The position numbers and the translations under genes were made by a program. A stretch of DNA of 64,000 bases from Acidimicrobiales bacterium mtb01 (GTDB lineage: Bacteria > Actinomycetota > Acidimicrobiia > Acidimicrobiales > Ilumatobacteraceae), in assembly GCA_004379135.1 (NCBI GenBank), contig NBNI01000007.1, positions 1,041,501 through 1,105,500 of the forward strand, given 5' to 3'. Shown one piece after another: positions 1 through 64,000 of the stretch. Each line of letters starts with the position of its first letter. Within the stretch, counting starts at the first letter, position 1. Under the pieces are notes generated by a model. It saw nothing but the letters and a program-made list of their open reading frames with translations, ran no database searches and was not told where the DNA came from.

Positions 1-91
1 CTAGTTCTCGATCTCATCGCGAACATGGCCGCACGTGTGGGCCCCTCGGATAGGACCTCGTTCAGACGGTCGACGTGGCCAGTGACGGCGC

Positions 92-115
92 CGTCGGAAT
101 GATTGCCTTCCGACG
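92..115. other. 8-bp perfect inverted repeat upstream of the aminotransferase
   Basis: CGTCGGAA (92-99) and TTCCGACG (108-115) form a perfect 8-bp dyad with an 8-base centre. It lies about 110 bases before the aminotransferase start. It has no T-run, so it may be an operator or a terminator hairpin for something to the left. Apart from this I see no supported gene in positions 1-223; a minus-strand ATG at 26 would run out of the window and cannot be judged. Confidence 0.4.
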
Positions 116-223
116 TACGTCTCGCGCGACTCCACGAATTGCCACGCGCAGGTCCGTCTCATTCCGCCGCGGCGGGAGAAGAGCTCCGTCGTGACGTCTC
201 AACTCAACTTCTCTGGAGGAAGC

Positions 224-1435
224 GTGCCCTCATCGTTCCTACACCCGTTCTCCAACCCTCGCCGAGAGTCGTACATCTGCATTGCACGGGGCGAGGGAGC
301 GACCGTCTGGGACTCAGAGGGGCGCGACTACGTCGATGCCATGGCCAGCCTTTGGTACTGCGCCATCGGTCACGGTCGCAGCGAAATGTCGGACTCGATC
401 GCTTCCCAGGCTCGCTCCCTCGCTGCCTACAGTTGCTTCGAACCCTTCACCAACGGTCCGGCCGACCGGCTCGCGTCGGAGTTGTGCTCCATCGCGCCGA
501 AGCCAGATAGCCGAGTGTTTCTCTGCAATTCTGGCTCGGAAGCAATCGACAGCGCCATCAAACTCGCCCGCATCGCTCATTCGAACAGCGGTAGCAAGCA
601 ACGGACGATGATCATCTCCCGAGGGCGCGGCTACCACGGCGCAGCGTACGGCGGGACCAGCGCCCAAGGCATCGAACTGAACAGGGACGGCTTCGGACCG
701 TTTCTTCCTGACGTCGTGCAAGTCCCGGCCGACGATGTGGAGGCGCTCGAGTCCCTGATGGCTCAGCATGGCGAGACCGTTGCGGCGGTTCTGGTCGAGC
801 CAGTCCAAGGTGCCGGAGGCGTGCACCCCTCGCCGCACGGCTATCTCGACGCCGTGCGCAGGCTCTGCGACCAGTACGGAGCCTTTCTGATCTTCGACGA
901 GATCGTGACTGGGTTCGGCCGCCTGGGAAGTTGGTTCGCAGCTGAGCACTTCAAGGTGGAGCCCGATCTCGTTGCGTTTGCGAAGGCTGTCACGTCCGGC
1001 TACCAGCCGCTCGGAGGCGTGCTCGTCGGACCTGCGGTCCGGATGGGACTTGAGTTCAATGGTGACTTCGTACTCCGCCACGGCTTCACCTACTCCGGCC
1101 ACCCGGTCGCGTGTGCAGCGGCGCTGACCAATCTTGAGATCATTCGCCGTGAGCAACTCCTCCAACGGGCTGACTACATCGGCACAAAGCTGACCTCCGG
1201 TTTGAGGGCCCTTGCCGATGAACACAAGATTGATCACGTCCGCGGAGCAGGCGCAGTCTGGGCGGCAGGACTCCGACCAGACCAAGACGCAGCCGAGATC
1301 CGCGACCGAATGCTGGCACGGGGTGTCATCTGCCGGGCATCCAACGCGAGCACCCTTGCGTTCTGCCCACCTCTGGTGATTTCCGACGCGCAGATCGAGC
1401 GGATCGTCGAAGTACTGACCGACGCCGTTGGCTAG
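224..1435 (+). CDS. Class III (omega) PLP-dependent aminotransferase
   Basis: Predicted cytosolic PLP enzyme moving an amino group between an amine or omega-amino acid and a keto acid. Seen: the cofactor-binding SGSEAIDSAIKLAR region, FDEIVTGFGRLG (Asp contacting the PLP pyridine) and the Schiff-base lysine in AFAKAVTSGYQPLGG. The length, 403 aa, is normal for the family. I choose GTG at 224 because GGAGGA sits just before it (215-220); an in-frame GTG at 191 is the alternative and has no such site. It faces the minus-strand acyl-CoA block across about 90 bases. The substrate cannot be read from the sequence. Confidence 0.88.
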   Translation: MPSSFLHPFSNPRRESYICIARGEGATVWDSEGRDYVDAMASLWYCAIGHGRSEMSDSIASQARSLAAYSCFEPFTNGPADRLASELCSIAPKPDSRVFLCNSGSEAIDSAIKLARIAHSNSGSKQRTMIISRGRGYHGAAYGGTSAQGIELNRDGFGPFLPDVVQVPADDVEALESLMAQHGETVAAVLVEPVQGAGGVHPSPHGYLDAVRRLCDQYGAFLIFDEIVTGFGRLGSWFAAEHFKVEPDLVAFAKAVTSGYQPLGGVLVGPAVRMGLEFNGDFVLRHGFTYSGHPVACAAALTNLEIIRREQLLQRADYIGTKLTSGLRALADEHKIDHVRGAGAVWAAGLRPDQDAAEIRDRMLARGVICRASNASTLAFCPPLVISDAQIERIVEVLTDAVG

Positions 1436-1524
1436 GCCGGCGTCCGGCTGGCCATCAGGCCATCGCCGCGTCAACGCCCTTCTTCTCCACCGGGCCACCG
1501 TCACGGCCCGACCGAAACGAAGCG

Positions 1525-1953
1525 TCAGTCGATCTCAATCTCGAAGGTCGCCGCTCCGGTGATCGCGACATCACCGGTCTGACGCGTACAGGCAAGATCA
1601 ACCTCAACGGTGAAGCCGCGGCCCGACTCAACCACCTTGGTGACGACTCCGGAGCAAGTGAGAACGTCCCCCGGCCAAACCTTCTCGCGGAACCTCACGG
1701 AGTATCGACGGATTGCGTCGGCCCCGAGCCAGTCCGTGGCATAGGTAGCGAGGAGTGAAGCCTGGTACATACCGATCGAGAACACCATGGGAAACCCGAC
1801 CTGCTGCGCGTAGACCTCATCGTGGTGGATCGGATTGAAGTCACCCGAGGCGCCGGCGTATCGAACGATGTCGGTCCGCGTGATCGGCCCCCACGTTCTC
1901 GGGGCACCGTGGTCCCCCTCAGCGACAGGCGCAGCGGCGCCACCCGAACTCAT
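1525..1953 (-). CDS. MaoC-like hot-dog dehydratase/hydratase, catalytic subunit
   Basis: A 142-aa single hot-dog protein carrying the R-specific hydratase signature ASGDFNPIHHDEVYA, with the Asp and His expected to activate water on an enoyl-CoA. It is half the length of a two-domain MaoC enzyme. The next gene upstream supplies the other half and overlaps it by four bases (ATGA at 1950-1953). Known families of this shape (HadAB, ChsH1/ChsH2) work as heteromers. The inferred role is hydration of an unsaturated acyl-CoA, last in the operon that starts near 6000. Confidence 0.8.
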   Translation of the reverse strand: MSSGGAAAPVAEGDHGAPRTWGPITRTDIVRYAGASGDFNPIHHDEVYAQQVGFPMVFSIGMYQASLLATYATDWLGADAIRRYSVRFREKVWPGDVLTCSGVVTKVVESGRGFTVEVDLACTRQTGDVAITGAATFEIEID

Positions 1954-2351
1954 GACTCCGCCTCGATCAGGGTCGAACGTTGCTCAGCGACCAGGTCGCC
2001 GTTGCCGTCCCTGAACTCGCTCACAACAGCAGCGAAACGCATGATCCCTCCGCGACGTCCCTCCCGCTCCCAGCGGTCCGCGATGTACGTGGTGACTTCC
2101 AACGAATCGCCGGCTCGAGGAGGCCGCCCGAAGAACACGTACTCCTCCTCGCCGTGGAGAAGGCGCGCGAAGTCGAAGCCGAGCTCACGGAAGTACGAGA
2201 GATCTGCCGGTGAAGCCCACAGGTTGCGGGCAGTCACCAGGAACGTTGGAGGCACTGGCGAGTCCTCTGAGCGATAGCGGTTGTCGGTCGCACCGACGGC
2301 GTTCGCGTACTCCCTGATCTTTCCGCTCTCGATATGAATGGTGAACGGCAT
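1950..2351 (-). CDS. MaoC N-terminal/FAS1-like dehydratase partner subunit
   Basis: 133 aa from ATG at 2351; an in-frame start at 2378 would overlap the upstream ligase. The pattern IREYANAVGATDNRY, then PPTFLVTARNLW and FFGRPPRAGDSLEV, matches the N-terminal hot-dog domain of MaoC-type dehydratases. The catalytic Asp/His motif of the downstream partner is absent, so this is probably the non-catalytic, substrate-shaping subunit of a heteromer. The ligase stop codon (2353-2355) is immediately upstream and the downstream partner overlaps, so the pair should be translationally coupled. Confidence 0.75.
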   Translation of the reverse strand: MPFTIHIESGKIREYANAVGATDNRYRSEDSPVPPTFLVTARNLWASPADLSYFRELGFDFARLLHGEEEYVFFGRPPRAGDSLEVTTYIADRWEREGRRGGIMRFAAVVSEFRDGNGDLVAEQRSTLIEAES

Positions 2352-2352
2352 G

Positions 2353-3879
2353 TCATTCGCCTCCCGATGTCGCGGCAACGAGATCCTTCAACGCGTGTTT
2401 GGCCAGCTTTCCCGATGGCATTCGCGGTAGCTCCGAAACGAAGTACACCGCCTCGGGACACTTGAACTTCGAGAGCCGCGTCGTGCAGTGAGTGATGAGT
2501 TCCTCCGCGAGCGGAGCGGACCCCTCAACCCCAGAGACCAACTCGACGACGGCGACGACCCGTTCGCCGAGATCGTCGTCAGGCACACCGAGTACGGCGC
2601 AGTCAGCCACGGCGGCATGCTGCACAAGAACGTCCTCAGCCTCCTGAGGGTAGACGTTCACGCCCCCACGAATGATCGTGAAGGCAGCGCGATCCGTCAG
2701 GTAGAGATAGCCATCTTCGTCGACGTAGCCGATGTCGCCGAGTGTGCTCCACCCGCGGTGATTGTGGGCCTTGGCGGTCTTCGCTTCGTCACCGTGGTAC
2801 TCAAACGTCCCTCCACCGCTGAAGAAGACGGAGCCGACTGTCCCGGGGGCGAGCTCGTTGCCGTCCTCATCCGTGATGTGCACGCTGCCAACCAAGGGCT
2901 TTCCGACGGAGCCCGGGTGGGCAAGCCATTCGTCAGGACCTATGTAGGTGAAACCGTTGCCCTCGGAGCCGCCGTAGTACTCGTGGAGGATTGGCCCCCA
3001 CCACTCCATCATCTCGTGTTTCACGTGGACTGGACACGGAGCGCCGGCATGCACTGCGAAGCGATGTGAGGAGAGATCGAGGCCGTCGCGAATGGAGGCG
3101 GGCAGCTTGAGCATTCGAACAAACATGGTCGGCACCCACTGCGAATGGGTGATCTTGTACTTCGCCAACCACTGCAAGGCATCCGTAGGGTCGAATCGCC
3201 TCATCAAGACGGTGGTACCTCCGATGGCAGACGTACCGATCAGGGCGCCGATGGGTGCGGCGTGGTACAGCGGACCAGCCGACAAGTACACCGTGGACTC
3301 GGAGAAGCCGAAGAGTCGGTAGAGCATGGTGAGCAATGGCGCCTCGTCGGCCCGCAGGCCGGAAGGAGGCCGACGAACACCCTTCGGCTTGCCGGTCGTA
3401 CCTGAGCTGTACAACATGAGGTCGCCGAGGGACCCCACCACAGCGGCGGGGGCGATGTTGGCGACCTCAGCCTCGTATGGCAGGTAGCCGGCAACGTCGC
3501 CGCCCACCACGAGGCAGGTGGTCTGTGCGTCGAGCAGAGCTCGGACTCCAGGCAGATTTGCAACACGGGCACTCGCGATGACTGCCTTCGCGGCGCAGTC
3601 CTGAATGATGTAGGCAGCTTCCTCGGCCCGCAGATGCGAGTTCACTGGCGTGACCCGCAGGCCACTTCGAAGCCCCGCCCAGACAACCTCCAGGTAGTGG
3701 AGGTCGTTGTCCATCACGACGGCGAGGGAATCGCCTTCGGACAGGCCTTTGGAAGCCAGATACGCAGAAAGCTGTCGAGCGGCGTCGTCGACCTGGGCAT
3801 AGGTCAGCCAAGCACCAGTCTCCGCATCCACAACCGCCGGCCGATCGGGGTGGGTACCCGCGTGCAGATGGAGCGTCAC
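2353..3879 (-). CDS. Acyl-CoA synthetase (AMP-forming, ANL superfamily)
   Basis: A 508-aa adenylate-forming ligase predicted to activate a carboxylic acid to its CoA thioester with ATP. Seen: P-loop-like LMLYSSGTTGKPKGV, the A5 region YGGSEGNGF, the hinge STLGDIGYVDEDGYLYLTDR, and the C-terminal catalytic lysine in PSGKLAKHAL. The gene starts with GTG, whose TGA overlaps the thiolase stop (GTGA, 3876-3879). It sits between thiolase and MaoC genes and so probably feeds the same beta-oxidation-like route. Substrate (fatty acid, sterol side chain or aromatic acid) cannot be assigned. Confidence 0.87.
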   Translation of the reverse strand: MTLHLHAGTHPDRPAVVDAETGAWLTYAQVDDAARQLSAYLASKGLSEGDSLAVVMDNDLHYLEVVWAGLRSGLRVTPVNSHLRAEEAAYIIQDCAAKAVIASARVANLPGVRALLDAQTTCLVVGGDVAGYLPYEAEVANIAPAAVVGSLGDLMLYSSGTTGKPKGVRRPPSGLRADEAPLLTMLYRLFGFSESTVYLSAGPLYHAAPIGALIGTSAIGGTTVLMRRFDPTDALQWLAKYKITHSQWVPTMFVRMLKLPASIRDGLDLSSHRFAVHAGAPCPVHVKHEMMEWWGPILHEYYGGSEGNGFTYIGPDEWLAHPGSVGKPLVGSVHITDEDGNELAPGTVGSVFFSGGGTFEYHGDEAKTAKAHNHRGWSTLGDIGYVDEDGYLYLTDRAAFTIIRGGVNVYPQEAEDVLVQHAAVADCAVLGVPDDDLGERVVAVVELVSGVEGSAPLAEELITHCTTRLSKFKCPEAVYFVSELPRMPSGKLAKHALKDLVAATSGGE

Positions 3880-5069
3880 GGCTGATCGACAGCTCGGTAG
3901 ATCGAGACGATCGCTGCGCCGCCGAGGCCGATGTTGTGCTGCATAGCAGCGCGAGACCGATCAGCTTGACGAGCACCTGCGAGTCCTCTCAGCTGCCAGG
4001 CGATCTCGGCGCACTGTGCAATTCCCGTGGCTCCGAGTGGGTGGCCCTTGGACAGCAACCCTCCGGATGGATTGACGACCCATGTTCCGCCGTACGTCGT
4101 CGCGCCGCTGGCAACGAGTTCGCCACCCTGACCTTCTGCACAGAGACCCAGGGCTTCGTAGGTGATGATCTCATTTGTGGAGAAGCAGTCATGGAGTTCG
4201 ATGACGTCGAGATCTTCCGGTCCCAACCCCGACTGCTCATAGGCCTTGAGTCCCGCCGATCTGGTGAGCTCGGCTCCGACCACCCGAATGCAACTGCCAC
4301 TCGTGAACGTCTCATCGGTGTCGGTTGCCATGGCAATTCCAGCCATCTCGACCGCGGTCCGATGCAGACCGTGCCGCTCGACGAAGCGCTGCGAACACAC
4401 GACGGCGGCCGCCGCACCCTCGCTCGTGGGGCAGCACTGCAGCTTGGTCAACGGGTCGAACACCATCGGTGCGCCGAGAATCTCCTCGAGGCTGTACGCA
4501 TCGGTGAACTGCGCATACGGATTGTTGACCGAGTGCCGGTGGTTCTTCTCCGCGACCATCGCGAACTGTTCGCGGGTCGTACCGAACCGCTCCATGTGTT
4601 CGACGCCGGCATTGCCGAACAGCTGAGCCGCAGGTGGAGCTTGGCCCCAGCCGCGCTGAGCCGCCATCGCCCGCAGGTGAGGTTCGATCGGGCTTGCCTG
4701 ATTGGGGTACTTCTGCTGCAGCGACCCCCGCTCCATCTTCTCGAAGCCAACCGCGAGAACGCAGTCAGCCTGGCCCGACGAGACGAACGTGTGGGCAAGT
4801 AGGAGCGCTGAACTACCCGACGAACAGGCGTTGTTGACGTTGAAGATCGGGATGCCCGTTCTCCCGAGTGTGTAGAGAGCGCACTGGCCGCTGACCGTCT
4901 CCCCGTAGACGAAGCCGGCAACCGCTCGTTCCACGTCTGAGTAGGTCAGGAGGGCGTCGGCGAGCGCCAAACTGGCCGCCTCGTGCACCATGTCCGGATA
5001 GTCCCACTCCCTCGCGCCCGGCTTCTCGAATCGGGTCATGCCGACCCCTACGACGAATACCTTCGACAA
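3876..5069 (-). CDS. SCP2-type thiolase / lipid-transfer-like acyltransferase
   Basis: 397 aa. Seen: nucleophilic cysteine in NNACSSGSSALLLA, HDCFSTNE, and the C-terminal GHPLGATG motif typical of SCP2-like thiolases. The family cleaves 3-ketoacyl-CoA or, in some members, performs retro-aldol cleavage of steroid side chains. The start is TTG at 5069, supported by AAGGAGG a few bases upstream; no ATG or GTG is better placed. Neighbours (ligase, MaoC pair) support an acyl-CoA degradation pathway. No separate DUF35/OB partner, often paired with such thiolases, is visible next to it. Confidence 0.85.
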   Translation of the reverse strand: MSKVFVVGVGMTRFEKPGAREWDYPDMVHEAASLALADALLTYSDVERAVAGFVYGETVSGQCALYTLGRTGIPIFNVNNACSSGSSALLLAHTFVSSGQADCVLAVGFEKMERGSLQQKYPNQASPIEPHLRAMAAQRGWGQAPPAAQLFGNAGVEHMERFGTTREQFAMVAEKNHRHSVNNPYAQFTDAYSLEEILGAPMVFDPLTKLQCCPTSEGAAAAVVCSQRFVERHGLHRTAVEMAGIAMATDTDETFTSGSCIRVVGAELTRSAGLKAYEQSGLGPEDLDVIELHDCFSTNEIITYEALGLCAEGQGGELVASGATTYGGTWVVNPSGGLLSKGHPLGATGIAQCAEIAWQLRGLAGARQADRSRAAMQHNIGLGGAAIVSIYRAVDQP

Positions 5070-5109
5070 CTTGTCCTCCTTCTCATCGATTCCAAATTCG
5101 GGTCAACGC

Positions 5110-6000
5110 TCAAGCTCCGAGGTACGCGTCGAGCACTCGCTGATCTGCCTGTATCTCGAGCGGCGTTCCCTGCGCAATCACGGCGCCAGCGGACATCACC
5201 ACGACCCGAGAGCACACGGACATCACCAGGCTCATGTCGTGCTCGACGAGCAAGAGCCCCGTGCCAGAGTGCGCGACCTGACGAAGCCGCAAGGCGAACT
5301 CGGCGGTCTCAGGTGGGTCAAGGCCAGCGGCGGGTTCATCAAGCAGGATGAACTTCGGATTGCACGCAAGAGCACGGGCGACTGAGGCGACCTTTCGCTG
5401 ACCGAGCGGCAGCTCATCGGGCCACCGATCCTTCAGATGGTCGATCCCAAGCATTTCGAGAAGCTGGAGCAGCCGGGCGTCGTCTGACTGACTCCGTTCT
5501 CGTCGCGACTTCATGGAACTCCAGGCTCCGCTGCCACCAACCTTGGTTTGTGACGCTGCAACGCGTAGTCCGTCGATCAGAGTGAGGTCCCGAAAGAGGT
5601 CGGCACTCTGCCATGTTCGGACAAGCCCGAGACGAGCGCGACCGGCCGGACCGACACCGTCGAGAACTCCGCCGCCCAAGGTGACCGAGCCGGTGTGGGG
5701 CGCGAATCCTGAAAGAGCATCGATCATGCTGGTCTTGCCGGCGCCGTTCGGCCCGATCAACCCAACGATTTGGCCTGGCTGCACTGCCAGCGACACGTTC
5801 GTGACCGCCTTGACGCCACCGTAGGAGACGAAGAGGCCATCCGCTCGAAGCCCAGTTGCTTCTGCCGGCTCGGCATCGCTGGTGGCCGCCTCGGTCGAGG
5901 GCAACGCTTCGGCTTCGGTCGAGCGAGGAGTTCCACGCACGACGTCACCCGACACCTTGGTCGCACCCTTGAACCCGGGCTTGCGCAGCTCCCTTCCCAC
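5110..6000 (-). CDS. ABC transporter ATPase, LivG/branched-chain amino acid type
   Basis: Cytosolic ATPase of an importer. Seen: Walker A GPNGAGKTS, signature LPLGQRKVASVARAL, Walker B FILLDEPAAGLDP and switch histidine LLVEHDM. The conserved domain starts only after an approximately 60-residue Ala/Glu-rich N-terminal extension. I choose GTG at 6000: it has GGGGG upstream and lies just downstream of the promoter at 6031-6059, whereas the longer ORF (to 6195) would start upstream of that promoter. No permease or binding-protein gene lies in the window, so its partners are elsewhere. First gene of the 6000-to-1525 operon. Confidence 0.83.
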   Translation of the reverse strand: MGRELRKPGFKGATKVSGDVVRGTPRSTEAEALPSTEAATSDAEPAEATGLRADGLFVSYGGVKAVTNVSLAVQPGQIVGLIGPNGAGKTSMIDALSGFAPHTGSVTLGGGVLDGVGPAGRARLGLVRTWQSADLFRDLTLIDGLRVAASQTKVGGSGAWSSMKSRRERSQSDDARLLQLLEMLGIDHLKDRWPDELPLGQRKVASVARALACNPKFILLDEPAAGLDPPETAEFALRLRQVAHSGTGLLLVEHDMSLVMSVCSRVVVMSAGAVIAQGTPLEIQADQRVLDAYLGA

Positions 6001-6030
6001 TGTCCCCCTGCCTTCTTGAAAGCAGCGGCG

Positions 6031-6069
6031 AGAATATGTCATTCCATGGCATTTGTCAATCAGTGGCAT
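6031..6069 (-). promoter_or_regulatory. Promoter with overlapping 34-bp dyad (site B)
   Basis: On the minus strand, -35 TTGACA (6059-6054), a 17-base spacer and -10 TATTCT (6036-6031) form a near-consensus promoter for the operon beginning with the ABC ATPase GTG at 6000. A 34-bp motif (6036-6069), starting ATGCCACTGATTGACAAAT on the minus strand, covers the -35 and spacer. It aligns base for base in length with sites at 9200-9233 and 13223-13256. A repressor bound here would block RNA polymerase. Confidence 0.68.
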
Positions 6070-7162
6070 GTCGGAAATCCGCCGCAGAACTGGGCTCCGC
6101 CAAAGCCCGCGCGAGTTCTGCAATCGTGTCCACGCCGTAGGCCGGAACATGTGCGAGCAACACCGTCGAGCAATCTGCACCAAGCGTCCGAACAATCTGT
6201 TCCGAGACCGCCGCTACACAACCGATCACGATCGAGTCTTCAAGCAACGAGCGGGAGATGAACGTTGCTGACGTTCCTCGAAGACCCTCAGCCAGACCGA
6301 CGGACACGGGAGTGACACCATCCAGGCCCAGCAGACGCATCACTCCTCGACTCGTGGAGTGTGCAGCTCGAGCAAGAAGGAGGCGCCTCGCGATGGTGAT
6401 GCCGAGTTCGAGCTCCACCTCCGCGTCACCGATGATGGCGATCACCTCACAGCCGATGACTCGCTGGACATCGCATCCAGTCCGCTTCAGGGTTCGAAAC
6501 ACCTGAAGCGCCCATGGACCGACGAGAATCACGGGTCGCGAGCTCGAAGGCTCGAGGAGCTCCCGGCCGTCGAACGAAAGGATCGCGTTTCGCACCAGTA
6601 CGCCCTGCTCGACCCCTTCGGCAGAGTCAGACAGCGGAAGGCGAAGACGCCGTTCGCGCAGATGCTGCATCGAGGAGTCGAAGTCGCTCAGCAGCGACTC
6701 GAAGTAGACCGCCGAGTCGCGGGACGTGGAGTCGGAAATGCCGAAGGTGACTCGTCCATGCGACTTCTCGTGCAGCTCCATCGCGTGGGCGGCGCTTCTC
6801 GCTGCCGACGCGGCCGAGTCAACGTGTAGCCGGCAGAGCACCTCGACCGACGAGGTACAACCGATAATCACTGACGATGCGATCACGTCGTCCCCGAAAG
6901 TCGCAACAGAGTGCACTCCAGGTACCCCCGAGGACTCGAATGCCCTCGCGTGCGCGAGCAGCGTCTCGATCGACTCGCAGGCAAGTGGGGCAAGCAACCT
7001 CACAACGGGTGGAGCAGCATCGGGTTGCGTGCGACTTCCAGCAGAGCTCGGGCTCCGAACAGCGACGTTGCATCCATCAAGAGATCTTCCGCTGCCGACC
7101 CCTCGAACGGACAGTGGGGATGTCCCTAGCGCAATCTCGGAGGACCTCGCGCTTGATCGCAC
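6056..7162 (-). CDS. Divergent luciferase-like (LLM-type) protein
   Basis: 368 aa from a GTG at 7162 (start uncertain). The layout resembles F420/flavin LLM oxidoreductases: an early helix (SIETLLAHARAFESSGVPGV), a strand-helix pair, then HGRVTFGIS where family members have GGRFxLGIG, and a C-terminal segment SEQIVRTLGADCSTVLLAH. Many usual signature residues are missing, so it may be a non-catalytic or specialised paralogue of the gene at 8057. Its stop codon falls inside the -35 element of the next operon's promoter. Third gene of the operon that starts at 9166. Confidence 0.5.
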   Translation of the reverse strand: MRSSARSSEIALGTSPLSVRGVGSGRSLDGCNVAVRSPSSAGSRTQPDAAPPVVRLLAPLACESIETLLAHARAFESSGVPGVHSVATFGDDVIASSVIIGCTSSVEVLCRLHVDSAASAARSAAHAMELHEKSHGRVTFGISDSTSRDSAVYFESLLSDFDSSMQHLRERRLRLPLSDSAEGVEQGVLVRNAILSFDGRELLEPSSSRPVILVGPWALQVFRTLKRTGCDVQRVIGCEVIAIIGDAEVELELGITIARRLLLARAAHSTSRGVMRLLGLDGVTPVSVGLAEGLRGTSATFISRSLLEDSIVIGCVAAVSEQIVRTLGADCSTVLLAHVPAYGVDTIAELARALAEPSSAADFRHATD

Positions 7163-7192
7163 CGGCGTGCACCGCGACGAACGTGGCGACCC

Positions 7193-7942
7193 TCAGTTCA
7201 GCGTCCTCGCAACTCCTGGACCGAGTACGGCACCGTGGTCAAGGCCGAAAATGGACTGGGTCTGCCCCATCGCGAGCACTCCTCGCAAACGCCTGGCAAA
7301 CGGCGTGGTGCCCCCGTATCTGACTGCGATGTGGCGGGCCAACTTGCGCCCGGCAATGCCCAACTCGTCGGACGAGACCGAGAGAGTGACCAGTCCGAGG
7401 CGTCGAGCCTCCACGACATCGAGCTCCCCTGCGCAGAACGCCAGCTCCGCTGCACGGCCCCTGCCGACAAGTTGAGCAAGATGCCACGGAGTGCCGTGGC
7501 CAGGGAGGCTCCCACGCTCCACGAAGTCGACTTGAACGCGCGTCGACTCCGCAGCCACTCGAATGTCGCATGCGAGGGCCACGTCGAGCGCGAAGCCGGC
7601 GATCCGGCCGGCAAGCAGTCCCACGACGGGCTTGTCCATCTCCAACATCGATCGGATGATGGCGCGTCGAAGCGGTGAAAGGTCAGTGGCTCCGGACGCA
7701 CTCCGCGGGATCGGGGGGCATTCCGTCTGCAACCCGTAGTCGTGAGGGCCTACAAATGCAAGTCCTTCTAGTGCGACGCAGTAGATGTCGGCGCTACCGC
7801 CCAAGTCCTCCAAGGCCGCGAGGAAGCGATCGAGGAGAGCTCCACGATCGATGCTCGAATCTCCCTGCTGCACTGAGACAAGTCCGACACCTCGTTCAAG
7901 AGATACAACGACGGACTCAGCCGACACAGCGGGCCCCGTCAC
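7193..7942 (-). CDS. Enoyl-CoA hydratase/isomerase (crotonase) family protein
   Basis: 249 aa. The crotonase core is visible: KPVVGLLAGRIAGFALDVALACDIR forms the oxyanion-hole region, followed by FVERGSLPGHGTPWHLAQLVGR and a helical tail. The family hydrates, isomerises or cleaves acyl-CoA thioesters. I cannot place both catalytic glutamates with confidence, so the reaction is open. The start is the GTG at 7942 or the in-frame GTG at 7927; neither has a good ribosome-binding site. It is flanked by two LLM-family genes on the same strand, consistent with one operon. Confidence 0.75.
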   Translation of the reverse strand: MTGPAVSAESVVVSLERGVGLVSVQQGDSSIDRGALLDRFLAALEDLGGSADIYCVALEGLAFVGPHDYGLQTECPPIPRSASGATDLSPLRRAIIRSMLEMDKPVVGLLAGRIAGFALDVALACDIRVAAESTRVQVDFVERGSLPGHGTPWHLAQLVGRGRAAELAFCAGELDVVEARRLGLVTLSVSSDELGIAGRKLARHIAVRYGGTTPFARRLRGVLAMGQTQSIFGLDHGAVLGPGVARTLN

Positions 7943-8056
7943 AGCTCACGGGAGACCGCAACGTCCCTTGTGCGGTCGAGTCCGACGCGCGAGCCCAAGC
8001 AACATCATCGTCGGTCAAGCTGCCTTCGCACCAAGTCACGCTTCGCGCTCGATAGG

Positions 8057-9166
8057 TCATAGCCGCACGCCGAGACCCAGCCGCTCCGCCTTCCACGCCT
8101 GATGGTCGGGATCGTCGGCGGTGAACTCGGGCATGACCTCCGACGCGAACAACTCGAGGCTCTCGCAGATGTGCGGATGAAGAGTCCGCCCTGCCTGAAC
8201 CAACAAGATGATCTGGTCGATGTGTGCCGCGCGGTAGTCGCGGAGACGAGCTCGGATCGTCGCAGGCGATCCAACGAGGCCATTCTCGAGGATGACCTGC
8301 GCCTGAGGGGACTCCCGCCAAGCCAGGTACTTCTCCCAGATATCCACTCCGGGCTCGATCGATCCGAAGCGCGCGTAGTAGCCGAGCATGTACGCGAAGA
8401 ACGTCCATCCAGCCGCTCGCTCCCGCGCGATCTCGTCGGTCTCAGCGCACATGAATCCAGCCACCATCGCGACGTTCGGATTCGGTTCGTAGTCTGCCAG
8501 CGGCTCGAAGGCCGTGCAGTATGCGTCGTAGTACCGCTCGACCCACTCGCGAGCCTTCTCCGCCTCTACGAAGGCGAATCCGAGACTACCGAACCCCCAC
8601 CGAGCGGCTTGCTCGGCGGTCTCGACCCTTGAGCATGCGAGCCAGAGGGGCGGGTGAGGCTTCTGAACGGGCTTTGGAAGTACGTTGCGCTCCGGGACAT
8701 CGAAGTACTTCCCTCGGAACTCCGTCCGCCCGTCGGCGAACATCGGCATCACTGCCTTCACCGCTTCCTCGAAGACCTCTCGCTTCTCATCGACCGGCTG
8801 TCCAAAGGGCTCCAACTCGAGGAGCGTGGCTCCCTCCCCCATACCGAACTCGACTCGCCCACGGCTCAGTAGGTCGAGGGTCGAGACCTTCTCCGCGACA
8901 CGCACCGGATGATTCGTCGGAAGCTGGATCACGCCGTGCCCGAGACGGATGCGACTAGTGCGCTGGCTCGCCGCGCCGAGGAAGACCTCCGGAGCAGAGC
9001 AGTGCGAGTACTCCTCCAGAAAGTGATGCTCTACCGCCCACACGTAGTCGTACCCGGCTCTGTCCGCGATCTCGATCTGCTCGAGGCACTGCTCGTAGAG
9101 ATCCAGCTCCGATCGTTCGGTCCAAGGCCGCGGAAGCTGCAGTTCGTAGAAGACACCGAATTTCAA
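8057..9166 (-). CDS. LLM-class flavin- or F420-dependent oxidoreductase
   Basis: 369 aa and clearly luciferase-like: KFGVFYELQLPRP at the N-terminus, YVWAVEHHF, SRIRLGHGVIQLP, then GRVEFGMGEG, and a C-terminal GLVGSPATIRARLRDYRA. Such enzymes are monooxygenases or F420-linked dehydrogenases. I set the start at TTG 9166 because GAGGGGGG lies five bases before it, the family begins at exactly this point, and the promoter at 9195-9223 lies upstream; the longer ATG at 9253 would be upstream of that promoter. First gene of a three-gene operon with the crotonase and the divergent LLM protein. Confidence 0.85.
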   Translation of the reverse strand: MKFGVFYELQLPRPWTERSELDLYEQCLEQIEIADRAGYDYVWAVEHHFLEEYSHCSAPEVFLGAASQRTSRIRLGHGVIQLPTNHPVRVAEKVSTLDLLSRGRVEFGMGEGATLLELEPFGQPVDEKREVFEEAVKAVMPMFADGRTEFRGKYFDVPERNVLPKPVQKPHPPLWLACSRVETAEQAARWGFGSLGFAFVEAEKAREWVERYYDAYCTAFEPLADYEPNPNVAMVAGFMCAETDEIARERAAGWTFFAYMLGYYARFGSIEPGVDIWEKYLAWRESPQAQVILENGLVGSPATIRARLRDYRAAHIDQIILLVQAGRTLHPHICESLELFASEVMPEFTADDPDHQAWKAERLGLGVRL

Positions 9167-9194
9167 GAGAACCCCCCTCGTGACAAGTCCGCTC

Positions 9195-9233
9195 AAGGTA
9201 TGACACTCATAGTAATTTGTCAATGACTGGCAT
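9195..9233 (-). promoter_or_regulatory. Promoter with overlapping 34-bp dyad (site A)
   Basis: Minus strand: -35 TTGACA (9223-9218), 17-base spacer, -10 TACCTT (9200-9195), just upstream of the TTG at 9166. The 34-bp motif at 9200-9233 reads ATGCCAGTCATTGACAAAT at its left arm and ends ATGAGTGTCAT, giving an imperfect dyad. It overlaps both promoter hexamers as a repressor site would, and matches the sites at 6036-6069 and 13223-13256. Confidence 0.7.
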
Positions 9234-9372
9234 TTTCTGGAAGGTGAGTCCACGATCGGGGAGACCGCGCCAAGAACCTGTCCGGACGGTGGCGGACCTA
9301 TCGAAGTTCAGACCAGCGCGCGGCGCACGCATCCCGGGGTCGCAGCATGCCGCGACGGTCGGCGAAGGCAAG

Positions 9373-9852
9373 TCACTTGGCGGGCGCGTCGCCATCACGT
9401 CCGGCACGGTGGTCCACCTCGCCCACACGCGCCCATCTGGCGACGTACGGAAGTGGCCAGCAGAGCAGGAGGAGGTTGGGGAGCCACCACAGTGCGTTGA
9501 ACTGGCCGCGAATCGCCCAGTAGGCGATGGCCATGGCGCCGGCGACTGAGGTGAGCAGGAGGCTGATCGCAGCGAGTCGTTCTGCCGACATCGATCGCTC
9601 CGGAGGCTGGCGAATCGCGATGAGGCCGGTGATGGATGCGGTGAGGTCGAGTGGGAGGAACGACCAGTTCCAGGCCGCCACGCTGGCGAGGTGGTAGTCG
9701 GCGAAGAGCACCCTCGGGGGCACGAGGTGCAGCGCCACGAGTGTCCAGTAGGCGACGAAGCCCCAGTCGGTGACACGCATCAGGCGACGAGTGCCGGGTG
9801 TGAGGAGTCGGGTTGGATCGGCTCGTGCGACGGTGGTCTGGCCTGCGTTCAT
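9373..9852 (-). CDS. YvaD-like four-helix membrane protein (DUF5360 family)
   Basis: 159 aa from ATG at 9852, overlapping the upstream gene's stop (ATGA). Seen: four hydrophobic segments, and motifs I recall from the YvaD/DUF5360 family: DWGFVAYW, HLVPP, LFADYH, AWNWSFLPLDL, YWAIRG and WWLPNLLLL. Function of the family is unknown. It is the last of three overlapping genes with a PPOX-like protein and a cupin-PhyH fusion, under the probable control of the divergent TetR at 11910. Confidence 0.72.
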   Translation of the reverse strand: MNAGQTTVARADPTRLLTPGTRRLMRVTDWGFVAYWTLVALHLVPPRVLFADYHLASVAAWNWSFLPLDLTASITGLIAIRQPPERSMSAERLAAISLLLTSVAGAMAIAYWAIRGQFNALWWLPNLLLLCWPLPYVARWARVGEVDHRAGRDGDAPAK

Positions 9853-11063
9853 CGGGCTGGCCCGGGGGTTCGGCCATCGACCAGGCCGAGGATCCCGCCG
9901 CCCATTGCGGTGGCGTCGTGGACGCCGCCCCCGAGCAGGTCGCGCAGCGGTCGTGGCGCGGCGCGGATTACCTCGAGTCCAAGGTTCGCCGCATGGTGCT
10001 CCACGGGTCGGAGCCATCCGGCACAGTACGACAGCGAGAGTGCTCGGCGGCGCTCCGCCGTGGTGTTGGCGCCGCCGCCGTGGACCAGATCACCCCGAAA
10101 CAACAGCACGTCGCCGGCGTGCATGACGGCGCGACCGAGCTCGTCCGACTGGGCGGCGCGCCCGACGGGCCAGTGGTGGCTGCCGAGGGCGACGTGTGTT
10201 GCGCCGTTGTCGAGGGTGAAGTCGTCGAGGGCGATGATCGCGTTGACGATGACAGGGGCGGCGCCGAGCGGCAGCGTCGGCCACGAGTCCGAGTCGCGGT
10301 GCAGAAACTGCGTGCCTTCGTCCGGACCGATCTGGATGAGCTCACCGGCATTGAGCAGCACGCTCGCGCAGACGCCTGACATGGCCGCGGTGGCCCACCG
10401 CACGAGGCGATCGTCAGCGATGAGCTCGGGTCCGGTCGTCGGCAGCTTCGCGACCAAGCCGTGGAGGCGCAGGGTTCGGTGACCGAGGAACAGGTCGTAC
10501 AGCTCCGAGCCACTCGCCGGACCACCCTCATCGGGGTTGGCACTGAGGTAGTGGTCGATCTCGCCGTTCACTCGGTCGACGGTCGCTGCATCGAGCCATC
10601 CGTTCACGATCACGCCACCTGGGTCGAGGGTGAGCGCCACCAGTTCGTCGAGCGGAGTGTCGACGGGTCGGACAGGAACGTCGGGTGTCGATCGGGTCGG
10701 GATGGTGCTCGTCGAGGTAGCGGGAATCGGGATCGGGTTCTCGCTGGTGACCAGCCACCACGTCCCGCCATCGGGTCCCGTGGTCTCGGGCCCGTACTCG
10801 TGGCCTGCACGGGTCCAGCGGACATCCCCGGCGCGGTAGACGCCTTCTCCTTCGATGCGGTGTTCACCCTGGACGTAGAAGTACGTGACGTCGCCGTGAT
10901 GGCTGTGACGGGGGCGGGTGGTGTTCGGCGGGTCGCTGACCTTGATGATGAAGGGCACGCCCGCCTGGCCGAACGCGTCGGGGTGCACCCACAGCTGACC
11001 TCCGGTGTCGGGGTCGGCGACCGGTTCCACGCTGGTGGGGTCGAAGTGGAGGTGGGTGGTCAT
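9849..11063 (-). CDS. Cupin-phytanoyl-CoA dioxygenase (PhyH) fusion
   Basis: 404 aa from ATG 11063 (ATGA overlap with the gene upstream). Residues ~1-115 form a cupin barrel (RHSHHGDVTYFYVQGEHRIE, then GDVRWTRAGHEYGPE). Residues ~150-385 are a PhyH-type Fe(II)/2-oxoglutarate oxygenase: HRDSDSW gives the H-x-D iron ligands, HGGGANTT the distal His, and RRALSLSY the 2-oxoglutarate-binding Arg. Predicted hydroxylation of an unknown small molecule, with the cupin half possibly sensing or positioning the substrate. The fusion is unusual; both halves look intact. Confidence 0.72.
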   Translation of the reverse strand: MTTHLHFDPTSVEPVADPDTGGQLWVHPDAFGQAGVPFIIKVSDPPNTTRPRHSHHGDVTYFYVQGEHRIEGEGVYRAGDVRWTRAGHEYGPETTGPDGGTWWLVTSENPIPIPATSTSTIPTRSTPDVPVRPVDTPLDELVALTLDPGGVIVNGWLDAATVDRVNGEIDHYLSANPDEGGPASGSELYDLFLGHRTLRLHGLVAKLPTTGPELIADDRLVRWATAAMSGVCASVLLNAGELIQIGPDEGTQFLHRDSDSWPTLPLGAAPVIVNAIIALDDFTLDNGATHVALGSHHWPVGRAAQSDELGRAVMHAGDVLLFRGDLVHGGGANTTAERRRALSLSYCAGWLRPVEHHAANLGLEVIRAAPRPLRDLLGGGVHDATAMGGGILGLVDGRTPGPAR

Positions 11064-11830
11064 CGCGAGGTCTCCTTGTCGGGTTGGTACTGGGGCCACG
11101 TGGCAAGCAGGGCGCGGTTCGCCTTCGCCGCTCGAGCCAGACCGCGGAGGCCTTGGATCTCCGCGATGGCGGACTTCGAGGTGCGAGCGAGTGAGCCGCG
11201 GATCGAGGTTCGAGTGAGGACGCCGTCGCGGACCACGCCGCGCACGGCCAGCTGCCGCAGGTCCTTCATGTCCGCGTCCTCCTCGTGCACCAACAGCAGC
11301 GCTGCACCGTCGACGACGGACGCAGGCAGCGACACGTGATCGGCAACCAGATCACCGGGCCGCGGGACGTTCCACGTGCGCAGCAGCCCTCCTGTGTCGA
11401 CGACCGTGACAGTGGCCTCGTCACCGCACCCCGACTCACCCACCTCCGCCGGTCGGATCCGGATCACGACCCGCCCGACGTACCACGGCAACAGCCGACG
11501 ATGAAACGGAAGCGTCAGCAACGACCTGGCCGGCGGGTACTTGCGCAGCTCCTGAGCGCGGATGAAGGTGTCGAAGTACTGCGCCGTGCGGTCGACCTCG
11601 AACGTGGCGGTGCCGACGACCGACACTCCGCCTGCTGTCAACGTGACCCGAGGATCCCGACGGATCGCTGCGGCCTTCTGGACGAGCGCCAAGGTGGACG
11701 TGACGACGAGCTCGCCGTTCACGACGTAGGGAGTGACCGCAACCGCGTTCGGCTCCCCGTTGGCCTTCGCGTGGCCAAGCACACCCACTGCGGCACGGTC
11801 GATGCGGGACAACTGATCGGGTCGAAGCAT
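11060..11830 (-). CDS. Pyridoxamine-phosphate-oxidase-like (PPOX/split-barrel) protein
   Basis: 256 aa from ATG at 11830; the longer ORF would begin inside the operator region. The N-terminal ~130 residues look like a flavin or F420-binding split barrel (GVLGHAKANGEPNAVAVTPY, LVQKAAAIRRDPRVTL, GTATFEVD). The C-terminal half is of unknown type. First gene of an operon with the cupin-PhyH fusion and the YvaD-like protein; all junctions are ATGA overlaps. Divergent from a TetR gene with dyads between them, so probably TetR-repressed. Confidence 0.62.
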   Translation of the reverse strand: MLRPDQLSRIDRAAVGVLGHAKANGEPNAVAVTPYVVNGELVVTSTLALVQKAAAIRRDPRVTLTAGGVSVVGTATFEVDRTAQYFDTFIRAQELRKYPPARSLLTLPFHRRLLPWYVGRVVIRIRPAEVGESGCGDEATVTVVDTGGLLRTWNVPRPGDLVADHVSLPASVVDGAALLLVHEEDADMKDLRQLAVRGVVRDGVLTRTSIRGSLARTSKSAIAEIQGLRGLARAAKANRALLATWPQYQPDKETSR

Positions 11831-11846
11831 GCGCCGACCATATTCG

Positions 11847-11895
11847 CGTATCATCTGTTACGCAACATCTGATACGTAACGTGTGACACGTATCA
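11847..11895. promoter_or_regulatory. TetR operator cluster in divergent intergenic region
   Basis: Three spaced half-sites: CGTATCA (11847-11853), TGATACGT (11870-11877) and ACGTATCA (11888-11895). The last two form a dyad with a 10-base centre; inside it CGTGTGACACG (11880-11890) is itself palindromic. The cluster lies between the PPOX-like gene (start 11830, minus) and the TetR gene (start 11910, plus), as expected for an autoregulated TetR controlling its divergent neighbours. Confidence 0.7.
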
Positions 11896-11909
11896 CCTAG
11901 ACTGTGACC

Positions 11910-12491
11910 ATGCCGAAAGTGGTCGACCACGACGAACGTCGCCGCGAGATCGCGGCCGCCACATGGCGAGCAATCGACGAACTCGGCGTCGACGGCACCA
12001 CCATGCGAGCCATCGCCGAACGCGCCGGATGCACCATCGGCCGGCTCAACCACTACTTCGACTCGCGCGAAGACATGCTGGTCGCAGCACTCCGGTACGC
12101 CCATGTGCGCGCCGGCGCCAGGATGCTCACCGCCATCGAGGGTCGATCCAGCTCGGACGCGCTCCGCGCCGTGCTGCTCGAAGCGCTCCCGTTGGACGAT
12201 GAGCGATACACCGAGTGGAAGGTGTGGCTGACGTTCTGGGCGCAAGCGCTCAACACCGAGTCGCTCCGCAACGAACACCGCCAGCGCTACCTCGAATGGC
12301 ACCTACTCGTCTCGACGCTCGTGGCCGACGCGGCACCGTCGCTCTCCAAGGTCGCCGTCCAACAGGCAGCCGACTCTCTGCTCGCGACCGTCGACGGCCT
12401 TGGCATCCACGTCCTCATGTCACCCGCAGCTGGAGCCAAGCGACAGGCGATCCGCACCATCGACACCGCACTCGCGACCGTGCTCGGCTGA
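11910..12491 (+). CDS. TetR-family transcriptional regulator
   Basis: 193 aa. N-terminal HTH: REIAAATWRAIDELGVDGTT, RAIAERAGCTIGRLNHYFDS, the standard TetR DNA-binding pattern; the C-terminus is a helical ligand domain of ordinary length, BetI-like in style. ATG at 11910 is preferred over the GTG two codons earlier. It is divergent from the PPOX/cupin-PhyH/YvaD operon with repeated CGTATCA half-sites between, which argues for local repression of that operon and of itself. Confidence 0.85.
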   Translation: MPKVVDHDERRREIAAATWRAIDELGVDGTTMRAIAERAGCTIGRLNHYFDSREDMLVAALRYAHVRAGARMLTAIEGRSSSDALRAVLLEALPLDDERYTEWKVWLTFWAQALNTESLRNEHRQRYLEWHLLVSTLVADAAPSLSKVAVQQAADSLLATVDGLGIHVLMSPAAGAKRQAIRTIDTALATVLG

Positions 12492-12605
12492 CGCGGACGA
12501 GCGCACTGCCGGAACGACGAAGGCCGCCCTCTCGGGCCGACGAGCACTTGGCTTCGTCGGCGGAATGCGAGGACGCTACGAAACATGTGAGTACCATCCG
12601 ATCGC

Positions 12606-13232
12606 GTGACACAAGGTGGCCTCCGCGAGCGCAAGGCGCTGCAGACACGAGAGGCGCTGCTCCGAGCCGCCTTTCGAAGCTTCGACGAGGTGGGGTACGA
12701 AGCGACCACGCTGGAGGGAGTCTGCGCCGAGGCGCAGGTCTCTGTTCGAACGTTCTTCCGATACTTCGAGTCCAAGGCCGACTTGGTGCTCGAGCCGAAT
12801 CGAGTAGCCGCAGCGCGACTGCTCGAGGCAGTGAACGCCTCAACAGCCAAGGATCTATTCGACACGCTGACCGAACAGTACGCCCGTGTCTCTCGAGATC
12901 TGGAGCACGACAGCACGGCACGTCGACGACTCGACCTGCTGCTCTCGGATCAGCAACTCCTGGCACGACTGCTGTCACTCGATCTCGACGTCGAAACATC
13001 CATCAGTCGGCGACTTCGATCCAGCGCTCCGCAGAAGAGCGATCCGCTCCCGTACGACCTCGCCGCAGCAACGATCGTTTCTGGAGTGCGGCACGTCATC
13101 GTCGGTCACCTCACCGGTCGCTCGAAGTGCTCGAATCTCGCTGCCGAAACCGGCAGAGTGGTGCGACTGGCCGAGTCGGCGCTGGCCGCCTGGACAAGCC
13201 AGTCACCACAGCCACGCGGCAAGCGCCAGTGA
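12606..13232 (+). CDS. TetR-family transcriptional regulator
   Basis: 208 aa from GTG 12606; no convincing ribosome-binding site is visible. Seen: ALLRAAFRSFDEVGYEATTL and VCAEAQVSVRTFFRYFESKA, a canonical TetR HTH; the C-terminal domain is helical. Its stop codon lies within a perfect 10-bp inverted repeat (13224-13255) that matches the promoter dyads at 6036 and 9200. This makes it one of two candidates, with the LuxR-type gene downstream, for the regulator of the acyl-CoA operons (inference). Confidence 0.82.
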   Translation: MTQGGLRERKALQTREALLRAAFRSFDEVGYEATTLEGVCAEAQVSVRTFFRYFESKADLVLEPNRVAAARLLEAVNASTAKDLFDTLTEQYARVSRDLEHDSTARRRLDLLLSDQQLLARLLSLDLDVETSISRRLRSSAPQKSDPLPYDLAAATIVSGVRHVIVGHLTGRSKCSNLAAETGRVVRLAESALAAWTSQSPQPRGKRQ

Positions 13233-13256
13233 TGAACTTCTGTCTATCACTGGCGT
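13223..13256. promoter_or_regulatory. 34-bp perfect dyad (site C) between tetR and luxR-type gene
   Basis: CGCCAGTGAT (13224-13233) and ATCACTGGCG (13246-13255) are exact inverted repeats with a 12-base centre. Read on the minus strand the 34-bp block aligns with sites A and B (shared A-GCCA-T-AT-GACA pattern). It overlaps the TetR stop codon and ends 12 bases before the LuxR-type gene's ATG. It lacks a T-run, so an operator fits better than a terminator. Confidence 0.68.
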
Positions 13257-13268
13257 ATTGTTCTGGCG

Positions 13269-15863
13269 ATGCGTGCTCCGGTCGCCACTGATGCCAGAAC
13301 CTCTGGAGTTGATCTTCCCCCACACCTGATCGACCACGTCGACGCCATCACCGGACTGTGGAGAGACGCGTGCCGAGGGCCCGGAAACGTCGTGATCGTC
13401 GTCGTGTGCGGCTGGGCCGGGTCGGGCAAGACATCGCTGCTTCGCGCATCAGGCGAACGAGTGAGGCGCGAGGCGGGCTCCGTCCTCATTGGGGCGAACC
13501 GGGCCGCCGAGACGCTCTCGAACTCGCAGTGTTGCGAGGCGGATGGCGAAGCGTTCTTCGCGGTCGTCGACGACCTCACAGCTGCCGATAGCCGACTGTT
13601 GAGTGATGCGCTGAACTGTCGCAGTGCAAGAGCTCAGGCCGTCATCCTCGTGTCAGCGAGCGGCGCTGACGGCGCCTCGGCAGTAGCTTCGCTCAAGTCG
13701 GACAGCCGAGTTCGCTTCGTCGAAGTGGCACTCACCTCGTGGCCAGCAGAGACGCTCCGCCAAGTCCTCGCCTCTGCTCACACCGGCCTCGATGACGACC
13801 ATCTCGATGAGGTGCTGCGGTGTGGTCCACTCGTGCCTGCACTTGCGATCGAAGCGAGCCAGCAACTCAAGGAAGCAGCTGAGACCAGCGTCGCTGAGTC
13901 CGTCCACCTCGAACGCAGTCTGCGATCGCTTCGAGTGGCCGCAGGACTTCTCGGTGCTGAGCCGGCGACTATCGAAGTCGCTCGAATGATCGCGATTGAC
14001 GAGTCCGGCGCGATCGACAATGCGGAGACGGTCGAACGTGTGCTCTCCCTGGGCTCTCCAACCGCCACCAGGGCGCTGGAGGACCTTCTGTACCGGGGCA
14101 TCATCCATTCGGCGAGAGCGACGGGGCGGCGAGGGTACGAGTTCGTCTCTTCGGCCATGCGAACCGCAGTCATGCGGTCAATGACCGAGTGCAGAGTTGC
14201 TGCTGCGCACCGCTTGCTGGCCGAGGAGCTGGACCGGCGGCGGCTTGCGGGCCACCGAATCGACCCGAGCGCGCTCGCGCGCCATCTGCTCCGATCCGGT
14301 GAGTCCCATCCGGACGCGTGCCACATACTTCTCGACGCCGTTCAACACTCCTCCCGGCCGTGCTCTCCAGAGGTGGAGCGATGGCTTCAGGTTGCGATCG
14401 ATGAATTGGGCCGACGCAAGCCTCAACCGCTCGAAACCTACGAGCGAATGGCTCGTTTGCTTCTGCGGCTGGGCAAGCCTCGTGAAGCGCTCGACGTGAT
14501 CTCGAGAGTTGCGAGCAAGGGCTCACTGTCTGACACCAGCAGGTACCTGGCATCAGATGCCTTGATGCACCTTGGCCAGTTCGGCAACGCGTTGGACGCT
14601 CTGAACCAAGCAGACAACACGGTGTCCGCAGGGGTCGAAGACGGTGTTCGACGCTCTGTCCTGCTTTCGGCGCTCGGACGCGCGGCCGAGTCGGAGGCCT
14701 GTGCCAACGATCTTCTCGTGAGATGCGACGACACGTCGGTGCGGGCCGTCGCACTGGGCCAACTTGCGCAGTCTGCCGCCGACCGTGGCGATCTCGCACG
14801 GATGTATCGGCTTCTTCGCCAGCAGCAGAGCACGTTGGCCCTCGCAGCCTCGGAGCAGCGAGCCGTCACTGCGGCATTGTCGGCCAACCTTCTCCTCGCG
14901 AACGGACTCGTTGAGGAGGCTGAAAGTCTCGTTCACTCAGCAGGACTTCCCAACGGTTCGGCCCCCGGCTACGAACTCTGGACATCTGCACTCGTTCACC
15001 TCCAAGCCCTCAGAGGACGGTGGCCTGAGGCGCTCGAACTCGCTTCTGAGGCAATTCGAGAAACCGAACCGAGAGATCCGCGACCCGCAGTCGGCTTGAC
15101 AAGGGTGATCGCCGCAGAGATCCAAGCGAACCAAGGACAGGTGGCCAACGCGCTCGAACTCCTTCCAACCTCGCCCGGCCTGCCGGTCTCGCTCGCTGCA
15201 GCGTGCGCCCTCGTTCGAACTGGCTGCGGGCTGGCCGGAGACCGGTCTGAGCTGCAGGACTTGGTCCCCTATCTGATGGAGCGAGATGGAATCCCGGCCA
15301 TGATCCGCCTTCGGGTGCTCTCACTGCTCGCCGAACCGGGATCCGACTTCCAAGGGCTGACTGTCCAGTCCGGTTATCTCGAACGATGGCTTCGCTGCTC
15401 CTTTCCGTTACCGCGAGCGATCGCACTCCGAATCAGTGCGAGCCTCACCGGCGATGTTGACGCTGCCCGAGAGGCACTCGATCTCAGCTATTCGTCGCCG
15501 TTCGAGGCAGCACGCACCCACTGGATTCTCGGCCGGCTCGGCGATAGCCCGGATCTTCACCTCGGGACAGCGCTGGAGATGTTCGAGCGCCTCGGCGCGG
15601 AAGTACCCGCTCGACAAGTCGTCACCGAGATGCGGCGGCGTGACATTCGAACCAGCCAACGGCGCCGCGGAGACTCTGCGTTGAGCGCCGTCGAGCGGGA
15701 TGTTGCCTCGATGGTGCAGCAAGGCTTCAGCAATCGCGAGATCGCAGAGCGTCTCTGCTACAGCCGCAAGACGATCGAGCTGTACTTGTCCCGCATCTAC
15801 AGCAAGACAGGTTGCCGCACCCGACTCGACTTGGCGCGAATGCTGGACCGCGGCGAGTTGTAG
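13269..15863 (+). CDS. Large LuxR-type ATPase regulator (LAL-like)
   Basis: 864 aa. Walker A GWAGSGKTS at ~residues 48-56, Walker B FFAVVDDL near 100, a long TPR-like helical region in the middle, and a C-terminal LuxR HTH at ~810-860 (ERDVASMVQQGFSNREIAERL, then SRKTIELYLSRIY). This is the STAND/LAL plan: an ATP-dependent switch that activates transcription when ligand or partner binds. Start ATG 13269 follows the site-C dyad closely. Its likely targets are the neighbouring catabolic operons, but nothing in the sequence proves this. Confidence 0.83.
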   Translation: MRAPVATDARTSGVDLPPHLIDHVDAITGLWRDACRGPGNVVIVVVCGWAGSGKTSLLRASGERVRREAGSVLIGANRAAETLSNSQCCEADGEAFFAVVDDLTAADSRLLSDALNCRSARAQAVILVSASGADGASAVASLKSDSRVRFVEVALTSWPAETLRQVLASAHTGLDDDHLDEVLRCGPLVPALAIEASQQLKEAAETSVAESVHLERSLRSLRVAAGLLGAEPATIEVARMIAIDESGAIDNAETVERVLSLGSPTATRALEDLLYRGIIHSARATGRRGYEFVSSAMRTAVMRSMTECRVAAAHRLLAEELDRRRLAGHRIDPSALARHLLRSGESHPDACHILLDAVQHSSRPCSPEVERWLQVAIDELGRRKPQPLETYERMARLLLRLGKPREALDVISRVASKGSLSDTSRYLASDALMHLGQFGNALDALNQADNTVSAGVEDGVRRSVLLSALGRAAESEACANDLLVRCDDTSVRAVALGQLAQSAADRGDLARMYRLLRQQQSTLALAASEQRAVTAALSANLLLANGLVEEAESLVHSAGLPNGSAPGYELWTSALVHLQALRGRWPEALELASEAIRETEPRDPRPAVGLTRVIAAEIQANQGQVANALELLPTSPGLPVSLAAACALVRTGCGLAGDRSELQDLVPYLMERDGIPAMIRLRVLSLLAEPGSDFQGLTVQSGYLERWLRCSFPLPRAIALRISASLTGDVDAAREALDLSYSSPFEAARTHWILGRLGDSPDLHLGTALEMFERLGAEVPARQVVTEMRRRDIRTSQRRRGDSALSAVERDVASMVQQGFSNREIAERLCYSRKTIELYLSRIYSKTGCRTRLDLARMLDRGEL

Positions 15864-15887
15864 GCCCCAATCGCTGCGCTGGGGCCT
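15862..15887. terminator. GC hairpin at the end of the LuxR-type gene
   Basis: AGGCCCCA (15862-15869) and TGGGGCCT (15880-15887) make a perfect 8-bp stem with a 10-base loop, beginning within the stop codon. There is no U-tract, as is common in actinobacterial terminators. It sits between two convergent genes and could serve both strands. Confidence 0.6.
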
Positions 15888-15973
15888 GCGGGCGCCGCTG
15901 TGAAGTCATCGGCGAGTCGCCGAGCGCTTACGAGCAACTGACGAACGGAACACGAAGCGACAACTGTCCGCAA

Positions 15974-17209
15974 CTACTGCCCGCTGCCGAAGATCGACTC
16001 GACGGTGGGCAGTCCGGCCGCAGCGAGTGCCCAGTCGAGCCAACTGCCCTCCCGCCTGAACCAGTGCATCGGTCCGTCGTCGGCAGCGGGGCCATTGCGG
16101 AGCCGGACGACGAATGTCCGACGGCACCGCCCGCCTGGCAACCGACGACGCAATACCCTCGAGCCGGCCAGCCGTCCATCGTCGTCGGCGAGGATGGTGT
16201 CGTGGTCGTCCTCCCCTGCGTCGATACGAACGCCTGTGGATAGGAGCACGCCAGCGACGTGCCGCGCGTCACGCAGTGCGAACGAGACATTCTCGGCGAG
16301 TCGCCGAAGCTGCTCATGCTCGTCGACACCAGCCAGGTCCGTGAGCTGGAACAGCCCGGAGCGGTCCTGGACACAGATCCATGCTGCGCCTGCACCCTCG
16401 GTCTGGGCGGCCTTGGTACGCAATCGGTTCTTCAGCCTCGGCCACATGTCGCCGGTGAGCGGCGGGCCGTCGAATGATCCAAGGCCTGATCCGCCTGGGC
16501 GGATCGAGAGCTCGACGCCGTGTGCCGCCAACGTCCGCACCTCGCCACTGGCCGCAGACTCCGAAGCTGCGGCCTCGACCTCTCGAACAAGCCGGGCGAG
16601 ATCATCCCCGTCCACCTCCGACGACGCCGCGCTGCCGGAGATCTCGACCTCGTGCTGCACTCCGATCATCATCAGAGCTGGCACGAGCGAGCCCGACAAC
16701 GCTTCAGCGGCGAGACGTTGCCGATCAGGGCCCGAGCTCGTGACCTCCACCCGAATGTCGGAGTTTCCTAGAACGAGACGCAGATCGGGTCGGCGTCCGG
16801 TCGAGAGCGCGGCCTCGTAATCGATGCTCCAGCCATGGCGTACTGCAAGTCCAGCAACCTCGAGAACGTGGAGGTCGCTGGTCACTCGCCGGTTGACGTC
16901 GGCAGTGGTCGTCGAGCCGGCGATCGCCAAGCCCACGTCGCGCGGGATGACCCTCAGCGCGCACGCGCGAGACAGCAGCTCGACGATGGCGTGAACGCTC
17001 GACAGCGGCCAGCGCAGCGGGTCAACGAACGGGTGCGGCGGCCCGTCGTCGAGCATCCGCCCCAGGAGGCCGTCGCCGAAGAACTCCCGGTGGACGTCGA
17101 TCGCCCATTCGACAGCGGCGGCGCCCGGCGTCGTGACAGGCCAACTCGACCGGTCGCCCGCCCAAGCCGTCCACGACCCTAGGCGTAACTGCATGAGTTC
17201 ATCGGCCAT
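15974..17209 (-). CDS. Unknown protein with restriction-nuclease-like core, divergent from hsdR
   Basis: 411 aa from ATG 17209 (GTG at 17215 also possible). I do not recognise the family. An early helical region is followed near residue 130 by YEAALSTGRRPDLRLVLG then IRVEVTSSG, an Asp/Glu-x-(variant) arrangement reminiscent of PD-(D/E)xK folds though the lysine is replaced (VEVTS). The remainder is mixed with no clear motif. It is divergent from hsdR, 92 bases apart, so it may be an accessory to the restriction system. Confidence in the gene is high, in any function low. Confidence 0.6.
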   Translation of the reverse strand: MADELMQLRLGSWTAWAGDRSSWPVTTPGAAAVEWAIDVHREFFGDGLLGRMLDDGPPHPFVDPLRWPLSSVHAIVELLSRACALRVIPRDVGLAIAGSTTTADVNRRVTSDLHVLEVAGLAVRHGWSIDYEAALSTGRRPDLRLVLGNSDIRVEVTSSGPDRQRLAAEALSGSLVPALMMIGVQHEVEISGSAASSEVDGDDLARLVREVEAAASESAASGEVRTLAAHGVELSIRPGGSGLGSFDGPPLTGDMWPRLKNRLRTKAAQTEGAGAAWICVQDRSGLFQLTDLAGVDEHEQLRRLAENVSFALRDARHVAGVLLSTGVRIDAGEDDHDTILADDDGRLAGSRVLRRRLPGGRCRRTFVVRLRNGPAADDGPMHWFRREGSWLDWALAAAGLPTVESIFGSGQ

Positions 17210-17301
17210 CTCCACAGTCTTACTGCGGACCCGACGGGACCCCTTCTCGGTTCCCCTTCGGCGGGTGCAGCTACTGTGATTCCACCTCGAGAGAGGACGA
17301 C

Positions 17302-19689
17302 GTGGACAAGAAGGCCCTAAGCGAATCGGACATCTGTGACCGGTACATCACGCCGGCGCTCGAGCGCGCCGGCTGGGCCACCGAGCACTGGCGACGTGAG
17401 TTCGGGTTCACCGACGGCAAGATGATCGTGCGCGGCCAACTCGTCGCACGAGGGAAGCCGCGCCGTGCCGACTACCTCCTGTTCCACAAGCCCAACCTCC
17501 CGATCGCGGTAGTCGAAGCGAAGGACAACAACCACTCGGTGAGGGCCGGGATGCAGCAGGCGCTGGACTACGCCGAGCGGCTCGACGTGCCGTTCGTGTT
17601 CTCGTCCAACGGAGACGGCTTCGTGCTCCACGACAAGACCGGCACCTATCCGGCGACTGAGACGAACCTCACGCTCGACGAGTTCCCCACCCGCTCCGAG
17701 CTGTGGCGCCGCTACAAGATCTGGCGCGGCATCACGGACGACGTCGAAGCGCTCGTGACTTCACCGAACCACAGCGAGATCGGCGGCAAGGCGCCTCGGT
17801 ACTACCAGCAGTTGGCGATCAACCGAAGCGTCGAGGCCTTCGCCAAGGGACAGGACCGCATCCTCTTGGTGATGGCGACCGGAACCGGGAAGACGTACAC
17901 CGCCTTCAACATCATCTGGCGACTGTGGAAGAGCGGACAGGCGAAGCGAATCCTCTTCCTTGCGGATCGCAACATCCTTGTCGACCAGACGATCGTCAAC
18001 GACTTCAGACCGTTCGGCGAAGCGATGACCAAGCTCACCCGACGGCTCGTCGACCGGGATACCGGGCGTGTCGATCAGTCCTACGAGATCTACCTTTCGC
18101 TGTATCAGGCGATCATGGGTGACGAGGAACACGAAGCGATCTACGACAAGTTCCCACGCGACTTCTTCGACTTGATCGTGATCGACGAGTGCCATCGAGG
18201 GAGTGCCCGCGAGGACTCCGCCTGGCGCGACGTGCTCGGCTACTTCGATTCAGCCGTCCACCTCGGAATGACCGCCACGCCGAAAGAGACGAAGTACGTC
18301 TCGAACATCCACTACTTCGGCGAGCCCGTCTACACCTACTCGCTGAAGCAAGGCATCGACGACGGCTTCCTGGCGCCCTTCAAGGTCGTCCGCATCGATC
18401 TCGACAAGGACGTCCTGGGATGGCGACCGGAGCGCGGCGAAGTCGACGACCTGGGACTCGACATTCCAGACCGCATCTACAACCAGCTCGACTTCGATCG
18501 CGACATCACGTTCCCCGGCAGGACGAAACTCGTCGCCGAGCGCATCGCCGCGCACATGCATGCCGAGAACCCGATGCACAAGGCGATCGTGTTCTGCGAG
18601 GACATCGACCACGCGGAGCGCATGCGCGAGGCCCTGGTCAACATCCCCGAGAACCGCGCCCTCATCGCGCAGGATCATCGGTACGTGATGCGCATCACCG
18701 GCGACGAGATGGAGGGCAAGGCTCAGCTCGACAACTTCATCGACCCGAAGCAGAAGTACCCGGTGATCGCGACGACCTCCAAGCTGATGACAACCGGCGT
18801 CGATGCCCAGACGTGCCACCTGATCGTCCTCGACCAACGCATCCAGTCGCTCACTGAGTTCAAGCAGATCATCGGTCGCGGAACCCGGCTGCGCACCGAC
18901 TACGAGAAGTTCTTCTTCACCATCCTCGACTTCCGCAAGGCGACCGAACTGTTCGCGGATCCCGACTGGGACGGACCACCAATCCAGGATGAGAACTTCG
19001 GGGTGCTGCCGCCAGCGCCTGTCGAGCCGGATGAGGATGAGGTGTTCGACCCGAACGCCATCGCCGTCGTCCTGGTCGACCCTGATCCGATCGTCGATCG
19101 CTTCTTCGGCGAGGACAAGCGGCGACGTCGGTACGTCGTCAGCGGCGTTGAGTTCAGCGTGCTGGCGGAGCGTGTCCAGTACTACGACAAGGACGGCAAG
19201 CTCGTCACGGAGTCGCTGCGCGACTACACCCGTCGCACCGTGCACGAGGAGTTCACCTCCCTCGACGACTTCGTCAAACGATGGACGGAGACCGACCGGA
19301 AGCAAGCGATCGTCGACGAGCTTCTCGAGAAGGGCGTTCTCATCGACGCGCTCGAGGACAACTTCAGTGGCGACATGGACGCCTTCGACCTGATCTGCCA
19401 CGTTGCGTTCGACCAGCCGCCTCTCACGCGTCGCGAGCGCGCCGACAACGTTCGCAAGCGCGACGTGTTCACGAAGTACGGCGACACCGCACGAGCTGTT
19501 CTGAACGCCCTCCTCGACAAGTATGCCGATCAAGGCATCGATGCGATCGAAGACGTCACGGTGCTCAAGGTCGATCCTCTCGCTCGCCTCGGTACCACCG
19601 CTGAACTTGTGAAGAGCTTCGGCGGGCGCGGCGAGTACACCGAAGCCGTCCGCGAGCTCGAAGCCGAGCTCTACAAGAACGTCAACTGA
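17302..19689 (+). CDS. hsdR: Type I restriction enzyme, HsdR (restriction/translocation subunit)
   Basis: 795 aa. N-terminal nuclease: RADYLLF followed by AVVEAKD (~70) is the PD-(D/E)xK site. Then SF2 translocase motifs: Walker A MATGTGKT (~192-199), DECH box VIDECHRG (~294), GMTATP, and motif VI QIIGRGTRLR. This matches the EcoEI-like HsdR group in length and order. It cuts unmodified DNA after ATP-driven translocation in complex with HsdM and HsdS encoded directly downstream (16-base gap to hsdM). All key residues look intact. Confidence 0.95.
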   Translation: MDKKALSESDICDRYITPALERAGWATEHWRREFGFTDGKMIVRGQLVARGKPRRADYLLFHKPNLPIAVVEAKDNNHSVRAGMQQALDYAERLDVPFVFSSNGDGFVLHDKTGTYPATETNLTLDEFPTRSELWRRYKIWRGITDDVEALVTSPNHSEIGGKAPRYYQQLAINRSVEAFAKGQDRILLVMATGTGKTYTAFNIIWRLWKSGQAKRILFLADRNILVDQTIVNDFRPFGEAMTKLTRRLVDRDTGRVDQSYEIYLSLYQAIMGDEEHEAIYDKFPRDFFDLIVIDECHRGSAREDSAWRDVLGYFDSAVHLGMTATPKETKYVSNIHYFGEPVYTYSLKQGIDDGFLAPFKVVRIDLDKDVLGWRPERGEVDDLGLDIPDRIYNQLDFDRDITFPGRTKLVAERIAAHMHAENPMHKAIVFCEDIDHAERMREALVNIPENRALIAQDHRYVMRITGDEMEGKAQLDNFIDPKQKYPVIATTSKLMTTGVDAQTCHLIVLDQRIQSLTEFKQIIGRGTRLRTDYEKFFFTILDFRKATELFADPDWDGPPIQDENFGVLPPAPVEPDEDEVFDPNAIAVVLVDPDPIVDRFFGEDKRRRRYVVSGVEFSVLAERVQYYDKDGKLVTESLRDYTRRTVHEEFTSLDDFVKRWTETDRKQAIVDELLEKGVLIDALEDNFSGDMDAFDLICHVAFDQPPLTRRERADNVRKRDVFTKYGDTARAVLNALLDKYADQGIDAIEDVTVLKVDPLARLGTTAELVKSFGGRGEYTEAVRELEAELYKNVN

Positions 19690-19705
19690 CAAGGAAGCAC
19701 TCCGA

Positions 19706-21178
19706 GTGTCGCTCTCCACCACAATCAAGTCGCTGCAGGACATCATGCGCAAAGACGCCGGCGTCGATGGCGACGCGCAGCGCATCGGTCAGCTCGGCTG
19801 GTTGCTCTTCTTCAAGATCTACAGCGACCTCGAACTCGAGGCGGAGATCGAGGACGAGCGTTACGTCTCTCCGATCCCGAAGGGTCTGCACTGGTCCGAA
19901 TGGGCAGATCAGGACGCGCTGGGCAAGGACGCACCGACGGGCGAGGCACTGATCGACCTCGTCGAGAACCAGCTGTTCCCGAAGCTCAAGAACCTCGACC
20001 TCGACTCGCTGAACGGCAGGACCCGCGAACGAGGCGCACTACTCCGCGGAGTGTTCGAGGATGCCTTCAACTACATGAAGAACGGCACCCTGCTTCGACA
20101 GGTGATCAACAAGCTCAACGCGGACATCGACTTCAACCAGTCGAAGACCCGACACCTCTTCGGCGACATCTACGAGCAGATTCTCCGCGACCTCCAGAGC
20201 GCCGGCAACGCAGGCGAGTTCTACACGCCCCGAGCTGCGACACAGTTCGCCGTGCAGATGATCGATCCGAAGCTCGGAGAGACGATTCTCGACCCAGCCT
20301 GTGGCACTGGCGGCTTCCTCACTCACGCATACGCGCATGTCCAGGAGAAGGTCCGAACGCCCGATGACCTTGAGCTGCTCAAGCAGAGCATCCATGGTGT
20401 CGAGAAGAAGTCGCTTCCCCATCTGTTGTGCGTGACCAACATGATGATTCACGGCATCGAAGTGCCGAGCAACATCCGCCACGACAACACCCTCGCACGG
20501 CCGCTGCGCGACTACGGCAAGGCCGACCAGGTCGACATCATCCTCACCAACCCGCCCTTCGGCGGCATGGAGGAGGACGGCATCGAGAGCAACTTCCCAA
20601 CCGAGTTTCGCACTCGGGAGACTGCGGACCTGTTTCTGGTTCTCGTGATGGAGCTACTGAAGGACGGGGGTCGAGCCGCGATCGTGCTGCCGGACGGAAC
20701 CCTGTTCGGCGAAGGCATCAAGACGCGCATCAAGCGGAAGCTGCTCGAAGAGTGCAACCTCCACACCATCGTCCGCCTGCCGAACGGCGTGTTCGCACCG
20801 TACACGAGCATCAAGACCAACATCCTGTTCTTCACGAAGGGCCAGCCGACCAAGGAGGTTTGGTACTACGAGCACCCCTACCCAGATGGCTACCGGAGCT
20901 ACTCCAGGACGAAGCCAATGCGCATCGACGAGTTCGAGGCTGAACGGGCTTGGTGGACGCAACGAACCGAAACCAATCAAGCGTGGCGAGTCCCGATGGA
21001 GGACATCGCCGCGTCGGGCTTCAATCTCGACATCCGCAATCCGCACACCCTCGATGAGCAGCGTGTGGACCCTGACATGCTGTTGGCTCAGTTGAAGGAG
21101 GCGGAGGAGCAGGTTCGCACCGCCCAGCGGGCCCTACAGGCGCACCTCGCTGTAGCGCTTGGTTTGAGTCATGAATGA
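19706..21178 (+). CDS. hsdM: Type I DNA adenine methyltransferase, HsdM
   Basis: 490 aa from GTG 19706. The N-terminal HsdM helical domain (KSLQDIMRKDAGVDGDAQRIGQL region) precedes the N6-adenine methylase domain with SAM-binding DPACGTGGFL (~195) and catalytic NPPFGG (~282). Modifies adenine in the sequence chosen by HsdS and is required for restriction. Its last eight bases overlap the hsdS start, so the two are translationally coupled. Confidence 0.95.
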   Translation: MSLSTTIKSLQDIMRKDAGVDGDAQRIGQLGWLLFFKIYSDLELEAEIEDERYVSPIPKGLHWSEWADQDALGKDAPTGEALIDLVENQLFPKLKNLDLDSLNGRTRERGALLRGVFEDAFNYMKNGTLLRQVINKLNADIDFNQSKTRHLFGDIYEQILRDLQSAGNAGEFYTPRAATQFAVQMIDPKLGETILDPACGTGGFLTHAYAHVQEKVRTPDDLELLKQSIHGVEKKSLPHLLCVTNMMIHGIEVPSNIRHDNTLARPLRDYGKADQVDIILTNPPFGGMEEDGIESNFPTEFRTRETADLFLVLVMELLKDGGRAAIVLPDGTLFGEGIKTRIKRKLLEECNLHTIVRLPNGVFAPYTSIKTNILFFTKGQPTKEVWYYEHPYPDGYRSYSRTKPMRIDEFEAERAWWTQRTETNQAWRVPMEDIAASGFNLDIRNPHTLDEQRVDPDMLLAQLKEAEEQVRTAQRALQAHLAVALGLSHE

Positions 21179-22904
21179 ACGCCAGATACTCCAATACGTC
21201 GGAGAACTCGCATCCGCTCCACAAGGTGCTGACCGGATTCGAGATCTGGTACTCGATCTCGCCGTACGCGGGAAGCTGGTCGGACAGTTACCAACGGATG
21301 TGAACCCGAGCAAGGCCGTGGAGCGCTCCGGAGCCGAAGGAGGGCACCGGTCAAGTCGAAGCCATTTCGTCCAGGCAGGAACGGCCTCGGAAACCATCGC
21401 CGCTCCATTCCGAGTTCCGGACGGCTGGGTATGGTCCAGGATAGACGAATGCTTCGAGGTCACGGGCGGCATACAGAAGACCGGTAGGCGACGGCCGGCT
21501 GGAAACGCAACGCCTTACCTTCGAGTGGCGAACGTGCAGCGGGGCCGACTCAATCTGGATGTCTTGGAGGAGTTTGAGCTGTTCGACGGGGAACTGGATC
21601 GCTACGGGCTTCGAGCCGGCGACTTGCTCGTGGTCGAGGGCAACGGAAGCGAGTCAGAGATTGGGCGGTGTGCTCGCTGGGGCGGCGAGATTGAGGAGTG
21701 CGTCCATCAGAACCACCTCATCCGCTGCCGTCCTCTCGTTGCAGGCCTTGAAGAGTTCGTGCTGGTGTATCTCAACTCCCCACTCGGCGCGGCGACGATG
21801 AGGAGCCTTGCAGTAACGACGAGCGGCCTGTACAACCTCAGCGTCGGAAAGATCCGCTCGATCATGTTTCCGAGGCCACCTATCGAAGAACAACGGCGAA
21901 TCGTCACTCGGGTTCGCGAGCTAGCTCAACTGAATGACACTCTCGCGCTACGGCAAGCTGAACTCGGCAGGGCCGCTGCGATCTCACGGTCCGCCTCATT
22001 CGACGCCCTGGCGAGGGCTGAAGAGCTCGATGGGACTTCGGCCGCCTGGAGTCGGCTCGGTTCCAAATGGGAGTTAATGACCGGGGCCGCACAAGGTGTC
22101 GCTGACTTGCGGAGCCTGCTGCTGCGACTTGCGGTTCGAGGCAAGCTTGCTCGTCAGTCCGTTGATGATGAGCCGGCATCCGTGCTGCTCGAACGCGTAG
22201 CGCGAACACGGCAAGATATGGCGAACGGTCGATCCCGGCCATTGCGGGACATCCCCGCCTTGGACCTCGGCGACGTCCCTCCGATGCGATTGCCACCAGG
22301 TTGGGCCTGGTGCCGACTGGGCCACGTTCTCAGCCTATGTCGCAATGGCATAGCGACAGCCACCAACAACCAAGGCAAGGGCTTCGCCCTGCTTCGGATC
22401 AGCGCCGGAACATCGCGGTCGGACCGAATGGTAAATCTCGACGATCACACGCATGCCGACGTCACCCCTGAGAAGGCGTTGGCCTACTGCATGGACCCCG
22501 GCGATCTACTGGCGTGCCGGTTCAACGGGAATCTCCGATTCGTCGGCGCCGTCGCGCAGGTCCCAGCTGCACTGGCCGGACCCATCCTTCATCCCGACAA
22601 GCTGATCCGCATGAAAGCGATTGAGGTGAGCCACGACTACCTCCGCTTGGCACTCAACTCTGACGTTGTGCGACTTCAGGTCGAGCGCTCCGCAGCTACC
22701 ACGGCCGGGAACATCGGCATCAACGGTGCCCAGCTCCAGCGGCTCGTGGTCCCGGTTCCGCCTCTGGCCGAGCAAGCTCGAATTGCCGAAACATGCGATC
22801 GTCTCTTCGCATCGATCCAACATCTCCAGACAGTTTTGGATAGACGTGAAGCGGCCGCCAGGGCGTTCGCTCGCTCGAGTTCTGAATTGGCCTTTCTCGC
22901 CTGA
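21171..22904 (+). CDS. hsdS: Type I specificity subunit, HsdS
   Basis: 577 aa with the two target-recognition domains expected. TRD1 begins around WVWSRIDECFEVTGG and contains YLRVANVQRG; TRD2 begins around WAWCRLGHVLSLCRNG. Each is followed by a long helical conserved region (PPIEEQRRIVTRV and PPLAEQARIAETC). The N-terminus contains an extra conserved helical segment. The recognition sequence cannot be read off. It ends 100 bases before the first structured repeat. Confidence 0.93.
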   Translation: MNERQILQYVGELASAPQGADRIRDLVLDLAVRGKLVGQLPTDVNPSKAVERSGAEGGHRSSRSHFVQAGTASETIAAPFRVPDGWVWSRIDECFEVTGGIQKTGRRRPAGNATPYLRVANVQRGRLNLDVLEEFELFDGELDRYGLRAGDLLVVEGNGSESEIGRCARWGGEIEECVHQNHLIRCRPLVAGLEEFVLVYLNSPLGAATMRSLAVTTSGLYNLSVGKIRSIMFPRPPIEEQRRIVTRVRELAQLNDTLALRQAELGRAAAISRSASFDALARAEELDGTSAAWSRLGSKWELMTGAAQGVADLRSLLLRLAVRGKLARQSVDDEPASVLLERVARTRQDMANGRSRPLRDIPALDLGDVPPMRLPPGWAWCRLGHVLSLCRNGIATATNNQGKGFALLRISAGTSRSDRMVNLDDHTHADVTPEKALAYCMDPGDLLACRFNGNLRFVGAVAQVPAALAGPILHPDKLIRMKAIEVSHDYLRLALNSDVVRLQVERSAATTAGNIGINGAQLQRLVVPVPPLAEQARIAETCDRLFASIQHLQTVLDRREAAARAFARSSSELAFLA

Positions 22905-23004
22905 AGAACGCGCATCAGAGCCGCCACTGCAATCGAGGTCGAGCACTTCGTCTGAGCGGTCCTGCGTCGGCATGAGAGGCGCACGAGGAGCCGCCCTACC
23001 TGAC

Positions 23005-23120
23005 GTTGCCGCCCATCGGGCGGGTGCAGTGGTGCGTCGCCGCTCGCTTGCCGGTCAAGCCCCTCGTTCCTCGGGGCCGAGCCCTTCGGGTTGACCGGCG
23101 CTCGTCGTCGACGCCACCCG
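23005..23120 (+). repeat. Structured repeat R1, upstream of ardC
   Basis: First of three ~117-bp copies (others 24284-24402 and 24945-25063). It begins GTTGCCGCCC and contains a CCGCCC/GGGCGG hairpin. A long-range helix follows: GCGTCG with CGACGC outside and GCCGGTCAA with TTGACCGGC inside, around a CTCGGGGCCGAG apical stem. It ends GACGCCACCCG. The ardC ATG follows 33 bases later, after AGGAG. Comparison with the other copies shows compensatory changes, so the fold rather than the sequence is conserved. Confidence 0.75.
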
Positions 23121-23153
23121 TGCGGGCGAAACCCGGCACGAGGAGACGTCGAG

Positions 23154-24059
23154 ATGAAGGTAGAGGAACTGTTCGAGAAGGTGACCGTTGACCTGATTAC
23201 AGCAATCAAGGATGGAGCGAAGGACTGGCGCATGCCGTGGCACGGTCTCGGCGGCGCCGGACTCCCACGGAGCGCAGACGGTCGGCCCTACCGTGGGTGG
23301 AATTCGCTGGTGCTGGCGATGGTCGCGGCGGATCGGAGCTGGAAGTCGTCGACGTGGGCGACCTACCACGCGTGGAAACGCCACGGCGCGCAGGTTCGCC
23401 GGGGCGAGCGTGGCATACAGGTCGTTCTCTGGAAGCCGACAGAGCGACACGAGACCAGCGAAGACGGCGGCAACTCCCTGCGGCGCTCGCTGTTTGCTCG
23501 AGCCTTCACAGTCTTCGCCGCCGAGCAGGTGGACGGGGCAGAAGGGTTTACGACGCCGTGGGCCGCCGAAGACGACGCCCGGCGGATCGAGGCCGCCGAG
23601 GCCTACTTCGCAGCCGTGGGCGCCGACGTGGTCCATGGCGGAGACCAAGCGTGCTACGTCCCGAGGCTGGACCGAATCCACCTTCCGCACCGCCACCAGT
23701 TCGAGCAGATCAGCGACTACTACTCGACCGCCGCACACGAACACACCCACTGGACCGGGCACACCGGTCGACTCGGTCGTGACCTTTCGGGCAGGTTCGG
23801 CGATCACGCATACGGCGCCGAAGAACTCGTCGCAGAGTTGGGCGCTGCCTTCTGGTGCGCTCAGTTCGAACTCGACCAGGCGACGCGCGAAGACCACGCC
23901 GCCTACCTCGGCGACTGGTTGGCGCTCCTGCAGAGCGACTCGCGGGCGCTCGTGGCCGCGTGTGGACATGCTCAGCGAGCGGTCGACCATCTGAACACCC
24001 TTGCTGGCTGGTCGCCCCCCGGCGGGTCCATCGACGAGCCGCTCGAGGTCGCGGCGTGA
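23154..24059 (+). CDS. ardC: ArdC-family antirestriction / ssDNA-binding protein with zincin domain
   Basis: 301 aa from ATG 23154 with AGGAG eight bases upstream. The N-terminal ArdC domain (PWHGLGGAGLPRSADGRPYRG, then RNSLVL-like WNSLVLAM and HGAQVRRGERGIQVVLWKP) binds single-stranded DNA. The C-terminal metallopeptidase domain carries HExxH as AHEHTHWTGH, with EELVAELGAAF supplying a downstream acidic residue. Known ArdC proteins protect incoming conjugative DNA in the recipient. Located right after a type I restriction operon and before the relaxase, and preceded by repeat R1. Followed by an overlapping small gene. Confidence 0.88.
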   Translation: MKVEELFEKVTVDLITAIKDGAKDWRMPWHGLGGAGLPRSADGRPYRGWNSLVLAMVAADRSWKSSTWATYHAWKRHGAQVRRGERGIQVVLWKPTERHETSEDGGNSLRRSLFARAFTVFAAEQVDGAEGFTTPWAAEDDARRIEAAEAYFAAVGADVVHGGDQACYVPRLDRIHLPHRHQFEQISDYYSTAAHEHTHWTGHTGRLGRDLSGRFGDHAYGAEELVAELGAAFWCAQFELDQATREDHAAYLGDWLALLQSDSRALVAACGHAQRAVDHLNTLAGWSPPGGSIDEPLEVAA

Positions 24060-24220
24060 GCGTCGACGATGCGATGAAGGAGCTCCGCCGCTTCGCCTGG
24101 GCGGCGGAGCTCGATCACCGACAGATCATCGCCATCACAGTCGCATGTTCGGCGCTGGACGGTCGTCGGGGCACGAAGGCTCCAGGCCAGGGATCGGACC
24201 AGGTACCGACGACCGGGTGA
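24056..24220 (+). CDS. 54-aa small protein overlapping ardC stop
   Basis: GTG at 24056 overlaps the ardC TGA by GTGA, the same junction used throughout this region, and opens a 54-codon frame. It begins VSVDDAMKELRRFAWAAEL and has a helical, charged first half and a Gly/Pro-rich tail. The overlap implies translational coupling to ardC. No family recognised. It could be a partner or modulator of ArdC, which is inference from position only. Confidence 0.5.
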   Translation: MSVDDAMKELRRFAWAAELDHRQIIAITVACSALDGRRGTKAPGQGSDQVPTTG

Positions 24221-24283
24221 GTGGTGCAGTGAGCGGTCGCGTGAGTGGTGACGCTCACCGTCGGCACGCCGGCCGCTCGTGCC

Positions 24284-24402
24284 GTTGCCGCCCTTCGGGC
24301 GGGTGCGGTGGGTGCGTCGCTGCTCCCACCCCGTCAAGCCCGCTCGCAAGCTCGGGGCCAAGCCCTTCGGGTTGACGGGGTGTTCGCGAGCGACGCCACC
24401 CG
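24284..24402 (+). repeat. Structured repeat R2
   Basis: Second copy, same layout as R1. The first hairpin has a CTTCGG loop (UUCG tetraloop in RNA). The inner long-range helix is CACCCCGTCAA with TTGACGGGGTG, where R1 has GCCGGTCAA/TTGACCGGC: several G-C pairs have flipped to C-G with pairing kept. The outer helix is the longest of the three (GCGTCGCT/AGCGACGC). It ends 109 bases before the ATG at 24512; a further GCCCGCCC/GGGCGGGT stem lies in that gap. Confidence 0.75.
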
Positions 24403-24511
24403 TACGAGCAAGCCCGCCCACTCAATGGGCGGGTCGCCGGTCGGAGCGGTCGAGTCTTGGGGAAGCACTCGGCCGCTCCGCTTGGACACCCGAATCCCCG
24501 AGGAGCCAACG

Positions 24512-24889
24512 ATGAACGACACGACCCGACCGACGAGCGTGCGAGTGATCGCCGACCACAGCGACGGCCCGCACCGCACCGACAGCGACGACGTCTGGTG
24601 GTGGCTGCCCGTCCTGGGGCCGACCGCCACCGTGCTCGCCTACCTGCTTGCCCGTCATGCTGCCTACAGCGAGACCTGCTGGGACACCACGGTGCTCGCC
24701 CGATCGGTTGGCCTCGCAGGGAACCGGTGCAAGCTGTGGGCCAGCCTGGAGCGACTCAGCCAGTTCCACGTGGTCACGTTCGTCGCCACCGATGTAGTGA
24801 CGGTCCGCCTGAACCTGCCGTCGCTCACGGAGCGGCAACTCGCCTGCCTCCCCGAGTGTCTGGCGATGATCTATCAGCCGACTGCCTGA
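24512..24889 (+). CDS. 125-aa protein, possible winged-helix DNA-binding type
   Basis: Starts at ATG 24512 after GAGGAG. Residues ~35-100 (LGPTATVLAYLLARHA, WDTTVLARSVGLAGNRCKLW, LERLSQFHVVTF) resemble a winged-helix pattern with a recognition helix and wing strands. No confident family. It stands alone between repeat R2 and a strong terminator hairpin, so it is a self-contained transcription module. Possible roles are regulator of the accessory block or plasmid-type control protein. Confidence 0.6.
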   Translation: MNDTTRPTSVRVIADHSDGPHRTDSDDVWWWLPVLGPTATVLAYLLARHAAYSETCWDTTVLARSVGLAGNRCKLWASLERLSQFHVVTFVATDVVTVRLNLPSLTERQLACLPECLAMIYQPTA

Positions 24890-24895
24890 CCACTC

Positions 24896-24926
24896 GTGGC
24901 GAGCGGCACCCTCCGCCGCTCGCCAC
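24896..24926 (+). terminator. Strong GC hairpin terminator
   Basis: GTGGCGAGCGG (24896-24906) and CCGCTCGCCAC (24916-24926) form a perfect 11-bp stem with a nine-base loop, six bases after the stop codon of the preceding gene. No U-tract follows. It separates that gene from repeat R3, so the genes after R3 need their own promoter. Confidence 0.75.
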
Positions 24927-24944
24927 GCTCGGCGTAGCGGTGAC

Positions 24945-25063
24945 GTTGCCGCCCTTCGGGCGGGTGCAGTGGGCGCGTCCCCGCTCACGGCCGGTCAAGC
25001 CCACTCGCAAGCTCGGGGCCGAGCCCTTCGGGTTGACCGGCCGTTCGTCGGCGACGCCACCCG
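24945..25063 (+). repeat. Structured repeat R3
   Basis: Third copy. Its inner helix is the longest (ACGGCCGGTCAA with TTGACCGGCCGT, 12 pairs), again differing from R1 and R2 at paired positions. The first hairpin has the TTC loop as in R2. The core ends 48 bases before the ATG at 25112. Because a terminator precedes it, R3 or its flank is expected to contain the promoter for the two small genes downstream. Confidence 0.75.
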
Positions 25064-25111
25064 TAACGACGAGCCCGGCATCCCAACGGGGCGAACGACA
25101 GGAGCAGCGAT

Positions 25112-25357
25112 ATGGACCCGACCGCGACCGTGCGCATCATGCGCGACACCGACAACGAGTTCGACGAACGGATCGACGCCGCGCGAGATCTGATCGCTTG
25201 GCTTCACGGCGGTGGCTTCACGCCCGCGGGCGAAGATCGAGTCGCACTCCTCGACGAGGCCGGCCGACTCGCTCGACCTGCATTCGACGTCGCTCCGGAC
25301 GAACACCTCGAGGCCGCCTACGAGGACCGCTTCGCTGACGACGAGGTGTGGTCATGA
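25112..25357 (+). CDS. 81-aa hypothetical protein, acidic
   Basis: ATG 25112 with AGGAG upstream. Rich in Asp/Glu (FDERIDAARDLIAWLHGGG, FADDEVWS). Helical at the start; no recognised domain. Its stop overlaps the next gene's start (ATGA, 25354-25357). Small acidic proteins are common as DNA mimics or accessory factors in conjugative leading regions, but no DNA-mimic family can be named here. Confidence 0.6.
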   Translation: MDPTATVRIMRDTDNEFDERIDAARDLIAWLHGGGFTPAGEDRVALLDEAGRLARPAFDVAPDEHLEAAYEDRFADDEVWS

Positions 25358-25665
25358 TCGTTGACCCGTCGACTGTGGTGATCACGGCGTACGTTGCCGA
25401 TTGGGCCGACGACGACATCGAGCGGCAAGCGTGGCTGGCCGAATGCCTCGCCCGCCACGACAACGGCGACTGGGGCGACCTCGACCACGACGACCGCGCA
25501 GCAAACCAACTCGCAATCCGCCGTCACGAAGGTCGACTCCTCTCGCGCTTCGTGGTCCCGGAATCGCTGACCGCCGACACCGACGAGGACGCCGTGTGGA
25601 TCATCACCGATGACCTCGATGATCCCGACACCGCAACGACCATCCTTTGGCCGAGCGACTACTGA
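25354..25665 (+). CDS. 103-aa hypothetical protein, very acidic
   Basis: ATG 25354 overlaps the upstream stop. Contains several Asp-rich stretches (ADWADDDIERQAWLAE, WGDLDHDDRAANQL, ITDDLDDPDTATTI), giving a strongly negative predicted charge. No known family recognised. Such charge would suit DNA mimicry of the antirestriction kind, in keeping with ardC nearby, but this is inference. It ends 12 bases before the convergent YaaC-like gene. Confidence 0.58.
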   Translation: MIVDPSTVVITAYVADWADDDIERQAWLAECLARHDNGDWGDLDHDDRAANQLAIRRHEGRLLSRFVVPESLTADTDEDAVWIITDDLDDPDTATTILWPSDY

Positions 25666-25677
25666 CCCATCCTCGAC

Positions 25678-26703
25678 CTACACGGGCTGGAGCGCCTGAT
25701 GAAGTAGCTGCGGAACTGCCACCATCGCTTCGTCCAGCGCGGCCTCCAACGCAACGGCGTCGTCGTTCTGATCGATGCGAAGCGCACGGAGCCAGGAGGC
25801 CGGCTCGTACCGGGCGAGCATCGAAGTGGCAAAGAGCACGGCCCACCACGTTACGAGCGGATGCAGTGGCCGGTCGTTTCCGGCGAGCGCCGGGGCGACC
25901 CAGGACTCGCCGTTCGGACGGACCTGACACATGCGCAGGATGCGCTCACGTCGGTGGTAGTCGAAGGTTCCATCGGCCTGCCACATGAGGCGCACACCCT
26001 TCGCGCCCGTCTCGTCGAATCCGATCGTCACCGGGCGATCGTCCGCGCCCGGGATCTCGAAGCCGACCATCGTCGGGTAGTTGGCGAGATCGGCAGAGAG
26101 AGCAGCTCGCTGCTCGGAGACGGAGAGCACGCTGTACTCGCGACGGAGCCCGTACACCATTGCGCCCGCCACGGACGTCGAGGTTGAGTCGACGACGGGA
26201 CCACCGAAGGTCTCCGCGAGCTGATATCGCTCGCGCACGATTCGCAGCGCCGGTGCGCCGCCGGCGCTGACCGGCATCGAGTCGACGACGTCCGGAAGCG
26301 ACGCACACAGGTCGCCGAGCCTCACCTCGGTCGGCAAGGAGGGCGACGCCAAGATGTCTGCGATCCTCCTGAAAGCCCCCTGCTTCTGGTTCTTCAGCTC
26401 GATGTCCCACGTCGCCCCATCCAGCCTGGCGGCGCCGATCCCGTGTCCGCGGAGCACCCAATCATCGAGCGCGATCGCTGCCGCCACGGCGCGACCACCC
26501 TGGCTGAGGGCGTAGAAGAGCGGGAGTGGACGAGCTTCGTAGCCCACACTCGCCGCAGCTTCAAAGAGCTGCTCGCACTGCTCGAGCGCGGCGCTGAACG
26601 TCTCGGAACGCTCCGCCAGACCACCAAGAGCCGGCGGACGGGCACGGAGAGCTCGAAGCTGTCGCCAAGTAGCGCGAGCAGTCGTCGAGTCGAACCGGAG
26701 CAT
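25678..26703 (-). CDS. YaaC-like protein
   Basis: 341 aa from ATG 26703. The C-terminal HPLVTWWAVLFATSMLARYEPASWL and the N-terminal ALSQGGRAVAAA match the pattern I recall for the YaaC family, whose function is unknown. The earlier in-frame start (26820) would run into the relaxase upstream region and lacks conservation. Divergent from the relaxase gene with about 150 bases between; whether it belongs to transfer, defence or neither cannot be told. Confidence 0.6.
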   Translation of the reverse strand: MLRFDSTTARATWRQLRALRARPPALGGLAERSETFSAALEQCEQLFEAAASVGYEARPLPLFYALSQGGRAVAAAIALDDWVLRGHGIGAARLDGATWDIELKNQKQGAFRRIADILASPSLPTEVRLGDLCASLPDVVDSMPVSAGGAPALRIVRERYQLAETFGGPVVDSTSTSVAGAMVYGLRREYSVLSVSEQRAALSADLANYPTMVGFEIPGADDRPVTIGFDETGAKGVRLMWQADGTFDYHRRERILRMCQVRPNGESWVAPALAGNDRPLHPLVTWWAVLFATSMLARYEPASWLRALRIDQNDDAVALEAALDEAMVAVPQLLHQALQPV

Positions 26704-26851
26704 GCGGAAAGCGTATGTGGAGCCGCGAGCACCTGCTCGCGCTGGCATGCCGGCCAGAGCGACGTCCGCACACCCGAATCCCTGGTGCCCGAGGGGCGGT
26801 CTTCTTGCACAGATAATCACCCAAGGGTGGACGGGCGTGTCCGTTGGGGTC

Positions 26852-29800
26852 GTGCTCTCGATCGCGAAGCTCCGCGTGGGGCAGGAGGCGTACCACCTGT
26901 CGGGCGTCGCTCAGTCGCTCGACGCCTACTACACGGGGGCTGGCGAGGCGAACGGTGTGTGGGTGGGCGGCGGAGCGAAACGACTGGGTCTCGACGGTGA
27001 GGTCGTCGCCGAGGATCTTCAGGCGGTACTCGCAGGCCTGGCTCCTGGAGTTGGCGGCCTGACACCCAACGGAGATCAGCAGCACCCGCACCCCCGCCGC
27101 GTTCCAGGCTTCGACCTCACCTTCAAGGCGCCGAAGTCTGCCTCAGTGCTCTACGCGGTGTCGGACGACCCGCGCGTTCAGGGAGCGATCATCGAGGCGG
27201 GCGAGGTGGCGATGACCGCGGCCATCGGCTGGATCGAGCGGGAGGCGATCCGCGTCCGGCGTGGCTCGCACAACCAGGCGTGGCTTGCGGCTCACGCCGA
27301 CGAGCCAGGTGCTGGGCCTCGGCAGCTGCCCACATCGGGAGTCGTCGCAGCGTCGTTTCGCCACCGCACGTCCCGGGCGGGCGACCCGCTGCTCCATTGG
27401 CACACCCTCGTCGCCAACCTCGCCGAGGGCACCGACGGCAAGTGGTCGGCGTTCGCGCACCCCGACCTGTACCGGCACGTCCGGGCGGCCGGCGAGGTCT
27501 TCCAAGCGGTGTACCGCACCGAACTGTCGCACTCACTCGGCGTCGAGTGGCGACCCGGCCGGCATGTGCCGGAGATCGCCGGAGTACCGCAGCAGCTGAT
27601 CGACACCTTCTCGAAGCGCACCACCGAGGTCGACGCGTGGCTCGCCGCTACGAGTACTCCCGACACGCCGGAGGGCCGACAGGCGGCGGTGCTCGCGACC
27701 AGGAGGCACAAGCGCGAGCTCGAAGGGAATCGCTTCGACGAGGCCTGGAAGATCGAGGCCCATGCTGCCGGATGGGGTCCAGCGGAAGCTGAACGGCTGG
27801 TCGGTTGGTACCAGGCGCGCACCGCGCCAACGTTCGACGAGGTCTGGCGGCTCGACAGCGTCGCGTTCGACGAACTCGGTAACCCCGAGCACATCGAGCG
27901 AGTCGTGGATCCCGAGGAGTGGATCGAGCACGTGCTCCGCGTGGACCTGACGAGCGATCGATCGACGTTCACCGAACCCGACCTCGTTCGCGCCATCGCT
28001 GCGCGTCAGGGGCACGGTGCGACCATGGAGACGCTGGAGCGGATCGCGGCTCGGGTGCTCGCTTCACCGCAAGTTGTCCCTGTCGAAAGTGGCCGTGAGG
28101 GCTTGCAGCGGTGGACGAGCCGAGCGCTGATGGACATCGAGTCGAAGTTCATCAGTGCCCTGGACGCGCGCGCCTCCGGGGTCGCCGTGCCGCCGGATCG
28201 AGTTGACTCGACCATCGCTGCCTTCGACTCGCTCGGGATCGACCAGGCGGCGGCCGTGCGGGCAATAGGAACCGCCGAGAGCCACGTGATCGTGCTCGTC
28301 GGGCCAGCCGGGACCGGCAAGACGTTCACCATCGACGCAGTACGCAGCGCGTTCGAGGGTGCCGGCTGGCTCGTGCACGGAGCGGCACCGTCGGCACGAG
28401 CAGCTCTTGAACTGGAAGGCGGCGCACACGTCCCTTCCCGCACTCTCCACTCGCTACTGCACGCATGGGACTCCCAACACGACACACCCACTCTTCACTC
28501 GCTCCTCGTCATCGACGAGGCAGGGATGGCCGACATCCGAACGCTTCAGGCCGCCGTTACCCGCCAAGTGGCGGCTGGCGGACGAGTGCTGCTGGTGGGC
28601 GACCACCACCAGCTGCCAGAGGTCGGGGCGGGTGGTGGCTTTGCGTACGCCGCGGCCCACTCATCCGCCGTCGCTGAACTCACGGTGAACCGGCGCCAAC
28701 GGCACGAGTGGGAACAGGCGGCGCTGGAGCAGATTCGAACCGGCAGCGTGGCCCGAGCAGTCGAGGCCTACCTCGCGAACGAACGTGTGGTCGTAACGGA
28801 GACCCACGACGACATGATCAACAGTGCGGTCGATCGGTGGTTCGCAGCCCGAAGGGACGGCCTCAACCCCGTCCTGCTCTCCGGCACGAACCAGACCGTC
28901 GACCGATTGAACGCCGCCGTCATTGCACGACTCATCGAGAATGGTGAGCTGACCGACGACGCTGCAGGTTTCGGATCTCACTCGTTCCGTATCGGCGAGC
29001 GCGTGGTCGTCCGGCGGAACAGCACGGAACGAACGGTCGACGGCGACCTGCACGACATAGCCAACGGCCAGGCGGGCGTCGTCACGGCGGTCGAGGACAC
29101 GCACATCACTGTCCGGCTCGACGCCGGCGGGGAGGTCACGCTGACGGATCGTTACCTCCGGCGCGGAGGTGCACTCACGCACGCTTATGCGCTGACCACT
29201 CACCGCGCCCAAGGAGGCACGTGGGACCTCGCCATCGCCGTCGGAGCGGACGGCCTGTACCGCGAAGGTGCGTACGTCGAGCTGTCACGTGGGAGCCACG
29301 AGAACTGGATCATTCTCACCGATCCCGAGGCGGCTGAGCTTCACCGCCAGGCCTCCACGGAGATTCGGCGGCACGACAGCGACCTGACGCCCGACTGGGA
29401 CCGTACCAGCGATGTCGAGGAGGACCTTGTCGAACGAGTGAGCCGGTCCCACGCCAAGCAGCTCGCCCACAGCCTCGACCCCGACCTCGAGCGCGTCGAT
29501 CACCTCGCGAGGCGCTGGTCCCTCAGTGAGCTCGAGGGACGGCGAGACGCGGCGCTCGCCGCCGAGCTGAGCGCGACCAGCCAACTCGGACACAACTCAC
29601 TCGACCTTCTCGAACAGCTCACTCATGTGGAGACCATCGCCCGACACATGTCGATCGGCGCCACCTTCAGCCCCGGCGACCGCCACAACCTCGGCACCGT
29701 GGTCGCGTTCGACGACACCGCGGGGACCTCGACGCTCCACTTCGTCGCCGAGAGCGGACGCGAGGCCACCAGGGCGTTCGACTGGGCAGACCTTCGCATC

Positions 29801-30562
29801 GTCGAAGCACACACTCCCGATCCCCGACTACTCACTCAGGCAGCGGAGCAGCACCTCGCTGCCCGCCGTGCCGAGGCTGACCTGTTGATCGAACACTGGG
29901 ACAACCACCTCCGATCTCACGGTGTCGAGCCGGGGGACGCACGGGTCTTCAGGCGGGCCGTGCAACAACACGTAGAGGCTGCGGCCAATGCACTTGCGGC
30001 GGATCAACCGACGTGGCTGACGAAGCTCGTCGGCCAGCGACCCCTCGACGTCGTTGGCGCCGTCACGTGGGACGACGCCGTCAAGGCAATCGCGCACTGG
30101 CGGTCGCGTCGTCAGCTACCCCCCGGCGTGGACGGACTCGGCCCTCGACCGGAAGTCGATCACGCCGCGACCCAATGGGAGCGACTGCAGGAGCACCTCG
30201 CCTTCACCCGAACGTGGCTCGCAACGACGGATCGACTGGAGGTTCAACCGCTTCAGGCTCCAGCTCCGGACGAACTCATTGGCCGCCGAGCCGAACTGCA
30301 TGCGATCCTGGACGCTGCGCCAGCCGACTGGCGGCATGTCATCGCCGACCTCGCCGCCGGCCAACTCACGCTCGATGACACGGCCGAACTCCTTCGCGAC
30401 GCCCTCAACGGCCAGGCCGAGCGCCGAGCGTGGATCCTCGAGCACTGGCCCCACGTCGTCGAGTTGCAGGAAATCGATCGGGAGCTGGCATCGATGCCAC
30501 GGGATTGCGCCATCGATCCTGGGACATTCGATCTCGAATCCGGAGCAGACCTGGAGTTCTGA
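26852..30562 (+). CDS. MobF-family conjugative relaxase-helicase (TraA/TrwC type)
   Basis: About 1236 aa. N-terminal TrwC relaxase: LSIAKLRVGQEAYHLSGV, then metal-binding histidines in DPLLHWHTLVANL (~180). The C-terminal RecD-like helicase has Walker A VGPAGTGKT (~483-491), Walker B LVIDEAGMAD (~550), GDHHQLPEVGAGG and YALTTHRAQGGTWD. It nicks at oriT, stays bound to the 5' end and unwinds the strand for transfer. GTG 26852 fits the family N-terminus; GTG 26837 is an alternative. An oriT is expected close by but I could not identify one. Confidence 0.93.
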   Translation: MLSIAKLRVGQEAYHLSGVAQSLDAYYTGAGEANGVWVGGGAKRLGLDGEVVAEDLQAVLAGLAPGVGGLTPNGDQQHPHPRRVPGFDLTFKAPKSASVLYAVSDDPRVQGAIIEAGEVAMTAAIGWIEREAIRVRRGSHNQAWLAAHADEPGAGPRQLPTSGVVAASFRHRTSRAGDPLLHWHTLVANLAEGTDGKWSAFAHPDLYRHVRAAGEVFQAVYRTELSHSLGVEWRPGRHVPEIAGVPQQLIDTFSKRTTEVDAWLAATSTPDTPEGRQAAVLATRRHKRELEGNRFDEAWKIEAHAAGWGPAEAERLVGWYQARTAPTFDEVWRLDSVAFDELGNPEHIERVVDPEEWIEHVLRVDLTSDRSTFTEPDLVRAIAARQGHGATMETLERIAARVLASPQVVPVESGREGLQRWTSRALMDIESKFISALDARASGVAVPPDRVDSTIAAFDSLGIDQAAAVRAIGTAESHVIVLVGPAGTGKTFTIDAVRSAFEGAGWLVHGAAPSARAALELEGGAHVPSRTLHSLLHAWDSQHDTPTLHSLLVIDEAGMADIRTLQAAVTRQVAAGGRVLLVGDHHQLPEVGAGGGFAYAAAHSSAVAELTVNRRQRHEWEQAALEQIRTGSVARAVEAYLANERVVVTETHDDMINSAVDRWFAARRDGLNPVLLSGTNQTVDRLNAAVIARLIENGELTDDAAGFGSHSFRIGERVVVRRNSTERTVDGDLHDIANGQAGVVTAVEDTHITVRLDAGGEVTLTDRYLRRGGALTHAYALTTHRAQGGTWDLAIAVGADGLYREGAYVELSRGSHENWIILTDPEAAELHRQASTEIRRHDSDLTPDWDRTSDVEEDLVERVSRSHAKQLAHSLDPDLERVDHLARRWSLSELEGRRDAALAAELSATSQLGHNSLDLLEQLTHVETIARHMSIGATFSPGDRHNLGTVVAFDDTAGTSTLHFVAESGREATRAFDWADLRIVEAHTPDPRLLTQAAEQHLAARRAEADLLIEHWDNHLRSHGVEPGDARVFRRAVQQHVEAAANALAADQPTWLTKLVGQRPLDVVGAVTWDDAVKAIAHWRSRRQLPPGVDGLGPRPEVDHAATQWERLQEHLAFTRTWLATTDRLEVQPLQAPAPDELIGRRAELHAILDAAPADWRHVIADLAAGQLTLDDTAELLRDALNGQAERRAWILEHWPHVVELQEIDRELASMPRDCAIDPGTFDLESGADLEF

Positions 30563-30588
30563 CGAGAACCGGGCGAAGCCCGCGTCCG

Positions 30589-32814
30589 TCAGTCCTGGAT
30601 TGCTGGTCGCTCCGGTCTATGGGAGAGGCGGCATCGCTTGAACTTCTGCCCTGAGCCACACCAGCAGGCGTCGTTGCGGCCCGGAGTCGGCCCGGTCCAT
30701 CTGAGCGGGGGCCGGTAGTCCTTCGACGGGTGCAACAGGGGTCGAGGATTGGTGAGGTATCGGATGCGCGCACGATGTTCGCGCTCGTCCCAACTGAGCG
30801 TAACTACGACCGCAGTAGCCGTGAGGCAGATCGTTTCGAGCTCGGCGTCCAGGTTTGCCTGCGCTTCCTGCCGCAGCTGAGCGTCCGCGAGGTCGAGGTC
30901 TCCGACGCCCAGACCAAGCACGGTGAGAACGCCTGCGCTCATGTTCTCCGCAGCGACCCAGGTGACCGCCGCGCGGCCGGCGAAGACCATCCGGCTGTTG
31001 CGAATGAGCGGCTCCCCAACTTCATCCCAAACGCTTCGGAGCAGGAACTCAGCGTATGGATCGGACGCGCCAGTAGCTCGAAGGTCCTCGATGAGACGCT
31101 TCAGCCCGGCCGGGGTATTGGGACTCAGGCGCCTCGGCGCCTCGACGCCAAACGCGGCGAAGATGTTGCGCCATGCCAAGAAGGCGCTGACCGATCCGAA
31201 GCGGTCGGTGACCTTCCGAGACTTGTTCCGGTCGAGTAGGTCCTCCGGGGTCGCGCTTCCGTACCCCGTCTCGATCCATGAAGAGAGGAACACCTCCTCG
31301 TCCGATCGCGCCGCTAGTTCGTCCCGGCGATGCACATATCGCGCCACCAGGTACGCCATCGCGTCGTCGCGGTCGAGAGTCGACGCGATGAGGAACAGAT
31401 CAGCGAGCGACAGAAACAGGGGCGCGTCCACGTCAGGCGGAACTGCGCCGAAACCGAGGAAGGGTGTCCGGGTAGTGAAATCTGACCCCAGCACGACGAT
31501 ACGAAGTTGATGAGGCGCTTTGATCAGGGTTTCGAAGCGCTCCCGGTGGGAAGTCTCCGCACCGACAATGGTAATTGGCTCATCACCAGCGAGCGCAGAA
31601 TCCAGTCTCTCGAGTTGCTCGGCCGGACGTCTCGAGACGTCAGCGGGTCGGGCTGTGGGAAAGCGGTGGGACTTGCACTCAATGGCCGCGCCGAGCCGGC
31701 CAGCTGCGAACGACACGTCCACTTCGCCGCTTGCAGATCGGGTGTTCCACTTCACGTTTCGTACGACCTCTAGCCCCCAGGCCGTGCCGAGCCGCTGCGC
31801 GACAGACTCCTCGAGCCAGGTGCTTCGGGCTTCGTTGTAGGCGTCTCGATCCGCCGAGGCCATCCAGCTTCGTTCGACGTAGCTGATGAGGGCGCTTCCG
31901 ATTTGGAAGGGCTCGGCTACGACGAGCCGGTCCCCCCGGTCCGCGACAAGCGGCGCCTCGGCGAACGGATGGTCCGATCGAAACGGATGGGCACGATCGA
32001 GCGGCGACACACTGGCCTTACCGGCGACCCGAGTCGTCAGCGGCGCTAGCAACGCTCGAGTCACGCCATCCGGCACATCGGCCTCCCGGGCGATCTCGGA
32101 GATGCTGAATCGCGTGGGCGCCGCAAGCTCGTCGTCCGTTCGAGGCACGCCGACCATCGCGAGTCCATCGTCGCTGGGTCTCCACGCACCCTGGAAGACC
32201 AGCCGGAACAGAGCGTCGTGGACGCGAAGAACTTCACCAGAGCTCACGCCCGGTGAGCACAACATGAGTCCAGGAAAGTGACTACCGAGACGGTCGCGCA
32301 ACAGCGTCTCCAGCGTCGGGAGGGCGTCACGGAGCACGTCGATCGGGAAGTACCACCGTTCAATGCTTGAGGCGCCCTCTACTCCCCGACCGAATCCACC
32401 GTCAGCCGCTCGCTCACGTGCGCCGAGTTCCATCTGCGTCTGGGCAGCTTCTTGCCAGCGCCGAAGTGCAAGACCTGCGCCCACGAGATTGTCGACCACG
32501 CCTCGCGGCAGCCGTTCGTCGCGGTCGCCACCAGACAGCTCCAGGTCGAAGAGAAGTTCAGGTAAGCCAAAGGCACCCTGTGTCGCGGTGCGAGCGGTCA
32601 AGCCAGCGACTTGACCGATGGCCATTTCGGCAGAAGTCTGAGACGCGAGCTCTTGAATCAGCTCCATCAATCGCCGGCGCTCGCCCGCGTAGGCGGCCAT
32701 AAACCGCTTGAGGGAGCCAGCCGCCTCCTCGATCCCGTCGAGCGCCTGGTCCGCCAACGGGTGTTGATTTCGCAGGAACGAGAGATCCAAGAACATGTCG
32801 CTACGCTCCGCCAC
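30589..32814 (-). CDS. 741-aa SEC-C protein with nuclease-like core
   Basis: The C-terminus carries a SEC-C zinc motif (RNDACWCGSGQKFKRCRL). Near residues 345-390, ASGEVDVSFAAGRLG followed by AIECKSHRF gives the D...ExK signature of PD-(D/E)xK nucleases. The N-terminal half is mostly helical and unfamiliar. Start GTG 32814 or ATG 32796; the latter has GGAG at good spacing. It is convergent with the relaxase gene. A large protein with an ExK core and SEC-C tail in an accessory region is suggestive of defence, but I cannot name a system. Confidence 0.65.
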   Translation of the reverse strand: MAERSDMFLDLSFLRNQHPLADQALDGIEEAAGSLKRFMAAYAGERRRLMELIQELASQTSAEMAIGQVAGLTARTATQGAFGLPELLFDLELSGGDRDERLPRGVVDNLVGAGLALRRWQEAAQTQMELGARERAADGGFGRGVEGASSIERWYFPIDVLRDALPTLETLLRDRLGSHFPGLMLCSPGVSSGEVLRVHDALFRLVFQGAWRPSDDGLAMVGVPRTDDELAAPTRFSISEIAREADVPDGVTRALLAPLTTRVAGKASVSPLDRAHPFRSDHPFAEAPLVADRGDRLVVAEPFQIGSALISYVERSWMASADRDAYNEARSTWLEESVAQRLGTAWGLEVVRNVKWNTRSASGEVDVSFAAGRLGAAIECKSHRFPTARPADVSRRPAEQLERLDSALAGDEPITIVGAETSHRERFETLIKAPHQLRIVVLGSDFTTRTPFLGFGAVPPDVDAPLFLSLADLFLIASTLDRDDAMAYLVARYVHRRDELAARSDEEVFLSSWIETGYGSATPEDLLDRNKSRKVTDRFGSVSAFLAWRNIFAAFGVEAPRRLSPNTPAGLKRLIEDLRATGASDPYAEFLLRSVWDEVGEPLIRNSRMVFAGRAAVTWVAAENMSAGVLTVLGLGVGDLDLADAQLRQEAQANLDAELETICLTATAVVVTLSWDEREHRARIRYLTNPRPLLHPSKDYRPPLRWTGPTPGRNDACWCGSGQKFKRCRLSHRPERPAIQD

Positions 32815-32860
32815 CTCTTCACCCTAAGCCAGCTCCACGGTCCCACCTGGCCGGCCGCCG

Positions 32861-33241
32861 TCACCCTTCACGCGCCCGCCAACGACTGAACACGTGGCCG
32901 TCGTTGAACTGCTTGGCCATCTCCCACAGCCACGCGTCGAGGGCGTCGTTCAAAGCATCCGCGAGCGAATGGCCACCTATTGATCCGACCGGGCCGACGG
33001 TCACGAGAAACTCTCGCAGGGAGCTTCGCAGCGGATCCGGATCCGCCCACGGCATGTCAGTCGGCGACGGTCGAAACTCACCCAGCGGATCAAGCCGAGC
33101 GGCCATCCACCATCTGACGGCCTCGTCGAGCGCGCCCCAGACCGTGAGCCCGGGCCGGTAGGCGGCGGCGACGTACTCCACGGCTGCGACTACGTCGAGC
33201 CAGGTTTCGCCACAATCAGGGGTCTGCGGATCGCTGGTCAC
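32861..33241 (-). CDS. 126-aa hypothetical protein
   Basis: GTG start at 33241 overlapping the upstream stop (GTGA). Seen: Trp-rich, helical sequence (WLDVVAAVEYVAAAYRPGL, DEAVRWWMAARLDPLGEF, DALDAWLWEMAKQF). No signal peptide, membrane segment or known motif. Coupled to the ArdC-like protein gene upstream, so probably part of the same conjugation-related transcript. Confidence 0.6.
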   Translation of the reverse strand: MTSDPQTPDCGETWLDVVAAVEYVAAAYRPGLTVWGALDEAVRWWMAARLDPLGEFRPSPTDMPWADPDPLRSSLREFLVTVGPVGSIGGHSLADALNDALDAWLWEMAKQFNDGHVFSRWRAREG

Positions 33242-35562
33242 AGCTCAAGTCCTGAGTCCGGCCTCGAGACCGCGTCGACGAGTTCACTGGTAGGAGTGAG
33301 CGCAGCGAGTTCCACGATCGCAGGCTGCTCTCCTACCAACACATGGTGGATGAACTGCCCATCGGCGCCGAGCAGCGACAACGCCAGTTCGTAGGTGGCA
33401 TCGACATCGTGGTCACAGCGGAGGTGGATTGTCTCGACCGCACGGTCGAGCGGAACTGCGGCCGAGGCAAGGACACGAGCGGTCTCGTTGGGGTCGAGCC
33501 CGTAGCGTTCGGAGAGGGCTGCGAGGTCCTCGGGACCGGCTCGGCGCGCCGACAGCGCGAATGCAGTCGGAGCATCATCCACCAGCGTCACGACCCCGGC
33601 AACGAACGTTTGGGGTGTTGGCGCGTGTGCAGCGATATGGGCCACCGCTTCCCCGACCGTGTAGCCGGCCTCGACGAGCGAAGGACCCACTCGCTCCCAT
33701 GTGCCCTCACGCGAGTCGAGGCTGCGCAGAGTCTCTCTCGGAGCTGCGGCGAGCAGTTCGGTCGGCGTGCAGCCAGCTGCCCGCAGTTCCTCGACGGTTG
33801 CGCTCAGCGACGCCGCAACGTCCAGCCGATCTGCACCCCAACCGTCATGGATACTCGCAATCGCATCAGGAACACCAAGTCCGATCGCGGGAACAAGCCG
33901 AACGACCTCGTCCACGGGCACGTTCTCTGCTCGCAACACTTCGAGGATCGTGCGTGGCGCGAGCACGCCCGTAGCGACCAGTGCGTCGACCAGTTCGACA
34001 GGATCCTCCGTAGTGGAGAGCGACTGCCGGTCGTGGTCGGACAGGCGGTGACCCACGACTCCTACCACCTTTGAACGATCCCAACAGTCGCTCGCGGCCA
34101 GGTCGGCAACGAACCGGTCTGCGCGGTCCGGTGCGTAGGTGGCGAGGTCGGCCAGCGCTCCTGCGACCAGCGCATCGGCTGCCTCCTTGGCAGATTCGAC
34201 GGAGGCACTTAGTGGGCCCTGTCGCAGCACCCCATCCACCGTCGCCCACGTCTGCCATCGACCGCCGGGACCCGGCGCAACGACTGCGGCGATTCGATCG
34301 TCGATCACCCGCTGCAACGTTCGCTCGTCACGCGCTCCCGGCATCGGCATCCACGCAAGCGACGCGCCCACCACCCGGGACTCGCCCGCCGCCTCGACGG
34401 CGTGGGCGAATTCGGGGAAGCGCTCACGAAGCGCTTGACGGGCGGACTCCTTCCCCTCGGGAAGTGAGTCCGCCGCGCCCTCGTATACGAGGCCGTGGTG
34501 TGCACCGCGTCCAGTTGTCTCGAGCCGCCACATCGCCCCTTGGCGGGTCTCGTAGACAGCGAGGTACGAGCGCTCATTGACCCGAAAAAACGAACCGACG
34601 CCGGTGGCACCAGCGACACCTCTCGACATCCACTCGGCTCGCGAATACGGACCCGCCTCGATCCACACGCCAATTGGCAGTGCTCGAAGGTCCGCCGGCG
34701 CGAGGTAGTTCCGCCGGCCGGGAGCCACCTCACGATCGTCAACGAGCTCGTGGCGTGGGATGGGCGACTGCGCGAGGTCGACGCCCAGTCCGTGCGACAC
34801 GCCGTCCAGCACCACGCCCGTAGCGCGGCGCACATCCACAAGTGTTCGCCACTTCTCGCGAGCGGATAAGTTCGACGGATCGAAGGCGGGCATCGCGCCG
34901 GAGGCAAGACCGAGTCGGTCCGCAACGAGCCACCCGGCCTGCGCTGCCAGATCCTCCGGCAGCCGCACTCTGCCCGGGCCGTGCGTCACCCTCGCCGCCA
35001 GCGACGCCAACTGCACCTCAGGTTCATTCACCTTCCGAGGGGTCCGACCCAACACTCGCCCGGACGCCACCCGGATGACTTCGAGCCAGTCGGCCGACGA
35101 CAACCTCGGCGCGACGACCGGGCTCATCGTCGACGGATGGGGCCGACGAGCAAGTTGTTCGAGCGCGAACACCGGTTCCCAGCGCAGCGAGCGAGCCATC
35201 GACTCCGTCGATGCGCCAGTACGGGAGCGCTCGCTGGCGATTGGGCCTTCGGACACAACGGGGACTCGAACCGGCAGTCCGTGCTCGCCTGCCCGCACCG
35301 CGCAGTTCCTCCCTGGCTCGATGGACGCCACCCGTTCCCAGGTCGACGCGCCAGCGACCGGACCAGCGACCCCGTACGAGGCGAGCAGTACCTGGTTCCT
35401 CGCCGAGTAGTCGACCCACTGGCTGCACCGCTCCAGCGCCGACGCCCACGCCTCCGGCGACCGGAGCGACTGCCGCGCCCACGAGTCGAGGTGCAGCAAC
35501 ATCGGGCGAGGATCTTCCTCGTCGAACGAGAAGGGCCGAGACACGACTACCACGGCGCCCAC
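33238..35562 (-). CDS. Large protein with ArdC-like N-terminal domain
   Basis: 774 aa. The N-terminal ~110 residues (SQWVDYSARNQVLLASYG, STWERVASIEPGRNCAVRAG) match the RNQ...W...G...V..GE pattern of ArdC-type single-stranded-DNA-binding domains. The C-terminal ~300 residues look like tandem helical repeats of about 40 aa with recurring acidic turns. There is no HExxH, so no protease function. Candidate ssDNA-handling factor for transfer. The exact start (GTG 35562 or a downstream GTG/ATG) is uncertain. Confidence 0.58.
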   Translation of the reverse strand: MGAVVVVSRPFSFDEEDPRPMLLHLDSWARQSLRSPEAWASALERCSQWVDYSARNQVLLASYGVAGPVAGASTWERVASIEPGRNCAVRAGEHGLPVRVPVVSEGPIASERSRTGASTESMARSLRWEPVFALEQLARRPHPSTMSPVVAPRLSSADWLEVIRVASGRVLGRTPRKVNEPEVQLASLAARVTHGPGRVRLPEDLAAQAGWLVADRLGLASGAMPAFDPSNLSAREKWRTLVDVRRATGVVLDGVSHGLGVDLAQSPIPRHELVDDREVAPGRRNYLAPADLRALPIGVWIEAGPYSRAEWMSRGVAGATGVGSFFRVNERSYLAVYETRQGAMWRLETTGRGAHHGLVYEGAADSLPEGKESARQALRERFPEFAHAVEAAGESRVVGASLAWMPMPGARDERTLQRVIDDRIAAVVAPGPGGRWQTWATVDGVLRQGPLSASVESAKEAADALVAGALADLATYAPDRADRFVADLAASDCWDRSKVVGVVGHRLSDHDRQSLSTTEDPVELVDALVATGVLAPRTILEVLRAENVPVDEVVRLVPAIGLGVPDAIASIHDGWGADRLDVAASLSATVEELRAAGCTPTELLAAAPRETLRSLDSREGTWERVGPSLVEAGYTVGEAVAHIAAHAPTPQTFVAGVVTLVDDAPTAFALSARRAGPEDLAALSERYGLDPNETARVLASAAVPLDRAVETIHLRCDHDVDATYELALSLLGADGQFIHHVLVGEQPAIVELAALTPTSELVDAVSRPDSGLEL

Positions 35563-35613
35563 CGTGACGAGGACGACACACTCGACCGCTCACTCGACCA
35601 CGCACAGTTGAGT

Positions 35614-36339
35614 TCAGGCCACCTTCTCGTGACCGATCGACCGCCGGAGGATCCGCCGGGCGTAGTTGAGCTGTTGACGCTCGCTCTCTGTTCGACCTTC
35701 GACGTCGATCAACTGTGCGGCCGTCTTCCATGCGCGGTCGACCGCAGCATCTGACCGGCGGAGCGCCGACATCTGGTCGTATGCCATGGCGAGGTCGACG
35801 CGCTCGGCGGCGAGATCGGCGGGATCTGGCTCGGCTGCGAGGAGCCTGCGATGCAGCCGCACTGGGTCCACGGCGATCGGTTGGTGCACTCGACGAGCCG
35901 GGAGACGCACACGGCCCCAGGCACGATCGAGCATCTGGTTCGCCACGCGACGGGTCGTCGACCGCAAGACGCCAGCGTGCCGCTCCTCCCCGATCACGAT
36001 CGCCAGTTCGGCCAGGAACTCGTCGACCCGATCCGGCCTCCCGACACATCGTGCGAGCACGAACGGGACGAGGGCGGCCAGGATCACCTCACTGGCCGTC
36101 TCCTGTTGAGTGTCCGCGACGAGCAGCGCTCGCAGGATGTCGTCCGACTGCTGATCCAGCCCGCGGATAAGAGCGACCAGCTCCTCGATGGATGTGACAT
36201 GGCCGAGCCGGCCGTCATTTGCCCACTCATCAGGGACATGGCGCCGGCGTAGATTTCGAAGGCAGCCATCGAGGGTTCCACAGTCGAACATGTCCGCGAC
36301 GCTGAAGATCGCCGCACACCCGACCGCACACCCGACCAT
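35614..36339 (-). CDS. Hypothetical helical protein, ~225-241 aa
   Basis: Start ATG 36339 or, more likely by conservation of charge pattern, ATG 36291. No known domain recognised. Helical, with SIEELVALIRGLDQQSDDIL, a central hydrophobic stretch LAALVPFVLARCVG and a basic C-terminal half (ERQQLNYARRILRRS). Divergent from the XRE regulator, 60 bases apart, and upstream of the ArdC-like gene on the same strand. Confidence 0.5.
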   Translation of the reverse strand: MVGCAVGCAAIFSVADMFDCGTLDGCLRNLRRRHVPDEWANDGRLGHVTSIEELVALIRGLDQQSDDILRALLVADTQQETASEVILAALVPFVLARCVGRPDRVDEFLAELAIVIGEERHAGVLRSTTRRVANQMLDRAWGRVRLPARRVHQPIAVDPVRLHRRLLAAEPDPADLAAERVDLAMAYDQMSALRRSDAAVDRAWKTAAQLIDVEGRTESERQQLNYARRILRRSIGHEKVA

Positions 36340-36363
36340 TCACGTCATCCCGAGGAGCCAGGG

Positions 36364-36402
36364 TTACTGTTCCGTGTTTGGTGTTGCTAATCTGCAACTG
36401 TG
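36364..36402 (+). promoter_or_regulatory. Promoter/operator of the XRE gene, possibly leaderless
   Basis: TTACTG (36364-36369), an 18-base gap, then TAATCT (36388-36393) make a plausible sigma-70 promoter. The -10 lies exactly between the arms of GTTGC (36383-36387) and GCAAC (36394-36398). The XRE start GTG is at 36400, so transcription would begin at or next to the start codon. The dyad position suits autorepression by the XRE protein. Confidence 0.5.
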
Positions 36403-36927
36403 TTCATCCCGGCCGAGGCCCTCAGCACTGCGCGACGAGCCGCAGGCTTGTCCATTCGCGACCTAGCGCAGCTCGCCGATCGCTCTGTGTCGACAGTGAG
36501 TCGGATTGAGGCTGGCGTCGCTGATCCATCGACAACGCTCCTGGCTGATCTGCTCGAACAATGTGGCTGGCAGCTCACTGCATCGCCCAAGGATTCCAAG
36601 CCGCTCTCGCGAAAGAAGGACGACCCAATGCCGACCCCGCCCTCGACCTACCCCAATCCTCGCAACGACGATCCGTGGGACAACGACGCAGTCCACTGGC
36701 TGCTGGAGCAGCCGGGGGTGGCCGCGGCATGGAAGCGAGGCCCGTTGTTCGAGTGCCTTCGCCGCCAACCTGGCCGAGTCCGGAATGAGCCACATCGAGT
36801 CGAGCAGGCCGCTCGACTCGCAGCCAAATACGGCGTGGAGCAACGGGACGTGTACGACCCAACGATCGGCAAGCAGATCGTTCGCCTGATTCGCCACGAT
36901 GCCAGGGCACCCAGGTACCCGTGGTAG
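36400..36927 (+). CDS. XRE-family HTH regulator upstream of the Hachiman-like pair
   Basis: 175 aa. N-terminal HTH of the Cro/CI type: ARRAAGLSIRDLAQLADRSV, STVSRIEAGVADPS. A charged linker leads to a C-terminal part (NDAVHWLLEQPGVAAAWKRG) that resembles no domain I can name. GTG start, no ribosome-binding site, consistent with a leaderless message. Same strand as hamA with a 90-base gap holding GGCAGG/CCTG...GCC complementarity; probable local regulator of the defence genes. Confidence 0.75.
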   Translation: MFIPAEALSTARRAAGLSIRDLAQLADRSVSTVSRIEAGVADPSTTLLADLLEQCGWQLTASPKDSKPLSRKKDDPMPTPPSTYPNPRNDDPWDNDAVHWLLEQPGVAAAWKRGPLFECLRRQPGRVRNEPHRVEQAARLAAKYGVEQRDVYDPTIGKQIVRLIRHDARAPRYPW

Positions 36928-37017
36928 CGGCGGCAGGCCGGGTCCGCCGGGCCTCGACCTGCTGCCGATCGCTCGTCGGTGCAGGCAACTCGGCCGAGAA
37001 GACGGCATCATTCGCAG

Positions 37018-37914
37018 ATGGCCGTGACTGATCCGACGCAGGCTGTCACGGCAGATTGGGTCCGCTCATGGTTCGGACCCATCTCCCGTCTTGCGACAGT
37101 GAGCCAATCCGTTGAGGGCACGATCCAGACTGTGCGCTGCACCGTGCCGACCGCCGACGCCGAGTCGTTCGCCTGGCGCCTCGCAGTCGGTGTCGCTGCG
37201 CGAAAGCTGGCGCTGCGTCCCGATCTCTTCGCAACCTGGTTGGGCGTTGCCTCGGGGTGCCTCGACCCGGCCAGCGTGTCTCCGACGAGCTTTTCTCGGA
37301 TGATCGATCGAGGGCTTCTCGTGAACGTAGGGGTTCCGGGGACGCCCGCATCTGACAGCCACTTCTTCGGCATGCTCGCTGAGGCGGTACTTCACGAGGT
37401 CCTTTGGGACGGCAACCACGGGCTCGGGGCACCCGTGATCGTCGAGGGCCACGACTGGAGCGTCACAGACACTGGCGGTGATCAGCTGGCGATCTACACG
37501 GCCGGTGGCGACTTCTGCTTTCGACTATGGGAATCGAAAGGACGGTACGGGGCGACGGACATCAGCTCAGTGGTCAAGGGAGCCGCCGAGCAACTCGGTT
37601 CGAACGCAGCCGGCTACCTCGCAAGGTTCGCCATCGCGACGTCACGAACGGCCACCGACGAAGAGCTCGCAGCTTTCGTCTCACAGATGCCTGACCTCTG
37701 GGTCGACAATGACTCCAGAGCAGGCGTTGGTGTCGGAGTAGCGACACACGACGTTCCGGCGGCCTCAACGCCGTTCGCTCAGTTGGCCACTCACTTCAAC
37801 CTGCCGGACACCAGCAAAGGCGGTCAGCTGACGCTCTTGGGCCCTCTCGCCGGCTACCGAGTGACGGTATCCAAGACGCTCTGGAAGGGGGTCGACCTTT
37901 GGACCGGGCCCTAG
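37018..37914 (+). CDS. hamA: HamA-like nuclease of a Hachiman-type system (DUF1837)
   Basis: 298 aa. The sequence shows the DUF1837 layout: FGMLAEAVLHEVLW (Glu122), GGDQLAIY (Asp155) and FRLWESKGRYG (Glu172, Lys174), which together make a PD-(D/E)xK-like site. In known Hachiman systems HamA is a nuclease held by the HamB helicase and released on sensing damaged or phage DNA. Length fits the family (~280-330 aa). Its stop overlaps the hamB start by 16 bases. The call rests on motif pattern plus partner; sequence-level divergence looks large. Confidence 0.72.
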   Translation: MAVTDPTQAVTADWVRSWFGPISRLATVSQSVEGTIQTVRCTVPTADAESFAWRLAVGVAARKLALRPDLFATWLGVASGCLDPASVSPTSFSRMIDRGLLVNVGVPGTPASDSHFFGMLAEAVLHEVLWDGNHGLGAPVIVEGHDWSVTDTGGDQLAIYTAGGDFCFRLWESKGRYGATDISSVVKGAAEQLGSNAAGYLARFAIATSRTATDEELAAFVSQMPDLWVDNDSRAGVGVGVATHDVPAASTPFAQLATHFNLPDTSKGGQLTLLGPLAGYRVTVSKTLWKGVDLWTGP

Positions 37915-40900
37915 ACCCCCAGTTGCTTCTCGAGGCCCTCGGGCGGCATGAGCGCCTTCCCACTCCCGACGAGATCGGCGAGATGCTTGCGCGTGCCGAG
38001 ATCAACCTTTTCTTCGGCACGAGCACGGAGCACGATCAACTGCTTGTCGCCGGGTGGTACTTGCATTCGATTGCAGGCGCCCGAGCTGGATTCGTTTCGC
38101 CAATACGCCGGCGACAGGCGGGCCAGGTGTCCGCCCACATCTTCGATGTCTTCCTCCAGGGTCCGGCCGCGGACGAGAGCGGGCGCGGGCAGAACCTTCG
38201 CTATCGGGTGGCGGCACAGTACGGCTACCTCGTCGGAGACCTGACGCCGAACGCAATTGCGCTTGCATCCCAGCTGCCGGTGGAGTCCCCTTCGCTCGCA
38301 ACTGATCCGGGCCAGGCGGCATTGCACGTCGGCGCGCTACTGCTCGGTCTCAGTCGTCGACAGCTTCGTGCGTCACTCGACCGCCTGGCAGCGGAGACGC
38401 GCCAGCTAGCCAACAACTGGGACAACCTCGACGATTCGCCGTTCGGACCGGCAGTGGCGACCGTTGAGGGGATCCGCCACCTCAGCAACTACCTCACGTT
38501 CGGGGACGGCAACTCCGGCACGGCCGACGGCGGATCATCCTCGCTTCAGCGCGCCGCCAACTCGTTTCGGCGGGCACTCCAGGCCGAGGGCGGTGCGGAA
38601 GATACCGACTCGCGTTGGCTTGCGGCGCTCCTGACGGACCTCGGCGAGGATCTTGCCTCGTCTTCCGTCTGGGCTGTTCTGCCTCCCGACCTGCATCCCA
38701 CAGTGCGAGCTCTCGTGATGGCGGAGCCGCCTGTTCTGATGTTTTGGCCTCCCCAGGCCACCTTCCTTCGGAGCACTCCCTCTCCGCTCGATCCTGCCAC
38801 ACGGCGCCAAGTGCTCGCCTTCCCGACAAGCGCCGGCAAGACACTGGTGTCCCAGGTGATCATCCTGAGCCACATCCAAACGAGCGACGGCGACGTCTGT
38901 GTGGTTGCCCCAACTCACAGCCTGTGCCGTGAGATCGAGGAATCGCTTCGGCCTCGGCTAGGCCTACTCCGAGCGAGTGTCACCAACGCTGGACCTCGGG
39001 CTTCAAGCGACCAATCCACTCCCGCCGGTCGCGTTCTCGTGATGACGCCCGAACGCTTCGCGAGTTTGCTGCGGAACTCCCCCGCGGAGTTCCTGTCACG
39101 GTTCAGCCTGTTCGTGATCGATGAGGCACACATGCTTGCTGAGCGCGAGCGAGGTTGGGGACTTGAGGAGGCCCTTACCCTTGTGCATCACAGGACCATG
39201 AGGACGGAGCATCGAATCGTGCTTGTCTCCGCCGCCATGGGCACCGACGCCCACATCGCGAGTTGGCTGACAGCTGATGCTCCGCCGCTCATCCGGTCGG
39301 ACTCGTGGCGCGGACCGAGGCGTCTCTATGCGCTGTTCAATACCGAATGGGATACATCGAACATCGCCGAGCTGCCTCAGTCCGGGAAAGCCCTCCCTCG
39401 CAAGCAGGTTCCGATCCGCGGGGTGATTCGTCTACGCCGGTCGACGACCAGCATCACGGCAGGGTCCTTCTCCGAGCCCGTGGGAGTCAAGGTCCGCCGA
39501 AGGACGCGCGCGGGTGAGTGGGTGCCGGACGGAGGCACCCCGCAGCTTCAACTCGTGGTGCCCTTGATCCATCACTTGGTTGAGGCGCGAAGGACACCGA
39601 CACTCGTCATCGTCGCAACCCGCGAGGAGGCCCGACAGCTGGCGTCGTGGGTAGCACAGCTGCTGCCTGACGCAGCCGAACTCGGCCTCCTCGCAGATCG
39701 CGTGCAAGCCCGCGTAGGCAACGCACACGCGCTACCGAGCTTGATTCGCCGCGGGGTGGCGTACCACCACGGAGCGCTACCTACCGACGTCCAGGCTGAG
39801 ATCGAAGACGCAGCCCGCTCAGGGCAGATTCGATGTCTGATCGCGACTGCCACCCTGACCGAAGGGGTCAACCTCCCGTTCAAGGCGGTCGTCGTCGCCA
39901 GCCTCGGATATGGCGCTGGGCCAAGCTTCGTACCAATCATCGACGCCCGAAGACTGGTGAATGCGCTTGGACGCGCTGGACGTGCTTGCCGTGAAACCGA
40001 AGCGTGGCTCTTCCTCGTACGCCATGACCCGTTCAACGAAAGCATGTTTCGCGATCTCAGACAGGAAGGATCCGACCTCCCACTCAGGTCGTCACTTACT
40101 TCCGATGAGGCACTTCACGAGTTTGCCGCGTTCGAGGAAGTTCGGGCCATGTCCGTCGACGCCGTCCTCCGTGACAACGGTGAAGCTCCGAACGGCTTCT
40201 GCGCATTCGTCTGGCGCCTTTCAGAAACCTTCGACAGCGCCGGGAACCCTTTGGACCTCGACGGGGTAATGCGGGTAGTTCAGGCGACCCTTGCGTGGGA
40301 GCAGGCCGACGACCTTGTGCGAGCGCGCTGGACAAAACTCGTCGCTGCAGCCCGGGACGCCTACGAGCGAACCGACCCGGTGAAGCGATGGCGCTTCGCT
40401 CAGTCCGGCGCCTCGCTTCCGGGAGCGCTGGCCCTCGACGCCGTGCGTGAGACGGCCATGGCAGAGGTACTACGAACGCCAGCCGTCACCGTCTCGGATT
40501 GGCTCGATGTGCTTCTCGGTCACGGACGCCTTGAGCAGATCCTCGCGCTACCGGAGAATCGGCTTCGCACATTCCGGCCGTATCGGACCGCTCCCACCTC
40601 GAAGGCCCTCGATGTGGACATCCTGCAGTTGCTCCAACGCTGGGTCGCGGGGGATGAGCTGGAACAGATGGGATCTGCATTCCTGGCCGGCATACAGAAC
40701 GATGACTACCGGGCCGAGGCGCTCAGCGAGTTCAGCTCCGGCGTCTTCGAGCACCATCTCCCGTGGGCTCTTGGATCCCTGATCGCATGGATCAATGCCG
40801 AGCTGGAGAGCCGCGGCGAGCTTCTCAGAATCCCCACGGCCCTTGCGTCATACGTTCACTTCGGTGTCGCGACTCCGACCGCAGTTGAGCTCATGTCTGG

Positions 40901-41348
40901 CGGCGTCCGATCGAGGCGCTTAGCACAGGCAGTGGCGGCGATCCTTGGGCCCGAGGTTGAGGAGCTCCGAGAGCAACTCAAGGCCATGGGTCTACAGGCA
41001 TGGCGAACACAGTTCGCCGCACATCCGGCCGAACTCAGGGATCTGCTGACCTTCGTGCGAAGCACTCCCAAGCTCCTTACTGACCTGCTCGACGGCCAGA
41101 CCGTGACAGTGCCAGTAACCAACCTGACCGCGGCGCAGTCGGGGACGTGTGCACTGCAGCTCGACGAGGACGGGACGGAACCCCATCCACTCGTCGTCGT
41201 AGCTGACGGGGCAGTCATTGGACACGTGGCTTCAGACGTCTACAACGAGGTGGCCCAACTGCTTGAACTCGGTCTGCCTCTAGAGGTCGTCCTCGATCAC
41301 AAGAAGGAAGCGTTGTCCGTCGCCGTTCGTGCGGATTCCGAACCCTAG
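37899..41348 (+). CDS. hamB: HamB-like SF2 helicase of a Hachiman-type system
   Basis: 1149 aa from TTG 37899. Ski2-like SF2 helicase motifs: FPTSAGKTLVSQ (~308), VVAPTHSL, MTPERF, DEAH box VIDEAHML (~406), SAAMGTD, TATLTEGVNLP and NALGRAGRA (~688). N- and C-terminal helical extensions have no known motif. Overlapping the HamA-like gene and sharing its strand, it is the expected ATP-driven sensor/translocase partner. Alternatives: another two-gene nuclease-helicase defence pair such as AbpAB, which is itself Hachiman-related. Confidence 0.78.
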   Translation: MDRALDPQLLLEALGRHERLPTPDEIGEMLARAEINLFFGTSTEHDQLLVAGWYLHSIAGARAGFVSPIRRRQAGQVSAHIFDVFLQGPAADESGRGQNLRYRVAAQYGYLVGDLTPNAIALASQLPVESPSLATDPGQAALHVGALLLGLSRRQLRASLDRLAAETRQLANNWDNLDDSPFGPAVATVEGIRHLSNYLTFGDGNSGTADGGSSSLQRAANSFRRALQAEGGAEDTDSRWLAALLTDLGEDLASSSVWAVLPPDLHPTVRALVMAEPPVLMFWPPQATFLRSTPSPLDPATRRQVLAFPTSAGKTLVSQVIILSHIQTSDGDVCVVAPTHSLCREIEESLRPRLGLLRASVTNAGPRASSDQSTPAGRVLVMTPERFASLLRNSPAEFLSRFSLFVIDEAHMLAERERGWGLEEALTLVHHRTMRTEHRIVLVSAAMGTDAHIASWLTADAPPLIRSDSWRGPRRLYALFNTEWDTSNIAELPQSGKALPRKQVPIRGVIRLRRSTTSITAGSFSEPVGVKVRRRTRAGEWVPDGGTPQLQLVVPLIHHLVEARRTPTLVIVATREEARQLASWVAQLLPDAAELGLLADRVQARVGNAHALPSLIRRGVAYHHGALPTDVQAEIEDAARSGQIRCLIATATLTEGVNLPFKAVVVASLGYGAGPSFVPIIDARRLVNALGRAGRACRETEAWLFLVRHDPFNESMFRDLRQEGSDLPLRSSLTSDEALHEFAAFEEVRAMSVDAVLRDNGEAPNGFCAFVWRLSETFDSAGNPLDLDGVMRVVQATLAWEQADDLVRARWTKLVAAARDAYERTDPVKRWRFAQSGASLPGALALDAVRETAMAEVLRTPAVTVSDWLDVLLGHGRLEQILALPENRLRTFRPYRTAPTSKALDVDILQLLQRWVAGDELEQMGSAFLAGIQNDDYRAEALSEFSSGVFEHHLPWALGSLIAWINAELESRGELLRIPTALASYVHFGVATPTAVELMSGGVRSRRLAQAVAAILGPEVEELREQLKAMGLQAWRTQFAAHPAELRDLLTFVRSTPKLLTDLLDGQTVTVPVTNLTAAQSGTCALQLDEDGTEPHPLVVVADGAVIGHVASDVYNEVAQLLELGLPLEVVLDHKKEALSVAVRADSEP

Positions 41349-41354
41349 CGGCGC

Positions 41355-41368
41355 GAGCCGAAGGGCTC
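41355..41368. terminator. Weak hairpin between convergent hamB and coupling-protein genes
   Basis: GAGCC (41355-41359) and GGCTC (41364-41368) with a four-base GAAG loop. It lies in the 18-base gap between convergent stops and runs into the next gene's end. A short stem, no T-run; terminator role is only plausible. Confidence 0.35.
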
Positions 41369-43646
41369 AGCCACTGCGAGCAGAACTCGGTGACCCACCG
41401 CGACGCCTCTCAATGCACGACGGCCAGCACCTGTTGATCGATCGACGACCTTGCTGGTCCCTTCGGCTGTCCGCGACCTTCACCAGCTGACCGCAGATGT
41501 CGCAGCGCACGTCTGTGGCCTGGACGTCTACTACCTGACGCCTCGGCGGTGGGTCTGGAGCGGTCATCGCGGGGGCCGGTGAGCGCTCGGCAACCGCGGC
41601 AGACGAGGAGGGACTCGGTCCCTTGCCTCCGCTCTCCGGCGGTGGCAACTGGGCGAGCGCAGCGGCGAGGGTCGCAGGATCGACCGGGCTCACGGGCTCG
41701 CTTGCCGGCAGGTCGGTCAAAGGGCACGTGCGAAGGTCGTCGGGAGGACGAGGGTTGCCGGTGTCGTCGAGCGGCACCAGCCCGGCCAACTGCTTCTCAT
41801 TCCACCAGCGCACGGCATCGAGGTGTATGGGCGGCAGTGTGCCGTGCAACAAGACGGCCTCCCCTGGATACATCTGACGCAGCGCGTTCGCCGGAGCGAA
41901 CTCCTCCCGCTGGACGCTCTGCGAAACGCTTCTCCGGCCCTGTCGCTCGCCGCCGAACAGCGACGGGATGTCGCGCGACGAACTCCATCGGGTCACGTAC
42001 TCATGCCCGAGCAGACTGGACAGGTAGCGCACTGTCGACAGGTCGTCGACGCCGGCGAAGAAGCACTTTGTGCGATGCCCGGAGAGGACCGCGTCGGCGA
42101 GCGTGTTGTAGCGGTGCTGCACCTGCGACAGGTTCTGCCAGCAGGTCACGAAGAAGGCACCGAGTCCAGCGATCGTCGACACCTCGGCAGGCAGCCAACC
42201 GAGCTCGAGCTGCCCGGCCTCGTCGATCACGAACAGCAGCGGCTTGTCGAGCCGGCGGCCGGCGATGTCCCACGAGTGGATGGTGTCCTTCAGGTCCGCC
42301 AGCAGCCCGCCCAGCACTGGCGACAGCCGTTCGAACTCCGGCTGCGACGCCGTGAGATAGAGCGTGTTCCCCTGGTCCGCTTCACCGCCGAGAAGCCACT
42401 CCAAGTCGATGTAGCGAGGCTGGAACGGAAAGGCATCCTCCGACGAGTAGGACGGCCGCGGCGAGTCGGTCGCCGAGTGCGCGACGGACGGCTCCAGCCA
42501 CGGGGCCAGCGCGAGTGCGGCGGTCGAGTAGATGCTCGACCGGATCTTGTGGTCCTCCTTCGCTACGCCGGCAAACGTCGTGGCTGCGTGGCGCGCCAGC
42601 AGCTTCACTTCGAGGGGCTGCTTCTGGTCGAGCCCCCGCCGGAGCAGCCCGTTGATCGTCGGCTCTGAAGCAACCGCCAGCACCGTGACCCAGGCCGCGA
42701 GCTGCTCCATCGACACCGGCCGGGCCGGCTTCCCCTCCGCCTCAGTCGTCAGCCTCGACAACCCGGCGACGCACATGAAGGCACCAAGCAGGTTCTCGCC
42801 ATGCTTCGCCCAGTATTCGGCGTTGCTCACGCCACTGCGGGGTATCGCCTGCGCAAGTGCCCGGCCTGTCCGGAGAGCACCTGACGACGTGACTGCGGCA
42901 TTGAGTGGCGTCCATCTCGCACTGGGCAGGTTCGTGGCAGCGCCTGGGTCGAAGACGGCGATCTCGCCCTTGCGCTCACGAACTGCGGCCGTGGAGTCGT
43001 AGAGGTCTCGCTTCACGGAGACGGCAACGACGGGACCGTCCCACGTGGCGATCGCCGACGTAGCGAGAGCAGTTTTGCCCGACCCGGTCGGGCCGATTAG
43101 TGCGACTGAGCCACGATTGCCCTGACGTCGCGCAGCCTTACCAGCGAGCGGATGACGAGTGCGGTCCTCGGTCGCGAGCAGCTGCCGGTGGCCGGCAAGT
43201 CGACCGAGCAGCATGCGTCCCGTCGGCGGCACGATGTCGTCCACGACGAGCGGGCCGATTTCGCCCGGAGTCGCTTGGCGGGCCTCCGTCTGTTGCCCGA
43301 ATCGACGGCGTTCCCGGGCGGTGCCATCGAGGCGTCTCCAGCACCAGACGACACCCGCCCCCGCACCGCTGGCGACGAGCACTGCCACCACCGTGCACAC
43401 CCAGTAGAGCCAGTCGGCGGGTAAGCCGACTGCGGCCGCGCCCCATGCATCGGCCGGGTGGGACCCAGATGCGAGCCGCCACCCGACGCGCATCCACAGG
43501 TCGAGCCCGCCGTGAACGCTGCCGCCGGTGAACAGCACCGAGAGCCAGGCACCGAGCCAAACCGAGAAGCCGCTGCCGATGACCGCGAGGCCGAGCCCGA
43601 TCAGTGCCAGTTCTCCCCCGGCCCCTGGCTCTCGCTCGCTCGTCAC
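41367..43646 (-). CDS. Type IV coupling ATPase (VirD4/TraG family)
   Basis: 759 aa from GTG 43646 (GTGA overlap with the gene upstream). Two or three N-terminal membrane helices (ELALIGLGLAVIGSGFSVWL, WLYWVCTVVAVLVASGAGAG). Walker A IGPTGSGKTALA and Walker B LLFVIDEAGQLELG. The C-terminus has a CxxC...C zinc-like tail (VRCDICGQLV). It docks the relaxase-DNA complex to the secretion channel at the inner membrane. First in distance from the relaxase but part of the minus-strand transfer operon. Confidence 0.88.
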   Translation of the reverse strand: MTSEREPGAGGELALIGLGLAVIGSGFSVWLGAWLSVLFTGGSVHGGLDLWMRVGWRLASGSHPADAWGAAAVGLPADWLYWVCTVVAVLVASGAGAGVVWCWRRLDGTARERRRFGQQTEARQATPGEIGPLVVDDIVPPTGRMLLGRLAGHRQLLATEDRTRHPLAGKAARRQGNRGSVALIGPTGSGKTALATSAIATWDGPVVAVSVKRDLYDSTAAVRERKGEIAVFDPGAATNLPSARWTPLNAAVTSSGALRTGRALAQAIPRSGVSNAEYWAKHGENLLGAFMCVAGLSRLTTEAEGKPARPVSMEQLAAWVTVLAVASEPTINGLLRRGLDQKQPLEVKLLARHAATTFAGVAKEDHKIRSSIYSTAALALAPWLEPSVAHSATDSPRPSYSSEDAFPFQPRYIDLEWLLGGEADQGNTLYLTASQPEFERLSPVLGGLLADLKDTIHSWDIAGRRLDKPLLFVIDEAGQLELGWLPAEVSTIAGLGAFFVTCWQNLSQVQHRYNTLADAVLSGHRTKCFFAGVDDLSTVRYLSSLLGHEYVTRWSSSRDIPSLFGGERQGRRSVSQSVQREEFAPANALRQMYPGEAVLLHGTLPPIHLDAVRWWNEKQLAGLVPLDDTGNPRPPDDLRTCPLTDLPASEPVSPVDPATLAAALAQLPPPESGGKGPSPSSSAAVAERSPAPAMTAPDPPPRRQVVDVQATDVRCDICGQLVKVADSRRDQQGRRSINRCWPSCIERRRGGSPSSARSG

Positions 43647-44107
43647 CGAGGTTCTCCCCGCCGATCGGCTGCGGCCTGCATGAGCTCGACCAGCGCCTCG
43701 ACCGGAGGGTCGAGCTGATCGAGGCGAAGCTCGTCGACGACCGCCTGGGCGTCGGCCACTGCATCGGCCGGATGCGGGTATGGACCGGCAATAATCAGCG
43801 CGAGATCGGTGGCGTGATCGAGCCACCCGTACCAACGATGAGTGCCTGCCTCAATCGGCGCGCCGGCCGGGTCGTGCGTGGTGATGCCGAACTCGATGAC
43901 ATCACCCACCGACAACGTCATCGGGATCCGCCAGCCACGCTCACCCTCCTCCCAATCGAGTGCGGAGAAGCCGTCGTAACACAGCGCATCGGGCCAGAGC
44001 GTGGCAACCCATCGCCACGCGATCCGGTTCGGCGGAATCGGAAGGTCCGGCCAATCGATGAGGCACCCGCCGGCATGGCGGAACACCCACTCCCCGACCG
44101 CGGTCAC
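43643..44107 (-). CDS. 154-aa hypothetical transfer-operon protein
   Basis: Starts at GTG 44107 in a GTGA overlap with the SSB-like gene, and overlaps the coupling-protein gene downstream in the same way. No known domain. Trp/Gly-rich first half (GGCLIDWPDLPIPPNRIAWRW), then a helical tail. Found only by its tight coupling between ssb and the coupling protein, so probably used in DNA transfer. Confidence 0.6.
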   Translation of the reverse strand: MTAVGEWVFRHAGGCLIDWPDLPIPPNRIAWRWVATLWPDALCYDGFSALDWEEGERGWRIPMTLSVGDVIEFGITTHDPAGAPIEAGTHRWYGWLDHATDLALIIAGPYPHPADAVADAQAVVDELRLDQLDPPVEALVELMQAAADRRGEPR

Positions 44108-44436
44108 GGTGCCACCTCATCCATCTGGGCCCCCGGCGTCTCGTGCGTCGGCCGGTCGAGGAAGGTGACGGCCGTAGCCCGGCTGAACCAACGAGTCGCC
44201 CTTTCACCTGCCCGTGTCACGTACTCCTCGCAGAGCAGCTGACCGCTGACCGCCACATGTCGACCAGATGTGAGGTGCTGCGCACATCGACCGGCGAGCT
44301 GTCCCCAGGTCTGGACGACGATCCACAGCCGGGGCCTCGAGTCGACGGCGAGACGGAACTCGCAGACCACACCCTTGTTGGTGTCGCGCCGGACCGGATC
44401 GGCCGCGAGAACTCCTGTGAGGCTCAATACGTTCAT
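44104..44436 (-). CDS. ssb: Single-stranded DNA-binding protein (SSB-like)
   Basis: 110 aa from ATG 44436. OB-fold pattern of SSB: NVLSLTGVLAADPVRRDTNK, FRLAVDSRP, TWGQLAGRCAQHLTSGRHVAVSGQL. It is short and ends without the acidic DDDIPF-type tail, so it may not recruit host partners. Likely coats transferred single strands, next to a primase and coupling protein in the transfer operon. Confidence 0.75.
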   Translation of the reverse strand: MNVLSLTGVLAADPVRRDTNKGVVCEFRLAVDSRPRLWIVVQTWGQLAGRCAQHLTSGRHVAVSGQLLCEEYVTRAGERATRWFSRATAVTFLDRPTHETPGAQMDEVAP

Positions 44437-44549
44437 GGCAGCCCCCTCCACATCTGTGAGTGCAGGATGGGGGGCGCTTGATCGGAGCACCTCGAACCGT
44501 TGGGCTTCACGCTACCGCGCAGGTGTCCAGGCATGTCGTCCATCCCCTT

Positions 44550-45656
44550 TCACAGGTCGACCCCGTCGAGCTCCGGACGATCGGCTGACGCTGTGAGCGA
44601 TGCACGCCGGAGGCATTCGTCGATCGTCTGGTCCCAGGTCGAATCAGCGAGCGCCCAGGCGTTCAAGTCGAGGCCATCGGGCGGAGTGATCGAGCGAGCG
44701 TCCACCTGTTGCTGGTCGAGCAGCTCCGCGAGCGTGGCGGTCAAGCGGCGACCGGCTTCGTCGGGGTCGGCGGCGATTGCGATCGCGAGGCCATGGTTGG
44801 CGGCGTAGTTCGCCAGGCGAGCAGCTACTGACTCGTCAGGGGTCTGCGCACCGAGCAGAGCGACCGCACGGAAGCCGGCCTGGCTCGCAGTGAGCGCGTC
44901 GGGAAGCCCCTCGCACACCAGGAGCGTGCTGCAGCGCTCTCCGTTCGGCACTGGATACGCGAGGCGCGGGTGCGGCGCGATTGCCGCCGATGGGTTGTCG
45001 TACTTGCGTCCCGTGGAGTCGGGATCGAGATACCGGACCTGGACGTACGCGGCGCGACCTGTGGGATCGAGCGCGGGCATGACGGCGGCGAGCCCCGCCC
45101 CGTATGGCAGCCCACGATCTCGGCGCATCACCCGTCTCCCCGGATCGGCGCCGAGCCTGTTGGCGATGATCGTGTCGTCATTCAGCCCGCGGGCGTGTAG
45201 CCACTCACGAACCTCGCGGCCCTGGGGCCCACGAAGGACGCTCTCGCAGACCCTTACGTAGCGCTCGACCATCGGGCTCGGCTCGACCGCCGCCACCGTT
45301 GGCCGCGTGCGCTTGATCGGGATCGGCGGTAGCGGTCTGTCGGGGATGAGCCCGGCTCGCGTCGCCAGCCAGTCGATGGCGTCGAGCCGATCGCAATGTC
45401 GAACGCTGGCGACCAGGTCGACAGCGTCACCCCGATGGTCGGCCGACCAGCATCGCCAGCGCTCGTGCCCGTGTCGGTCGCGAAACATCGTCACGGAGGC
45501 GCGGTGGTCGTCGTGGTCGGCGACTGGGCAGTGCCACTTCCTGCCCGGACCTGAGCGGCCCGAGGGCTCCGCAAGCTCGTCGAGCAAGGCAGCGAGGTCG
45601 GTGCGATCGAGCACGTCGCCGATCGACCATCGGGAGCGAAGGTCACGCTGGCCCAT
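44550..45656 (-). CDS. DnaG-type primase (CHC2 zinc finger and Toprim)
   Basis: 368 aa from ATG 45656; the VirB4-like gene upstream overlaps it by 14 bases. Zinc-binding segment WHCPVADHDDHRASV, WRCWSADHRGDAVDL in the CHC2 position; Toprim with LLVCEGLPDALT and the DxD of IAADPDEAGRR. Lacks a DnaB-binding C-terminal domain. Such primases prime complementary-strand synthesis of conjugatively transferred DNA. Confidence 0.82.
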   Translation of the reverse strand: MGQRDLRSRWSIGDVLDRTDLAALLDELAEPSGRSGPGRKWHCPVADHDDHRASVTMFRDRHGHERWRCWSADHRGDAVDLVASVRHCDRLDAIDWLATRAGLIPDRPLPPIPIKRTRPTVAAVEPSPMVERYVRVCESVLRGPQGREVREWLHARGLNDDTIIANRLGADPGRRVMRRDRGLPYGAGLAAVMPALDPTGRAAYVQVRYLDPDSTGRKYDNPSAAIAPHPRLAYPVPNGERCSTLLVCEGLPDALTASQAGFRAVALLGAQTPDESVAARLANYAANHGLAIAIAADPDEAGRRLTATLAELLDQQQVDARSITPPDGLDLNAWALADSTWDQTIDECLRRASLTASADRPELDGVDL

Positions 45657-47049
45657 CGCCTTGATCCACCATCGCCTGGTCGGTGTCGAACAGCCGCCGT
45701 TCGTTCGCGGTGAGCACCGTGTGCACGACGGCTGACCTCGAGCCCACACGCCAGATGCCGCGGCCCTGCACGAGCTGTCCGAGCCAGTCACGTTCGCGTT
45801 CGGTGAGATCGAACATCTCGGCTGCGAGCGCCACCTGTTCCGGCGGCTGGCGCAGCAGTACGCGCGTCTGGATGTCGGACAGCAGCCCCGCCGCGATCTT
45901 GGCTGCTGCCGTGCCGTCGTCGGCCTGAGCGGTCAGGTCGGACGGACGATGGCAGACGAGGACCGTTGCCACCCCGTAGGTGCGCGAGAGCTTCAGCGAC
46001 GACTGGAAATAGCCGGCACCGTGGCGGACCGCCGCCCATGCTTCGTCGATCACTTGCACCGAGCGGCGCTCCGGCCGGCCACGCAGGGCACCCGTCAACC
46101 AGTGCGTCGCAGCCACCATCACCAATGGCAGCGCCTCGGCGTTCCCGTACACCGTGGACAGGTCGAGGACCATGCCGTTCCCGTTGTCCCAGTCGATCGA
46201 GACCGTGGTGGGACCATCGAACATGCCTCGCAATGTGCGACTGCAGAGCTTGTCGAGAGCGAAGGTCACCGGTGCCGTCGCCCGGGCGAGTTCGAGCGGC
46301 GAGTGTCGAGAGAGGCGTACGAGTTCGTCGGGAGGGTCGAGGATCTCGGCGCAGAGATCGCGAAGCGTGAAGGGCGCTGGGCTCTGCGAACGCCGTTCGA
46401 TCGCCCATCCGAGGACGGCGTCCTCGAGTGGAGAGAGCTCGCGACCCAGCACGCCGACGACGAGTTGCGCAGCGAGGTTCTGACGGGCGATCACGCTGCC
46501 GTCCTGATCGCCGCCTCCAGCGTCCATCGGGTTGACTCGATCGGTGCCGCCGGGATGAAGGCGCACCACGGTGAGCCCGAGATCGTGAGCGAGAGCGGTG
46601 TACTCGCCCTTCGGGTCCACGATCGCCAGATAGCGCCCGGCGCCGTAGACCGCCTTCAGCCGGCGCACGAGTGCCTTGACCGTGGCCGACTTCCCGAAGC
46701 CGACGGAACCCATGACGATCATGTTTGGGTTCGTCAGGTGACCCTGGGCGTAGAACTCGAACGGGTCGAAGTAGAAGCCACCCATGCCGGCCGTGACGTT
46801 GGCGCCCATGAGCACTCCGCGCTCACCGAACGATGCATCGGCATGGAACGGATAGACGGAGCAGAGGTGCGCCATCGTCGAACGGGCCCAGTCACCGGGG
46901 ATGCCACCGCGGCCGAGGAGCACTCCGGGAGGTCGCACGTCCGAATGGGGACGCGGATGGGGACGCTCACTGCGTTGGGCCAATGCGCGGGCATGCCGTT
47001 GGCGAGCCTGCTCGGATGGCAGGGGTCGCACGTCGTTGTGGCGCCTCAT
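45643..47049 (-). CDS. VirB4/TraC-like conjugation ATPase
   Basis: 468 aa from ATG 47049 (ATGA overlap upstream). Walker A GSVGFGKSATVKAL (~125), YLAIVDPKGEYTAL, Walker B VQVIDEAWAAVRHG, and VLLRQPPEQVALAAE. This is the motor-domain half of VirB4; the N-terminal half seems to be encoded by the upstream gene (SCO6880-like), so the VirB4 function is split in two. Energises channel assembly and DNA transport. Confidence 0.8.
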   Translation of the reverse strand: MRRHNDVRPLPSEQARQRHARALAQRSERPHPRPHSDVRPPGVLLGRGGIPGDWARSTMAHLCSVYPFHADASFGERGVLMGANVTAGMGGFYFDPFEFYAQGHLTNPNMIVMGSVGFGKSATVKALVRRLKAVYGAGRYLAIVDPKGEYTALAHDLGLTVVRLHPGGTDRVNPMDAGGGDQDGSVIARQNLAAQLVVGVLGRELSPLEDAVLGWAIERRSQSPAPFTLRDLCAEILDPPDELVRLSRHSPLELARATAPVTFALDKLCSRTLRGMFDGPTTVSIDWDNGNGMVLDLSTVYGNAEALPLVMVAATHWLTGALRGRPERRSVQVIDEAWAAVRHGAGYFQSSLKLSRTYGVATVLVCHRPSDLTAQADDGTAAAKIAAGLLSDIQTRVLLRQPPEQVALAAEMFDLTERERDWLGQLVQGRGIWRVGSRSAVVHTVLTANERRLFDTDQAMVDQGDGPA

Positions 47050-48527
47050 GACCGCGTCCCCGTAGTGAACGATCGTCCCAAGGGCAGCGAAGCGACCCAC
47101 CCTTCTGCCTGACGTGCCGCGAGCGGTCGTAGGTCGAGCATCGACTGTGCAGCCGCTTGCTCGACACGAGCGCACGCATCGTCCAGCTCATCCATGCTGC
47201 TCGCCACCACAGTGACGAGCGCTACGTGTCGGAACTCGGGGTGACCCTCGGCAAGCTCACGCTCGCGCGTCTCGACGTCGGCCTGTCGCCGACGCTCGCG
47301 TGCAGTCAGTCTGAAGCCGTGACGTTCCTTCTGAGCATGGTCCGCCTCGATGGAGGTGAGTTGCCGGTTGGCGTCTGCAGCAGCACGCTGAAGGGGCACT
47401 GGCTCGAGCACCACCGTGACGATGCGAGTTGCACCATCACCGGCGAGCAGTGGTGCCAGCCAGTCCGCTCCAACAGGCAGCATGGGCCAGCCTGCGACCC
47501 GGAAGGAACGGTGCTTCGAGCCGTCGACGGACACGACGTCCCAGCGAGGTTCGACGGCCATCGGACCCCACTCGATCTGCCCTCTGCGGGCGGCCGCCGC
47601 CAACGATCGCCGGATGGTCGACAACTGCGCCGATCGAGACGGATCGGATCGAAGGCGTATCGCCGTCGACAGGTCGAGTGCATCCAGTGGACCGGGCACC
47701 TGGAGACCCGCCGATTCCAGTCTCGACGCCAGCAACCTGGCCTCGTCCGCGAGTGTCTCGATCGCGGCTTCCACCGGCTCACGCCTCCGGGTGCGGACTC
47801 GACGGATCTCGACCGTCAGTGTCAGCAGCACCTCGTGCGCAATCGTGAACGGGTCCTGGAGATCGAGCAGTTGTTGGTAGTCCTTGCTCGCCGCCGACGT
47901 CGTCGACTGTGCGAGGCCGTCCAGGAACTCCCGGTGGCCGCACACTCCGATCGGATGCGCCCACTCCTGCCACGTGATGCGGCTCACCGCACACTGCGCT
48001 CGGGCCAGCGGGCCGAGGGCGGCTCCCCAGCCGGCTATCAATCCGTCCTGCTCGCGCAGCGAGGCGACGGGAAAGCCGGCGCCGGTCGCCTGCAGCACCA
48101 TCGAGACCGAGCCAGATCGTTGGTCGTGCACGACGGCGACACTCCGGCGCGCGGCCTGCCAGTCGACCGGTACGTCGAGCACCGCAAGCCCCGCCAGCGG
48201 CTGCGGCAAGTCGTCATCGAAGCCTGGGCCAGCGCCGAGGAGCGAGGCCTTCACCCACGGGCTGCGACCCCGTCTCCGGGTCCACCACAGGCGGAGGCCG
48301 GGAGCTGCGACATCGAATAGCGGAGCTCGACGCCAGCGACCGAACGCGAGGCCGAGGCCAACAACAGGACCGACGACGCCGACGACTGCGAGACCCGCCA
48401 TCAAGGAGAGGGTGAGCCACAGCACGCCGATGACGAGCGGTATCGACTGTCGCAGTGACAACCCGAGAAGCAGCGACGCACGAGCCGGGTCGCCGAACCG
48501 ATAGCGCTCTGGTGCTGCGCCGTTCAC
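47046..48527 (-). CDS. SCO6880-family transfer protein (PrgI/VirB4-N-like)
   Basis: 493 aa. N-terminal PrgI-like pair of membrane helices (SIPLVIGVLWLTLSLMAGLAVVG) followed by a long region typical of the SCO6880 family: AVVHDQRSGSVSMVLQATG, QDGLIAGWGAALGPLARAQC, then a helical C-terminus. It has no Walker motifs. It is directly before the VirB4 motor gene, so the two probably form one functional unit at the membrane. Confidence 0.78.
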   Translation of the reverse strand: MNGAAPERYRFGDPARASLLLGLSLRQSIPLVIGVLWLTLSLMAGLAVVGVVGPVVGLGLAFGRWRRAPLFDVAAPGLRLWWTRRRGRSPWVKASLLGAGPGFDDDLPQPLAGLAVLDVPVDWQAARRSVAVVHDQRSGSVSMVLQATGAGFPVASLREQDGLIAGWGAALGPLARAQCAVSRITWQEWAHPIGVCGHREFLDGLAQSTTSAASKDYQQLLDLQDPFTIAHEVLLTLTVEIRRVRTRRREPVEAAIETLADEARLLASRLESAGLQVPGPLDALDLSTAIRLRSDPSRSAQLSTIRRSLAAAARRGQIEWGPMAVEPRWDVVSVDGSKHRSFRVAGWPMLPVGADWLAPLLAGDGATRIVTVVLEPVPLQRAAADANRQLTSIEADHAQKERHGFRLTARERRRQADVETRERELAEGHPEFRHVALVTVVASSMDELDDACARVEQAAAQSMLDLRPLAARQAEGWVASLPLGRSFTTGTRS

Positions 48528-49744
48528 GACTGCACCTCCTCATCCTCACGCTGTGGTGGCGGCGCTGCGGTCGCCCTCGGAGCCACCGATGGCCGGGCCG
48601 GACGTGTCCGCGCCGAAGCACCTGGGCGGCTCGCTCCGCCTCCAGTCGAGGCCACGCTTCCCGTTGCCGGGGATGTGCCTTGCGAACTCGACACACCGCC
48701 GGTGCCCGCTGCCGAGCTGGTACCACCACCTACCGAACCTGCCGACGAGACGTGCTGCGGCAGCGCCCGGGTTGCGGCCGATGCAGCCGCGCTTGCACCA
48801 AGCGACTTCACCATCAGGCCTGCCTGAGCGGCGGTCAGGCCCGCCCGTCCCCAGCCGCCGACGATCCCGGAGGACACCGCCGCACCCTCCACCGAGGGCA
48901 AGAGTCGGTAGATCACCCAGGGAGAGAGGCCTGCGATCGCGAAGCAAGCGAATCCTGAGATGAGCGTGCCGAGTGCGGCCGCGCCGTCCGTCGTTCCGTC
49001 CGCGCCGGGGGCGCCAGCGTTGGCGAGGAGCTTCACACCGACCACAAGCGTCACGGCGATCGCCGGCTTGGCGAGTACGAGTGCCACGGTCACGTGCACG
49101 AGTCGCCGTCCCGAGCCGCGCATCATCGGCGACACCGAGGACGACCAGACGATCGGCGCGAATGCCGCCACGAGGTAGAGCAGCGACGACCGCATGAAGA
49201 GCACCACGGTGGTCACGAGCAGTCCGATCATCCCGAACAGCAGGGCGAGTGGGCCGAGAAACGTGGTCGCCAGTCCACCAGCACTGCTCATCGTTCGAGC
49301 GAGGCCATCGAGCACGGTCTGAGCATCGGTACGGCCTGCCTGCCAAGCCACGTCGGACAGCACGTCAGCACCACGGATCAGTACGTCCATGACGGTCAAG
49401 GTCAGCGCCGACGCCACGATCGCCTTTGGACCTTCCTTGAGCGCATCGACGATCAACTCCGGACGACCACCGAAGCCGGCTTGGACAGCTGACGCGAGCA
49501 TCAGCGCGATCGTGATCCCGAGCGAGATGCCGGCGAGCGGACGTACCAGTCCCGTCTCGAACCAGGCTTCGCTGAGCCGAGGGGTGGTGGCCGTGTCCAG
49601 GACTCCCCACACCCACTCCATCAGCAGCAGGAGCCCGTTCGCGAACCAGGTGTAGATGCCTTGGATCACCTTGTCCCACGCCCAGCCGACAACGCCGCCG
49701 ATGGCATCACCGAAGAGGTCCAGCGGGTTCGGGAAGGGCCACAT
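48524..49744 (-). CDS. TrbL/VirB6-like polytopic membrane protein
   Basis: 406 aa, ATG 49744 in an ATGA overlap. At least six membrane helices: WVWGVLDTATTP region, ISLGITIALMLASAVQ, VVASALTLTVMDVLI, TTFLGPLALLFGMIGLLVTT and others. A Gly/Ser/Ala-rich tail follows. Family role is to form the inner-membrane channel of a type IV system. Consistent with its place between the VirB8-like and SCO6880-like genes. Confidence 0.8.
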   Translation of the reverse strand: MWPFPNPLDLFGDAIGGVVGWAWDKVIQGIYTWFANGLLLLMEWVWGVLDTATTPRLSEAWFETGLVRPLAGISLGITIALMLASAVQAGFGGRPELIVDALKEGPKAIVASALTLTVMDVLIRGADVLSDVAWQAGRTDAQTVLDGLARTMSSAGGLATTFLGPLALLFGMIGLLVTTVVLFMRSSLLYLVAAFAPIVWSSSVSPMMRGSGRRLVHVTVALVLAKPAIAVTLVVGVKLLANAGAPGADGTTDGAAALGTLISGFACFAIAGLSPWVIYRLLPSVEGAAVSSGIVGGWGRAGLTAAQAGLMVKSLGASAAASAATRALPQHVSSAGSVGGGTSSAAGTGGVSSSQGTSPATGSVASTGGGASRPGASARTRPARPSVAPRATAAPPPQREDEEVQS

Positions 49745-50391
49745 CAGCGCACCACCGACGGTGTCGCCGGCGGCCAGCCGAGCGGCTCGACGAACGCCTT
49801 GGCGTCATCGAAGGCGGCCTCCGCTGCAGGCGATGGCGTTGGCCCGGGCTCTGACGACCAATGGTCGACCAGCCAACGGCCGCCGACCTTCACCATGTCG
49901 AGCGTGACGGTTCGCCACACCTGGCGGCCAGGTCCGGTGCCAGGAACCGCCACGATCAAGACCGACCACACACTCACGCGCACACCGTCAGCACTGGCCT
50001 CGGCGCGCGCAGAGATCGGCTGTTCGACAACGTGAAGGTCGGCTGGGTCGACATCGCGCTCGCCGAGGTCGAGCAGCATTGCCGTGACCGCCTCCGAGGT
50101 CTCGTTCGCCAGTGTGGGCCCGTACGAGGGCGTGGTGAAGGACTCGATCAGCTCGCGACGGGAGATGAAGCCGGCACGGGCGACATCGTCGGTGAGTGCG
50201 ACGGCTGCCACGGCAGCGTCACGCGCGGCCTCAAGGTCATCCGCTGGTTGAGCAGAGGCCGACCGAGGCTCGCGCTGGTCGACCGTCGCGGTCGTGGTTT
50301 CGCCCGACTCGTGGGAGCCGGCGCGCGACACGACGACGCCGATCGCCGCTACGGCCGCGAGCACGGCGAGAAACACCGTGAGCCGACGCAC
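49744..50391 (-). CDS. VirB8-like transfer protein
   Basis: 215 aa from GTG 50391. One N-terminal membrane helix (LTVFLAVLAAVAAIGVVVS) and an extracytoplasmic domain with an NTF2-like pattern: SVWSVLIVAVPGTGPGRQVW, TVTLDMVKVGGRWLVDHW. Known VirB8/TcpC proteins scaffold the channel. Two bases separate it from the VirB2-like gene. Confidence 0.65.
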   Translation of the reverse strand: MRRLTVFLAVLAAVAAIGVVVSRAGSHESGETTTATVDQREPRSASAQPADDLEAARDAAVAAVALTDDVARAGFISRRELIESFTTPSYGPTLANETSEAVTAMLLDLGERDVDPADLHVVEQPISARAEASADGVRVSVWSVLIVAVPGTGPGRQVWRTVTLDMVKVGGRWLVDHWSSEPGPTPSPAAEAAFDDAKAFVEPLGWPPATPSVVR

Positions 50392-50393
50392 GG

Positions 50394-50771
50394 TCAACCG
50401 CCGGTCGCTGCGTACAGGGTCGTTGCGATGGTCCAGGCGAGGCCGGAGAGGATCGCCGCACCCATCCCGCCGAGCAGCCACTTGCGGCCGGCGGACGATG
50501 CCCCGTAGTTCGAGCCGAAGTGGCCGATTCCGGTGGTGATTGCACCGATGAGGAGGCCGGCCAGTGCCGCCGTGAGCCCACCCCACTTCAGCCAGCCGAG
50601 CACCTGACCCACGAGTTCGGCACCGGGGGCCGTGCCGTCTGCAGGTGGGTTCGGAATCGCCGCACCTGCCCAGGCCACGTGCGGCAGCGTCATCACGCAG
50701 AGCAAGCACGTCGCCGGGGCAACGGCCAGCAATCGAGCCTTCCGGCCGATCGCCAGAGTTCGTACGTCCAT
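50394..50771 (-). CDS. VirB2-like small membrane protein (pilin type)
   Basis: 125 aa from ATG 50771 with AGGAGG upstream. Signal peptide with Ala-x-Ala (LPHVAWAGA), then two hydrophobic segments (GGLTAALAGLLIGAITTGIG, LGGMGAAILSGLAWTIATTL). This is the VirB2/TrbC plan. First gene of the transfer operon, and divergent from a cell-wall hydrolase gene. Confidence 0.72.
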   Translation of the reverse strand: MDVRTLAIGRKARLLAVAPATCLLCVMTLPHVAWAGAAIPNPPADGTAPGAELVGQVLGWLKWGGLTAALAGLLIGAITTGIGHFGSNYGASSAGRKWLLGGMGAAILSGLAWTIATTLYAATGG

Positions 50772-50892
50772 CGAGTCCTCCTGATGTTCGATCCCGACCG
50801 ACCTGGCAGGGTTTCGACCACCAACGGACAGGCCCAGACCGCCGTGGATGAATCGCTCACCGGATGGACGTCACGCATGTCCGTTGGAGGTG

Positions 50893-51957
50893 ATGAAGTC
50901 CGCTGTAGCCCTCACCAGCTCCCTCCTCCTCGGCGTCGTCGTGATGCCGGTGCTCCTCGCCGGCGGAGACCCACCGCCCATCGCCATCTGCGGACAGCAG
51001 GCAGGTTCGACCGACACCGTGCTCGCGACGATTCGCACCCTCGAGTCGGGCGGCAACTACAGCGCTCAGGCAGCCGGATCGACGGCGTCGGGCGCGTATC
51101 AGTTCCTCGACAGCTCGTGGGCCGGGTACGGCGGCTACACCCACGCCAAGGACGCCCCGCCAGACGTGCAGGACGCAAAGGCTGCCGAGAACATCACGCT
51201 GATCCTCAACAAGCACGACGGCGACGTCACCGCCGTGCCCGTCGTCTGGTACATCGGCCACGTTCCAGGCCCGACGTCGACAGAGTGGGACAGCGTGCCG
51301 TTTCCCGGCGCAGGGAACCGGCTCACGCCGCGGCAGTACCAAGCCCGATGGATGGTCGTCTACAACCGGCTCGCCAGCGCGTCGACCACGGTCGGAACCT
51401 CGCCGAGCTCGTCGACCACACCTCCGCCGCTGCCCGCCTGTCTTGGCGGTGGCGTCGTGCCCCTCGACGGCGAGTGGTCACTGCCCGGCCCGCGCAGCTT
51501 GCTCGATGCCAACCCGTCCGCGATCGACCAGCCGCACCACGACTATCCCGCATGGGACTGGCTCATTCCTGTGGGCACGCCGATCTTCGCTGTGCGAGGA
51601 GGTCGCGTCGCGGTGGTGCGGACGTGGCCCTACAACTGGTGGAACCGAGGCTGCGGCTCAGAGGGTGGCCGCGGCTGCGACACCTGCGGGATCGGCGTGA
51701 CGATCATCGACGACCGGGGCACCCACTGGACGTATTGCCATGGCAGCGCCCTGACCGTGCAGCTTGGCGAGACCGTCCGCGCGGGCCAGCAGATCATACG
51801 CAGCGGCAACTCCGGTCGATCCGGCACTCCGCACCTCCACCTCGAGATCCAGGTAGACGGAGTGCAGCGTTGTCCTCAGCCACTGGTCCGCAGGCTTTAC
51901 CTCAGCGCGGACGGTGTGGATCCGACGTCACTGCCGAACGACGGATGCTCGTGGTGA
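50893..51957 (+). CDS. Secreted lytic transglycosylase-M23 peptidase fusion
   Basis: 354 aa. Signal peptide MKSAVALTSSLLLGVVVMP. Residues ~45-150 form a transglycosylase-like domain (LESGGNYSAQAAGSTASGAY, QFLDSSWAGYGGYT). After a Thr/Ser/Pro linker the C-terminal M23 metallopeptidase has HHDYPAWDW, TYCHGSAL and HLHLEIQ zinc ligands. Such enzymes open peptidoglycan for the transfer apparatus. Divergent from the VirB2-like gene. GTG at 50890 is an alternative start. Confidence 0.88.
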   Translation: MKSAVALTSSLLLGVVVMPVLLAGGDPPPIAICGQQAGSTDTVLATIRTLESGGNYSAQAAGSTASGAYQFLDSSWAGYGGYTHAKDAPPDVQDAKAAENITLILNKHDGDVTAVPVVWYIGHVPGPTSTEWDSVPFPGAGNRLTPRQYQARWMVVYNRLASASTTVGTSPSSSTTPPPLPACLGGGVVPLDGEWSLPGPRSLLDANPSAIDQPHHDYPAWDWLIPVGTPIFAVRGGRVAVVRTWPYNWWNRGCGSEGGRGCDTCGIGVTIIDDRGTHWTYCHGSALTVQLGETVRAGQQIIRSGNSGRSGTPHLHLEIQVDGVQRCPQPLVRRLYLSADGVDPTSLPNDGCSW

Positions 51958-51998
51958 CACAAAGAAGCAGCGCCAACGCAGTCGCTGGGGTCCACCTG

Positions 51999-52223
51999 TC
52001 AGAGCGGACGAGTCGCCTCGGACAGGTCAACCGCCATGACCTCTGGATCAAGCGCTAAGGCTTGAAGCTCTTCGAAACCGACGGACGTGCCATACGTCCG
52101 ACCAGCCTGACGCTCCCCCGAACCGGGCCTCGGCACAGTCCTGACCAAAACGCGGTAGTCGTGGTCGGGACCGTATCGGAGAACGGCGCACCGAAGCTTC
52201 GCAGTGAATTTCGTTGTGCTCAC
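51999..52223 (-). CDS. 74-aa I9-propeptide-like protein, putative subtilase partner
   Basis: GTG start at 52223, GTGA overlap with the subtilase gene upstream. The sequence has a beta strand DYRVLVRTVPRPG then GFEELQALALDPEVMAVDLS, which matches the end of I9 inhibitor/propeptide domains where a strand and helix insert (LxxLxxDPxVxxVexD pattern). I infer it folds like a stand-alone propeptide and inhibits or chaperones the protease in trans. The match is short; treat as a hypothesis. Confidence 0.5.
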   Translation of the reverse strand: MSTTKFTAKLRCAVLRYGPDHDYRVLVRTVPRPGSGERQAGRTYGTSVGFEELQALALDPEVMAVDLSEATRPL

Positions 52224-53650
52224 TGGGGGTCACCTGCCTCGCCCGGGCCTGCCTGGCCCAGGAAGGCTGACAGCCTAGCGGCGGATGGCTCGCCTGCCCC
52301 CCAGCCATCCGGTTCACGAAAGGCGTCTACGGGCATCTCAGCGGCCCAGCTCAGCAGTTCGCGTACCTCAATGGAATCCAGCGTGGGCCTGGCCTCCAGC
52401 ATGCACGCCACGATACCAGTGACAATTGGAGCGGCGAAGGATGTGCCGGTGGCGGACATCACACTGAGGTCGCTGGGAGGCTCGAGCTGGCGAGATCGGA
52501 CCGACACGATCTCGTAGCCCGGCGCCACGAGGTCAGGCTTGACCCTGCCATCTCGAGTTGGACCCCAGTTCGACAGTTCCCAGAGCCGAATCGGAGCGCC
52601 AGGACCATCCAGGGCACGGTCTTGAACGGCGCCCACTGCGATGACCGATCTGGCTGATGCAGGAGAACAGACCATCTGATGACGACTCACCCCGGTCGCC
52701 GTCGCAAATGTGCCCGTTGCATCCCGTGACCACAAGTGGAAGTCCACCGGATCATCGGCGTGACTCAGCAAGCTGATCGACCAGCTCTCCCACTTGAAGC
52801 CGTCCCATTCCGAGATCCACTCGATCGCAAAGCTGAAGTCGCCGTTAAGCGGATCCACCGTCGAGGCCATCACGAGGTGCATCCCCTCCAGCGCCAGGTG
52901 CATGTCGGCCCCCGGAGGGAGTCTGACGCCACCTGAAAGCTCAGGGCGGTTCGTCTCCAGAATCACGGACATCGGCGCCGATGAACTCGTATAGCCGACC
53001 ACCCTGCAGCTGTCCCGGTCGAACGGTACCCCCCTGGGGATGTTGTCCGAGTCGGTCAGGACGAAGGGCACTTCAACAAGCTGACCTGGAAGGGCGGTAC
53101 CGGCCACATGGAGTTTGAGCCAGTCTGCGCCCTCATTGCCTGCAGCCGCGCAAACTACGCGCCCCGCTCCGGCAAGCTCGTCCAGCCGCCGGCTGACCCC
53201 GTCGGCTCCGTCATGGCCGTCCGAGTGCTGCCCACCAAGGCTGAGATTCACGACCGCAGGCATTTGAAGCTGATCCGCGAGCTCGAAGATCGCCTCCACA
53301 GCAGCCACGATCCGATCATCGGTGCCAGCTTTAGCTACCACCAGCGACGCTTCCGGCGCGACACCCCGCACCGCCCCCCGACCCACGAGGGACGCAGCGA
53401 TGTGGGTGCCGTGGCCCTTCGCATCGGAGATGAGGGAGGCAGGCAATGAGTCGAGCGGCAGAAGCTCACGGTCACGTTGCCAGACAACATTGGCATCGTC
53501 GTCAAGAACAGCCAGGACGGACTGCTCGATCGATGGGTGGAGACAGTCAACTCCATAGTCGACGATTCCCACGATCACTCCCCTGCCAGCGAGCTCCAGA
53601 TCGCCCGCTCGAAGAGGAAGTCCGAGACGGAGGGATGCCAGTTCAGTCAT
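52220..53650 (-). CDS. Intracellular subtilisin-like serine protease (S8)
   Basis: 476 aa from ATG 53650. Catalytic triad intact: Asp31 in GIVDYGVD, His80 in GHGTHIAAS, Ser near 405 in GTSFAAPIVTG; oxyanion Asn in AAAGNEG. It starts right at the catalytic domain: no signal peptide and no I9 propeptide, so it should be cytosolic. A ~120-residue insert with beta-rich character lies between the oxyanion Asn and the Ser. Ten bases after the membrane protein gene, overlapping the small I9-like gene downstream. Confidence 0.87.
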   Translation of the reverse strand: MTELASLRLGLPLRAGDLELAGRGVIVGIVDYGVDCLHPSIEQSVLAVLDDDANVVWQRDRELLPLDSLPASLISDAKGHGTHIAASLVGRGAVRGVAPEASLVVAKAGTDDRIVAAVEAIFELADQLQMPAVVNLSLGGQHSDGHDGADGVSRRLDELAGAGRVVCAAAGNEGADWLKLHVAGTALPGQLVEVPFVLTDSDNIPRGVPFDRDSCRVVGYTSSSAPMSVILETNRPELSGGVRLPPGADMHLALEGMHLVMASTVDPLNGDFSFAIEWISEWDGFKWESWSISLLSHADDPVDFHLWSRDATGTFATATGVSRHQMVCSPASARSVIAVGAVQDRALDGPGAPIRLWELSNWGPTRDGRVKPDLVAPGYEIVSVRSRQLEPPSDLSVMSATGTSFAAPIVTGIVACMLEARPTLDSIEVRELLSWAAEMPVDAFREPDGWGAGEPSAARLSAFLGQAGPGEAGDPQ

Positions 53651-53660
53651 TGTGCAACGC

Positions 53661-54440
53661 TCACTTCTTCTTTGGCCTTGGTGCGGGCCAAACCGCAAAT
53701 GTCAACACAGTCAGTAGCCCAAGCACGCCCAGGAAGCCGGCGACTGCCTCGGGCGACTGCTCCCAGATTCGCCACGCCGGCGCTGCCGACTCGCTCTCGA
53801 CCTTGGGGCAATCCAGCCCCTCCAACTCACGACCGGCAGCACAGAGCGCCTGCTCGTATAGCTGACGCTGATAGCCGTACACAATTGAGGCGTCGCCGGT
53901 TATCGCTGTGGTGGGCAAGGCCGGCGGCTCAGGCAGACCGGTCGAGGTGTTGCCGTCCGCACCCATGAACGGAGCTGCCATAAATGCAACGCCGATGCCG
54001 AGAGCGGCAATCGCAGCCCGAACACTTCTGCGGTTGTACTGACTCATGGAGTCCGCGATGGTCGTGATGTTGTCGGCGTGCTTGTCAAGTTCCTGCGCCG
54101 AGGTGCCTGTGACTATCGCAACGCGGACGGCCGCACTTCGTCGACGCAGCGGAGCAAGGTAGGCGGACGCAAAGGTCACGCAAATCCCGAGAAACACCGG
54201 TGCCCATATTCCTCTCGGCGGCAAAGGCCGATCAGTCACCGCAAAGACGGCCCCGAGCGCGCCTACGTAGAGGGTGACGATGATTGACGCGGCAGTGACG
54301 AGTTGCTTCGCACCGTCTCGTGCGTTGTCCAGAGCGGTAAGCGCGAGCGCAGATCTGTCCCGGACATACGCGGCCTCGAGCGAGCGCGCGTGCTTCAGTT
54401 CCTCAACCTCGAAGAGCGTTGCGGGGTCTGGTTCGCTCAT
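53661..54440 (-). CDS. 259-aa four-helix membrane protein of unknown function
   Basis: ATG 54440, overlapping the small Cys-rich gene's stop (ATGA). Four predicted membrane helices: QLVTAASIIVTLYVGALGAV, IWAPVFLGICVTFASAYL, AAIAALGIGVAFMAAPF and FLGVLGLLTVLTFAVWPA. A ~90-residue loop between helices 3 and 4 and a charged N-terminal helix (ELKHARSLEAAYVRDRS) are visible. No family recognised. In operon with the subtilase, so it may be its substrate, its anchor or the effector. Confidence 0.7.
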   Translation of the reverse strand: MSEPDPATLFEVEELKHARSLEAAYVRDRSALALTALDNARDGAKQLVTAASIIVTLYVGALGAVFAVTDRPLPPRGIWAPVFLGICVTFASAYLAPLRRRSAAVRVAIVTGTSAQELDKHADNITTIADSMSQYNRRSVRAAIAALGIGVAFMAAPFMGADGNTSTGLPEPPALPTTAITGDASIVYGYQRQLYEQALCAAGRELEGLDCPKVESESAAPAWRIWEQSPEAVAGFLGVLGLLTVLTFAVWPAPRPKKK

Positions 54441-54604
54441 GAGTCCATCGGCACTGGGCCGAGGGGGATGGGAGTGCGTCGACTGGAAATCCCCGTACAC
54501 GCATCCCCGGTGTGGATGTTGTGACACACGTCGTCGACGGTGTGCGTCGTCTCACCCGCCGGGATGTCAACCATGGTTCCGCAACCTCTACACCAACGTC
54601 GCAT
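54437..54604 (-). CDS. 55-aa Cys-rich (zinc-ribbon-like) small protein
   Basis: ATG 54604 with a clear GGAGG eight bases upstream. Cysteines at 5, 8, 27 and 36 with His at 21, 28 and 31 (CRGCG, DVCHNIHTG). This suggests a small metal-binding protein. Its stop overlaps the membrane protein gene, so it is the first of a four-gene operon. No known family. Confidence 0.55.
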   Translation of the reverse strand: MRRWCRGCGTMVDIPAGETTHTVDDVCHNIHTGDACTGISSRRTPIPLGPVPMDS

Positions 54605-54820
54605 CCCACCGACCTCCGTGGAACGAACGGTAACAGAACTCGATGAGCTGCCGGTCCGCACCGAACCGCGGCGTATCTGCTCCCAGCCGACTCCGCCCGA
54701 CTTCCTTCCTCACGTCGCCGAAAGGGATTTGGAGAGGCGGACCGGAAAGAAGGTTTGACCGGAGGCCGGGTTTGCGTGTGCACCTCGTGCGCTTCGGTCC
54801 AACGAGTTGCTCCTCCGAGG
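54605..54820. other. Intergenic region before the subtilase operon
   Basis: 216 bases between the end of the LysM-BTAD gene and the Cys-rich gene, both on the minus strand. The SD for the small gene is here. I see no consensus promoter or terminator; an overlapping minus-strand frame (54588-54857) lacks coding signs. Readthrough from the pilus operon is possible. Confidence 0.4.
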
Positions 54821-57800
54821 TCAGGCCGACCGCTTCTCCGAACGAGCTCCTGAGCACCTGCGGAACATTGACGAGGTGAGCTCACTCGGTGATGCGTCTA
54901 CGTCCAAATCTGACAGGCGTCCGCAGAGCTCGTCGAACGCGGCTCTGACTCCGCCGACGTTGCCCGCACTCGCTTCGGTTTGCATCCGCAATCGGTACAG
55001 CGGCTCATTCAGCGGCAGAGCTCTTAGTCCGCGATGGACAGCGATCCTGGCCACCGCGAAGTCATCGTCGTCAAGTGCAAGCTGAGCAAGTCGAACACAG
55101 ACGCTCTCGATCGTCTCGCACGCCTCGGCGTTGAATTGGCGCTCGTAGGACCAGTCGTATCCCTGTGCATCGAACGGCGTGCCCTCGATCAGCGCCGTTG
55201 CCTCAAGGAGCAATTCAATGGCTTCGCCCGACGACACCCGCGTCGAGCGCGCGGCGAGAGCCTTCATCACGTGCAGATCGGTCTGGACGTCTTCCGCGAG
55301 ACGGACGATGCTCGAACCCTGCTCTCGCGCTGGAAGAGCCGCGCCGAGCGAGACCCTCGCTTTCGAGATGCGATTCCAGAGGGTCGCCTTCTCGATCGCT
55401 CGACCTCCCCACACCGCGTTGACGACCTGGTCTTCGGTGGCCTGGCCTCCGTTGCACGCGAGGAAGGCGACGAGGCTCACGTCCAAGCGACCGAGGTTCG
55501 GGAAGCCATCGACACGTGGCGTCCCGAGCACCCGTACAAGCACCCTCGGCGAGGGCGGCTCCCGCTCGTCGTCCTCGCCGAGGTCGTCCTCGAGCGCCAC
55601 CACGTCCGAGTGGTGAACGCATTCGTCATCGCCTGCCTCGTCGTTCTCGACTACATCGTCTGCGTCAAGCTCCTCGACCCCATTGAGGAGCGAGGCGACG
55701 GCCTCAGCCGGGGCCGCCTCAAGAGCGACCGCTTGGAACCGCAGGCCGATCGGCGACAGCAGCGCCGATCCATCCGCATCAAGTGTGAGAATTGCGTGCG
55801 CCGGCGCGTCGCCGGCCATGACGACGGCCACGCCTCGGTTTGGCGTCGCCACGCTCGACAGCATCTCCGGATCTTCGAGCTGATCGACATCCGCGACAAC
55901 AACCGTCAGCTCGCGACCGTCAGCAGCGCCGTTCAGGCGGAGCCCGAAGGACGAGTCCAGCGACGCGGCGCGAAGGATCTCTTCGTGTTGATCCACCACG
56001 GAGACGATTCGCGTACTTGCATCACCCTCGCTGCTGCGAGCAATCCGGTCGGTGCCGGCAACGGCGTTGAGATCGGTCCCGACGAGGAACAGGTAACTGT
56101 TGGCGAGCTCGTCCGACAACGAGAGCTCGAGCACTAAGGACCGGATGAACGCCTCGACCGCAGTGGCATCTCCCGCTACTGCGAGCGAACCCAAGACTTC
56201 GAGATTGACCAAGAGCGTCCCGCCGTCTCTGGTGCCGAAGGTGACCAGGCCGGGAATCGGTGCGGTCTCTGGGTTCGCCGGCAAATGGAGGTCGGCGTCG
56301 TAGACCAGCCGCCACGACCATCCGCCGTCGGCAGCCTCCCACGGTCGCGGGGCGACAGGGTTCGGCACCTCCCACAGCAGTTCGAGGCCGTGTTCGGCCG
56401 ACATCTCGACGGCGACGGGCGTTCCTTGTACGTCGGTCGGACCAAGTTCCCTCGCCAGTTCGGCCAGCTCATGATTCGCCCAGCGCACGAAAGACACGTC
56501 CCCAACACGCACCAATGCCCGCTCGGTCTCCAGATGGGCCGCAGCGACACGGCGGATCGTTCGCTCGCCTCGCGCTGCGCGGCGGCGCTGCTGACGTCGA
56601 AATGCCGCAAGCGCTCCGGCGCTGAGCACGGACGCCCCGGTCAAGCCCGCCAGCCAAGGCACCGCACTGTCCCCGCCACGTACTGCGCCGGCAGGGCCGA
56701 AGGATGGAGCGACTGCCGGCTCAGGTGCTTCCGTCGGCGGCGCGACCGAGGTCGCGGGCACAGCAGCTGTCGGCAGTGCAGTCGTTGGAACGGGCAAGGA
56801 GACCTGAGTGCCCTGTGCGACTGTCGTTGAAGTCGACGGTGACGGTGGGGACTCGGGCGGAGCCGGTTCCGGAGTTGGTGGAGTGCCCTCCTGCACTGGG
56901 TCGATCGGCACTGGTGGCTCACCGATTTCCGGGAAGACGAACTGCTCCCCGGGGAAGATCAGATTAGGGTTTTCGATCGTCTCGGGGTTCGCCGCGATCA
57001 CCTCGTCGAGGTACTCCATCGTCTCCCGACCACTCGCAGGCGCATGTGTCGCTTCCTCGATCCGGTCCTCGGAGAGATCCCACAACGTGTCCCCCCGCAC
57101 GACCGTGACGACCTCCGGGGCGAGGTATGTATCGCTCTCCTGCGATTGCGCAGGCGCAGCGTTCGAGGGCGCTCGATCGGCCGGCACCCTGGCATCTGCG
57201 GGGAGCCGGAGCACCTGTCCCGTTCGGACGTCGCGTGGAGACCGCAGCTGCCAGTTGAGGTCGATGATCTCCGACGACCTGGATCCGTCGCCGAGCGCAG
57301 CGACAGCGATGTCCCACAGATTGTCTCCGTCTGCGACACACCATGAGCGCACGTGATCGACCGCGGCTTCGTTCGCAGGTGCCCTCGCGCCAACGACGAC
57401 GGTTGTGGGAGAAGCAGCTCGAAGCGCCGTACCTGCAGGCGCGACAGGTCGGGCGAGTGATGGTGTCGGCGTGGATGCGAGCGTGATGCCGATCGACAGG
57501 GCCAGCGCGACCAAGCGCCCGACACATCTGCTGACGCCAGACGGAACGAGGGGCGCAGGTTTGGCACGCTGCCCTCGATTGGAGCGCGGCACGTTGATCG
57601 ACAGCTCCCACCCGATGGCCCACACGAGTTGAGCCCACGCAATCCACACCAGGACGGCCAGGACCTTGATGACCGTCTCGCCGGGTATGTCGCCCTGCTG
57701 GACGGCTGTCGAGATGCGGCTCCAGTCAGGCACGATTCGAGGAAGGGGCCATCCCGCCACGAGCGCGAGCAATGTGGGTACGCCAACGATGATCGCGACG

Positions 57801-57850
57801 AGGACCATCAGCGCTGCCAGCGATCGAAGACGATGAGTCAGTCGCGACAC
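54821..57850 (-). CDS. LysM-BTAD membrane protein of the Tad locus
   Basis: 1009 aa from GTG 57850. Order: three N-terminal hydrophobic segments (LRSLAALMVLVAIIVGVPTLL, TVIKVLAVLVWIAWAQLVW), two LysM domains (SWCVADGDNLWDIAVAALGD; VVTVVRGDTLWDLSEDRI) at ~170-310, a Pro/Thr linker, another membrane helix near 395, and a C-terminal BTAD-type domain (~780-1000: VWGGRAIEKATLWNRISKAR, ALPLNEPLYRLRMQTEAS). LysM binds cell wall; BTAD is normally in transcriptional activators. One base after the TadG-like gene. Confidence 0.85.
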   Translation of the reverse strand: MSRLTHRLRSLAALMVLVAIIVGVPTLLALVAGWPLPRIVPDWSRISTAVQQGDIPGETVIKVLAVLVWIAWAQLVWAIGWELSINVPRSNRGQRAKPAPLVPSGVSRCVGRLVALALSIGITLASTPTPSLARPVAPAGTALRAASPTTVVVGARAPANEAAVDHVRSWCVADGDNLWDIAVAALGDGSRSSEIIDLNWQLRSPRDVRTGQVLRLPADARVPADRAPSNAAPAQSQESDTYLAPEVVTVVRGDTLWDLSEDRIEEATHAPASGRETMEYLDEVIAANPETIENPNLIFPGEQFVFPEIGEPPVPIDPVQEGTPPTPEPAPPESPPSPSTSTTVAQGTQVSLPVPTTALPTAAVPATSVAPPTEAPEPAVAPSFGPAGAVRGGDSAVPWLAGLTGASVLSAGALAAFRRQQRRRAARGERTIRRVAAAHLETERALVRVGDVSFVRWANHELAELARELGPTDVQGTPVAVEMSAEHGLELLWEVPNPVAPRPWEAADGGWSWRLVYDADLHLPANPETAPIPGLVTFGTRDGGTLLVNLEVLGSLAVAGDATAVEAFIRSLVLELSLSDELANSYLFLVGTDLNAVAGTDRIARSSEGDASTRIVSVVDQHEEILRAASLDSSFGLRLNGAADGRELTVVVADVDQLEDPEMLSSVATPNRGVAVVMAGDAPAHAILTLDADGSALLSPIGLRFQAVALEAAPAEAVASLLNGVEELDADDVVENDEAGDDECVHHSDVVALEDDLGEDDEREPPSPRVLVRVLGTPRVDGFPNLGRLDVSLVAFLACNGGQATEDQVVNAVWGGRAIEKATLWNRISKARVSLGAALPAREQGSSIVRLAEDVQTDLHVMKALAARSTRVSSGEAIELLLEATALIEGTPFDAQGYDWSYERQFNAEACETIESVCVRLAQLALDDDDFAVARIAVHRGLRALPLNEPLYRLRMQTEASAGNVGGVRAAFDELCGRLSDLDVDASPSELTSSMFRRCSGARSEKRSA

Positions 57851-57851
57851 G

Positions 57852-58283
57852 TCAGCCTCCCTCCTCGCCAGTCACCCCGCGCTGAGCAACCGCCGTTGCG
57901 CTACCGCTCACACTCGCAGGGAAGCCGGGGGCGGGAAATGCGTAGCCAACTCCCGCCGACACCGTGACAGTGACCGTCTCACCGTCCACGGACACGTCGC
58001 CCGAGTAGCCCGCGGCGGCGATAATCGCCTCGGCACGTTCGACCGCGGCAGCCTCGTCGATCACACCGCCAGAGCGCAGTGCAGTCGGGTCACCCTGGGC
58101 TCCCGCACGAGCGGCCGCCGCGGCTATGGCATGAGCGTCGCGACGCGCTGACCACTGCTGTGTGGCCGACACGAGCGACCAACAGCCGAACATGAGAAAC
58201 ACGACGAGGATTGCGGTCATCGGCATGACCGAACCTCGGTCGCGCCCGTCGGCCGGGAAGCGACACCCGACGGGGCACTTCAC
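57852..58283 (-). CDS. TadG/TadE-like pseudopilin
   Basis: 143 aa from GTG 58283, GTGA overlap. N-terminus RDRGSVMPMTAILVVFLMFG is a prepilin-type leader plus single membrane helix; the rest is a small extracytoplasmic domain with VSVDGETVTVTVSAG. Belongs to the minor-pilin set of the Tad system, which is exported and processed by a TadV-type peptidase (not in the window). Confidence 0.68.
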   Translation of the reverse strand: MKCPVGCRFPADGRDRGSVMPMTAILVVFLMFGCWSLVSATQQWSARRDAHAIAAAAARAGAQGDPTALRSGGVIDEAAAVERAEAIIAAAGYSGDVSVDGETVTVTVSAGVGYAFPAPGFPASVSGSATAVAQRGVTGEEGG

Positions 58284-58714
58284 CGCTGCCCTCCTCGAAC
58301 GAGGTCGACCTGTTCCACCCCGCGGCCAGAGACCGTGCGACTGCCCGGGAAGCCAGCGAGCACGACGTCCGCAAGCGACACGTTGCACGTCACTTCGACC
58401 ACGACCACACTGCCAGGTGACAGATCGCCATCCAACGTGACGCCGAGGTTCTGGCAAGCAACGCCTCGGGCGGCCAGCGTTTGTGCGGCGACGACCTCGG
58501 CCGCTGCCGAGGCCGAACCCTGGTCGTACTCCGCCGCCGCCGCACGAGCTGCGGAACGAGCAGCGGCATCGACGTCGCCGCCGCTGCCGACGACGCGGAT
58601 CGCGCCGATGATGAAGAATCCGACGAGCAAGAGCGAGGTGACGGCGATGGCCGCCTCCACGCCAGCAGACCCACGGTCGTCGTGCTGCCTCGGACGTTCG
58701 GTCGCTTCCCTCAT
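58280..58714 (-). CDS. TadE-like pseudopilin
   Basis: 144 aa, ATG start at 58714 in an ATGA overlap. Leader DDRGSAGVEAAIAVTSLLLVG with Glu at +5 after the glycine, a TadE signature. Helical N-terminal spine followed by a domain with two Cys (GVACQNLG, EVTCNVSLAD). Second of three minor pilin genes in a row. Confidence 0.72.
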   Translation of the reverse strand: MREATERPRQHDDRGSAGVEAAIAVTSLLLVGFFIIGAIRVVGSGGDVDAAARSAARAAAAEYDQGSASAAAEVVAAQTLAARGVACQNLGVTLDGDLSPGSVVVVEVTCNVSLADVVLAGFPGSRTVSGRGVEQVDLVRGGQR

Positions 58715-59094
58715 GGCGCGCCTTGCGGATCGAACGACTCGACCTTGGCGGTCGCCTGCGCCCTCACCGTGATCGTCCCGAAGAACGGCAGGAGTGAGAC
58801 GACCTCGCCACTCGCCGAGACCGTGACCGTCTGGCCATCAGAGCTCCCCGACGCCGAGTACGAATCGAGCAACGAGCCACCGCCTTCGTCGATGAGGTCC
58901 TCTGCCAACGCGGCGCCGGACTCGGGCGACGAGTCCTGCCGAGCGGCGGCAGACGCTCCGTCCTGTGTCGCGCCGGCAAGGACCTGCCTGGCGTAGTAGG
59001 CCAACCCGTACTGCACGACGAACAGCATCGTCAGGAGCACGAGTGGGACCACGAGCACGGTGGCCGTGACCTCGCCTCGATCACGTCGCCTCAG
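58711..59094 (-). CDS. TadE-like pseudopilin with probable CTG start
   Basis: 127 aa. RDRGEVTATVLVVPLVLLTM is the prepilin leader and membrane spine; the tail has ASGSSDGQTVTVSASGEV. No ATG, GTG or TTG lies close upstream in frame. A CTG at 59094 overlaps the upstream stop as CTGA, matching the NTGA junctions used by its neighbours. The longer ORF to 59394 reads through the Flp-like gene and looks artefactual. Confidence 0.65.
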   Translation of the reverse strand: MRRRDRGEVTATVLVVPLVLLTMLFVVQYGLAYYARQVLAGATQDGASAAARQDSSPESGAALAEDLIDEGGGSLLDSYSASGSSDGQTVTVSASGEVVSLLPFFGTITVRAQATAKVESFDPQGAP

Positions 59095-59303
59095 GGTTCC
59101 GGCACGTTGTTGGCGTTGTTGGCGATCTTGATCGCAATCACCCCGCCGGCCGCGATGGCAGCGATCACCAGGATCACGATCAACGCAGTTGTCGCGGTCA
59201 CTTCGCCACGATCTCGTTCGTCGCTGGCCTGGGCCAGTCGTTGCCGCGTCGCCGCCGCAGCGCGAAGCCACGCCGACCAGAGTTGTACCTGTAGTCCCAG
59301 CAT
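59091..59303 (-). CDS. Flp/DUF4244-like small pilin
   Basis: 70 aa from ATG 59303 with AGGAGAGGAG upstream. A basic N-terminal leader ends at RDRGEVTATTALIVILVIAA, followed by a short polar tail (IANNANNVPEP). Size and shape fit the main pilin of actinobacterial Tad loci (Flp or DUF4244 group). The leader motif RDRGEVTAT is shared exactly with the next gene, suggesting processing by the same peptidase. Confidence 0.75.
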   Translation of the reverse strand: MLGLQVQLWSAWLRAAAATRQRLAQASDERDRGEVTATTALIVILVIAAIAAGGVIAIKIANNANNVPEP

Positions 59304-59390
59304 GGCTGGTGCTCCTCTCCTTTGTGCCGGTCGACAATGGACGTGGCTCGTGATGGGCCGGAACATCACGACGGCTTCGGTTGAGCGACC

Positions 59391-60251
59391 TCATGGCGAC
59401 GAGAGCGCGGCCAGCGCCGGGTAGCCGATGAGGACAAGGAACCCCGCGAACATCAGGGCGACAGGGAGGACCATGGTTTCGGAGCGCGACTGCGCTTCCG
59501 ACTCGATCTGCGAGAGGTCCTTGATTCGGATGGCCGTTGCCTTGGCTGTCAGCGAGTCACGAACCTGGGCACCTCCACCAGCGAGGGTCATCGACGCCTC
59601 GAGTTCCTCCAGCTCGACGATGCCCAGCCGATCGCCGAGTTGGCCGAGAGCGCGCCATGGAGGTTCGCGTCGAGCTTGAGCCGCCGACAGCGCTGCGCGC
59701 AGATGGCGGAACGGACCGCCGCGTCCAACAGCCACCGCATCGAACATCGCTGTCTCGACGCCAGCTCCACCTGACATCAAGATGGTCACCAACTCCAGGT
59801 ACCCAGCGAGGCCATGGCGGAAGGCGCGTCTCGCCTTGTCGGCATCGGAGGCCAGGTCGATACGTGCATAGAACCACCCGCCGATCGCACCGACGGCGGC
59901 GGCTCCGATTGCCACGAACGGTGAAACGAGGCCAGCGCCGCCGGCGGAGAGCAGCACGAATGCCATGCCGGGGGAGGCAAGAAGTAGCGACCAGACGAGT
60001 CGGTCCTGCACCCATCGAGCGACGTCGCGTTCGCAGACGGCCAGATCGCGATCGCGCGTCGGTGAGCTGGCGCCCGCCAGCCATCCAACCGCGCGTCCAC
60101 GATGGTCGATCGGTGCTTCAAGGCGCCGTGGACGATGGAGCTCGGCAACGAGAGCTGAGAGGGGCGTGGTGGAACCGACGAAGCCCCTGACGACCAGGAG
60201 CAAACCCGCGCCGGCCAATCCACCTGCCAGTGCGACCATGAACACGTTCAC
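59391..60251 (-). CDS. tadC: TadC-like inner-membrane platform protein
   Basis: 286 aa, ATG 60251, overlapping the tadB stop. T2SS-F domain in the middle (ARRAFRHGLAGYLELVTILMSGGAGVETAM, shown in part) with flanking membrane helices (NVFMVALAGGLAGAGLLLVV; VALMFAGFLVLIGYPALAAL). With TadB forms the platform through which the ATPase assembles the pilus. Confidence 0.85.
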   Translation of the reverse strand: MNVFMVALAGGLAGAGLLLVVRGFVGSTTPLSALVAELHRPRRLEAPIDHRGRAVGWLAGASSPTRDRDLAVCERDVARWVQDRLVWSLLLASPGMAFVLLSAGGAGLVSPFVAIGAAAVGAIGGWFYARIDLASDADKARRAFRHGLAGYLELVTILMSGGAGVETAMFDAVAVGRGGPFRHLRAALSAAQARREPPWRALGQLGDRLGIVELEELEASMTLAGGGAQVRDSLTAKATAIRIKDLSQIESEAQSRSETMVLPVALMFAGFLVLIGYPALAALSSP

Positions 60252-61096
60252 GACTGACCCACTTGCTCGCCCTCGATGCCTGCGAGCATCCGTGGCGGGG
60301 TCACCGGTCGGCCAAGCTGCACCAATGACCAGAGCGCACCGGCGAACAACGCGCCGATCGCCATCAGCACGATCTGACCTGTGACACTGTCGTACGGCGA
60401 CATGAATGTCGGGGAGAACACCAGCAGTACGACGGCGAGCCCGAAGGTGATCACGACGAGAGCCCGAGACGAGGCGTAGGTACGCGCCCGACCGGTCTCG
60501 ACACGAAGACGCATCGCCGACTGCTCCCGCGCTGAGCCTGCGATCTGCGTCAACAGCTCAGCCAGCCTCTGCGCCTGCCGCTCCGCAGCGATGACGAGCG
60601 ACGCCACGATGAGATCGGCGACAGGATCGGCAACCTCGACTGCGAACCGTCGCAATGCCGTCGTCAGGGGCTCCCGCTCGGCGCGCACGGCCAGCAGCTG
60701 GACCTCGCTCCGAATAGGCGCCGGCGCGACCCGCGCCGTCAGGGCGATCGCCTCTCGAAGCCCAGCGTGAGCGGCGATGGTGTCGCGCAGCATCTCGGCC
60801 CAGGAGGCCAGTGCTTCGCTCTTGGCGTTGAGTGCGTCCCGACGTCGACGAGTGCCGGACAAGAGCGGCGCAACCGCAGCGACGCCAGCTGCGATCACCC
60901 CAGCAGCGGGCCAACCAGTCAGCATCCACCCAGCCACGGCTGCACCGATGACCAGGGCACCACGCCACCACAGCTGGTCCCACGAGATCGATCGGCGCGG
61001 CGTGGAGCGTCGTTCGACACCTCGCCATCCGGCGATGGCAATCCACACACCAGCGGCAAACATCACACCGATGACGGCACCAGCGAGCGTCCTCAC
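60248..61096 (-). CDS. tadB: TadB-like inner-membrane platform protein
   Basis: 282 aa, ATGA-type overlap with tadA. T2SS-F domain with SWAEMLRDTIAAHAGLREAI and helices at both ends (TLAGAVIGVMFAAGVWIAIA; GQIVLMAIGALFAGALWSLV). Partner of the TadC-like protein encoded next. Confidence 0.86.
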   Translation of the reverse strand: MRTLAGAVIGVMFAAGVWIAIAGWRGVERRSTPRRSISWDQLWWRGALVIGAAVAGWMLTGWPAAGVIAAGVAAVAPLLSGTRRRRDALNAKSEALASWAEMLRDTIAAHAGLREAIALTARVAPAPIRSEVQLLAVRAEREPLTTALRRFAVEVADPVADLIVASLVIAAERQAQRLAELLTQIAGSAREQSAMRLRVETGRARTYASSRALVVITFGLAVVLLVFSPTFMSPYDSVTGQIVLMAIGALFAGALWSLVQLGRPVTPPRMLAGIEGEQVGQS

Positions 61097-62406
61097 CGGA
61101 ACCCTCCTCCCAGCAGGAGGTCATCGAAACCGGCCCGACGGAGACGCTCACGGTGATGTTGTTCGAGGCGGTTCAACGTCGTCGTCTCGCCGGTGACAGG
61201 GTCTCGAGTGACGATCGAGTTGGTCGTGCACCGGCGACCGTCGAAGCCGGCGATCTCGGTCACCTCGACGACCACGCGCCGACCGTCCGACCCTCTGTCG
61301 AGGTGGATGACGAAGTCGATCGCTTGGCGAAGTTGATTGTGGGCGACCTCGGGCGGGAGTCGGTCCTCGCCCGTACCAAGGTAGAGCGCCAGCTTGTCGA
61401 GCGCTCCGACAGCAGAGGCAGCGTGCACGGTCGTCAACGACGACTGTCCGTGCGTCATCGCCTTCAGCATCGGGACGGCACCGTCCGAGTCGCGTACCTC
61501 ACCGAAGACCAACCAGTCCGGCCGGTAGCGGAGGGCATGCTTCACCTGGCTCCCCGAGGAGATCGATCCCTCTCCCTCGTTGTTCGCCAGTCGCTCCTCC
61601 CAGGACTCCACGTTCGGATGGAGCACAGGGTCGAAGAAGTCGAGCTCGGCGGTGTCCTCGATGACGACCACGCGGGCCATCGGTCCCAGCTCGGCCAGGC
61701 ATGCTCGAACGAGGGTGGACTTCCCCGATCCGGTCGGCCCGGAGAACACCAGCCGGATCTCTGTCGAACGCATGCACGCGGCGAGCAGCTCCGCCGCCGG
61801 CGCCGGCATCATCCCGAGGCCAAGTAGGTCCGAAAGGGTCACCTTGCCCAACGTGTTCCGGCGGAGAGCAAACGAGACGTGCTGCGAGACGTCGCGCGTC
61901 GCTGCGAGGCGCAGACCTTCACCCAAGCGCATGACGAGCAGCGGCACCTGATTGTTGAACTGACGTTCCGTACGTCCAGCGGTGCGGGCCAAGTGCGAGA
62001 GCCATGCCTCAAGCTCCTGCTCGCTCGCCCACAGCCTCTCCTCGAGGTGCTCGACCGTGCCGTCCGACCGGTAGACGAAAACGAGGTCGAAGCGCGACGC
62101 CACGATCTCCTCGACCGTCTCGTCGGCAAGGAGCAACTCGACCGGCCCGAGGCCGACTGCCAATGCGAGGACTCGATCGACGACGGACTGCTCCATCTCC
62201 GGCGTGAGCCGAATGCCACCGCTACCCAGCCGATCCGCGTCGTGCCGTTGCAGCTCTGCACTCAGCACCTTGTACGCGAGCGCCTCCTGGCCAGAGCGCG
62301 TGAGGGGAGGCTTGCCGGTCCGTACGCGTTCTGTCGCATCGGCTTCGAGAGCGTCCTGAACGGCACGCGTCGTCGTGGTCACGAGCAACAGGTCGGGCGC
62401 CGTCAC
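61093..62406 (-). CDS. tadA: TadA/CpaF pilus assembly ATPase
   Basis: 437 aa from GTG 62406; the longer ORF overlaps tadZ. Walker A FSGPTGSGKSTLVRA, Asp box VVIEDTAELDF, Walker B WLVFGEVRDSDG and His box THGQSSLTTVHA: complete secretion ATPase. Powers extension of the Tad/Flp pilus. GTGA overlap with the tadZ-like gene. Confidence 0.92.
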   Translation of the reverse strand: MTAPDLLLVTTTTRAVQDALEADATERVRTGKPPLTRSGQEALAYKVLSAELQRHDADRLGSGGIRLTPEMEQSVVDRVLALAVGLGPVELLLADETVEEIVASRFDLVFVYRSDGTVEHLEERLWASEQELEAWLSHLARTAGRTERQFNNQVPLLVMRLGEGLRLAATRDVSQHVSFALRRNTLGKVTLSDLLGLGMMPAPAAELLAACMRSTEIRLVFSGPTGSGKSTLVRACLAELGPMARVVVIEDTAELDFFDPVLHPNVESWEERLANNEGEGSISSGSQVKHALRYRPDWLVFGEVRDSDGAVPMLKAMTHGQSSLTTVHAASAVGALDKLALYLGTGEDRLPPEVAHNQLRQAIDFVIHLDRGSDGRRVVVEVTEIAGFDGRRCTTNSIVTRDPVTGETTTLNRLEQHHRERLRRAGFDDLLLGGGFR

Positions 62407-63170
62407 GCGAACCGCCTCTCGCCGACGGTCGAGGATGAGACCGCCGCGGCAGGCGCGGAGGCAACAGCCGCGCCTGCGATCTCCGCCGAGATCTCGACGG
62501 CCGACCGCCACAGCGGTGAACGACGGGCTCGACCAGGGGTGAGCGCTTGCCCCGCAAGATCCGGCAGAGCATCCGAGTCGGCCGCCGTCCACACGCTTGC
62601 CGTACCGAAGAACTCGGCCAGCTCGCGGCTGCCATATGGCGCCTTTCCGACGACGAGCACGCCGACCGCCGAGGCGTGTTGCTGCAGCCAGGCGACCCGG
62701 CGAGGCACCTGAAGCAGATCCTCAGACGCGGACCGAGAGACGACGACGGTGAGGTTCGACCACTCAGCGAGTGGGATCGTCGGCTTGGTCTGCGACAGGC
62801 GTCCACCATCGACCAACCAGACCCGATCGTCGCCGGCGAGCCGAGCAGCCACCTGTCCGGCAGTGCCTGACCAGACTGAGCCCGCCTGCTCGGCGGATTC
62901 GGGCCCAGGAACCAACCACAACCCCGGTGCCGCCATGCGTCCGTGTTCGCCGACAGCAACGGCGTCGCCGCTGCGACGCAACGAGGCGATGAACGACACG
63001 ACGCCCGGCTCCACACCGAGGCCGTACCTCGCACCGAGGACACCGCCGTCGACGTCAGCCTCGAGCACCGCGCGCTCACGGCCCAGATCCTCTGGCCACG
63101 CAGCCGCGAGCAGAAGACACCAGGAGGTGACCCCCGGAGCGCCTCGCACGGAGCTCAAAGTGACGATCAT
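62403..63170 (-). CDS. TadZ/CpaE-like ParA-fold protein
   Basis: 255 aa from ATG 63170. MinD/ParA-like start: MIVTLSSVRGAPGVTSWCLL in place of a canonical KGGxGKT loop, then VLEADVDGGVLGARYG and VWLVDGGRLSQTKP. The deviant loop lacks the lysines, so ATP hydrolysis is doubtful. TadZ proteins position the pilus machinery at the cell pole. ATGA overlap with cpaB. Confidence 0.68.
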   Translation of the reverse strand: MIVTLSSVRGAPGVTSWCLLLAAAWPEDLGRERAVLEADVDGGVLGARYGLGVEPGVVSFIASLRRSGDAVAVGEHGRMAAPGLWLVPGPESAEQAGSVWSGTAGQVAARLAGDDRVWLVDGGRLSQTKPTIPLAEWSNLTVVVSRSASEDLLQVPRRVAWLQQHASAVGVLVVGKAPYGSRELAEFFGTASVWTAADSDALPDLAGQALTPGRARRSPLWRSAVEISAEIAGAAVASAPAAAVSSSTVGERRFA

Positions 63171-63880
63171 CCGTCTGCCCCAACGAGCGTGAGCCTGAGC
63201 CGACCATCCGACGCTGCTTGGGCGACCGCTGCCTGGACGTCCGCGGGGACGAGTACGGACACCCAGAGCTTCGTCGACGTGGAACCCGAGCCGACGCGCT
63301 CGACCGACCACACCGTGCCGGAGCCGAGCACCGACGCGACGGCCGCGTCGGCCGGCGCCGCCGACGTTCCTTTCACGACTCCAAGGAGATCGACCTGATC
63401 GCCGGCCGAGAGCCCCGAGGTTGGTGCGGCGCCCGCCTCGACCGACGCCCCAACGACCACGAACCCTGGCGGGATCACCTTCCCCTTCTCACTGAAGAGA
63501 TCGGTGTTCAGGACCGTGCCTGCGGGAATCGGACCGCGGGCGGCCCGCCCGATGATCAGATCCTGCTGGGACGGTTGAATCGCCCGAAGTCCGTCGGTTC
63601 GACCCATCTCCACCACGCGCAGGTCGGACGAATCGACCACCTCTCCAGGCGAGATGTCACGCGCAGCGACCATCACGCTCATGGTCTCGGACGTCGCGTT
63701 GAACACCCACGCAGCCATCAGCGCCGAGAGGCCGACGAGCAACATGCCGGCCAACACCCAGGAGGGCCTCTTGCGCTTCGGTGCCGAGAGCGAAACGACC
63801 GACGGTGTCGAGGACGGCTCGGCTACTTCACTCCGGGAGGCCTCGACACGGGCGCTCGGTCGTTGCATCGTGCGGGACAT
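63167..63880 (-). CDS. cpaB: CpaB/RcpC-like SAF-domain pilus protein
   Basis: 237 aa from ATG 63880 with GGGAGGG upstream. One membrane helix (WVLAGMLLVGLSALMAAWVF), then a SAF domain (VAARDISPGEVVDSSDLRVV, GRAARGPIPAGTVLNTD). Start of the overlapping Tad operon. Positions 63881-64000 contain no further gene I can support. Confidence 0.8.
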   Translation of the reverse strand: MSRTMQRPSARVEASRSEVAEPSSTPSVVSLSAPKRKRPSWVLAGMLLVGLSALMAAWVFNATSETMSVMVAARDISPGEVVDSSDLRVVEMGRTDGLRAIQPSQQDLIIGRAARGPIPAGTVLNTDLFSEKGKVIPPGFVVVGASVEAGAAPTSGLSAGDQVDLLGVVKGTSAAPADAAVASVLGSGTVWSVERVGSGSTSTKLWVSVLVPADVQAAVAQAASDGRLRLTLVGADG

Positions 63881-64000
63881 CAACACCCTCCCTGTTCGGG
63901 TCGTGGACCAGTGCACTCGACAAGGCCCTTCACCTCGGCGACAGCGAGCGGCGATGTCGTTGTCGTCGTGAACGGCTCAAGCGCGCCGCCGGCGCCGGTC

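Follow-up and report, generated by a model that had tools for sequence, protein, structure and literature searches.

Three copies of a structured leader stand before ardC and two small genes in the DNA analysed here, and they may control the establishment genes in the leading region of a conjugative element with a MOBF relaxase by acting as folded single-stranded DNA, a reading to which we give a probability of about 45%. The window, by which we mean the whole stretch of 64,000 nucleotides from Acidimicrobiales bacterium mtb01, is part of a 1.3 Mb contig. All three copies lie on the plus strand. Copy 1 (23001–23135) precedes ardC and comprises hairpin A (23009–23023), GTCAA (23054–23058), TTGAC (23091–23095) and a 3' part that runs to 23135. 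Copy 2 (24280–24418; GTCAA 24333–24337, TTGAC 24372–24376) precedes g2, and copy 3 (24941–25078; GTCAA 24994–24998, TTGAC 25033–25037) precedes g3. The initial annotation had located these copies correctly and had described GTCAA/TTGAC and the adjoining covarying pairs as we find them; its unit of about 117 bases is a real repeat, but the true unit is longer. The pattern GTTGCCGCCCNTCGGGCGGGTG has three matches in the window (up to three mismatches), where 0.01 are expected, and genome searches recovered only these three copies from the 2.56 Mb genome. The three repeats are confirmed as real, far beyond chance. Across the whole window there is no Rfam match at the gathering threshold, the best reaching 26.7 bits against a gathering value of 50 and lying off the copies.

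The genes behind the copies form a plus-strand cluster. The first, ardC (23154–24059), encodes an anti-restriction protein with ArdcN and MPTase-PolyVal domains, and a type I restriction system lies upstream of it. It is followed by g2 (24512–24889), a winged-helix protein, by g3 (25112–25357; 81 aa, without a Pfam family) and by g4 (25354–25665; 103 aa), whose very weak similarity to SpdB (E 0.023) is below the cut-off. Family scans of g3, g4 and the other small genes gave no firm match, the best being PHROG 865 HNH (E 1e-4) for the g3 relative of locus L031. A YaaC-like gene on the opposite strand separates g4 from trwC, the ORF of a TrwC (MOBF) relaxase (26702–30562, plus strand). The conserved N terminus of the relaxase, LSIAKL, begins at 26855, and its true start is probably downstream of 26702. 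Further to the right lie genes for an SSB and a coupling-protein-like ATPase, together with a TraC-like match too weak to pass the cut-off. Because a TrwC-like relaxase, SSB and a coupling-protein-like ATPase occur together, the element appears to be conjugative or mobilisable, and either integrated or misassembled. No tRNA gene was found.

Relatives of the leader share one layout, in which hairpin A with its conserved linkers (of the TGCCGTG or TGMCGTTG kind) is followed by hairpin B and a short 3' hairpin, and the unit measures about 135–190 nt when the copies of relatives are included. Copies of G177, G628, G287 and G167 carry hairpin A in tandem with the linker repeated. In hairpin B, GTCAA faces TTGAC in the stem, the adjoining outer pairs change in compensation, and the apical loop spans 30–41 nt. 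A 3' hairpin of the form CCC-GTN-GGG lies downstream of B in many copies. Hairpin A occurs without hairpin B in four copies (L016, L017, L046 and L055), which we count against the promoter reading given below. The leader of g2 contains a further element, hairpin C (24443–24479, plus strand; loop CTTGGGGAAG), identified by eye. As judged in the same way, g2 of relatives is preceded by a similar hairpin whose loop is CTTGGGGAAG or nearly so; this also holds for G044 and G060, which have no other leader parts.

The pairing was assessed in an alignment of 19 copies, made with MAFFT and not fitted to the structure. In this alignment 91.2% of cells pair, compared with 82.3% in shuffles, none of 500 of which reached 91.2%, and with 26–45% when the arms were slid. 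The covariation score is 0.145 versus 0.040 in shuffles (0/500 reach it). Changes on both sides affect 6 of the 21 pairs, a figure matched by 20 of 500 shuffles; further pair types are no more frequent than in shuffles (7 vs 6.5; 254/500). The first six pairs outside GTCAA were also compared over 25 distinct stems, where 122 of 150 cells are Watson-Crick and none of 2000 shuffles reached that number; 75% of cells pair in register versus 28–42% when slid. The three pairs just outside GTCAA are G-C, C-G or T-A in 69 of 75 cells, and the other six cells hold no G-T. All of these shuffles ignore relatedness among the copies. The claim of a structured, covarying repeat of unrecognised family before ardC and small genes is thereby borne out, also in an alignment wider than the three copies on which it was made.

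Conservation differs among the parts of the leader. Hairpin A is nearly invariant in close relatives (98% paired and without covariation in the 19-copy alignment), its stem varying in distant copies only. The outer helix GCGTC...GACGC, another feature of the initial annotation, is kept in one sequence type and not beyond it, with pairing in 75% of cells of the same alignment. GTCAA is present in 36 of 36 true B-bearing copies (39 model rows minus three chance matches) and TTGAC in 35, the remaining one having ATGAC, although the models were built from copies with GTCAA/TTGAC and finding such copies is favoured. Because this 5-bp stretch is invariant while the outer pairs covary, and because the loop varies between 30 and 41 nt, the pattern suggests that a folded duplex is recognised, as opposed to a double-stranded operator whose half-sites keep a set distance.

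Relatives of the leader in other actinobacterial genomes, which the initial annotation had proposed to look for, do exist. Model R1, built from the three copies with their flanks and used for the first search only, matched 5 of 149 genomes, its own included. A pattern of hairpin A plus linker hit 17 loci of named genomes, of which 12 convince by eye, all of them in Actinomycetota MAGs (two labelled Ilumatobacteraceae), and the other five (L015, L019, L021, L022 and L028) look like chance. Model R2 was built from 19 copies and its matches were judged by eye. In the order sample it matched 10 of 397 genomes, six truly (own included), with G120, G154 and G345 chance matches and G429 ambiguous; in the class sample 9 of 395, four truly (own included) and five by chance; and in the phylum sample it recovered nothing but its own genome out of 396. 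These samples overlap and their counts are not summed, and the counts are lower bounds because the stricter filters used in large samples lose weak copies. The families of G177 (4 genomes) and G287 (6 genomes) yielded nothing new. Viral contigs gave no match to the exact pattern of hairpin A plus linker, and phages none at E 0.01. The plasmid search that had likewise been proposed was unproductive: copy 2 showed no similarity to PLSDB plasmids beyond one unrelated match in a Paracoccus plasmid, which covers 35 bases inside a coding stretch (by eye) and lacks the 5' hairpin.

We also searched from the relaxase instead of the motif. Seven of 390 class genomes matched at 1e-60, and the repeat is present in all four whose relaxase is at least 64% identical (G000, G177, G628 and G289). 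Only G289 is an independent case, since the other three were already known from the motif; it is not among the R2 matches of the order and class samples. Two of its copies keep GTCAA/TTGAC, one with E 4e-6 and the other with E 0.5, the latter recognised by eye from the linker and GTCAA/TTGAC. Genomes with relaxases at most 50% identical (G044, G060 and G183) had nothing below E 0.1 to the leader model. G044 and G060 have a related relaxase and g2, yet lack the repeat, which counts against the reading preferred here. The repeat is a real leader family of MOBF elements in Acidimicrobiia-type genomes, the class following from the Ilumatobacteraceae labels.

The copies are tied to the genes that they precede. 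By tabulation and by eye these genes are ardC, g2, g3, the 'NRPEPVA' family (L007, L061, G177 and G628), a ParA-like ATPase (L024, by eye) and one other (L063). For the ardC and g2 cases with an assigned gene, TTGAC lies 63–146 nt from the start codon. Among the 32 of 36 copies that were labelled (L025, two of L027 and L009 were left out), 30 were testable, and the best match of 27 stands before the same gene class in another element (shuffles: mean 8.3; 0/1000 reach 27). Similarly, 24 of 26 copies are nearer to a copy of another element than to their sibling. Because copies match by gene class across elements, the repeats are old orthologous leaders and not a spreading repeat. The class of gene downstream is consistent, so that the refuting condition set by the initial annotation does not apply. 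In all 12 contigs that allowed both to be placed, the cluster is upstream of trwC and points the same way (window, L029, L023, G177, G628, G167, G386, L016, L017, L018, L031 and L092; L018 and L031 were placed by contig overlap and L017 was taken with L072). The remaining contigs end too soon or are without a relaxase (L020/G731).

Upstream of trwC, the minus strand carries a site of the form CACC-loop-GGTG-ATTATCT-GTG. In the window it lies at 26806–26829 (minus strand), where the hairpin CACCCTTGGGTG is followed by ATTATCT^GTGCA and the putative nick falls between the complements of 26811 and 26810. Seventeen loci, 16 of them distinct, were scanned: 14 have the site, one has part of it and one is without it, G289 (L092) having been added by eye. 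At all 14 loci with the relaxase motif LSIAKLRVGQEAY the site is 47–99 nt before the motif and in one orientation, on the minus strand with the genes on the plus strand (14/14 loci with a recognised relaxase start). On the single contig of G386 (L063/L071), CACAGA stands at a comparable distance and the inverted repeat is missing, and the site is absent from L074, whose relaxase is 39% identical. At MOBF nic sites, which adjoin the relaxase gene, an inverted repeat is followed by a cleavage sequence of the type TATTGTCT^A, and here CACC..GGTG is followed by ATTATCT^G. The nic of R388 is described as GCACCGAAAGGTGCGTATTGTCT/ATAG, with a purine required after the nick, and the corresponding base here is G, a purine. 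The site is a putative nic by resemblance only, which counts against the reading that follows. Should it be the true nic, the cluster would be the leading region, with its genes templated by the incoming strand. A similar geometry, with the transferred strand as template of anti-defence genes, is described in a 2024 survey, and the reverse, with the transferred strand non-template, for pLS20 (PMC8708921).

The following sequence of events would account for this arrangement. The relaxase would nick the minus strand at 26810/26811, and g4, g3, g2 and ardC would enter the recipient first, in that order, on a strand that is their template. The repeat would fold in the incoming single strand, where the stem of hairpin B would present, as duplex, a -35 element resembling TTGACA, about 17–19 nt from the stem end and next to linker DNA that is unpaired. 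Hairpin B would attract the RNA polymerase of the host, which would transcribe the gene from DNA that is still single-stranded, the 3' hairpin forming the start of the mRNA; conversion to duplex would abolish the fold and turn the gene off. The leader would then work like an Frpo/ssi promoter, which does not imply kinship with Frpo/ssi. A TTGAC that stays constant while the stem around it covaries agrees with a -35-like element presented by a folded duplex, and as in Frpo/ssi the stem holds this element (GTCAA/TTGAC, 35/36 copies).

A -10 box was sought at spacers of 15–19 nt from TTGAC, on both arms of the 36 copies. No hexamer has 4/6 matches that include the A2 and T6 of TATAAT, and none reads TANNNT, which is the main argument against a plain copy of Frpo. 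A doubtful elaboration is that the leader is an actinobacterial single-strand promoter without need for a -10, in which a TTGACA duplex stands one spacer from the fork between double- and single-stranded DNA. Polymerase would then start on DNA that is already open, and anti-restriction genes would be expressed only during entry. On the non-template arm the stem ends 17–19 nt from TTGAC in 21 of 34 folded copies (range 4–59; two more copies are unfolded), the place at which RNA polymerase would open the DNA, but this figure was chosen after the fact and is soft, and distances on the opposite arm scatter only slightly more (21–23 nt in 16/34). No sigma-70 site was predicted in 22900–26900, where only 0.3 would be expected by chance.

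The junctions between genes bear on where transcription could start. At five short junctions of nine (window, L029, L024 and twice L031), a hairpin of 7–16 bp follows the stop codon and ends 11–13 nt before the next copy. In the window this is a 13-bp hairpin (24895–24927, plus strand) between the g2 stop and copy 3, which leaves 13 nt. With gaps this short, the start signal should lie inside the repeat. Of four longer junctions one leaves about 19 nt and three at least 60 nt, where a promoter has room, and no such hairpin was found before copy 1. The junction hairpins have no T run and are absent from the terminator predictions, as is true of a terminator-like 12-bp hairpin 3' of ardC (24080–24112, plus strand).

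The same leader could instead function as RNA, a possibility that we regard as the best of the alternatives while still thinking it unlikely. A plus-strand transcript would fold as a structured 5' leader and block readthrough or attenuate the establishment genes, like EGeRS1 of pLS20, which is described as a repeated structured leader of the same gene class before ardC (PMC8708921). The short distance from TTGAC to the start codon agrees with this, as does the presence on the coding strand of two alternative 3' hairpins that overlap and whose loops are GTA and GAA; of 19 triloops counted in the 3' hairpin, 18 are GTA or GAA on that strand. Mismatches in the stems point both ways. A permissive count on the coding strand, which contains register errors and related copies, gives 87 G-T versus 42 A-C and favours RNA, whereas a stricter count, over 29 contexts, finds 3 with G-T and 7 with A-C, of which one A-C belongs to a chance match, and leans the other way. 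The 21 pairs of the 19-copy alignment include no G-U, and the 150 cells of the 25 stems hold 6 G-T and 9 A-C. An invariant stretch within a stem would also be more typical of DNA recognition than of RNA. The initial annotation had suggested an RNA switch between alternative partners of GGGCGGGTG; nothing shows such a switch, with G-U absent from the aligned pairs, and the adjoining putative nic site makes it at least as likely that the copies function as single-stranded DNA, on the strand that is transferred.

Other indications of which strand folds are mixed. GNA loops are stable in DNA. The triloop of region A is TNC on the coding strand, equivalent to GNA on the transferred strand, in 26 cases versus 6 others judged to be true A loops (13 of 45 counts were dropped as not hairpin A). 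Of 19 copies, 10 have their lower minimum free energy on the coding strand and 9 on the opposite one. Fold energy is weak evidence: z is -1.4, -5.6 and -2.2 for copies 1–3 on the plus strand and -2.3, -5.7 and -4.7 on the minus strand, all three beating shuffles by more on the minus strand.

We consider it improbable that the copies are a double-stranded array of operators or promoters, repressed by a regulator of the element and relieved on entry, like EGeRS2/Reg of p576. The candidate regulator would be g2, which is found in many clusters, is modelled by AlphaFold as a confident winged helix (mean pLDDT 87.8), is probably a DNA-binding protein, and has the extra conserved hairpin C in its own leader. 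However, the spacing of the half-sites varies (30–41 nt), the stems covary as if pairing mattered and, more weakly, no sigma-70 promoter is predicted. The best solved Foldseek match of g2 is the primosome protein DnaB (E 2.9e-3, none reaching 1e-3) and not a repressor, and one g2 relative reaches GntR at E 5e-4, below the Pfam cut-off. It is very improbable that the leader serves to prime synthesis of the complementary strand (ssi/sso function) and lies before genes incidentally. The hairpins are on the strand presumed to be transferred, g2 has a weak resemblance to primosome proteins of DnaD/DnaB type and Frpo reportedly also primes (Masai and Arai 1997), but upkeep gene by gene, in one direction before start codons, would be superfluous for priming alone.

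Two other identities were rejected. Genes flanked by hairpin repeats in direct orientation suggested integron attC sites; the cores of such sites are GTTRRRY/RYYYAAC, and by eye these are absent. A translated repeat is rejected because single-base indels between the copies break the frame.

Folded single-stranded DNA that controls establishment genes, the reading we prefer, can be set beside known systems (PMC8708921, PMC9849209, PMC11541004, PMC4176350 and PMC4814116). Among the literature matches listed no description of the motif was found, and so far as these searches reach the leader family appears undescribed. EGeRS2/Reg of p576 is an establishment regulon that, like the cluster here, has ardC and a gene for a small protein of DNA-binding type under a common leader, but no sigma-70 promoter was found here, and g2 is modelled as a winged helix and not as a ribbon-helix-helix protein. 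With Frpo/ssi of F and ColIb-P9 the leader shares repeated hairpins before genes that include anti-restriction genes, and a TTGACA-like element in the stem. If the putative nic is right, a leading-region position beside a MOBF-type transfer origin, with the transferred strand as template, would be a further likeness. It differs in being very GC-rich and without a -10, whereas Frpo is described with canonical -35 and -10 boxes (PMC9849209), and single-strand transcription is here a proposal. We do not class the leader as Frpo because it has no -10 box and copy 2 found no similarity in PLSDB.

The leader resembles EGeRS1 of pLS20 in that several diverged, structured, GC-rich copies without a recognisable promoter precede ardC and other establishment genes. 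For EGeRS1 itself no promoter could be detected, and in one orientation it halts transcription that arrives from upstream (PMC8708921). The units here are about 135–190 nt long, compared with 420–750 bp for EGeRS1 with its conserved 325-nt branch, and they have no PLSDB plasmid match. Switches that activate the first genes to reach a new host have so far been known chiefly from E. coli and Bacillus plasmids, and promoters of Frpo type are described for enterobacterial plasmids. The small genes under the leaders are candidate anti-defence or establishment genes. The mechanism of EGeRS1 was left open by its authors partly because the transferred strand of pLS20 is non-template (PMC8708921). With a presumed geometry opposite to that of pLS20, in which the transferred strand would be the template, with a candidate nic site and with more than one orthologous copy in each element, it is now directly testable whether Gram-positive elements transcribe from single-stranded DNA.

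In two genomes that carry a related relaxase and the winged-helix gene g2, G044 and G060, g2 is preceded by other sequences than the GC-rich leader repeat. The region 5' of the gene (L093 8093-8513; L094 upstream of 3295 on the minus strand) contains AT-rich inverted repeats, AAAATACT..AGTATTTT and ATCAAAAAC..GTTTTTGAT, together with a GGGGAAG hairpin. These repeats and the hairpin may serve the same regulon as an alternative leader. The leader cluster of genome G177 encodes a product that, read by eye, is ParB-like (L057 3055-4779).

At L020 3675-3945 (minus strand; identical to L006), a single leader copy is followed by an apparent truncated start of the anti-restriction gene ardC. The genome has no matching relaxase, and the arrangement probably represents a fossil remnant of the element. 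In G429, an unrelated gene is preceded by an isolated hairpin A that has TGCCGTG linkers (L040 926-997); this may be either a chance occurrence or a stray A-only copy.

Within the window, the genes hsdR, hsdM and hsdS (17302-22904) make up a type I restriction-modification operon that lies directly past ardC and falls within the presumed leading region. A YaaC-like gene (25678-26820, minus strand) is located between g4 and the relaxase gene trwC, on the strand opposite to both; the close relative at L029/L066 has no space for it. At 58280-62592 (minus strand), a gene for a T2SSE ATPase occurs with TadE-like and T2SSF-like genes, the latter two matching below or near the cut-off, and this gene content suggests a Tad-type pilus cluster adjoining the conjugation genes.

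A putative R388-like nic site (26806-26829, minus strand) is conserved 5' of one TrwC relaxase subfamily, both in the window and at most of the relatives' relaxase loci that were scanned. Judged from sequence, this nic-like site upstream of trwC may form the core of a MOBF oriT in actinobacteria, of which the literature searched yielded no description.
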